DNA of 28,713 bases, taken from IMG/VR virus record IMGVR_UViG_3300025889_000698, positions 1 through 28,713 of that record. The stretch is one strand, 5' to 3'. The notes beneath the pieces were generated by a model that searched no databases, was not told the DNA's origin, and worked only from the letters and a program-made list of their open reading frames with translations. Of this stretch, positions 1-28,713 are shown piece after piece. The number at the start of each line of letters is the position of its first letter. The first letter of the stretch is position 1. The DNA comes from a virus. A program made the position numbers and the translations under genes.

Positions 1-133
1 ACTTGGGATGAGATAAACATCCTTGTATATTTATAAGGTCTTAATTCTGTCTTTGTTTGTAATTAAAGGGGAGTGGTGTAAAAGCTGTTCCTCTTTTTTT
101 TTGCAACACACTTGCGTATATCGTAAAGTTTTA
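1..133. repeat. Left copy of the terminal direct repeat
   Basis: These bases match 28581-28713 except at base 7 (G here, A at 28587). The two ends therefore overlap, which means a circular assembly of about 28,580 bp, or a short real terminal redundancy. The repeat holds a terminator and ends inside the -33/-7 spacer of the first promoter. The single mismatch suggests strain variation or a read error. Confidence 0.95.
65..102 (+). terminator. Rho-independent terminator upstream of the early genes
   Basis: AAAGGGGAGT (65-74) pairs with GTTCCTCTTT (87-96) over ten pairs, three of them G-U, followed by a run of T to 102. In the closed circle it lies just after ninG and ends the preceding transcription unit, isolating it from the early promoter that begins at 112. 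Confidence 0.7.
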
Positions 134-141
134 TAAATTTG
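112..141 (+). promoter_or_regulatory. Host-type (Bacteroidota sigma-70) early promoter
   Basis: TTG at 112-114 and TAAATTTG at 134-141 are separated by 19 bases. This is the known Bacteroidota consensus, TTG then TAnnTTTG. The transcript should start near 148, about 10 bases before the first gene at 159. It sits directly after a terminator, so it is the likely start of early transcription by unmodified host polymerase. Confidence 0.8.
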
Positions 142-158
142 TTAAAAATCATTTACAA

Positions 159-350
159 ATGGACATTAAGACACTTTACAACAAGAGCTTAATCACATAT
201 GAGATATGTGAGGACGTACTTAATCGTACTGCTTTCTACAAGCCAAGTGAGTACGAATTAAGATTAGAAGATGGCAAAATCATCTTAGACATTTTTTCTC
301 AGCCGAGTACGACTGAATACAATGTAGATAATCAACATATAGGTATTTAG
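159..350 (+). CDS. Hypothetical early protein, 63 aa
   Basis: This is the first gene after the early promoter, so it is probably made soon after DNA entry. It encodes a small, mildly acidic soluble protein without a signal peptide, membrane helix or recognisable motif. The ATG at 159 follows an A-rich leader of about ten bases, usual for this host group, with no Shine-Dalgarno site. The next gene begins two bases after its stop, so the two are cotranscribed. I do not recognise the family; the position would fit a host-takeover factor, but that is only inference. Confidence 0.6.
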   Translation: MDIKTLYNKSLITYEICEDVLNRTAFYKPSEYELRLEDGKIILDIFSQPSTTEYNVDNQHIGI

Positions 351-352
351 TT

Positions 353-565
353 ATGGACTCATTTAGAAAAAGATTACAACAATTAGACGAACTAAGAGAT
401 GATAATCAAAAACTTATGTTTGAACTGGTGGGTATGAAAGATAAAAGACTTACCTATCAAGAGGCACGTATAGAAGCCTTAGAAAAGCACATCGAAAAGC
501 TTAACATCGAAATTTTAAATCTTCAATACCAATTAAAAAATGCAGAAAACAACGCAGACAGGTAG
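353..565 (+). CDS. Small coiled-coil early protein, 70 aa
   Basis: Almost the whole protein is predicted helical: regularly spaced Leu and Ile (LEKHIEKLNIEILNLQYQL near residues 43-61) form heptads typical of a dimeric coiled coil. It contains no enzyme motif. It lies two bases after the preceding gene and overlaps the next by 26 bases, so translation is probably coupled. A scaffold or adaptor role in early infection or replication is possible but not shown. I do not recognise a named family. Confidence 0.65.
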   Translation: MDSFRKRLQQLDELRDDNQKLMFELVGMKDKRLTYQEARIEALEKHIEKLNIEILNLQYQLKNAENNADR

Positions 566-941
566 GATTACCTCAATCGAGCCAATGGGAACTTGGTCGA
601 ACGGACAACAGACATTCAATAAATTCAAAGTAGGATTTGCGAATGGTGATATCCTTAGCTTCTTAGCTAAAGGAGAATTTAAAAAAGAAATAGGAGAAAA
701 TATTACCTATGAAAAAAATCCTCAATACGGAACTGGTAAAGTCATCTATGACAAACCTCAAGGACAGAATTATTCTGCATCTAAAAGTTCGGGAAGCAAG
801 GAAGACACGCAAACGTACATCATTAGACAATCAATGATTAAAGCCGCGATTGACTATCACGCTTTGCAGTCGGTACAACCTTCAGAGAATGATGTGGTAA
901 ACACAGCAAGAAATTTCGTAACCTTTATAAACAATGGATAA
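540..941 (+). CDS. Putative OB-fold single-strand DNA-binding protein, 133 aa
   Basis: The N-terminal part (residues 6-70) alternates short beta-strand-like blocks with GTW, KFKVGFANGD and a GTGKVIYDK turn, resembling small OB-fold nucleic-acid-binding proteins. A Ser/Gly-rich linker (about 75-88) leads to a helical C-terminus. The gene overlaps its neighbours on both sides (26 and 8 bases) and sits next to the DUF3127 SSB-like gene, so a role in handling single-stranded DNA is likely. The start at 540 keeps the first strand; the ATG at residue 16 would remove it. The fold is inferred from pattern, not from a database match. Confidence 0.55.
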   Translation: MQKTTQTGRITSIEPMGTWSNGQQTFNKFKVGFANGDILSFLAKGEFKKEIGENITYEKNPQYGTGKVIYDKPQGQNYSASKSSGSKEDTQTYIIRQSMIKAAIDYHALQSVQPSENDVVNTARNFVTFINNG

Positions 942-1272
942 AATGCAAATCAAAGGAAAAATCAAAGTTATTGGTCAGACTAAAACTTTCGGTAGTGGAT
1001 TCACTAAGCGAGATGTGGTAGTAACTACTCAAGAGCAATACCCTCAAGATATCTTAGTAGAGTTTACTAAGGATAACTGCGAAACTCTAAACAACTACAA
1101 TGTAGGAGATGAGGTAGAGGTAGGAATCAATCTTAGGGGTAGAGAGTGGACATCACCACAAGGAGAAGTAAAGTACTTCAACACCATTCAAGGATGGAAG
1201 ATTGGAGGTACTCAAGCTGAGGTAACAGTAGAAGATCACTCACCTGATCGGGATGACGACTTACCATTTTAA
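934..1272 (+). CDS. DUF3127 family SSB-like protein, 112 aa
   Basis: The pattern GFTKRDVVVTTQEQYPQ followed by LRGREW and KYFN is the signature I know from DUF3127, a Bacteroidota OB-fold family. The protein ends in DRDDDLPF, the acidic tip that single-strand binding proteins use to recruit replication and repair partners. It therefore probably coats single-stranded phage DNA and presents partners to it during replication and recombination. It overlaps the previous gene by eight bases and is followed by a strong terminator at 1279, so it closes the first early operon. The family call is strong; the biochemical role is inferred from the tip and context. Confidence 0.85.
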   Translation: MDKMQIKGKIKVIGQTKTFGSGFTKRDVVVTTQEQYPQDILVEFTKDNCETLNNYNVGDEVEVGINLRGREWTSPQGEVKYFNTIQGWKIGGTQAEVTVEDHSPDRDDDLPF

Positions 1273-1278
1273 TATAGG

Positions 1279-1303
1279 GGCGGACTAACCATCCGCCTTT
1301 TTT
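1279..1303 (+). terminator. Terminator after the first early operon
   Basis: GGCGGA (1279-1284) and TCCGCC (1292-1297) form a perfect six-pair GC-rich stem with a seven-base loop, followed by six T. It separates the early operon from the helicase unit. No clear new promoter is visible between it and 1330, so the helicase unit may depend on partial read-through. Confidence 0.85.
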
Positions 1304-1329
1304 ATTATATTTAGACAAACGAAAGACCA

Positions 1330-2229
1330 ATGATAGTAAACATAGCAAAGACACTTGAGACATTAAACGACATACGAACTGGAAAAATAAAAGAAGGACT
1401 CAAATTAGGAGTAGATGAGATAGACACTTATTTTAGATTTAAAAGAGAGTTCACAGTAATATTAGGACACGCAAATACAGGTAAGACACAAACGATGCTT
1501 TATTTAATGTTTCTGTACACAATTAAACATAATATCAAGTGGCTAATTTTCTCTTCTGAGAATACACCACACTCGTTGTACAAGAAACTGATAGAGTTCG
1601 ATACTGGTTTGCCTTTAAATAAAATCCCTGAAGATGAGGTTAGAAAGCGATTGATTAGAATCTCAATGAACTTTCAGATCATCGACCCTTCAGAACTTTA
1701 CACATACAAAACACTATTATCGGAAGCTAAGGAGATTAAAAAAGAGTTTAACTATGATGGATTCCTGATAGACCCGTATAACTCCTTAGTAACCGATGTA
1801 GGTGCAGCTAAATTAGGAAAGCACGAGTACGACTACTTAGCAACAACTGAGTTTAGACAATTTTGTACAGAAATGAATTGTGCGTTGTGGTTAAATACTC
1901 ACGCAAATACAGAAGCTCTTAGAAAGACTCACACAGCTTCGCATCCATACGCAGGTCATCCTATTCCACCAATGGCAGCAGATGTCGAAGGAGGGGGTAA
2001 GTTTATCAACAGGAGTAATTCCTTCTTATGCCTTCACCGTTATCTTAGCCATCCAACGGACTGGATGTATTCACATATTCACGTACGTAAGATAAAAGAT
2101 ATTGATACAGGAGGTAAGCCTACAATTATGGATGAGCCTATTAAGCTTAGATCAGTTAAAAACAATGTAGGATACGAAATAGATGGTAAAAACTTAGTCC
2201 AACATATAAAGCAATCACTAACCAATTAA
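1330..2229 (+). CDS. DnaB-like replicative helicase (RecA-type ATPase domain only)
   Basis: This is a RecA-fold ATPase of the DnaB C-terminal type. The Walker A motif GHANTGKT lies at residues 46-53 and the Walker B motif GFLID at 144-148; a WLNTHANT segment near 193 fits the sensor position. It is predicted to unwind DNA at the phage fork as a ring. At 299 aa it is much shorter than host DnaB (about 450-500 aa) and lacks the N-terminal primase-interaction domain, as in several phage helicases. No primase or polymerase is visible in the window, so host enzymes must complete the fork. The DnaA-like protein at 7254 may help load it. Confidence 0.85.
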   Translation: MIVNIAKTLETLNDIRTGKIKEGLKLGVDEIDTYFRFKREFTVILGHANTGKTQTMLYLMFLYTIKHNIKWLIFSSENTPHSLYKKLIEFDTGLPLNKIPEDEVRKRLIRISMNFQIIDPSELYTYKTLLSEAKEIKKEFNYDGFLIDPYNSLVTDVGAAKLGKHEYDYLATTEFRQFCTEMNCALWLNTHANTEALRKTHTASHPYAGHPIPPMAADVEGGGKFINRSNSFLCLHRYLSHPTDWMYSHIHVRKIKDIDTGGKPTIMDEPIKLRSVKNNVGYEIDGKNLVQHIKQSLTN

Positions 2230-2231
2230 AT

Positions 2232-2423
2232 ATGATTATTCAAATCGGAGATAGTCAGATACACATCCAGTTCGTCCCAACCTACGGATTGGCACTTGGG
2301 TATCTATTCTACAATCCACTACAAGAACCCGATACAGACGAGATAGACGAAGACGATTATTATGAAAGACACACAGTCTTACTAACGCTCTTTGCTCTAA
2401 TCGTTACTGTATGGAAATCTTAA
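2232..2423 (+). CDS. Small acidic protein with a C-terminal hydrophobic segment, 63 aa
   Basis: The middle contains an acidic stretch (DTDEIDEDDYYE, residues 34-45). The last 18 residues are hydrophobic (LLTLFALIVTVW) and could be a membrane anchor. The gene starts two bases after the helicase stop and overlaps the sigma-factor gene by 13 bases, so the three are probably translated in a coupled way. A small acidic protein placed directly before a sigma gene could be an anti-sigma or co-regulator, but nothing in the sequence proves it. I do not recognise a family. Confidence 0.55.
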   Translation: MIIQIGDSQIHIQFVPTYGLALGYLFYNPLQEPDTDEIDEDDYYERHTVLLTLFALIVTVWKS

Positions 2424-2881
2424 AGAAGCTATTCGAACGACATAGAGACTGGTGCGACATCGTGGAGTCTTTTGGCTGTAACCCTGAAACTGCTGAAGAT
2501 ATCGTGCAGTCGATGTACCTGCGTATCGGTAAGTTAGTAGCAGATGGCAAGGATATTACATTTGGTAATGATGTAAACCACTTCTACATCTTTAGAACGC
2601 TCACTACTATTTTCTTAGATCACAAAAGAAGAGAACGTAAGGAAGGAGATTTTGACTTCGATAACTACGATATTGAAGACGATGAGCAGGTTGAGTACAA
2701 GAAAAAGTACGATATTATTTTAGAGGAGTTAGAAAATATGTACTGGTACGATAAGAAGGTCTATGAGATTATCGAATCAGGAGAAAGCATATCAGAGCTT
2801 AGTAGAAAGACCAACATTAGCTACTACTCACTATACAATACTTACAAGAAGGTAAAGAAATACTTAAAAGATAAACTATAA
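2411..2881 (+). CDS. Phage-encoded ECF-like RNA polymerase sigma factor, 156 aa
   Basis: The protein has the two-domain plan of extracytoplasmic-function sigma factors. Residues about 13-75 resemble region 2, with TAEDIVQSMYLRIGK and FYIFRTLTTIFLDHKRRERK, the part that binds core polymerase and the -10 box. An acidic linker follows. Residues about 110-154 resemble the region 4 helix-turn-helix (ESISELSRKTNISYYSLYNTYKKVKKYL), which reads the -35 box. No region 1 or 3 is present, as expected for the class. It most likely directs host core polymerase to the five GCAAAA/CGTTATATA promoters before the virion genes. It lies in the early/middle region, before all those sites. The pairing with the promoters is inference. 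Confidence 0.8.
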   Translation: MEILKKLFERHRDWCDIVESFGCNPETAEDIVQSMYLRIGKLVADGKDITFGNDVNHFYIFRTLTTIFLDHKRRERKEGDFDFDNYDIEDDEQVEYKKKYDIILEELENMYWYDKKVYEIIESGESISELSRKTNISYYSLYNTYKKVKKYLKDKL

Positions 2882-2887
2882 AGAGAA

Positions 2888-3073
2888 ATGAAATTAGGAT
2901 GCTACATTAAACTGGGTACAATGGTACACGCAATTACAGAGCTGCTTACTCTTGGTAATGCGTATCGGGTCGCTTTTTGGATTGCACGACAATTCGGTAA
3001 AGAGGATTGCGGGTGTCATAAACGAGAACTTTATTTAAATTGCTTGACTTGTAAAGAGGAGTGCGATGAGTGA
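2888..3073 (+). CDS. Small cysteine-rich protein, possible zinc binder, 61 aa
   Basis: The C-terminal half carries a cluster of Cys and His (DCGCHKRELYLNCLTCKEEC, residues 40-59) arranged as CxCH then CxxCxxxC. This is a plausible metal-binding knuckle. The N-terminal half is an amphipathic helix. The gene starts six bases after the sigma gene and overlaps the methyltransferase gene by eight bases, so it belongs to the same operon. Small zinc-knuckle proteins in such places often bind nucleic acid or polymerase, but I cannot assign a function. Confidence 0.6.
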   Translation: MKLGCYIKLGTMVHAITELLTLGNAYRVAFWIARQFGKEDCGCHKRELYLNCLTCKEECDE

Positions 3074-3485
3074 TCATATTGGAAAAAACGGAAAGTTGTT
3101 TCATAATAACTACCCAACACCCAAGAATTTTTATGATGACTTAAATGAGGAATTTAACTTTGATTTCGATCCTTGTCCATTAAATCATAATATAGAAGAA
3201 TGGGATGGATTAAAAGTTGAATGGGGACAAAGTAATTTTGTTAATCCTCCTTATGATAGAAAAAGTAAAGAGGCTTTTGTTTTAAAGGGCATAGAGGAAT
3301 ATAAAAAGGGTAAGACCGTTGTTTTCTTACTTCCTGTTTCAACATCTACAAAGTTATTTCACGATTATATATTACCGAATAATCCTGAGATAAGATTTGT
3401 AAAAGGAAGATTAAAATTCTCTAATAATAAGGCAGGTAGTTTTGATAGTATGGTTTTGATATTTCAAACTAAAGATAATGACTGA
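3066..3485 (+). CDS. Phage N6-adenine DNA methyltransferase (Dam-like), 139 aa
   Basis: The NPPY catalytic motif is at residues 60-63 (FVNPPYDRK), and the order TPKNFYDDLNEEF, then DFDPCP, then NPPY matches the phage DNA N-6-adenine methyltransferase family (PF05869 type). It is predicted to transfer a methyl group from S-adenosylmethionine to adenine in a short DNA site, protecting phage DNA from host nucleases or timing its processing. Its length is near that of compact family members. The gene looks more A/T-rich than its neighbours, which suggests recent acquisition. It overlaps the genes on both sides by eight bases. The target site cannot be read from sequence. Confidence 0.85.
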   Translation: MSDHIGKNGKLFHNNYPTPKNFYDDLNEEFNFDFDPCPLNHNIEEWDGLKVEWGQSNFVNPPYDRKSKEAFVLKGIEEYKKGKTVVFLLPVSTSTKLFHDYILPNNPEIRFVKGRLKFSNNKAGSFDSMVLIFQTKDND

Positions 3486-3666
3486 AGAAGATAAATTACT
3501 CTGGGAAGAGGTACGACCTAAAAGAACAGCTACTTACTATCAGAGAACTGTAATGGCTGATCTAATGACTAAGTACTATAAAGTAAAGCATAAAGTACCT
3601 TGTGCTTGTCCAAGTACCATTAAAGAGATTGTAGGACTATTAGACAAACTGAATGACAATAGATAG
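3478..3666 (+). CDS. Hypothetical protein, 62 aa
   Basis: This is a short soluble basic protein, mainly helical by composition, with a single CAC pair (residues 42-44) and no recognised domain. It overlaps the methyltransferase gene by eight bases and the next, nuclease-like gene by 14 bases, so it is part of the same tightly packed operon. I do not recognise the family. A partner role for one of the flanking DNA enzymes is possible, but it is only a guess from position. Confidence 0.55.
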   Translation: MTEEDKLLWEEVRPKRTATYYQRTVMADLMTKYYKVKHKVPCACPSTIKEIVGLLDKLNDNR

Positions 3667-4069
3667 AGTACATAAACTTGAGCAGAGCATCGTGCATTTG
3701 TATAACGGTTTTGATGGATGGCAGCTTGAATGGTGTGGAGGTGGATACGAGCATTATGATGCTAAGGGATTAACACCTAAAGGTTATAAGTGCATTATCG
3801 AAATGAAGTTCAGGAACAAGTACTATGAGAATAAGATGCTTGAGAAGTATAAGTACGATATGATGATGCGAGAACCTAAAGATGTAGTGAAGCTATACTT
3901 TGTGAATGACCCTAAAGCTAATTACTTGTTCTGGTTAAACGATCTTGTGCTTGGTGAGCCTATTGAATTACAATGCCCTACTACTACGCTATGGGAGCAA
4001 GATAAGAAACCCAAAAGAGTATATCTCTTAGAAGAATCACAAGCCTTAATAACCAATTTAAATAAATAA
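3653..4069 (+). CDS. Putative PD-(D/E)XK-like nuclease, 138 aa
   Basis: Residues 32-53 contain the layout of a PD-(D/E)XK core: an Asp (D36 in EHYDAKG) followed by a hydrophobic strand ending in E50-M-K52 (CIIEMKFR). In this superfamily these residues bind the metal and cut DNA. The small size is like Holliday-junction or VRR-type phage nucleases. The gene overlaps its upstream neighbour and lies beside a methyltransferase and a second nuclease candidate. No family name is recognised, and the assignment rests only on the motif spacing and context. Confidence 0.5.
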   Translation: MTIDRVHKLEQSIVHLYNGFDGWQLEWCGGGYEHYDAKGLTPKGYKCIIEMKFRNKYYENKMLEKYKYDMMMREPKDVVKLYFVNDPKANYLFWLNDLVLGEPIELQCPTTTLWEQDKKPKRVYLLEESQALITNLNK

Positions 4070-4071
4070 CT

Positions 4072-4209
4072 ATGCCACTACCTAAACCAACACCAACAGA
4101 ACAAAGAGAGGAGTTTATCCGCAGATGTATGGGCGATGCAGTAATGAAGAAGGAATATCCTAATAATGCTCAACGCTTAGCAGTATGCGCAGTTCAATGG
4201 AAAAAGTAG
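4072..4209 (+). CDS. Small conserved phage protein starting PLPKPTPTEQREEF, 45 aa
   Basis: The 45-residue product starts MPLPKPTPTEQREEF and contains FIRRCMGDAVMKKEYP and QRLAVCAVQW. I recognise this pattern from short proteins found in many tailed phages, and also inside longer head proteins, with two conserved Cys. Its function is unknown to me. It starts two bases after the previous stop and overlaps the following gene. Length alone would hide it from most gene callers, but the conserved pattern makes it convincing. Confidence 0.7.
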   Translation: MPLPKPTPTEQREEFIRRCMGDAVMKKEYPNNAQRLAVCAVQWKK

Positions 4210-4856
4210 AGTTCTTCCCAAATCCTATTCCTGCTTATTTATTCAAGCAGTTTAATCGAGATCGTCTCTTAGCTCGCTTTTTCTATTCAAGTAGAGTTGG
4301 AAAGTGTGTTAAGATATTTGATGATTACTACCAGTCAGTAAAGGGTAAGATTACTAAAGAAGATTGGACTGAGTATTATTTATCAAAAGTAGATCGCCAA
4401 CGCTTAATTGAGCCTGCTCACTTTATGGCGGATAAGTATCGTTTAGAGATGCACGAAGCTGCGGAGTATGTTCTATTCAGAGTAGTCGGTCAGACTTGGA
4501 ACGGAATGATGAATGAGGTGAATTGTATCAATCACTTACAGGAATGGTTTCCGAACATTGAGTTTAGAAAGACTTCTTATGAAGTGGATGAAGAGTACTG
4601 TACTGACTGGGAAGCGTTCTCTAATGACAAGCTCTTATTTGGTATTCAGATCAAACCTGAGTCGTATCATTTTATGAACTCACCTCATCAACGCAGAGCT
4701 AAGGACTTTGACCAAGAAAAGATTACTAAGTACAAGGAAAAGTTCGGAGTGGCTCACTTCTTTGTGTTCTATTCTAATAATAAGTTTATTCACTCACAGC
4801 CCTTATTCAATCAGATTAATACCTACTTGGCACTTAGTATAAATGTGCAGCTATAA
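4185..4856 (+). CDS. Putative PD-(D/E)XK restriction-type endonuclease, 223 aa
   Basis: Residues 141-157 carry D141 (TDWEAF) and then FGIQIKP, with Q155 and K157 at the (E/Q)xK position. A conserved-looking E111 lies in an upstream helix. This is the active-site arrangement of type II restriction-like PD-(D/E)XK nucleases. It probably cuts double-stranded DNA, either degrading host DNA or attacking competitors. No dedicated cognate methylase lies directly beside it; the nearest methyltransferase is Dam-like at 3066. The gene overlaps the small gene before it; a second ATG at 4197 would shorten the overlap to 13 bases. It is the last gene before the second host-type promoter. The specificity is unknown. 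Confidence 0.6.
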   Translation: MRSSMEKVEFFPNPIPAYLFKQFNRDRLLARFFYSSRVGKCVKIFDDYYQSVKGKITKEDWTEYYLSKVDRQRLIEPAHFMADKYRLEMHEAAEYVLFRVVGQTWNGMMNEVNCINHLQEWFPNIEFRKTSYEVDEEYCTDWEAFSNDKLLFGIQIKPESYHFMNSPHQRRAKDFDQEKITKYKEKFGVAHFFVFYSNNKFIHSQPLFNQINTYLALSINVQL

Positions 4857-4873
4857 AAAATTTTTACTAAAAG

Positions 4874-4904
4874 TTGCATATTAACATTTGTTGAATTAGA
4901 TTTG
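4874..4904 (+). promoter_or_regulatory. Second host-type promoter
   Basis: TTG at 4874-4876 and TAGATTTG at 4897-4904 are 20 bases apart, an exact match to the Bacteroidota consensus. The transcript should begin near 4911, about 24 bases before the ATG at 4935. It probably drives the replication and recombination block from 4935 to 8111. Confidence 0.8.
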
Positions 4905-4934
4905 GGTATAATTACAAATTTAAAAGACAGATTT

Positions 4935-5099
4935 ATGAAACCTTACATTTATTCTCCAATCCTTACAGTTGTAAACGATGGTCAATTTTATTCAGTTGAG
5001 TACAAGGTATGGGATGATGGTGTAGCAAGATTAGAATCAGTATCCTTTAGAACTTACGAGGATGCTAAGAAGTTGTTTAACACTATTCCATTATCTTAG
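4935..5099 (+). CDS. Hypothetical protein, 54 aa
   Basis: This is the first gene after the second host-type promoter. I chose the ATG at 4935 because an upstream TTG start would overlap the -7 box. The product is small and soluble, with alternating strands (TVVNDGQFYSVEYKVWDDG) and a short C-terminal helix; it could be a small beta-alpha fold. No family is recognised. The next gene begins two bases after its stop. Confidence 0.6.
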   Translation: MKPYIYSPILTVVNDGQFYSVEYKVWDDGVARLESVSFRTYEDAKKLFNTIPLS

Positions 5100-5100
5100 T

Positions 5101-5412
5101 ATGATGTACGATAGATTAGAACCTTACAAAGAGATGGAGTACTCTGCGAATATGGAGTACATCCTCTCTATCTTAAAAAAGCAGAAGGAGGCTAAACCTT
5201 CAGAGGTTGTCGATAAGATGATATCTGCTTGTTTAGAGATTGTGTACTATGTGAATGGTTTACACATCAACAGAAGAGCCTACGAACACATCATATCGGA
5301 GCAGCACGAATCTAAGAACGCTTTAAAACTTAAGATTAGAGAACTACAAGATAAATTAGAAGATATAGAATTAAACAACAGATTAGACAATGAAACAAGA
5401 GGGAATGACTAA
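5101..5412 (+). CDS. Hypothetical helical protein, 103 aa
   Basis: I place the start at the first of two tandem ATG codons (5101), directly after the previous stop; a longer in-frame version from 5062 would overlap that gene. The protein is mostly helical, and its last 35 residues (LKLKIRELQDKLEDIE) form a probable coiled coil, so it may be a dimer. No catalytic motif or membrane helix is visible. It overlaps the next small gene by 23 bases. Confidence 0.65.
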   Translation: MMYDRLEPYKEMEYSANMEYILSILKKQKEAKPSEVVDKMISACLEIVYYVNGLHINRRAYEHIISEQHESKNALKLKIRELQDKLEDIELNNRLDNETRGND

Positions 5413-5557
5413 ACTATCATCGGGTATTACGGTGGTACGAGAATTAGAGAACGGAGTATTAAAGATTAAAGCCTATAACCCTGTGGAGTGGGAGTTCAGA
5501 AAACTTCAATGGTGGGCTAAGGCTAAAAAAGTAATTAAATCAATTCTTAATAATTAA
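5390..5557 (+). CDS. Small hypothetical basic protein, 55 aa
   Basis: The product starts MKQEGMTKLSSG and ends in a basic, Trp-rich segment (FRKLQWWAKAKKVIKSIL, residues 36-53) that may form an amphipathic helix for nucleic acid or membrane binding. It overlaps the end of the preceding gene and stops 10 bases before the ParB-like gene. Uninterrupted reading in a gene-dense region supports it; I do not recognise the family. Confidence 0.5.
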   Translation: MKQEGMTKLSSGITVVRELENGVLKIKAYNPVEWEFRKLQWWAKAKKVIKSILNN

Positions 5558-5567
5558 ATCAAAACAA

Positions 5568-6290
5568 ATGAAGACAAATTGGTATTTAGGCGAAACTAAG
5601 ACTTATGATAAGTTTAAGTTCATCGACAGCAATCGAGACATCAACGAAAACAATCTCAAGAACATTGAGCAATCTATCTTAGATATAGGCATTCAAGTTC
5701 CTATCGTGGTTAATAACAATTACGAGATTATTGAGGGGCAACATAGATTCGTTGCATTAAGAAAGAACAATTTGGTAGTACCTTATATTGTTTCAGGAAG
5801 AGCAACAGAGTCTCATATAGACGGACTTCAAGAAAGCCGTAAGTGGACTGCTTTAGATTTCTGTAAGAGCAGAGCATCTAAAGGAGATGTATCTTGCAAG
5901 ATGGCTTTAGAAATCGCTGAGGACTGGTACGAGGAATCTAACAAAAAGATGAATGTACTTAGGAGTATTGAATTACTTATGGATGGCAGAACTTCTACAA
6001 GCGTAAGATCAAGATTAAAAAGTGGTAAGTACTTAATCAATGAAGATTGTGCTAAGGCAGTTTATGATTCTATTCAAATAATGGCTGAGTTAGAAATGGG
6101 TACAACTCCTTATGGTCAGAAGATTATTAGAGTTCTGAAGATGTTATATCACGACTTAGGTGGTCTTGACTTAGAAGTTATAGACAATATGACAAGAAAG
6201 AATTACATTACAGCTTATTCTAATGAGACAGACCAGTACAGATATATGAAAGACATCTACTTAAAATCTAAGAAACAATTAAAGAAATGA
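5568..6290 (+). CDS. ParB-like (ParB/Sulfiredoxin fold) DNA-associated protein, 240 aa
   Basis: Residues 20-75 match the ParB N-terminal nuclease-like domain: a helix (NNLKNIEQSILDIG), a strand (VPIVVN) and the diagnostic EGQHR box at 56-60. In ParB this domain binds nucleotides such as CTP; phage relatives act as nucleases or DNA-binding regulators. The C-terminal 150 residues are helical and hold no standard ParB helix-turn-helix that I can see. No ParA partner is present, so partitioning is unlikely; a role in replication or DNA modification is more probable. The gene overlaps the exonuclease gene by four bases (ATGA), so the two are coupled. Confidence 0.75.
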   Translation: MKTNWYLGETKTYDKFKFIDSNRDINENNLKNIEQSILDIGIQVPIVVNNNYEIIEGQHRFVALRKNNLVVPYIVSGRATESHIDGLQESRKWTALDFCKSRASKGDVSCKMALEIAEDWYEESNKKMNVLRSIELLMDGRTSTSVRSRLKSGKYLINEDCAKAVYDSIQIMAELEMGTTPYGQKIIRVLKMLYHDLGGLDLEVIDNMTRKNYITAYSNETDQYRYMKDIYLKSKKQLKK

Positions 6291-7063
6291 ACAACATAAC
6301 ACTATTAGATGGTTCTACTTGGGATAAGAAAGAACTATTAGAAAAGATGAATGATGATAGTTTCTACTATGGGTATCTCTCACAAGCTGCTCTTAGTTCA
6401 TCATCACTAAAGCTCTTACTGGATTCACCTAAGACTTACAGAAATGTAACACAGTATGGAAGCGAGGAGAGCCAAGCACTAAGAGATGGTTGGTTATTTC
6501 ATACAGCGATATTAGAACCTGAAGTATTCTCATCTCAGATATTTGTAGATGTACAAAGCAAGAACACGAAAGCCTACAAAGAAGCGAAAGCAGAACACGG
6601 TAAGGTATTCACTATTGCAGAGAAGAACAATGCAGAACGAATTGCAGATGCTTTCCTTAGAAACACAAAGGCTATTGAGATGATTAGAGATTGTGAGTTC
6701 GAAGTACCTGTTATTGGTGAGGTAATGGGATTCCCATTTAGAGGTAAAGCTGACGTACTGGGTAAGAATCGAATCGTTGATCTTAAGACCTCATCCGATA
6801 GCGTTAAAGCCTTCCCTTACTCAGCTAAAAAGTACTCTTATGATGTACAATGCTATCTCTACTCAAATTTATTCGGAGTGGATTATAAGGACTTCACATT
6901 TTTAGTGATTGACAAAAAGAGTTTAGATATCGCAGTATATCATTGTTCTGAGGAGTTCTACTATTCAGGAGAGCAGAAAGTAGAAGCAGCATTAGAGGTT
7001 TACGATACTTACTTCTTACAAGCTGCGGATTTAGACCAGTATTATTTAGAAGGCACATTATAA
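6287..7063 (+). CDS. PD-(D/E)XK exonuclease, RecE/Cas4-like, 258 aa
   Basis: The active-site pattern is clear: H72 (LFHTAIL), then D156 (RGKADVLG), then D165-L-K167 (IVDLKTSS), followed by a QCYLYS helix. This is the layout of phage recombination exonucleases of the RecE/Cas4-like group. It is predicted to resect one strand from DNA ends, giving single strands for annealing. The SSB-like proteins at 540-1272 and NinG at 28153 would complete a recombination pathway, although I see no clear annealing protein. The length is usual for stand-alone phage versions. Its start overlaps the ParB-like gene by four bases. Confidence 0.85.
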   Translation: MNNITLLDGSTWDKKELLEKMNDDSFYYGYLSQAALSSSSLKLLLDSPKTYRNVTQYGSEESQALRDGWLFHTAILEPEVFSSQIFVDVQSKNTKAYKEAKAEHGKVFTIAEKNNAERIADAFLRNTKAIEMIRDCEFEVPVIGEVMGFPFRGKADVLGKNRIVDLKTSSDSVKAFPYSAKKYSYDVQCYLYSNLFGVDYKDFTFLVIDKKSLDIAVYHCSEEFYYSGEQKVEAALEVYDTYFLQAADLDQYYLEGTL

Positions 7064-7072
7064 ATAAGGGGT

Positions 7073-7282
7073 ATGATAGATAATATTGTAGAAAGAGTTG
7101 TATCTTTATTTAGGAGTAGATCTCAAAGAGGTATAGAAAAATACGGAACAACATTAGAAGAAAACGAATTAAGTAACTCAGAGTGGCTACAACATCTTCA
7201 GGAGGAGTTAATGGATGCAGCATTATATGTCGAAAAGATAAAATCAATAATAGATGAACAAGAGAGTAGAAAGACTGATTAG
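7073..7282 (+). CDS. MazG-like nucleotide pyrophosphohydrolase, 69 aa
   Basis: The sequence GIEKYGTTLEEN followed by WLQHLQEELMDAALYVEKI (about residues 20-56) matches small all-alpha NTP pyrophosphohydrolases found in phages. The EE and D residues of EELMDA (44-49) are expected to bind Mg and the nucleotide phosphates. It may clean the nucleotide pool or lower alarmone levels to aid phage growth. It is short for the family, a minimal version. The gene lies nine bases after the exonuclease gene and overlaps the DnaA-like gene by 29 bases. Confidence 0.6.
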   Translation: MIDNIVERVVSLFRSRSQRGIEKYGTTLEENELSNSEWLQHLQEELMDAALYVEKIKSIIDEQESRKTD

Positions 7283-7649
7283 AGAAATTGAAAAGGAAGC
7301 AAGAATTGATTTATTCAGAAACACACGAAAAAGAGAATATACAGAAGCGCGAGCTTTATTCAGCTACTTCCTAAGAAACTATTTCGGATATAAACTACAC
7401 GAGATTGTAGAGATATATAAGAAGAATGGATTTAACACCCATCACGCTACTATCCTGTATGCAAACAGAAACTACAAGGATTCTTATTTGCCATTCTCAC
7501 GCTTTCTAAAGGACTTAGATGAGAAGATGTATATCAAGTTCGGCAATCATCAAGAAGTGAAGATACGAAGCCTTAAAATGCGGATAGATAGCCTTCCTGA
7601 GAATAAGTTAGATGAAGCAAAGCGTTTAATAGAAGAACTGATCGACTAA
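7254..7649 (+). CDS. DnaA domain IV-like DNA-binding protein, 131 aa
   Basis: Residues 24-75 resemble the DNA-binding domain IV of DnaA: REYTEARALFSYFLR, then LHEIVEIYKKNGF, then the signature-like HHATILYA (63-70), close to the DnaA signature DHTTVLHA. The AAA+ ATPase domain is missing, so it cannot act as a full initiator by itself. It may mark the phage origin or recruit host DnaA or the phage helicase. The remaining C-terminus is helical. The gene begins inside its upstream neighbour and ends one base before the next gene. Confidence 0.75.
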   Translation: MNKRVERLIREIEKEARIDLFRNTRKREYTEARALFSYFLRNYFGYKLHEIVEIYKKNGFNTHHATILYANRNYKDSYLPFSRFLKDLDEKMYIKFGNHQEVKIRSLKMRIDSLPENKLDEAKRLIEELID

Positions 7650-7650
7650 G

Positions 7651-7944
7651 ATGAGAAATAAACAACAAAGAGAACAGATAGTAACAGAACATTATAAGAA
7701 CTGGATGGAAACCACCAAGAACAAGCATCACAAAGAATACGCAGAGATGATGTACCAAGCAATGCTTGATGGTAACTATAAAGAAGTGTACTCTGCATTA
7801 GGACGATCAAAGCAGGCGCTCTACGATACAAACAGAGATGTTACTTACAAAAGTGTAGTAGAAGCAGCAGAGGCTTACAAAGTATCGAAAACAACTATGA
7901 GTATTAACTACCTAAGATACGGACTTAAAAAAGTGTTAATGTAA
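7651..7944 (+). CDS. Helix-turn-helix protein, 97 aa
   Basis: The C-terminal part (YKSVVEAAEAYKVSKTTMSI, residues 66-85, then NYLRYGL) reads as a helix-turn-helix of the NUMOD1-like type, in which a short repeat precedes a DNA-contact helix. The N-terminal half is helical and charged. It probably binds DNA, perhaps as a regulator or as a co-factor for packaging, since it lies just before the terminase genes. The stop overlaps the next start by one base (TAATG). The exact family is uncertain. Confidence 0.6.
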   Translation: MRNKQQREQIVTEHYKNWMETTKNKHHKEYAEMMYQAMLDGNYKEVYSALGRSKQALYDTNRDVTYKSVVEAAEAYKVSKTTMSINYLRYGLKKVLM

Positions 7945-8111
7945 TGGCTGAGGTACTTGAACTAAGATGCGAATTACAACAATCAGCTATTATAAAAGAA
8001 GTAATGTTCGGGGGGATAATAGTACTACTAATACAAGCAGCTTTGAACTTAGCACTACTGTATCTTTTGAACCTGAGGCAAAAAACTGATTCTCAATCGT
8101 TATATAAGTAG
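7944..8111 (+). CDS. Small membrane protein, 55 aa
   Basis: One transmembrane helix is evident (FGGIIVLLIQAALNLALLYL, about residues 22-41) after a charged N-terminal helix. The start overlaps the upstream stop (TAATG). Its last codons contain the -10 box of the first late promoter (8098-8110), so the end of this gene and the promoter share bases. Function is unknown; a holin or superinfection-exclusion role is possible, but it lies far from the lysis genes. Confidence 0.6.
   Translation: MAEVLELRCELQQSAIIKEVMFGGIIVLLIQAALNLALLYLLNLRQKTDSQSLYK
8078..8110 (+). promoter_or_regulatory. Putative phage sigma promoter, copy A (terminase unit)
   Basis: GCAAAA at 8078-8083 and CGTTATATAAGTA at 8098-8110 are 20 bases apart start to start, the same spacing as in the four other copies. 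The start is expected near 8110, which leaves a leader of about 28 bases before terS at 8138. This copy lies inside the end of the preceding gene, so selection on the protein may explain its slightly altered end (AAGTA instead of AGATA). Confidence 0.75.
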
Positions 8112-8137
8112 GATTGAATAATCAAACATTTTCAATT

Positions 8138-8401
8138 ATGGATAAAAGAGTAAATAACGGAGGAGCAAGAGAAGGTGCAGGAAGAAAACCTAAATCAGAT
8201 GAGCTTAAACTGGTAGAGGCTCTTGATAAGCATATAGATCAAGAAGAAGTATTTGACACTTTACACGGTCTTATTAAAGAAGGTAACATTAGAGCGATAC
8301 AACTCTATATGAACTACAGACACGGTAAGCCGAAAGAGAATGTAACATTATCTTCTGATGGATTCGAAATTAACTTCAAAGACTTGTTGAGGTTCGAGTA
8401 G
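8138..8401 (+). CDS. Terminase small subunit, 87 aa
   Basis: The N-terminal NNGGAREGAGRKPKSDE segment (about residues 6-22) is the known start pattern of many phage small terminases, where a basic helix-turn-helix binds the packaging site. A helical oligomerisation part follows (residues 25-68). It should recognise phage DNA and stimulate the large subunit. I chose the ATG at 8138; an earlier in-frame TTG at 8114 lies closer to the promoter and is unlikely. The stop is directly followed by the GTG start of terL. Confidence 0.75.
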   Translation: MDKRVNNGGAREGAGRKPKSDELKLVEALDKHIDQEEVFDTLHGLIKEGNIRAIQLYMNYRHGKPKENVTLSSDGFEINFKDLLRFE

Positions 8402-9607
8402 GTGATCACCATTCAAAAGAAGTACGAGGTATTAAGGGACTCCGATAGTCGCTATTTTATTATTAGCGGTGGCAGGGCATCGGGTAAGTCCTTTAATATT
8501 TCTATTTTAATTCTCTTACTAACATTCGAGAAAGAACATACCATACTATTTACGAGGTACACTCTTACCTCAGCTTCCATTTCTATTATACCTGAGTTCT
8601 TAGAGAAGATAGAGCTTCTTGGTTTAGTAGATCGCTTTCATATCACAAAGGATGAGATTATCAACAGAATAACAGGAAGTAAGATTATATTCAAAGGTAT
8701 CAAGACCAGTTCAGGAGATCAGACCGCTTCATTAAAATCTATTCAAGGTGTTACTACTTGGGTACTGGAAGAAGCAGAGGAACTAACAGATGAGAAGAAA
8801 TTCGACACGATAGACTTCTCTATCCGTTCTAAGAAGAATCAGAACAGAGTCATCTTAATCTTAAACCCTACTACTAAGGAGCATTTTATTTACAGAAGGT
8901 TCTTTGAGGACAGAGGTGTACAGGAAGGGAGCAACATAACGAAAGGAGATACTACCTATATACACTCTACCTACTTAGATAACATCAAGTACCTCAACGA
9001 GTCATTCATAGCTCAGATCGAGCAGATGAGAACAAGAAGACCTGAGAAGTTTAAGCATCAAATCTTAGGTGGGTGGTTAGACAAAGCTGAGGGTGTCATC
9101 TTTACGAACTGGGAGATAGGAGAATTTAAGAAATCAGGCACAAGTGTATTCGGTCAGGATTACGGATTTAGTAACGACCCTACAACGCTCATAGAAACGA
9201 ATATAGATAAGTCTAACAAACGAATATACCTTAGAGAGTGTTTCTACTTACCAAGACTTACAACAAGCGAGATATCACGTTTAAATAGGCAATACGCAGG
9301 TGATGCATTAATCATAGGAGATAGTGCAGAACCAAGATTGATTACAGAGCTGCGTAGAGAAAGCAATATTAGAGAATCAGTAAAAGGACAAGGAAGTGTA
9401 ACCTACGGGATAAGTCTAATGCAAGACTACGATTTGATTATAGACCCTAACAGTACTAACCTCATCAAAGAGTTGAATAATTACAGTTGGCTTGAGAGAA
9501 AGAGCAACACTCCGATAGATGACCATAACCACTTAATAGATGCAGCACGATACGCAATAAGCTATCAATTAAAAAATCCTAACTATGGAAGTTACGCTGT
9601 AAGATAA
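8402..9607 (+). CDS. Terminase large subunit, 401 aa
   Basis: This is the packaging motor. The Walker A motif GGRASGKS is at residues 23-30, the Walker B with catalytic Glu at 121-128 (VLEEAEEL), and the coupling segment LILNPTTKE near 152-160. The nuclease domain has the three metal-binding Asp: D253 (FGQDYGF), D307 (IIGDSAE) and D380 (HLIDAARY). It matches the PBSX/Terminase_3 type. It pumps DNA into the prohead through the portal (20541) and cuts it at the end. It starts with GTG right after terS. It is complete at a normal length and is followed by a terminator at 9659. Confidence 0.95.
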   Translation: MITIQKKYEVLRDSDSRYFIISGGRASGKSFNISILILLLTFEKEHTILFTRYTLTSASISIIPEFLEKIELLGLVDRFHITKDEIINRITGSKIIFKGIKTSSGDQTASLKSIQGVTTWVLEEAEELTDEKKFDTIDFSIRSKKNQNRVILILNPTTKEHFIYRRFFEDRGVQEGSNITKGDTTYIHSTYLDNIKYLNESFIAQIEQMRTRRPEKFKHQILGGWLDKAEGVIFTNWEIGEFKKSGTSVFGQDYGFSNDPTTLIETNIDKSNKRIYLRECFYLPRLTTSEISRLNRQYAGDALIIGDSAEPRLITELRRESNIRESVKGQGSVTYGISLMQDYDLIIDPNSTNLIKELNNYSWLERKSNTPIDDHNHLIDAARYAISYQLKNPNYGSYAVR

Positions 9608-9610
9608 TTT

Positions 9611-9625
9611 TTACTATATTAGTAA
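9611..9625. other. Perfect inverted repeat TTACTATATTAGTAA
   Basis: TTACTA and TAGTAA are exact reverse complements with a three-base spacer, four bases after the end of terL. It has too few GC pairs for a good terminator and lies before the real one at 9659. It could be an operator or a protein-binding site, but one copy is weak evidence. Confidence 0.35.
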
Positions 9626-9658
9626 CTCATAAGGTTTATTAGTTTGTTTGAATTGAAG

Positions 9659-9688
9659 AAGGCAGTCCCGTAAGGCTGTCTTTTTTTT
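9659..9688 (+). terminator. Terminator after terL
   Basis: AAGGCAG (9659-9665) pairs with CTGTCTT (9676-9682), with one G-U pair, followed by eight T ending at 9688. It closes the terminase unit just before late promoter copy B, so the tail unit is transcribed separately. Confidence 0.85.
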
Positions 9689-9691
9689 ATT

Positions 9692-9724
9692 CTAAAACTA
9701 CCAGTTTCATTCGTTATATAGATA
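9692..9724 (+). promoter_or_regulatory. Putative phage sigma promoter, copy B (tail unit)
   Basis: CTAAAA at 9692-9697 (two changes from GCAAAA) and CGTTATATAGATA at 9712-9724 keep the 20-base spacing. It starts four bases after a terminator. The ATG at 9737 is 25 bases after the C of the -10 box, the same offset as in copy E, and both share AAGAG in the leader. Confidence 0.8.
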
Positions 9725-9736
9725 AGAGTAATATTT

Positions 9737-10387
9737 ATGAAATTACAAATCAATGTACCAAGCGAACTTGGCGAGATCACATTAGGTCAGTATCAGAAGT
9801 TCGTTAAACTGTATCAGGGAGAAGTTACAGAGGAGTTTATGGCATTGAAGATGCTTGAGATATTCTGCGGAGTAAAACTCAAGGATGCTTACCAAATGCG
9901 CTACAAAGATGTGGACGGAGTTGTTGAGGTTCTAAGCTCAATGCTAAATCAGAAACCTCAGCTTGTGCAACGATTCAAATTAGGAGACGTGGAGTATGGC
10001 TTCATTCCTAATCTTGATGATATGTCTTTTGGTGAGTATGTGGATTTAGATACTTACTTAGGAAACTGGGAAGAGATGCATAGAGCTATGGCAGTTCTTT
10101 ATCGTCCTATCAAACAGAAGCACGGTGATAAATACAACATTGTAGATTACGAAGTAGTGAACTCTGAGATGTACAAGAATATGCCAATGGATGCGGTAAT
10201 GTCTTCTATACTTTTTTTTTATCGTTTAGGGATAGACTTATCGAAAGCTATGATGAATTATTTGGAGGAGTCCAAGGAAACTCGTTTGGTGCAGTATCTC
10301 AGTTCGGACAAAAATGGGGTTGGTATCAGTCAATATACACAATCGCTCAAGGCGATCTTAGACGATTTGAACATATCACTCAGTTAA
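9737..10387 (+). CDS. Tail assembly chaperone, short form (lambda G analogue), 216 aa
   Basis: This is the unshifted product of a gene that probably makes two proteins. The sequence ITLGQYQKFVKLY and later YVDLDTYLGNWEEMHRAMAVLYRPI recurs, as far as I recall, in proteins before tape measures in Bacteroidota phages. It should bind the tape measure protein and guide tail tube assembly; it is not part of the finished virion. Near codon 159 a run of nine T (10212-10220) allows some ribosomes to slip back one base and make the longer form ending at 10470. The start follows late promoter copy B with a leader of about 13 bases. Confidence 0.65.
   Translation: MKLQINVPSELGEITLGQYQKFVKLYQGEVTEEFMALKMLEIFCGVKLKDAYQMRYKDVDGVVEVLSSMLNQKPQLVQRFKLGDVEYGFIPNLDDMSFGEYVDLDTYLGNWEEMHRAMAVLYRPIKQKHGDKYNIVDYEVVNSEMYKNMPMDAVMSSILFFYRLGIDLSKAMMNYLEESKETRLVQYLSSDKNGVGISQYTQSLKAILDDLNISLS
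10211..10220 (+). other. -1 ribosomal frameshift site (T run)
   Basis: The bases C plus nine T are read as CTT TTT TTT T in the zero frame. A slip on T TTT TTT moves ribosomes into the -1 frame, which stays open to the stop at 10468-10470. The same arrangement occurs in tail chaperones of many long-tailed phages. Confidence 0.75.
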
Positions 10388-10470
10388 AAATACATCAATG
10401 CCTTATGTTCTTGACATTCGAAAAAGAAAAGACGGAATTAGAGGCGAAACAAATAAAAGGTAGAGTATGA
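10219..10470 (+). CDS. Frameshift extension of the tail chaperone (lambda T part of GT)
   Basis: Read in the -1 frame from the T run, this region encodes 83 residues with a convincing protein sequence: FGAVSQFGQKWGWYQSIYTI, then AQGDLRRFEHITQLKIHQCL. It has no start codon of its own near the beginning, so it is made only as a fusion with the first about 161 codons of the gene at 9737, giving about 244 aa. Its TGA stop overlaps the next ATG as ATGA (10467-10470), a normal coupling that would be left unexplained if the unshifted stop at 10387 were the only end. The T part in lambda contacts the tube protein. Confidence 0.75.
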   Translation, partial: LSFRDRLIESYDELFGGVQGNSFGAVSQFGQKWGWYQSIYTIAQGDLRRFEHITQLKIHQCLMFLTFEKEKTELEAKQIKGRV

Positions 10471-10931
10471 GCGTAATGAACGGCTTTTATAGGGTAATGG
10501 AAACATTGAAGGATGAGCTTCAAGCAGACCCTAATTGCAACACGATAACTTTCGGAGATATCTCTGAGGTTGATCTAAGCAAGCAAACTATATTTCCACT
10601 ATCACACATTATTCTTAACGGAGCAACAAGCGGTGAGAACGTAATGACCTTTAACGTATCTATCCTATCAATGGATATTGTAGATATAAGCAAAGATGAG
10701 GTAACCGATATATTCGTGGGTAATGACAATGAGCAAGATGTGCTTAATACGCAGCTTAGTGTTTTGAATAAGGTAATTCAGAAACTAAGAATCGGTTCAT
10801 TATATGCAGAAAAGTATCAAGTAGTAGGCGATGTAGGTTTAGAGCCATTTAGAGATAGATTCGAGAATCAGATCGCAGGATGGACAGCAACCTTTGATGT
10901 AATGATTGCAAATGACGTAAACGTCTGCTAA
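10467..10931 (+). CDS. Putative tail completion/terminator protein, 154 aa
   Basis: The protein has an N-terminal helix (FYRVMETLKDELQ), then alternating strands, and ends in GWTATFDVMIANDVNVC, a terminal block I know from small head-tail proteins of Bacteroidota phages. Length and fold pattern fit a tail terminator, which caps the tube, or a neck protein. It overlaps the frameshift product by four bases and the next gene by one base. The family name is not certain; structural function is well supported by place. Confidence 0.6.
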   Translation: MSVMNGFYRVMETLKDELQADPNCNTITFGDISEVDLSKQTIFPLSHIILNGATSGENVMTFNVSILSMDIVDISKDEVTDIFVGNDNEQDVLNTQLSVLNKVIQKLRIGSLYAEKYQVVGDVGLEPFRDRFENQIAGWTATFDVMIANDVNVC

Positions 10932-11458
10932 TGGATTTTAAAGAGACAGAAAAGGCATTAAATGCATTCGCTAAGAAAGTAATTAGAGATGCTAAGAAGA
11001 ACCTGAACAGACGTAAGATAAGTGCTTCGGGTAATCTTGCTCGTTCTCTAAACTATGACTTAGATGTATTCCCTAATTCCTTCTCTTTAGATATCAATAT
11101 GGAGGACTATGGTAAGTTCATTGACAAAGGGGTGCAAGGAGCAGACCCTGCAAAGTCTAAGAACAGAACCAGTCCTTATAAATACTCAGGAAGGTTTAAA
11201 ATGATACCTCCTTCCAGTTTAGATAAGTGGGTAATTAAGAAAGGTATTAAAGGAGTAAGAGACGAAAAAGGAAAATTCATTAAAAGACAAAGTTTGAAGT
11301 ATGCATTAGCAACGAGTATTTATCAGAAAGGTATTCGTGCGAGCTTGTTTCTTACTAAGCCATTTGAGGCTGCTTTTAAAGGACTTCCAGATCAAATAAT
11401 AAAAGCATACGCATTAGACGTAGAAGATTTCTTAGAGTTCACAATAGACACTAATTAA
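10931..11458 (+). CDS. HK97 gp10-like tail completion protein, 175 aa
   Basis: The basic N-terminal helix (KALNAFAKKVIRDAKKNLNR) and the central YGKFIDKGVQG motif (about residues 60-70) recall HK97 gp10-type proteins, which join the tail to the head connector. An insertion-like basic loop (GVRDEKGKFIKRQS) follows. It overlaps the preceding gene by one base. It should act in the neck of the particle. No signal peptide or membrane helix is present, as expected for a virion assembly protein. Confidence 0.6.
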   Translation: MDFKETEKALNAFAKKVIRDAKKNLNRRKISASGNLARSLNYDLDVFPNSFSLDINMEDYGKFIDKGVQGADPAKSKNRTSPYKYSGRFKMIPPSSLDKWVIKKGIKGVRDEKGKFIKRQSLKYALATSIYQKGIRASLFLTKPFEAAFKGLPDQIIKAYALDVEDFLEFTIDTN

Positions 11459-11481
11459 AAGGTATTTTAAGACATAAATAA

Positions 11482-12438
11482 ATGGCAACAAGCGTAGGGG
11501 TTAGAAGCCCATATTGGATAGAAAGCGATGCGGGTGCAACTGCAAACTCATATAAGTTTCAGATTACCATAGATGGTACACTTACTTATACGATTGTAAA
11601 GAATGCATCGGATATTAACAAAGCAGGAATCGATGTATCTGAATTAGTAAAAGATTATATAGATATCGCATATACAGGCTCTTTACCTGTAGGTACTTCT
11701 GTTCCTACGGACTGGGGTATTGATTGGAGTGCTTCTATAATTGCATACACAGGAGAAGATGCAACAGGTTCTACTGTTGGTAGTCCTGAGTTATATTCAA
11801 CAAGAGATGCTTATTTAGGGTATGCTTATTATTCTGATGAAGAACCTGAGTTTATTTATTCAAGTACCACTCCATTAATCAGTAGTTACACGCTATGGTA
11901 TCCTGAATCGACTTCGGGATATTTCTATTCTAACGAAGCGGGTACAATTACACGCAAAACAGTAAGTACCTCAGCAACGAGTGTATCAGCAGGAGGTCAA
12001 ACAATCACCATTAAGCGATTCCCTTGTAATAAGTACGATGATGTAAAACTTGTATTCATCAACCGATATGGTATGCTACAAGAGTTATACTTCTTTGCTA
12101 AGAATACAGAAAGCACCAGTTTCACAAGAGACAGCTACAAGGCGAATGTATTTGACTATGCAGGTATTTATGAAAAGGAATCACACCAAGTAAGAAACTT
12201 CAATACAAACGCTAAGACACGATACGAACTAAGTACAGGATACATATCAGAGGACTACAACGAGTTCATTAAAGAATTGATGTTATCTGAAAAAGTATGG
12301 GCGCATATAGATGGTGAAGTACGACCTGTAAATGTTACAGATACTAATGTTGCTTACAAGACTTCAGTAAATGACAAATTAGTGGCTTATACAGTAGTCG
12401 TAGAACAAGCGAATGATTTAATTTCTTCAATGAGATAA
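11482..12438 (+). CDS. Virion tail protein, unassigned, 318 aa
   Basis: This is a beta-rich, Ser/Thr/Tyr-rich protein with no catalytic motif, typical of structural tail proteins. N-terminal SVGVRSPYWIESDAG and DVSELVKDYIDI suggest a domain for assembly; the C-terminal half contains TRYELSTGYISEDYNEFIKE and LMLSEKVWAHIDG, patterns that recur in tail proteins of Bacteroidota phages as far as I recall. The ATG overlaps nothing; the stop overlaps the next start by one base, so the two are coupled and probably contact each other. It could be a tail tip or baseplate component. Confidence 0.55.
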   Translation: MATSVGVRSPYWIESDAGATANSYKFQITIDGTLTYTIVKNASDINKAGIDVSELVKDYIDIAYTGSLPVGTSVPTDWGIDWSASIIAYTGEDATGSTVGSPELYSTRDAYLGYAYYSDEEPEFIYSSTTPLISSYTLWYPESTSGYFYSNEAGTITRKTVSTSATSVSAGGQTITIKRFPCNKYDDVKLVFINRYGMLQELYFFAKNTESTSFTRDSYKANVFDYAGIYEKESHQVRNFNTNAKTRYELSTGYISEDYNEFIKELMLSEKVWAHIDGEVRPVNVTDTNVAYKTSVNDKLVAYTVVVEQANDLISSMR

Positions 12439-14399
12439 TGCAGAATTTATCATTATACATAGAAGGTACTAAAGTGGACTTGTTTAGGGATGAGGTGATA
12501 TCTCTTACTCAGACAATTCAGAACGTACGGGATATTGAGAAAGTCTTTACGGACTTCTCTAAGTCTTTTACGATTCCTGCTTCCAGTACCAACAATAAGA
12601 TATTCAAGCACTATTATAATTTCGATATTATAGATGGGTTTGATGCAAGAAAGAAGGTAGCAGCTAAGATCGAGTTGAATGGAATACCGTTTACAGCAGG
12701 AAGAGTTAAGCTTGAGGGGGTAGATTTAAAAGACAATAAAGCTTATGCGTATCGAGTTACTTTCTTTGGAAATACGGTAAACCTTAAAGATAAGTTAGGA
12801 GAAACTAAGCTATCTGCTCTTACTTGGCTGAATAATTTTCAATACGATTACGATGCAGCTTCAGTTAGGGCAATTATGCAAGGTGGTGGAGATATCACGG
12901 TAGATAGTGTTTTATATAGCGATGCTATTAAGTGTCCTCTTATTTCTTACGACCAATTAATCACTATCTCAGCTCCTAATATCTCAGCAACATACGATAA
13001 GTTCAAATACGGAATTAGATTATGGCTTATTATAAAAGCTATTGAGGAGCAAGGTTTAGGAATCACATTCACAAGCGATTCTTTCATTAAGCAAACAAGC
13101 AATGCTCAGTTCTATGATTTGTATATGTGGATGCATAGAAGAGAGGGTGATGTTTTTCAATCCGGAGATATAACAGAATTATATACTTCTTTTACTCCTG
13201 ATACTACTTCAATGACAGGGGTATTTTTAGATACTGCGGCTTTAGTAATAACGGGGCTTACAGGAGGTCAATATATTAATTATTTATTGGATGTAACAAC
13301 CTCAACAACCAACGACTATACTATCACTATTAAAAAGGATGGGTTTACTTATGCGACTAAAGTAGTTTCGGGCGGAGGAGATACAACTCTTACGGGTGTA
13401 TTATATAATGCTCCCTTTGGATATGAGGTTTATATTACGGGAACAGGAACAGATTCGTTTACTATAGATTGGGAATTGACCAATAGTTTTTTAGGCGAGT
13501 TCAATGACTATACGGGAGGGTCTTTTCCTTTAGGTAGTAGCTTTATTTTTTATCCTCAACAGCAAATACCGGATATGAAGATCGTGGATTTTCTTGGAGG
13601 GTTATTCAAGATGTTCAATCTAACTGCTTACGAAACGGATAATGGAGAGATTAAAGTACAGACCTTAGATGACTTCTACGCTACTGGTACGACACGAGAT
13701 ATAAGCAAGTATGTCGATGTCAATGAAAGTTCGGTAGATGTAGCCTTACCATACCGAGAGATTAAATTCCAATACGAAGGAAGAGACACTTACCTATCTA
13801 AGCAATATGAGCAAGAGAATCTTATCGGTTGGGGTAGTACTGAATATAACGGAGGCGATACTTACAATGGAGATACTTATGAGGTAACACTTCCATTTGA
13901 GCATATGCAGTATTTTAGATTGTCAAGCTCTACGATTCAGATCGGTCAGTTTAGTGATGAGCCACTTACAAACACGAATGACTCTGCCCCTTACTTTGAT
14001 AAGCCTTTATTGTTTTATGCACCGATTGTAGTAGGAGGGGATACGGTAACCATTTCAGGAACTGCAATAACCACTTATTTTATTCCTTCTAATTCAGTAG
14101 GTACAGATGCAGGTATTAATGATGATACTTGCCACTTCTCAGTAGAGATAAACGAATACACAGGAGGTTCAAACTTTGACGGTTCGCTATTCGCTAACTA
14201 CTATGAGAATTATATCGCAGATGTATTCAACTCTAAGAGGCGATTAACAAAAGTGAAGGCTTGGTTACCAGTTAGCTTCCTAACAAATTACACGCTTGCA
14301 GATACTTTAGAGATCAACACACGAAAATATAGAATTAACTCAATCACTACCAACCTCAACACAGGACAGAGCAGTTTAGAGTTATTAAACATAGTATAA
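12438..14399 (+). CDS. Large tail tip/hub-type protein with an insert-like domain, 653 aa
   Basis: The N-terminal region (LSLYIEGTKVDLF, FTDFSKSFTIPASSTNN) and the C-terminal region (residues about 370-653, with KIVDFLGGLFKMFNLTAY and YRINSIT) frame a tail-tip or hub-like protein. Residues about 240-375 form a Thr/Gly-rich beta domain (TGLTGGQYINYLLDVT, YEVYITGTGTDSFTIDWELT) that looks like an immunoglobulin-like insertion. The only two CCGG sites I found in the window, 13162 and 13569, lie in its DNA, which suggests a recent origin. The gene lies between a tail gene and the tape measure. The exact tail position is unproven. Confidence 0.55.
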   Translation: MQNLSLYIEGTKVDLFRDEVISLTQTIQNVRDIEKVFTDFSKSFTIPASSTNNKIFKHYYNFDIIDGFDARKKVAAKIELNGIPFTAGRVKLEGVDLKDNKAYAYRVTFFGNTVNLKDKLGETKLSALTWLNNFQYDYDAASVRAIMQGGGDITVDSVLYSDAIKCPLISYDQLITISAPNISATYDKFKYGIRLWLIIKAIEEQGLGITFTSDSFIKQTSNAQFYDLYMWMHRREGDVFQSGDITELYTSFTPDTTSMTGVFLDTAALVITGLTGGQYINYLLDVTTSTTNDYTITIKKDGFTYATKVVSGGGDTTLTGVLYNAPFGYEVYITGTGTDSFTIDWELTNSFLGEFNDYTGGSFPLGSSFIFYPQQQIPDMKIVDFLGGLFKMFNLTAYETDNGEIKVQTLDDFYATGTTRDISKYVDVNESSVDVALPYREIKFQYEGRDTYLSKQYEQENLIGWGSTEYNGGDTYNGDTYEVTLPFEHMQYFRLSSSTIQIGQFSDEPLTNTNDSAPYFDKPLLFYAPIVVGGDTVTISGTAITTYFIPSNSVGTDAGINDDTCHFSVEINEYTGGSNFDGSLFANYYENYIADVFNSKRRLTKVKAWLPVSFLTNYTLADTLEINTRKYRINSITTNLNTGQSSLELLNIV

Positions 14400-14540
14400 A
14401 TGATACAGAACATTTTAGAGCTATTAGAACTATCGGAAGGTGAGACTGAGAACATTAGAATTGCTAAAGGGAAGTACTATCTACCTAAGAAATTCTCTGA
14501 GATTTACAAACATCAAAAAAAGACTTATAAATGGCAATAG
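14400..14540 (+). CDS. Small protein between tail tip and tape measure, 46 aa
   Basis: The short product begins MIQNILELLELSEGET and ends KTYKWQ; the middle is basic. It starts directly after the previous stop and overlaps the tape measure start by 10 bases, so it fills the gap completely and keeps the packed operon. No motif is visible. It may be a small assembly factor, but its short length limits confidence. Confidence 0.55.
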   Translation: MIQNILELLELSEGETENIRIAKGKYYLPKKFSEIYKHQKKTYKWQ

Positions 14541-15934
14541 AAAAGGAAATAGAAATTGTAGTAAAATCCGATCAGGCAGTCAATGGTCTGAACAGGGTTG
14601 AAGATGCTCTCGAAAGGGTAGATAAAGCTGCGGAACAAGCAACAGAGGAAACTAAGGGTCTTGGTCAAGAGGTTGGTGAGTCAGGTGCTGCGATAAGTTT
14701 ATTAGATGCTGCTACTGGTGGTCTTGCATCACGAGTTAGAGATGTTGCTGAAGTTTATAAGCAATTTAGAGGTAGAATTAGAGCAGTAACTCTTGCACAA
14801 TTAAAAGCAAATGCTGCGTTTTTAGCAAACCCTGTAGTATTAGTTACTACTGCGGTAGTTGCAGCTACGGGTGCATTAGCTAAATACGCTTCTAAACTAA
14901 CAGGTGATGTAGTACCTATAACCACGAGTCTTAAAAATATATTTCTATCATTAGGTGATGCAGCAAGATTCGCACGCTTACAAGCGGAGTCTTATACAGA
15001 ATTTGCTACAGAGCAACAGATCAAAGAAACTGAAAGAGCAATAGCAGTATTAAAGGCTTACGGACAAGATACTATTGATTTAGAGATAGAAAATCAAAGA
15101 AGAAGATTGTCTGCTTTTGAGAAAGGTTCTCAAGAATACTTTGATGCTCAGACTCAACTTAGTGTACTTATCGCTCAAAAGGATGTAGCTATAACTAAGG
15201 CGAAAGAAGAAGAGAAAGCAAGAATCGAAGCAGAGGCTGAGGAGAAGAGAAAACAAGCAGCAGCCGATGAGGAAGCAAGAGTTAAGAAAGAGTTTGCAGA
15301 TAGACAAGCAGTAAATAAGGAAATAGAGAAAGGCTACAAGCTACAAGGTGAAGCATTAGAAACAAGAATAAGAAAAGAAAGCCTATTACAAGCAAAAGGT
15401 CTTACAGAGGGGTTAAAAGAGTACCAAGCGACAAGAATACAGGAAAAGAAAATAGATGAGGTAACTGCTCAACAGAAATTACAATTAGCCTCTCAAACAT
15501 TTGGAGCATTAGCAGGTATATTAGGACAGAACAGTAAAGTAGGTAAAGCTGCGGGTATTGCACAAGCGATTATAAACACTTATCAAGGGGTTACAGAGGT
15601 GCTTTCTAATAAGACAACACTACCCGAGCCATTTGGTACTATTCAGAAGATTGCATCAACTGCTACAGTACTTGCTTCAGGATTCCAAGCGGTAAGAGCT
15701 ATGCAACAAACACCTATTCCAGTAATTGCAGCAGGTGGAGGCTTTGGAGGAGGAGCAGGAGTTGCAATACCTACACCACCACAAATAAACACAGTTGGAG
15801 CTTCAGGAGTTAATCAGTTAGCTGAGGTAATCGGTGGACAGACCAAGCAACCAGTAAGAGCGTATGTAGTAGCAGGAGATGTAACTACTGCACAATCACT
15901 TGAAAGAAATACAATTAAGGAAGCCTCAATTTAA
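14531..15934 (+). CDS. Tape measure protein, 467 aa
   Basis: The protein has the hallmarks of a tape measure: a helical N-terminus (GLNRVEDALERVDKAAEQAT), a hydrophobic segment (ANPVVLVTTAVVAATGALA, about residues 98-116), a long charged coiled coil rich in Glu, Lys and Ala (about 160-320), a Gly-rich part (AAGGGFGGGAG) and the terminal PVRAYVVAGDVTTAQSLERN, which I have seen in phage tape measures. It sets tail length and is held by the chaperones from 9737. At 467 aa it is short, so a tail of perhaps 70 nm is expected. Confidence 0.8.
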   Translation: MAIEKEIEIVVKSDQAVNGLNRVEDALERVDKAAEQATEETKGLGQEVGESGAAISLLDAATGGLASRVRDVAEVYKQFRGRIRAVTLAQLKANAAFLANPVVLVTTAVVAATGALAKYASKLTGDVVPITTSLKNIFLSLGDAARFARLQAESYTEFATEQQIKETERAIAVLKAYGQDTIDLEIENQRRRLSAFEKGSQEYFDAQTQLSVLIAQKDVAITKAKEEEKARIEAEAEEKRKQAAADEEARVKKEFADRQAVNKEIEKGYKLQGEALETRIRKESLLQAKGLTEGLKEYQATRIQEKKIDEVTAQQKLQLASQTFGALAGILGQNSKVGKAAGIAQAIINTYQGVTEVLSNKTTLPEPFGTIQKIASTATVLASGFQAVRAMQQTPIPVIAAGGGFGGGAGVAIPTPPQINTVGASGVNQLAEVIGGQTKQPVRAYVVAGDVTTAQSLERNTIKEASI

Positions 15935-15937
15935 AAG

Positions 15938-15970
15938 GCAAAATAAACCAACAAAGTCGTTATATAGATA
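15938..15970 (+). promoter_or_regulatory. Putative phage sigma promoter, copy C (leaderless type)
   Basis: GCAAAA at 15938-15943 and CGTTATATAGATA at 15958-15970 have the fixed 20-base spacing. The A of the start codon is the last base of the motif, exactly 12 bases after the C of the -10 box. Transcription should therefore begin at or very near the ATG, giving a leaderless message. Confidence 0.8.
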
Positions 15971-16917
15971 TGAAGATTATTGAACTCATCTTAGACGAAG
16001 AGAACGAAATAGCAGGAGTAGAAGCTATCTCGGTAGTAGAAAACCCTGCAATAGAAGAAGATTTTATCGCTTTAGCAGATCAAGAGATTAAACTTGCTGA
16101 GGTAGATAAAGAGAAGCGTATCCTTATGGGGGCGTTACTTATCCCTAATAAGCCTATTTACAGAAGAAACGCTGAGGAGGAGTACTATGTGTACTTTTCT
16201 AAAGATACTATCCGTAAAACGGCTGAGATGTTCTTGATGAAAGGGAATCAGAACAATTCAACATTAGAACACCAACTACCACTTAACGGATTATCACTTG
16301 TCGAGTCTTGGATTGTAGAAGATAATGAGAAAGACAAGAGCAGACTGTATAATATGAATGTGCCTGTAGGTACTTGGATGGGTGCAGTCAAGGTAAACAA
16401 CGAAGAGATTTGGAATGACTATGTAAAAACTGGTAAGGTAAAAGGATTCTCTATTGAGGGGTACTTTGCTGATAAGATGCCAAGACCTGAAGAGTCAATC
16501 CAAGAAGAGCTTAGTAAGATTGAAGAAGAAGAAGCAGATACACTACTATCTACTATCAAAGCGATCATCAAAGGTGATAAGCGAGTAAAGGGTGGTAAGC
16601 GTACAGAATTAGAATCTTATTCGGATTATCCTGATGGTGTTAAGAATAACGCTAAAAGAGGTATTGATCTAAATGAAAAGAACAATAACAAGTGTGCTAC
16701 TCAAGTAGGTAAGATCAGAGCGCAACAACTTGCAAAAGGTGAGCCTATCTCAGTAGAGACTATCAAGAGAATGTACTCTTACTTATCAAGAGCAGAAGAA
16801 TACTATGATGAAAGCGATACAAGTGCTTGTGGCACTATTTCGTATTTGCTATGGGGTGGCAAAGCGGGAAGACGTTGGGCTGAGGCGAAATTAAAAGAAC
16901 TTGGTATTAATGGCTAA
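15970..16917 (+). CDS. XkdF-like prohead protease with a C-terminal extra domain, 315 aa
   Basis: Residues 1-170 match XkdF-type putative prohead proteases: IPNKPIYRR, YYVYFSKDTI, NNSTLEHQ (with the likely catalytic His), LVESWIVED, VPVGTWMGAVKV and VKGFSIEG. It should mature the prohead by cutting the scaffold and capsid proteins. Residues about 205-315 form a second domain (YPDGVKNNAKRGIDLNEKNN, IKRMYSYLSRAEEYYD, YLLWGGKAGRRWAE) that is found fused to phage proteins but, to my knowledge, has no clear role. The gene begins at its own late promoter with a probably leaderless start. Confidence 0.75.
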   Translation: MKIIELILDEENEIAGVEAISVVENPAIEEDFIALADQEIKLAEVDKEKRILMGALLIPNKPIYRRNAEEEYYVYFSKDTIRKTAEMFLMKGNQNNSTLEHQLPLNGLSLVESWIVEDNEKDKSRLYNMNVPVGTWMGAVKVNNEEIWNDYVKTGKVKGFSIEGYFADKMPRPEESIQEELSKIEEEEADTLLSTIKAIIKGDKRVKGGKRTELESYSDYPDGVKNNAKRGIDLNEKNNNKCATQVGKIRAQQLAKGEPISVETIKRMYSYLSRAEEYYDESDTSACGTISYLLWGGKAGRRWAEAKLKELGING

Positions 16918-17038
16918 GCAGACTGCTCATATTAAGATCGCTAAACCTAAGAAGTTTGGCGTACAAGCTAAGAGCAGAACAAGTAAGCTAAAGAGTTCTA
17001 AGAATTACAGAAAACCATATAGAGGACAAGGTAGATAA
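16910..17038 (+). CDS. Small basic protein, 42 aa
   Basis: About a third of the residues are Lys or Arg, ending in SSKNYRKPYRGQGR. I recall similar tiny basic proteins beside capsid genes of Bacteroidota phages, also with a final RGQGR. It could bind packaged DNA or RNA, or cement the head, but no function is known to me. It overlaps the protease stop by eight bases and shares one base with the next start (TAATG), a tidy arrangement that supports it as a gene. Confidence 0.65.
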   Translation: MAKQTAHIKIAKPKKFGVQAKSRTSKLKSSKNYRKPYRGQGR

Positions 17039-17673
17039 TGGCAACAGTAAACAATACATCTTATAAAATACAAGCTGACGTAGATACTGAAGCAGTAAGA
17101 CTACAATACAACATCGAGGAGGGTGCATTTGTAACAACCTCAGCAGGTGTTTGGACTGTTTACAATGGCGAGTGGGTTAAGTTATATCCACAATCAGGAG
17201 CGGGTACTGGAATGGGTTGGGCAAGATATGATGACTCAACATATACCTCATCTAACAAGTTAGCCTTAGCCTTAGATACAGAAGTAGTACTACCTAACGA
17301 TGCGGGAACTGTTTATAGAAGCAATACAGGAATTGACTACTATGATTCATCTACTCAGAAGGTATTAGCCGATAACGAGAACGATACTTACTTAATGACA
17401 GTAGTGTTTAAGTACTCAGCTCCTAATGCAAATCAGACTTACTTAGAGATGCACTTTCAAGGAGGTAACGGAACACCATACGATAGAATACGAGATACGA
17501 TTACCTTCCCTAAAGGAAACGATACAGAACACGATCACCACGCAGTATTCCAGTACTATGCAGATTCAAGTTTCGCTGTAAATGGTAGCCAATGGAAAAT
17601 CACAGCTAACGGAGGTACTGCTGATGTGTGGGATATTATCTTCTTCATTCAAAAAGTACAGAATTATGGATAA
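17038..17673 (+). CDS. Virion structural protein, possible head decoration, 211 aa
   Basis: This is a beta-rich protein without enzyme motifs. The N-terminal half is Thr/Tyr-rich (YNIEEGAFVTTSAGVWTVYNG) with trimer-like turn patterns, and the C-terminal half ends in GGTADVWDIIFFIQKVQNYG. A HDHH cluster at about residue 165 may bind metal. Its place between the protease and scaffold genes suggests a head-associated role, as decoration or fibre. It shares its first base with the previous stop and overlaps the next gene by eight bases. Family unassigned. Confidence 0.6.
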   Translation: MATVNNTSYKIQADVDTEAVRLQYNIEEGAFVTTSAGVWTVYNGEWVKLYPQSGAGTGMGWARYDDSTYTSSNKLALALDTEVVLPNDAGTVYRSNTGIDYYDSSTQKVLADNENDTYLMTVVFKYSAPNANQTYLEMHFQGGNGTPYDRIRDTITFPKGNDTEHDHHAVFQYYADSSFAVNGSQWKITANGGTADVWDIIFFIQKVQNYG

Positions 17674-17812
17674 GAACAAGACACCATCGTATTCAAGCCC
17701 TAAAGGTTCATCAAGAGGCTGCTTATGCAAAGATTCTAATACTTACTCAAGAAAGTGCTGTGATGGCTCTCTATGGGCGCAAGGCATTGGAAGAACAAGA
17801 GGAACTGAATAA
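17666..17812 (+). CDS. Small cysteine-rich protein, 48 aa
   Basis: The product starts MDKNKTPSYSSPKGSSRGCL and includes CKDSNTYSRKCCDGSLWAQG. Four Cys in a 17-residue stretch suggest a metal site or disulfide knot. I recall related short KGSSRGCLC-type proteins in Bacteroidota phages and genomes. It overlaps the previous gene by eight bases. A different frame here also stays open to 17828, but it lacks a good start; the Cys-rich frame fits the packing of genes better. Function unknown. Confidence 0.6.
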   Translation: MDKNKTPSYSSPKGSSRGCLCKDSNTYSRKCCDGSLWAQGIGRTRGTE

Positions 17813-17819
17813 CGAAAAT

Positions 17820-17852
17820 GCAAAATAAAAATCAATAACCGTTATATAAATA
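17820..17852 (+). promoter_or_regulatory. Putative phage sigma promoter, copy D (leaderless type, capsid unit)
   Basis: GCAAAA at 17820-17825 and CGTTATATAAATA at 17840-17852 keep the 20-base spacing. As in copy C, the ATG begins exactly 12 bases after the C of the -10 box. It lies in the gap before the scaffold gene and probably gives the strong late expression of scaffold and capsid. Confidence 0.8.
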
Positions 17853-18469
17853 TGAAACCAACAGAAATGCTAAAAGAAATCAAGAATCTATTAGGTATTG
17901 AGTTGTCTGCTGAAGCTGAGGTTAAAGTAGAGTTAGCTCAAATGACATTAGAGAATGGTACTATCTTGGAAGCAGAGGAGTTCGCACCTGAAATGGAGGT
18001 ATTCATCATTACTGAAGAGGACAAAATTGCTCTTCCTATTGGTGAATATACTTTAGAAGATGGTCGTATTCTTGTTGTAGAAGAGGAAGGTATCATTAAG
18101 GAACTTAAGGCTGCTGAAGCTGCTGAGGAAGCCCCTGAGGCGGAAGTAGAAGTAGAAGCTGCTGAAGAGGAAATGCCAATCGAAGAGGAACTTCCTGCTG
18201 AGATGGGTTACGTAAAGAAAGAGGAATTTGCTCAAGCAATGGAAGAAGTAAAATCAATGATTGACGAGATTCGTGTAATTGTTGATGATGCTAAAGCTAA
18301 AGAAGAGATGGCTGAACAAGTGAAAGCTGAATTATCTGCTACACCTGCTGCTGCTCCACTTAAGCACAATCCAGAAGCAAAAGCTGAAAAACAATCTTTC
18401 AATATCGCAAACAAAAGAGCTGAATCAACTCGTGATCGAGTATTCTCTAAGCTTGCAAATCTTAAATAA
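17852..18469 (+). CDS. Putative scaffolding protein, 205 aa
   Basis: This very acidic protein has the composition and place of a capsid scaffold. It holds repeated Glu/Ala stretches (AAEAAEEAPEAEVEVEAAEE), a helical segment (KKEEFAQAMEEVKSMIDEIR) and a basic C-terminus (RAESTRDRVFSKLANLK) that would bind capsid protein. It should direct prohead assembly and be cut by the XkdF-like protease. The N-terminus resembles short beta repeats (MTLENGTILEAEEF and YTLEDGRILVVEEE), perhaps a duplicated unit. It stands directly before the capsid gene and starts without a leader. Confidence 0.75.
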   Translation: MKPTEMLKEIKNLLGIELSAEAEVKVELAQMTLENGTILEAEEFAPEMEVFIITEEDKIALPIGEYTLEDGRILVVEEEGIIKELKAAEAAEEAPEAEVEVEAAEEEMPIEEELPAEMGYVKKEEFAQAMEEVKSMIDEIRVIVDDAKAKEEMAEQVKAELSATPAAAPLKHNPEAKAEKQSFNIANKRAESTRDRVFSKLANLK

Positions 18470-18490
18470 TTAAAACTTAAATAAACAAAA

Positions 18491-19435
18491 ATGGCAACAA
18501 CAACTTCAATCACTTCAACCTACGCAGGGGAGTTTGCAGGTAAATATATCGCTGCTGCTCTTCTAAGTGGTTCTACTATCGAAAACGGTGGTATCGAGGT
18601 AAAACCTAATGTTAAATACAAAGAGGTTATCAAGAAAGTAGCTACTGATTCTAACGTAATCAAAGATGCTACTTGCGACTTTACAGACACAGCTACTGTA
18701 ACTCTAACTGAGCGTATTCTTGCTCCTGAAGAGTTCCAAGTAAACTTAGAGTTCTGTAAAAAAGACTTCCATTCAGATTGGGAAGCTGTACAAATGGGAT
18801 ATTCTGCATTTGACAACCTACCTCCTGCATTCTCTGACTTCATCATCGCTCACGTAGCTGGTCTTGTAGCTGAGAAAACTGAACAAAACATTTGGAGCGG
18901 TGCTACTGGTACTGCAGGTGAGTTTGACGGTATCGTTACTCTTGCAACTGCTGATGCAGATGTAATTGATGTAGCAGGTGCTGCGGGTGGAATCACTTCA
19001 TCTAACGTAATTACTGAGTTAGGTAAAGTAGTAGATGCTATTCCTTCTGCACTTTACGGAAAAGAGGATTTATACCTTTATGTTTCTCAATCAGTTGCTC
19101 GTGATTATGTTCGTTCATTAGGCGGATTCGGAGCTAACGGATTAGGTGCAAACGGGGTAAACAACCAAGGTACTCAATGGTGGAATAACGGAGGTTTATC
19201 TTTTGATGGTGTTAAGTTATTCGTAGCTAACGGTATGGATGATGATTACATCGTAGCTGCTCAGAAAAGCAATCTTTTCTTCGGCACGGGCTTACTCTCT
19301 GATCATCAGGAAGTTCGCCTTTTAGATATGGCTGACCTTGATGGTTCACAAAACGTACGAGTAATTATGCGCTTTACAGCAGGTGTACAATACGGAATCG
19401 GTTCTGATATCGTTCTTTACACTCCTACTGCTTAA
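18491..19435 (+). CDS. Major capsid protein, 314 aa
   Basis: Length, place after the scaffold and before a strong terminator, and sequence all fit an HK97-fold capsid protein. The pattern ends with VRVIMRFTAGVQYGIGSDIVLY, and YLYVSQSVARDYVRSLGG lies in the A-domain-like region. An early FAGKYIAAALLSGSTIENGG segment would be the N-arm. It builds the icosahedral head. The codons are unusually uniform (GCT, GGT, GAA), consistent with high expression. No accessory domain is inserted. The neighbours protease, scaffold and portal support the call. Confidence 0.85.
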   Translation: MATTTSITSTYAGEFAGKYIAAALLSGSTIENGGIEVKPNVKYKEVIKKVATDSNVIKDATCDFTDTATVTLTERILAPEEFQVNLEFCKKDFHSDWEAVQMGYSAFDNLPPAFSDFIIAHVAGLVAEKTEQNIWSGATGTAGEFDGIVTLATADADVIDVAGAAGGITSSNVITELGKVVDAIPSALYGKEDLYLYVSQSVARDYVRSLGGFGANGLGANGVNNQGTQWWNNGGLSFDGVKLFVANGMDDDYIVAAQKSNLFFGTGLLSDHQEVRLLDMADLDGSQNVRVIMRFTAGVQYGIGSDIVLYTPTA

Positions 19436-19458
19436 TTAAACAAATTGTCTAACGAAAG

Positions 19459-19496
19459 AGGGTAGGTAAGCCACTTGAGCCTACCTGCCCTTTTTT
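19459..19496 (+). terminator. Strong terminator after the capsid gene
   Basis: AGGGTAGGTAAGC (19459-19471) pairs with GCCTACCTGCCCT (19479-19491) over 13 positions with one G-U and one mismatch, a seven-base loop and six T to 19496. It probably sharply reduces transcription downstream of the capsid gene, so capsid message is most abundant. Confidence 0.9.
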
Positions 19497-19510
19497 AATT
19501 TATAAAACTT

Positions 19511-20029
19511 ATGGCTTGTTCATTATCACTTACAGGAAGACAGTTTCCTTGTGCAAAAGCGGTAGGGGGTCTTAAAAAGATTTTCTTTGCTTCTTATGTA
19601 GAAGGCGGTCTTACTATCACGGCAGGAGCAGTAGATGGTACTTGGTACGGGTACGACCTAAGAGGTGCGTCATCTGTAGAAACCGCTATCAACGGCTCTC
19701 GTGAAAACAACTCTATTTTCTATACACAAACAGTAAGTATCCAGTTACCACTTCTTGACTCTGCAACTCAAGATGAGATCAAACTATTAGCTGCTGCAAG
19801 ACCTCACATCGTAGTAGAGGACTATAACGGTCAGCAAATGGTTATTGGACTTGAGAACGGTGCAGACCTTACAGGAGGCTCACTTGCTACTGGTGCAAAT
19901 ATGGGAGACTACTCAGGATTCACTCTAACCTTCGAGGCTATGGAGAAAGAACCACCTGCGTTTATTTCTACTGCTGTTACTGATTCAGCTTCTTCACCAA
20001 TCGCACCTGCGGTTAGTGCTGCAAGTTAA
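19511..20029 (+). CDS. Putative major tail tube protein, 172 aa
   Basis: A beta-rich protein of typical tube size. The N-terminus (LSLTGRQFPCAKAVGGLKKI) is a form I know from Bacteroidota phage structural proteins annotated as tail tube. The C-terminal part alternates strands and ends in a Ser/Ala-rich tail. It would polymerise around the tape measure. It is transcribed after a strong terminator and before another, alone between them, without a late promoter of its own that I can see, so it may rely on read-through. Tube assignment is probable, not certain. Confidence 0.65.
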   Translation: MACSLSLTGRQFPCAKAVGGLKKIFFASYVEGGLTITAGAVDGTWYGYDLRGASSVETAINGSRENNSIFYTQTVSIQLPLLDSATQDEIKLLAAARPHIVVEDYNGQQMVIGLENGADLTGGSLATGANMGDYSGFTLTFEAMEKEPPAFISTAVTDSASSPIAPAVSAAS

Positions 20030-20052
20030 TCTTTAAAATAAGGATAATTAAG

Positions 20053-20075
20053 GGGGCTTTATAGCCCCTTTTTTT
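20053..20075 (+). terminator. Terminator after the tail tube candidate
   Basis: GGGGCT (20053-20058) and AGCCCC (20063-20068) form a perfect stem with a four-base loop, followed by seven T to 20075. It separates this gene from the next late unit, which starts at promoter copy E eleven bases later. Confidence 0.85.
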
Positions 20076-20085
20076 ATATCCCAAT

Positions 20086-20118
20086 GCAAATATCAAGATT
20101 TGATTCGTTATATAGATA
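20086..20118 (+). promoter_or_regulatory. Putative phage sigma promoter, copy E (portal unit)
   Basis: GCAAAT at 20086-20091 and CGTTATATAGATA at 20106-20118 show the fixed 20-base spacing. The ATG at 20131 lies 25 bases after the C of the -10 box, as in copy B. It directly follows a terminator. Confidence 0.8.
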
Positions 20119-20130
20119 TAAGAGTTTAAA

Positions 20131-20541
20131 ATGATAATTCTAACAAGCAGTACAAACGCTCAATCATTAAGCATTATTCCAAGAGAATATCCAAGCTTGA
20201 TTGATATATCTTTGCGAAATGAGATAACCAACGAGGTTGTTACATTTAGCGATGTATCTACTACTACTTTGAATGGGTATTTATCGTTCTCTAATGCGTT
20301 CTCTTTAGTTGAGAATAATTTTTATGAATTGAAAATACTTGATGGCTCGAGCGTTATATATAAGGACAAGATTTTCTGTACCGATCAAAATATAGCATCT
20401 TATAGTGTAAATGACGATGTAGAGGGTTGGGCAGACATAAAAGAAGTTTGGAATCTTTATAACCAAAACTGGGAAGATGTAGTTGTTGATAGCATCTACG
20501 AAACGGAAGATTCTTACGATAACGACTATATCATAATCTAA
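20131..20541 (+). CDS. Virion-associated protein, unassigned, 136 aa
   Basis: The product is beta-rich (SIIPREYPSLIDISLRNEIT, then NGYLSFSNAFSLVENNFYEL) with an acidic Tyr/Asp-rich tail (YETEDSYDNDYIII). I recall a similar small protein beside portal genes in Bacteroidota phages. It may take part in the head-tail joint or be a decoration. It stops one base into the portal ATG, so the two are coupled. I cannot give it a family name. Confidence 0.6.
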   Translation: MIILTSSTNAQSLSIIPREYPSLIDISLRNEITNEVVTFSDVSTTTLNGYLSFSNAFSLVENNFYELKILDGSSVIYKDKIFCTDQNIASYSVNDDVEGWADIKEVWNLYNQNWEDVVVDSIYETEDSYDNDYIII

Positions 20542-22322
20542 TGAGTAGAAACACACACAAACCTAAAGTACACAATGATCTACGGGTCGTAAACTTTAGT
20601 ACTTACACCAGTCCTAAAATTGTTGAACAAAAGAACAGGGATTGGGTAAGTTACGGAGAGGACAACAATTACTTTCAGTATCTGATTGACCGATACAATG
20701 GTTCTGCAACGAACAACGCTATCATCAATGGTATTTCTGAAATGATTTACGGAAGAGGGTTAGATGCTACTGATTCAAACCGTAAGCCTGACGAGTATGC
20801 ACAAATGAAGTCTTTATTCTCTAAGGACTGCGTTCGTAAGTTAGCATACGATTTAAAACTTATGGGCGGTGCAGCAATGCAAGTAGTTTACTCTAAAGAC
20901 CACTCAAGAATCCTACAAGTAGAACATTTCCCTGTTGAAACACTAAGAGCAGAGAAATGCAATGATGAGGGAGACATTGAAGCGTACTACTATATGGCTG
21001 ATTGGTCAAAAGCTAAGCCATCTGATAAACCTCAACGTATTCCTGCGTTTGGATTCTCTAAAGAAGGTGTAGAGATACTTTATATCAAGCCTTACAGAGC
21101 AGGATTCTATTACTACTCACCAGTAGATTATCAAGGAGGCTTACAATACGCTGAATTAGAAGAGGAGATATCAAACTATCACCTAAACAACATAATGAAC
21201 GGACTTGCTCCTTCAATGCTTATTAACTTCAATAACGGAGTTCCTAACGAAGAAGAAAGAAGTTTGATCGAGCAGAGAATCTATCAGAAATTCTCAGGGT
21301 CAAGCAATGCAGGTAAGTTTATCTTAGCATTTAATGACAATGCAGATACAGCAGCTTCTATTGAGCCTGTACAGTTATCAGATGCACACAATCAGTACCA
21401 GTTCTTATCAGATGAGAGTATGCGTAAGATTATGGTATCTCATAGAGTAGTATCACCTATGCTTTTAGGTATTAAAGATCAATCAGGTCTTGGTAACAAT
21501 GCTGACGAGTTAAAAACGGCTTCTATCTTGATGGATAACACCGTTATTAGACCGTTTCAGACACTTTTACTTGATGCCTTTGAGTCAGTATTAGCTTACA
21601 ATAATATCGCTCTTAATTTATACTTTAAAACGCTTCAGCCACTTGAGTTTACTGATCTTGATAACGCGATGACTAAAGAGCAGGTAGAAGAAGAAACAGG
21701 AGTAAAATTATCAAGTGATAAAGAAGAGCTTACTGACGATCAGATGAATCAAATCTTTGAGGCTTTAGAAGAGTACGGAGAAGATGAAGATTTGGATGAG
21801 TGGGAACTTGTTGATGAGCGACCTGTTGATTATGAGCAAGAGGAGGCTTTAGATAAGATGATTGGACTTGCATCTACGGGTAGAGCGAATCCTAACGCAG
21901 AGTCAGAGCAAGATATCGCGCTATTCAAAGTAAGATACCAGTACGCACCACTAAGAGCTTCGAGCAACTCAAGAGAGTTTTGTCAGAAGATGGTAAACGC
22001 TAAGAAGATATATCGCAAAGAAGATATCGAGAGAATGTCAAGCCAAGCGGTAAATGCAGGATTTGGAGTAGGAGGAGCTGCGACATACGATATATGGTTA
22101 TATAAAGGTGGAGCAAGATGTCATCACTTTTGGATGCGTAAGACTTACTTCAGAAAGAGAAACCCTCAAGGGCAATTCTTACCTGAGAATGGATTAAAGA
22201 ACGATAAGAATGTTTCGGTTAATGAGGCAAGGAGAGAAGGTTTTGTACCTCCTGTAAATGACCCAAAGGTAGCTATGAGACCTGTTGATATGCCGAATGA
22301 AGGATTTGTAAACCCAAGATAA
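20541..22322 (+). CDS. Portal protein, 593 aa
   Basis: The N-terminal two thirds have the portal pattern: WVSYGEDNNYFQYLIDRYNG, AIINGISEMIYGRGL, LMGGAAMQVVYSKDHSRI and VISP-like VVSPMLLGIKDQSGLGNNAD, with the helical crown region after it. It forms the ring through which DNA enters and leaves. A C-terminal domain (about residues 465-593) contains SREFCQKMVNAKKIYRKEDI and YDIWLYKGGARCHHFWMRK, a segment that is known in phage head proteins and may resemble a gp7/MuF-type tail. The gene is tail-end placed after the capsid gene, an unusual order. Length is above average because of the added domain. Confidence 0.85.
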   Translation: MSRNTHKPKVHNDLRVVNFSTYTSPKIVEQKNRDWVSYGEDNNYFQYLIDRYNGSATNNAIINGISEMIYGRGLDATDSNRKPDEYAQMKSLFSKDCVRKLAYDLKLMGGAAMQVVYSKDHSRILQVEHFPVETLRAEKCNDEGDIEAYYYMADWSKAKPSDKPQRIPAFGFSKEGVEILYIKPYRAGFYYYSPVDYQGGLQYAELEEEISNYHLNNIMNGLAPSMLINFNNGVPNEEERSLIEQRIYQKFSGSSNAGKFILAFNDNADTAASIEPVQLSDAHNQYQFLSDESMRKIMVSHRVVSPMLLGIKDQSGLGNNADELKTASILMDNTVIRPFQTLLLDAFESVLAYNNIALNLYFKTLQPLEFTDLDNAMTKEQVEEETGVKLSSDKEELTDDQMNQIFEALEEYGEDEDLDEWELVDERPVDYEQEEALDKMIGLASTGRANPNAESEQDIALFKVRYQYAPLRASSNSREFCQKMVNAKKIYRKEDIERMSSQAVNAGFGVGGAATYDIWLYKGGARCHHFWMRKTYFRKRNPQGQFLPENGLKNDKNVSVNEARREGFVPPVNDPKVAMRPVDMPNEGFVNPR

Positions 22323-22325
22323 GAT

Positions 22326-22826
22326 ATGGCAACGGCATTATTTATAAAAAGACAAGACTTAGTACGCAACAGTATCTTAGACGGGAATGTAGATACTGAT
22401 AAATTCATTCAGTACATTAAGATTGCTCAAGAGATTCACGTACGTAATTACTTAGGAACTGATCTATATAATAAAATCAGCAACGATATTCTTAATAACA
22501 CTTTGGCAGGTGATTATTTAGAACTGGTAAATACTTATATCCAACCTATGCTTATTCACTACGCAATGGTTGATTATCTTCCTTTCGCAGCTTACCAAGT
22601 TAAGAATGGAGGAGTATTTAAGCACGTATCAGAGAATGGTGAGTCAGCAACAAAAGAAGAGATCGACTTCTTAATCAACAAGGAAAGAGATATCGCTGAG
22701 TACTACACAAGAAGATTCATTGATTATATGAGCTTCAATCAAGCATCATTTCCTGAGTACTATACGAACTCTAATGATGATATTCACCCTGACACCGATG
22801 CAACATTTAACGGATGGGTACTATGA
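22326..22826 (+). CDS. Head-tail connector/adaptor, DUF6712-like, 166 aa
   Basis: The sequence LFIKRQDLVRNSILDGNVD, FIQYIKIAQEIHVRNYLGTD and MVDYLPFAAYQVKNGGVF has the helical form of small connector proteins that sit below the portal in Bacteroidota phages (DUF6712 family as I recall). It should join the portal to the tail. It begins four bases after the portal stop. The last residues (DIHPDTDATFNGWVL) are typical. No enzyme motif. Confidence 0.7.
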   Translation: MATALFIKRQDLVRNSILDGNVDTDKFIQYIKIAQEIHVRNYLGTDLYNKISNDILNNTLAGDYLELVNTYIQPMLIHYAMVDYLPFAAYQVKNGGVFKHVSENGESATKEEIDFLINKERDIAEYYTRRFIDYMSFNQASFPEYYTNSNDDIHPDTDATFNGWVL

Positions 22827-22927
22827 TAGTAAAAGGATACAAACCTAAAAATGACAACATACTAAAGTTAAAGAGGTTTTTAAAAACAAATAAAACAAAC
22901 AATAATGGCAAGTCTAACGGGAAATAA
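22823..22927 (+). CDS. Possible tiny basic peptide, 34 aa
   Basis: An ATG overlapping the connector stop (ATGA) opens a short Lys/Asn-rich reading frame that runs 23 bases into the fibre gene (22905). The tight junction suggests translation, but the sequence is low in complexity and has no family. It may simply be an A-rich leader for the fibre gene. Confidence 0.25.
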   Translation: MIVKGYKPKNDNILKLKRFLKTNKTNNNGKSNGK

Positions 22928-24743
22928 AATAAAGGATACTTATAAGTCGCTCCTTAAGGTTTCTGACAATGGCGAATTAGAAGCTACTTCTCAAGAAATA
23001 ACAGATGGAAACGGTAACGCTTCAGGTATTCAATTAAATACAGGAGGTGATTTAACTGCTTCAGGAACGGTAGCATTTGGTTCACTAAAGGATTCAGGAG
23101 AAAACATTACGATTACTAAATTCGTTGATGAGGCTGATGGTATTGCAGGAAACGATAATGATACTACAATTCCTACTTCGGCTGCCGTTAAAGATTACGT
23201 AGATAACAATGCGGTTGTTCAAAGCGTTAATGGTCAAACAGGAGTTGTTGTTTTAGATGCTGACGATATAAGTGATGCTGCAACAACCAATAAATTCACC
23301 AATGCTTCAGATATTAGCAAGCTCTCAGGGATAGAAGCGGGTGCAGATGTTACAGATGCGACAAATGTAGCAGCAGCAGGAGCAATGATGACTGGTGTAG
23401 CTGTTATTAGCGATCTTAGCAATGTAGCCTCTACAACTCCTACAGATGGTCAAGTACTTACTTACGACACAACAAACGGATGGCAACCTGAAGATGCAGC
23501 AGGCGCAGTAGATAGCGTAAACGGACAAACGGGAGCAGTTTCACTTGATACAGCAGATTTAACAGATGTAGATACTACTGCTCCAACAGATGGGCAAGTA
23601 TTAAGATATGTTTCTGCATCGAGTAAATATGTACCAACTACACTAAGTAGTACCGCTCCTGTTGATTCGGTAAACGGACAGACAGGTGCAGTTGTATTGG
23701 ATGCAGATGATATTAGCGACGCAACTACCACTAATAAATACACTACTGCTGCTGATATTTCTAAGTTAGCAGGTATCGAGGCGGGAGCTGAGGTTAATCC
23801 TACAGCTTCTGAGATTAAAACTTCTTATGAGAGTAATGCAGATACCAATGCTTTTACAGATGCTGAGAAAAGTAAATTAGCGGGAATCGCAGCAGGAGCA
23901 GAAGTTAATGCAGTAGATTCAGTTAATACACAAACTGGTGCGGTAGTTCTTGATGCAGATGATATTTCAGATGCAACGACTACTAATAAGTTTACAACAG
24001 CAGGAGATATCTCTAAACTGGCAGGTATTGAAGCAGGTGCGGATGTAACGGATTCTGCTAATGTAACAACTGCTTTAGGTTCTATTTCTGTTACCGCTCA
24101 TTCTGACGTAACAAGTGCAGGTTCGGGTGCTATTATCACCTCAGCAGAAAGAACTAAATTAAGTGGTATTGAAGATTCGGCTGACGTAACAGATGCTACT
24201 AATGTAACTTCTTCTTTAGTTGCAGCTACTGCGATTAGTGCAGGGGATAAGACAACTATTCAAACTAACTTAGATGTTGACCCTTCAGGAACTGATAACT
24301 CTACGAATGTAACCTTAGCAGGAGCATATGACTATCTTACAATAAGTGGTCAAGAGATTACTCGCAATCAGATTGATCTAACTACTGACGTTACAGGTTC
24401 ACTACCTATTGCAAATGGAGGTACTGGTTCGACTACTGCTTCAGGAGCATTATCAAACTTAGGAGGTGATACTAAATATACCGTATCGGTAATTAGCACA
24501 AATACAAGTGCAGCTAACGATACGCTTTATGTGCTTACTGCAAGCCTTACGCTTACCTTACCTGCATCGCCAAGTGCAGGAGATAAGATAGGGGTGTCAA
24601 ATATGAGTGGTACTACAACACCAACAATCGCAAGAAATGGAAACAATATTGCAGGATTAGCAGAAGATTTAACGCTTGATGTAGATAACTTAGGTATTCA
24701 GTTGGTTTATTCAGGTGCAACTAAAGGATGGATTTTACTATAA
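22905..24743 (+). CDS. Repetitive tail fibre protein, 612 aa
   Basis: The protein has three or more copies of a unit beginning SVNGQTGAVVLDADDISD, each followed by KLAGIEAGADV-type segments, then ends in a module (NGGTGSTTASGALSNLGG) common in phage fibres. Trimeric beta-helical fibre is the expected fold. The early part (TSAAVKDYVDNN) also occurs in fibres. It should extend from the tail or head to contact the host surface. The codons of the repeats differ although the residues agree. No catalytic or chaperone domain is seen. It starts the host-interaction block and is preceded by an A-rich leader. Confidence 0.75.
   Translation: MASLTGNKIKDTYKSLLKVSDNGELEATSQEITDGNGNASGIQLNTGGDLTASGTVAFGSLKDSGENITITKFVDEADGIAGNDNDTTIPTSAAVKDYVDNNAVVQSVNGQTGVVVLDADDISDAATTNKFTNASDISKLSGIEAGADVTDATNVAAAGAMMTGVAVISDLSNVASTTPTDGQVLTYDTTNGWQPEDAAGAVDSVNGQTGAVSLDTADLTDVDTTAPTDGQVLRYVSASSKYVPTTLSSTAPVDSVNGQTGAVVLDADDISDATTTNKYTTAADISKLAGIEAGAEVNPTASEIKTSYESNADTNAFTDAEKSKLAGIAAGAEVNAVDSVNTQTGAVVLDADDISDATTTNKFTTAGDISKLAGIEAGADVTDSANVTTALGSISVTAHSDVTSAGSGAIITSAERTKLSGIEDSADVTDATNVTSSLVAATAISAGDKTTIQTNLDVDPSGTDNSTNVTLAGAYDYLTISGQEITRNQIDLTTDVTGSLPIANGGTGSTTASGALSNLGGDTKYTVSVISTNTSAANDTLYVLTASLTLTLPASPSAGDKIGVSNMSGTTTPTIARNGNNIAGLAEDLTLDVDNLGIQLVYSGATKGWILL
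23220..24057 (+). repeat. Internal repeats of the fibre gene
   Basis: Three near-full units begin near 23220, 23664 and 23919, and a shorter related unit near 23511. Each encodes an SVNxQTG block followed by DADDISDA and, in the full units, KL(S/A)GIEAGA. The amino-acid match is much closer than the DNA match, because many third bases differ. A further degenerate KLSGIED segment lies near 24160. Confidence 0.75.
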
Positions 24744-24763
24744 AAAATAAAACAATATAAATT

Positions 24764-25438
24764 ATGAGTACAATAACAGGTTTAATTTCAGCAGGCGGAG
24801 CAGGTGGCGGTGCTACTAATATCGTAACAGACCCTACGCATCTATTTAAAGGAGTTACATCTCAAGCAAGTATAGATTTTAAGTATGGGACAACTCTTTA
24901 CGACCCTTCATCTACCACATATTATACTAATTTAGCTAATTATGGATTTGGATATTGGGCTGAATGTGCAACTGCTGATACTTATGTAACTGTTGCAGAT
25001 ATTACTTCAGCGACTAATGGAGGCTTTGCTCACTGTTTCGTAGGTGCAGCAACACTTCAAGGAGAATCAACAACTTTTAAATTTACAGTTGATGGTACTG
25101 CAACAGAAATAACTTATACAAATAGTGGTGGTGGTTCTTCTACTCATAGATGTCCTGTAATAGGTGGTTTTTATATGAACCCACAAACAACTGCTGACCA
25201 ATCTCCATTTAATACAGCAGAATTAAGTGTCCTACAAGGTGGTTGGGTTTTAGAAGATACTTCAAGTAATTTCTATGCATCAAATACTACTTATGGACTT
25301 GGAACACCTTCAATATCTCATTTTATGGATTTACCAAGATTAAGATTTGAATCTTCATTTAAACTTGAAGTAAAAAAATCAGTAATTGGGGGAACAGCAG
25401 TAGATAATAGAGCATCAGCAATTATAACCTTATCGTAA
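24764..25438 (+). CDS. Putative receptor-binding or fibre-tip protein, 224 aa
   Basis: After a Gly-rich N-terminal part (LISAGGAGGGATN) the protein is beta-rich with many Thr, Tyr and aromatic residues, and Cys at HRCPVIGG; this is common in tip domains. It lies directly after the fibre gene and before a tail fibre assembly-like gene. The DNA seems more A/T-rich and different in codon choice from the capsid block, fitting a rapidly exchanged host-range gene. The stop overlaps the next start by one base. Function is inferred from place and composition. Confidence 0.55.
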   Translation: MSTITGLISAGGAGGGATNIVTDPTHLFKGVTSQASIDFKYGTTLYDPSSTTYYTNLANYGFGYWAECATADTYVTVADITSATNGGFAHCFVGAATLQGESTTFKFTVDGTATEITYTNSGGGSSTHRCPVIGGFYMNPQTTADQSPFNTAELSVLQGGWVLEDTSSNFYASNTTYGLGTPSISHFMDLPRLRFESSFKLEVKKSVIGGTAVDNRASAIITLS

Positions 25439-25743
25439 TGAATATAGTAAATTTAACAGAAGCAAGTAGAGGTGAGAATTTCCAAAATGGGGATTTCATC
25501 GAATATCAGTACGACAATGGAACGATTGTTCGTAAGCATTGGTACGCTCCACAAGAGCCAAGTGCTGAGGAAAAAATAAAAGAAGAAAGACAATGGAGAG
25601 ATGCTGAGTTATCGGCAACAGATTGGATTGTACCTGTTACAGACCATCCGCAACATTCGGCTTATCTTACTTACAGACAAGAACTAAGAGATTACCCATC
25701 TCAAGCTGATTTTCCTAACGGCACTCGCCCACAAAAACCATAA
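25438..25743 (+). CDS. Tail fibre assembly/XkdW-like protein, 101 aa
   Basis: The C-terminal half (WRDAELSATDWIVPVTDHPQ, then YLTYRQELRDYPSQ) carries the pattern of the phage tail assembly chaperone group related to XkdW (RD...DW...YRQxLRDxP). The N-terminal half is a small beta region (FIEYQYDNGTIVRKHWYAP). Such proteins lie next to fibre genes and are thought to help fibre folding or attach to the fibre tip. Its first base is the last of the preceding stop, so it is coupled to it. Confidence 0.7.
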   Translation: MNIVNLTEASRGENFQNGDFIEYQYDNGTIVRKHWYAPQEPSAEEKIKEERQWRDAELSATDWIVPVTDHPQHSAYLTYRQELRDYPSQADFPNGTRPQKP

Positions 25744-25746
25744 GAT

Positions 25747-26127
25747 ATGTTAAAGAAGTTAAGACCTTTTGTAATCTATTCTGACAACTTTCTAAATGCT
25801 ATGTCTATTCTTATGCCGATCGGTGGAATGTCATTATTTCCAGTAGTGATCTTAAGAGAGAAGTACAATAGCGATGATGAGTTTTGGAATCTTAGAGGTC
25901 AAAAGACCATTAATCACGAATCAATCCACTTCCAACAACAACTTGAATTAGGAGTACTACCGTTCTATTTCATTTACGTTATTGAGTATTTGCTTAAGCT
26001 ACCTTTCTATGGTTCTAAAGCATACGAGAACATTTCGTTTGAAAGAGAAGCGTATGAGAATGATGAAGACTTAGAGTACTTAGACAATAGAACAAGATAT
26101 TGTTGGTTGCATAAAATGTTATACTAA
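25747..26127 (+). CDS. HExxH-containing putative metallopeptidase-like protein, 126 aa
   Basis: Residues 57-61 are HESIH, an HExxH zinc-binding motif, in the setting KTINHESIHFQQQLELG. A hydrophobic block (LPFYFIYVIEYLLKLPFYG) follows, which may be a membrane-associated helix, and a later FEREAYEND supplies a possible third Glu ligand. I recall similar small proteins in Bacteroidota phages and genomes. It may act on envelope or peptidoglycan-associated proteins, as it stands at the start of the lysis block. Activity is not proven. It shares its last base with the next ATG. Confidence 0.6.
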   Translation: MLKKLRPFVIYSDNFLNAMSILMPIGGMSLFPVVILREKYNSDDEFWNLRGQKTINHESIHFQQQLELGVLPFYFIYVIEYLLKLPFYGSKAYENISFEREAYENDEDLEYLDNRTRYCWLHKMLY

Positions 26128-26324
26128 TGAGCCTCGACAATAAAATATCATTCTTTGGTGGTTATATATTCACTACAGTATCTTCAGTAAGTTTGTTAGG
26201 ATTTGTAAACGCAGCGATTATTGGACTCATAGGTGGGTTCTTTGGTCTATTAGGTAAAGAGGTGTACTATTACATAAAAGGAGAAATCAAAGATAAAATC
26301 AATGACAACTCCGAAACTAAATGA
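26127..26324 (+). CDS. Small membrane protein, holin candidate, 65 aa
   Basis: Two hydrophobic stretches, FFGGYIFTTVSSVSLLGFV and AAIIGLIGGFFGLLGKEVYY (about residues 9-48), are followed by a charged tail (IKGEIKDKINDNSETK). This small two-helix form with a charged end is typical of holins, which form membrane holes to start lysis. The gene lies in the lysis block, before spanin and endolysin candidates. The gene overlaps both neighbours. Another holin candidate stands at 27197, so the true holin is undecided. Confidence 0.5.
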   Translation: MSLDNKISFFGGYIFTTVSSVSLLGFVNAAIIGLIGGFFGLLGKEVYYYIKGEIKDKINDNSETK

Positions 26325-26580
26325 TGACTCAAGTTTATCTATAAACATTAAATGGCTCATTCAGATTGTTGTCTTAGTGGGTACTGCGGTTTATTTGTAT
26401 TTCGGATTGGAAGGAAGGATAACCGATAATGAAGATGAATTAAGAAGTTTAAGATACAATCAAAACACCTATATCTTTCCTGATATACGAGTGTTAGAGA
26501 ATGAAGTGATAGACTTCAAACTTGAAAGAGAAAGAGTAAGAAAAGATATACAACGCTTAAGAGAGTTAATAAATGAATAA
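26302..26580 (+). CDS. Membrane-anchored coiled-coil protein, possible inner spanin, 92 aa
   Basis: One N-terminal helix (IKWLIQIVVLVGTAVYLYFG, about residues 16-35) is followed by a charged helical part (LENEVIDFKLERERVRKDIQ) likely to form a coiled coil in the periplasm. This is the layout of Rz-type inner spanins. The next gene, overlapping by eight bases, encodes a lipoprotein as in Rz/Rz1 pairs. Together they may fuse the two membranes in the last step of lysis. There is no sequence similarity to a known spanin that I recognise, so the call rests on layout. Confidence 0.5.
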   Translation: MTTPKLNDDSSLSINIKWLIQIVVLVGTAVYLYFGLEGRITDNEDELRSLRYNQNTYIFPDIRVLENEVIDFKLERERVRKDIQRLRELINE

Positions 26581-26833
26581 AGTACTTATCCTATTACTTA
26601 TCCTATTTACCAGTTGTGCATCTCATAAGGTAGTTTACCAAGAAGATGTAACAGCTAAAGCAGGGTGGTTAGAATCAACAGAAGACAATCCTATTATCAA
26701 TGTTATTCAGAAGCATTACGCTAATGATGACGTAGAGATTATCATCAAAAAAAAACTAACGACTGACTATGTTAAGGTAAGGTTAAGTAAGAAGGGTAAA
26801 GAGATTTCTAAGCGAACAGTAAGGAATGATTAA
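26573..26833 (+). CDS. Lipoprotein, possible outer spanin, 86 aa
   Basis: The N-terminus KVLILLLILFTSC is a lipoprotein signal peptide with the lipobox ending at Cys15, so the mature protein should be anchored in the outer membrane. The remaining part is mixed strand and charged, with a basic end. It overlaps the coiled-coil gene before it and the peptidase gene after it by eight bases. With the gene before, this is a two-gene spanin layout. It is longer than classical Rz1 and not Pro-rich, which lowers confidence. Confidence 0.6.
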   Translation: MNKVLILLLILFTSCASHKVVYQEDVTAKAGWLESTEDNPIINVIQKHYANDDVEIIIKKKLTTDYVKVRLSKKGKEISKRTVRND

Positions 26834-27194
26834 CTACTTTAAATATCACGAGTTCGACTCGCCACTACAACAAGGAAGCGGTCAGCTTATGCAACCTTCC
26901 TTTCTTTACTTACTTAATCAAGCACGACACATTGCAGGTATTCCCTTTGAGATTACTTCAGGATTTAGAGTAGAAGCTGACATAGAAAGGCTTGAGAAAG
27001 GGGGTTACAAGGTTTCTAAGAACTCTTCCCATCTAAAAGGATACGCAGCAGACATTGCTTGTGAAAGTGGCGCAGAGAGGCTTAAAATAGTTCAGTCGCT
27101 TTTAGAGGCAGGATTCACAAGAATTGGAATCGCTAAGACTTTTATTCACGTGGACAACGACCCTGACAAACCAAATTCCATCTGGACATATTAG
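26826..27194 (+). CDS. Endolysin, M15 family D-Ala-D-Ala carboxypeptidase-like, 122 aa
   Basis: The zinc site of peptidase M15 is visible: SSHLKGYAAD (67-76; H69 and D76), and FIHVD (106-110; H108). GIPFEITSGFR, before it, is also typical. It should cut peptide cross-links of peptidoglycan and cause lysis. No signal peptide is present, so release through a holin is expected; two candidates flank it. The length is right for single-domain phage forms. It overlaps the lipoprotein gene by eight bases. Confidence 0.85.
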   Translation: MINYFKYHEFDSPLQQGSGQLMQPSFLYLLNQARHIAGIPFEITSGFRVEADIERLEKGGYKVSKNSSHLKGYAADIACESGAERLKIVQSLLEAGFTRIGIAKTFIHVDNDPDKPNSIWTY

Positions 27195-27196
27195 TT

Positions 27197-27628
27197 ATGA
27201 GTAAAAAACCATTTAAAGAAACAAAAGTAGGTAAGCTATTATTCGGTGCAAAAGAATTGCTTCCTGAGAACGGTGTATTAGGTGTTCTAAAGAACTTAAT
27301 TGATACAGATCAGGAACTAACACCTGAAGAAAGAGAAGAAGCTCATAGATGGCTTATAGAGGCTTATAAGGCTGAGGTATCGGATAGAGATTCTGCACGT
27401 AACAGAGAAGTAGAGCTTGCAAAGGCAGGAAAGCACGATTGGCTATTTAATCTTACTGGTATTGTAGGATTATCTGCTTTTGGTGTAATTATTTGGGCGA
27501 TTATTGCTTTAGAGATTCCTGAAGAAAACAAAGAGCTTTTTTACCATTTGATCGGTATCATAGAAGGAATCGCACTTAGTATTTATGGATTTTATTTTGG
27601 TACTTCTATGAAAGATAGCGAAAAATAG
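27197..27628 (+). CDS. Putative holin with two membrane helices, 143 aa
   Basis: Residues 1-80 are charged and helical (LTPEEREEAHRWLIEAYKAE, DRDSARNREVELAKAGKHDW). Two membrane helices follow: LFNLTGIVGLSAFGVIIWAI, from about residue 83, and HLIGIIEGIALSIYGFYFGT, from about residue 117. The DRDSARNREVE pattern and the two or three helices recall the phage holin 3TM group. Placed two bases after the endolysin stop, it is a good holin candidate. It is the last lysis gene before the non-coding region. Confidence 0.65.
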   Translation: MSKKPFKETKVGKLLFGAKELLPENGVLGVLKNLIDTDQELTPEEREEAHRWLIEAYKAEVSDRDSARNREVELAKAGKHDWLFNLTGIVGLSAFGVIIWAIIALEIPEENKELFYHLIGIIEGIALSIYGFYFGTSMKDSEK

Positions 27629-27630
27629 TA

Positions 27631-27638
27631 TATATTTG
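27631..27638 (+). promoter_or_regulatory. Possible -7 box TATATTTG before the non-coding region
   Basis: TATATTTG matches the Bacteroidota -7 consensus TAnnTTTG exactly, but I find no TTG at the proper distance upstream. If used, the RNA would begin near 27645, inside the left arm of the first hairpin, so a start a few bases upstream would be needed for the full hairpin. Confidence 0.3.
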
Positions 27639-27895
27639 GCTTTGTAGCTTATGCGTCTAACAACTCGGTTCGGCTACAAACTTAAAGGTGCAAGAATGGG
27701 GAGCAGTCAAAGCACCACCTCAACCGAAAGCTAAACGAGGGACTGTACTTGATAGGACAAGTGGAATTAGCGAGTGTATTTAACCTATTAAAGATACACA
27801 CCCTTTATGTGTCCGACATCTTTGGAAGCATAAAACTGGGTATGGTACGGTAGGGCAACCTATACCCATTTGTGAACCAACAAACTATAAAAGCA
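27639..27895 (+). ncRNA. Candidate structured non-coding RNA with two potential pseudoknots
   Basis: This gene-free stretch folds richly. TTTGTAGC (27641-27648) pairs with GCTACAAA (27673-27680). In its loop, TCGGTT (27665-27670) can pair with AACCGA (27722-27727), giving a pseudoknot. GGTGC (27687-27691) pairs with GCACC (27712-27716). ACTTG (27747-27751) pairs with CAAGT (27758-27762), and its loop ATAGG can pair with CCTAT (27784-27788), a second pseudoknot. ACACA (27796-27800) pairs with TGTGT (27808-27812). TGGGTATGG (27837-27845) pairs with 27860-27868 over nine pairs. G/C content is higher than in neighbouring genes. It is neither a tRNA nor an obvious tmRNA. Function is unknown; strand is assumed from gene direction. 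Confidence 0.6.
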
Positions 27896-27926
27896 TAAAT
27901 AATCTTATAATTCTAAATCCTATTTA

Positions 27927-28175
27927 ATGACTATGACACTAAGAGAACAAATTGACCAAGTAGTAAAGAGTAACCTTAGTGATAGAGATAAAGTAGATGA
28001 ATTATTTAAAATAGATTGTAAGATGTACACGAACTTAGGTTCGGATTCTACAAAGACTGAGATAGAGAAGACTAAAAAAGATAGTCGAACCATTTACAGA
28101 GCAGTACAAGAAATCGACTTTTGGTTAGGTTCTGCTTGTTTAAGAACTCAGGATGATAAGAAGAAAGCCCAATAG
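27927..28175 (+). CDS. Hypothetical protein before NinG, 82 aa
   Basis: A soluble, mainly helical and charged protein (LREQIDQVVKSNLSDRDKVD, then TIYRAVQEIDFWLGSACLRT). It starts after the structured non-coding region; a second ATG at 27933 is possible. It overlaps ninG by 23 bases. I recall such proteins beside ninG in Bacteroidota phages, suggesting a partner role in recombination, but have no functional evidence. Confidence 0.6.
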   Translation: MTMTLREQIDQVVKSNLSDRDKVDELFKIDCKMYTNLGSDSTKTEIEKTKKDSRTIYRAVQEIDFWLGSACLRTQDDKKKAQ

Positions 28176-28581
28176 GACTAAAAAGCCTACTCCTAAGAAA
28201 CCTTCACGATCTAAGATAGTACAGAAGTTAGATACTGTATTCTCTCTTTATATACGTACTAAACACGCTAAGAACGGTGTATGCACCTGTTGCACTTGTG
28301 GTAGGAAGTTCGAGATAAAGAAAATACAAGCAGGACACTTTCAGAGCCGTAAGCATTACTCTACACGATGGGATGAGTTAAATGTGCATCCACAATGTCC
28401 AAAATGTAATGTATTCTCACAAGGCGAACAATATGAGTACTCTAAGTTCTTAGATCGGACTTATGGAGAAGGTACAGCTGAAGAACTGGTAGTAAAAGCT
28501 CGAGAAATAGTAAAGTTCTCTACTTATGAACTGGAAGAGATGATCGAGTACTATCAGAAAGAACTTAAAAAACTAAACTGA
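28153..28581 (+). CDS. ninG: NinG/Rap-like recombination protein, 142 aa
   Basis: This matches lambda NinG (Rap), a nuclease for branched recombination intermediates such as Holliday junctions. A basic N-terminus (RKPNRTKKPTPKKPSRSK) is followed by KLDTVFSLYIR, a Cys cluster (VCTCCTCGRKFE, C44-C49), AGHFQSRKHYSTRWDELNVH and CPKCN (C82, C85), the zinc and HNH-like catalytic region. It would resolve or trim recombination products of the exonuclease pathway, for example before packaging. Its length is below lambda NinG (about 200 aa) but complete for this phage group. Its stop runs into the first base of the terminal repeat. Confidence 0.85.
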   Translation: MIRRKPNRTKKPTPKKPSRSKIVQKLDTVFSLYIRTKHAKNGVCTCCTCGRKFEIKKIQAGHFQSRKHYSTRWDELNVHPQCPKCNVFSQGEQYEYSKFLDRTYGEGTAEELVVKAREIVKFSTYELEEMIEYYQKELKKLN

Positions 28582-28713
28582 CTTGGAATGAGATAAACAT
28601 CCTTGTATATTTATAAGGTCTTAATTCTGTCTTTGTTTGTAATTAAAGGGGAGTGGTGTAAAAGCTGTTCCTCTTTTTTTTTGCAACACACTTGCGTATA
28701 TCGTAAAGTTTTA
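28581..28713. repeat. Right copy of the terminal direct repeat
   Basis: Identical to 1-133 except for one base (A at 28587, G at 7). The copy contains the same terminator (28645-28682) and the -33 part of the early promoter; it stops before the -7 box is complete. After closing the circle only one copy remains. Confidence 0.95.

Follow-up and report, generated by a model that had tools for sequence, protein, structure and literature searches.

Comparison with described late promoter systems

The late promoters of phage T4 are read by gp55, a phage protein of the sigma family that recognizes an AT-rich -10-like box (TATAAATA); they lack a -35 element and depend on gp33 and the sliding clamp. 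Phages that encode a sigma factor and matching late promoters are already known, namely 7-11 (gp47) and phiEco32 (gp36). SaPh711_gp47 of Salmonella phage 7-11 has been experimentally proven to read the late promoters GTAAtg-(16)-aCTA (PMC8948821), whereas the promoter of Escherichia phage phiEco32 gp36 is a single element, tAATGTAtA, and gp36 has no recognisable region 4 (PMC8948821, PMC4331800). On the bacterial side, the SM6 (ECF-type) promoters of Flavobacterium psychrophilum have a CGT -10 box and a reader that was inferred to be of the ECF type (PMC9723704).

The stretch of DNA analysed here (the window) is an entire IMG/VR virus record of 28,713 bases from a tailed phage. Five elements precede its late gene units, and they are very probably bipartite late promoters read by the host core RNA polymerase together with a phage ECF-like sigma factor (2411-2881), as judged from the sequence. 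The system is predicted, by analogy, to work like that of phage 7-11, with a sigma factor that has a region 4 and with two-element promoters. Both phages have a sigma factor with a region-4-like C-terminus and bipartite late promoters, and both would use the host core RNA polymerase, which is predicted here from sequence; they differ in box sequences, host phylum and phage type, and no fusion of start codon and promoter has been described for 7-11. With phiEco32, which has a phage sigma factor for middle and late genes, the difference is that gp36 lacks region 4, whereas the sigma factor of the window has a conserved region 4 and its sites a conserved -35 box. As in the 7-11 and phiEco32 type, the sigma factor is encoded alongside the promoters and one common element lies upstream of the late gene units. 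In contrast to the single -10 element of the T4 type, the window sites carry a conserved CAAAA -35 box at a fixed distance. They have in common with SM6 the CGT in the -10 region, the flavobacterial RNA polymerase and the inferred ECF-type reader, but SM6 is a chromosomal regulon and not a phage one. The new features relative to these systems are the ATG-fused promoter and the co-divergence of sigma factor and promoter. The lineage, motif and host phylum of this sigma-promoter system appear to be undescribed, and literature searches, with subscription papers outside their reach, yielded no description of the promoter element, as the first-pass annotation of this DNA had supposed.

Five two-box elements precede the late gene units

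The source phage is marine and flavobacterial. Its nearest named relatives infect Flavobacteriaceae, and its terL shares 59% identity with the terminase large subunit of Nonlabens phage P12024L. The labels terL (8402), head protease (15970) and portal (20541) are backed by family matches, whereas the earlier labels tail chaperone (9737) and scaffold (17852) find no support in any named family. The start of terS is most likely the ATG at 8138, located 40 nt past the C of the -10 box, rather than the TTG at 8114. The relevant features of the window are as follows.

112..141, + strand: promoter-like site of the host type (TTG / TAnnTTTG) upstream of the early genes, the sigma gene among them (consensus match only)
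2411..2881, + strand: ECF-like sigma factor of 156 aa, with region 2 at residues ~1-81 and region 4 at ~92-156 (profile, alignment, predicted fold)
4874..4904, + strand: second host-type TTG / TAnnTTTG match, early region, doubtful, overlapping the start of ORF 4902 (consensus match only)
8078..8110, + strand: candidate late promoter A, -35 GCAAAA 8078-8083, -10 CGTTATATA 8098-8106, before terS (ATG 8138) and terL (8402-9607)
9655..9686, + strand: intrinsic-terminator-like hairpin and T run, immediately upstream of promoter B
9692..9724, + strand: candidate late promoter B, -35 CTAAAA 9692-9697, -10 CGTTATATA 9712-9720, before the 9737 unit and the tail-region genes to ~15934
15938..15972, + strand: candidate late promoter C, -35 GCAAAA 15938-15943, -10 CGTTATATA 15958-15966, before the head protease (ATG 15970)
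17820..17854, + strand: candidate late promoter D, -35 GCAAAA 17820-17825, -10 CGTTATATA 17840-17848, before the 17852/18491 head genes (ATG 17852)
20050..20071, + strand: intrinsic-terminator-like hairpin and T run, immediately upstream of promoter E
20086..20118, + strand: candidate late promoter E, -35 GCAAAT 20086-20091, -10 CGTTATATA 20106-20114, before 20131, the portal gene 20541 and downstream genes

All five pairs, with their 20-base offset, were found exactly where the first-pass annotation had placed them. The pattern [N][CT]AAA[AT]-N14-CGTTATATA matched the window five times in forward and not once in reverse orientation. Of 400 shuffles of the window that preserved dinucleotides, 399 had no match on either strand and the remaining one had a single match. 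A sixth CGTTATATA, at 20352, lies within an ORF and has no in-register upstream box. Promoters B and E had been described as coming straight after terminators, and the hairpins at 9655-9686 and 20050-20071 do adjoin them. The sites are also unlike the host type, as had been proposed: the TTG at -33 and TAnnTTTG at -7 of the Bacteroidota primary sigma factor are absent from all five, and the only full + strand matches in the window lie in the early region, at 112 and 4874, with none in the late region.

Conservation of the element in related phages

In 173 related loci (1.74 Mb), CAAAA-N12 to N14-C[GA][TA]TATATA was found 46 times in the forward and never in the reverse orientation, and the same boxes at any other single spacing gave at most two matches. 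The element is present upstream of the orthologues of terS, 9737, the protease, 17852 and 20131 in most of ~20 relatives. A matrix was made from the window's five sites only and was applied outside the window's clade in order to avoid circularity. With a threshold of at least 11 bits, it detected 57 of 88 target starts in other clades versus 1 of 258 control gene starts (Mann-Whitney p 2e-36, a value that overstates independence because the genomes are related), and some of the 88 targets were missed because gene starts were taken from the longest ORFs. A two-box matrix scan of the relatives was part of the check that had been suggested for the element, and its outcome favours the proposal. 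The claim of an invariant spacing needs to be narrowed: within one phage it hardly varies, if at all, but it differs by 1-2 bases between clades (CAAAA-N14, N13 or N12-C). All promoters of one clade have jointly lost the CG of their -10 box. The window's own five sites score 24.8-28.8 bits with the window matrix; in Riemerella phage CRP6 (terL 46%) a search over both strands gave only three scattered weak matches, of 13.5-16.1 bits.

IMG/VR was also scanned for CAAAA-N14-CGTTATATA, using the same boxes at N17 as a control, and a locus was considered to have the late module when it contained at least two proteins of the late module of the window phage. Among the matches listed, the late module was present in 65 of 80 loci at N14 versus 3 of 80 at N17, and at least two sites were found in 23 loci versus none (80 loci each). 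Inside the phage group 89 of the 90 N14 sites among the matches listed are located 8-50 nt ahead of a start, and the commonest site-to-start distance over all N14 sites listed is exactly 12 nt (50 sites).

The Nonlabens phages P12024L and P12024S resemble the window phage in having a homologous sigma factor and two-box sites (CAAA[AT] and CGTTAA) ahead of ATG codons, but their -10 box is CGTTAATA-like and the spacing is one base shorter. P12024L contains five CAAA[AT]-N13-CGTTAA sites, all forward and none reverse, while N12 and N19 each gave a single match; the ATG follows 12 nt after the C at four of the five and 11 nt at one. A sixth related site has N12 spacing, and P12024S carries the same five sites. 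In P12024L the sites are found ahead of genes 05, 08, 37, 42, 45 and 46. The window matrix misses the true sites of P12024L, the -10 box being different there.

Two side observations were made in these scans. In relatives, further promoter-like matches lie before other genes (L113:385, L120:5068, L123:7491), which suggests additional late units beyond the five. Five copies of an unrelated repeat, GTACAAAAA...TGCGTTATATAG, are located in two contigs (L299, L277, L313; metagenome 3300028591), in which no late module and no sigma factor were detected.

A phage-encoded ECF-like sigma factor

The protein encoded at 2411-2881 matches phrog_31712 (E 1.1e-5), the family of P12024L_35, which matches as well and whose record is annotated 'Sigma-70 region 2'. 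With Pfam Sigma70_r2 (cut-off 24 bits), the window protein scores 14.9 bits and its homologue P12024L_35 25.2 bits. In the records of P12024L and P12024S, gene products 35 and 33 are annotated only as hypothetical protein containing Sigma-70 region 2, and the records contain no promoter. Relatives of the sigma factor were found in at least 80 loci, and the sigma factor of P12024L is ~30% identical to a relative. The DNA-reading helix-turn-helix of region 4 is conserved: YYSLYNTYKKVK is invariant in 22 aligned homologues (alignment A1), and the core YYSLYNTY of the region-4 helix is kept in the more divergent sigma clade too. When 50,697 phage records were searched by tblastn, the window sigma factor had no match, and the divergent relative L128 found only P12024L/S (E 1e-6). 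Across 84,980 bacterial and archaeal species, each represented by one genome, sigma patterns matched but none was confirmed, and no prophage host was identified.

The AlphaFold2 model of the protein (pLDDT 78, pTM 0.46) matched ECF sigma factors over both domains by Foldseek and VIA-align. Region 2 (residues 1-81) aligned with E. coli sigmaE region 2 on the -10 strand (4lup, Z 8.5, 2.4 A, 76 residues) and region 4 (residues 92-156) with sigmaE region 4 on -35 DNA (2h27, Z 9.3, 2.4 A, 65 residues). The domain-level rmsd to ECF factors is 2.1-2.4 A, and the large full-length rmsd is due to the two domains being placed differently. With 156 aa and only regions 2 and 4 in the predicted model, the protein has the composition of an ECF factor (~150-190 aa). 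Fold and homology support its assignment as a divergent ECF-type sigma factor, predicted to bind core polymerase and to initiate transcription, and it is likely the reader of the five late promoters. The resemblance of the -35/-10 layout to ECF promoters, noted at first from the boxes, is matched by this encoded ECF-like protein and by its predicted likeness to sigmaE regions 2 and 4.

One record, IMGVR_UViG_3300030202_000332 (L053, G020, 53,010 bases), contains two copies of the sigma gene ~28 kb apart in one contig, which is possibly composed of two joined phage genomes.

Association and probable co-divergence of sigma factor and promoter

The sigma gene is present in all 12 terL-selected contigs of at least 25 kb. 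Among the matches listed, a sigma homologue was found in 16 of 33 motif-recruited records versus 0 of 34 wrong-spacing records (Fisher p 1e-6), and in 16 of the 23 motif-recruited records of at least 20 kb. Those of the 33 in which it was not found are fragments or chance matches. Sigma identity and motif score are correlated (rho 0.68, p 4e-4), versus a rho of -0.33 with terL identity. Phages with a distant terL (32-36%) and a closer sigma factor retain CGTTATATA; where terL is closer (70-73%) and the sigma factor diverges more, the -10 sequences are mostly different.

Promoter variation within a genome is concerted. In eight genomes none of the 36 sites is of the CG type, and CGAT occupies four of the five scored sites of one genome. 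Residues D70 and R73 of the sigma factor, which sit in helix 57-78, the predicted -10 reader, are replaced by N and K in exactly the eight non-CG genomes, a covariation that is subject to common phylogeny, as is the sigma-motif association. The same eight genomes keep YYSLYNTY and the CAAAA box, many other sigma residues differ in them, and the loss of CG may have been a single evolutionary event. The sigma factor of P12024L seemingly retains D and R at positions 70 and 73, as aligned by eye. The first-pass annotation had proposed a phage-specific late promoter class of the ECF type; the element recurs before the same five units, is rare before control genes and is tracked by an encoded ECF-like sigma factor, all of which fits that proposal, promoter function being deduced from these features.

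Alternative explanations of the element

That a host ECF sigma factor reads these promoters, the phage sigma factor having another role, is improbable. Although the ECF-type motif SM6 of F. psychrophilum does have a CGT -10 box (PMC9723704), the motif variants follow the phage sigma factor and are common to the promoters of one genome, and the phage sigma factor occurs in 12 of 12 long relatives and is enriched among the motif-recruited records in the matches listed. The elements might instead be activator sites or half-operators that act with a host promoter and are bound by another phage protein, such as that of ORF 7254-7649. This 131-aa protein has a DnaA domain-IV-like helix-turn-helix (Pfam DnaA_C-like, E 2.4e-5, below the cut-off), and its homologues are encoded upstream of terS in many relatives. 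However, no homologue was detected at the cut-off used in P12024L or in the fragments G049 and G054, which do have the motif and the sigma factor. The boxes have -35/-10 spacing, most of them lie just before a start codon, and the late region has no full + strand host-type promoter match, all of which makes such sites highly improbable.

We consider it more improbable still that the CGTTATATA box acts as a signal for translation, namely as a Kozak-like A/T-rich initiation region of Bacteroidota, with the upstream box as a by-product. The fact that 50 of the ~90 phage-group sites among the matches listed lie exactly 12 nt ahead of the start would agree with such a role, but the distance to the start ranges from 12 to ~45 nt, whereas the box-to-box spacing is fixed or nearly so within a phage. 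Moreover, the element is lacking ahead of genes inside these units (1 of 258 controls), and the flavobacterial signal that has been described consists of an A at -3 and at -6 (PMC6847099).

Proposed late switch and leader lengths

We infer binding, transcription, its timing, the start site and leaderless translation along the following lines, with the phage sigma factor as the reader. Early in infection, the host holoenzyme would transcribe the early genes, including the sigma gene, from host-type promoters. The phage sigma factor would next redirect the host core polymerase to the five late units, and the packaging, head and tail genes would be switched on as separate units, some of them insulated by terminators placed just upstream of the promoter. 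Transcription would mostly begin at the ATG or a few bases from it and yield leaderless or nearly leaderless mRNAs.

At ECF promoters, transcription starts ~12 nt downstream of the beginning of the -10 box. The start site is predicted here from this geometry only; in most promoters the ~12 nt distance ends on the ATG, so that leaders of 0-4 nt are predicted for most units. In the window, longer leaders are predicted for terS (~28 nt) and for the 9737 and 20131 units (~13 nt). Leaderless mRNAs would fit the host phylum because Shine-Dalgarno sequences are not used there. In F. psychrophilum, leaderless mRNAs make up only 5.5% (PMC9723704).

We lean slightly towards a broader reading, in which marine Bacteroidota phages of a widespread group have their late start codons hard-wired to the promoter of a phage sigma factor, leaders are absent or 0-4 nt long in most late mRNAs, and sigma factor and promoter have co-diverged (D70/R73 with CG, N70/K73 without). 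If so, leaderless late mRNAs would be made in hosts in which such mRNAs are a small minority, and the phages would hold a naturally evolved series of specificities of an ECF-like sigma factor. A temporal switch and its reader protein would be assigned to an uncultured, widespread phage group from the DNA alone. The cultured phage P12024L/S makes the switch directly testable, the fusion of promoter and ATG makes leaderless translation in Bacteroidota testable, and the co-diverged set is useful for understanding how small sigma factors select -10 sequences.

Additional features of the window and its relatives

The window encodes a Dam-type DNA methyltransferase at 3066-3485 and, ~700 bases downstream, at 4185-4856, a protein that weakly matches MjaI restriction endonuclease (E 2.9e-4, below the cut-off). 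A hairpin in the terS leader was an attractive candidate since inverted repeats recur there, but single-sequence folding was not clearly better than that of shuffles (z -1.3, 0.3, -0.3 and -2.0). The repeats themselves, at 8113-8140, are TTGATTAATCAA-like and are followed by TTTTTCAAT ahead of the ATG; they may serve as an operator or a pac-type site, or form an RNA structure. Inverted repeats of this leader are also found in relatives, e.g. at L009:3108-3158 and L093:2773-2828, and the terS leader of L093 contains an additional GAGTGT...ACACTC repeat.
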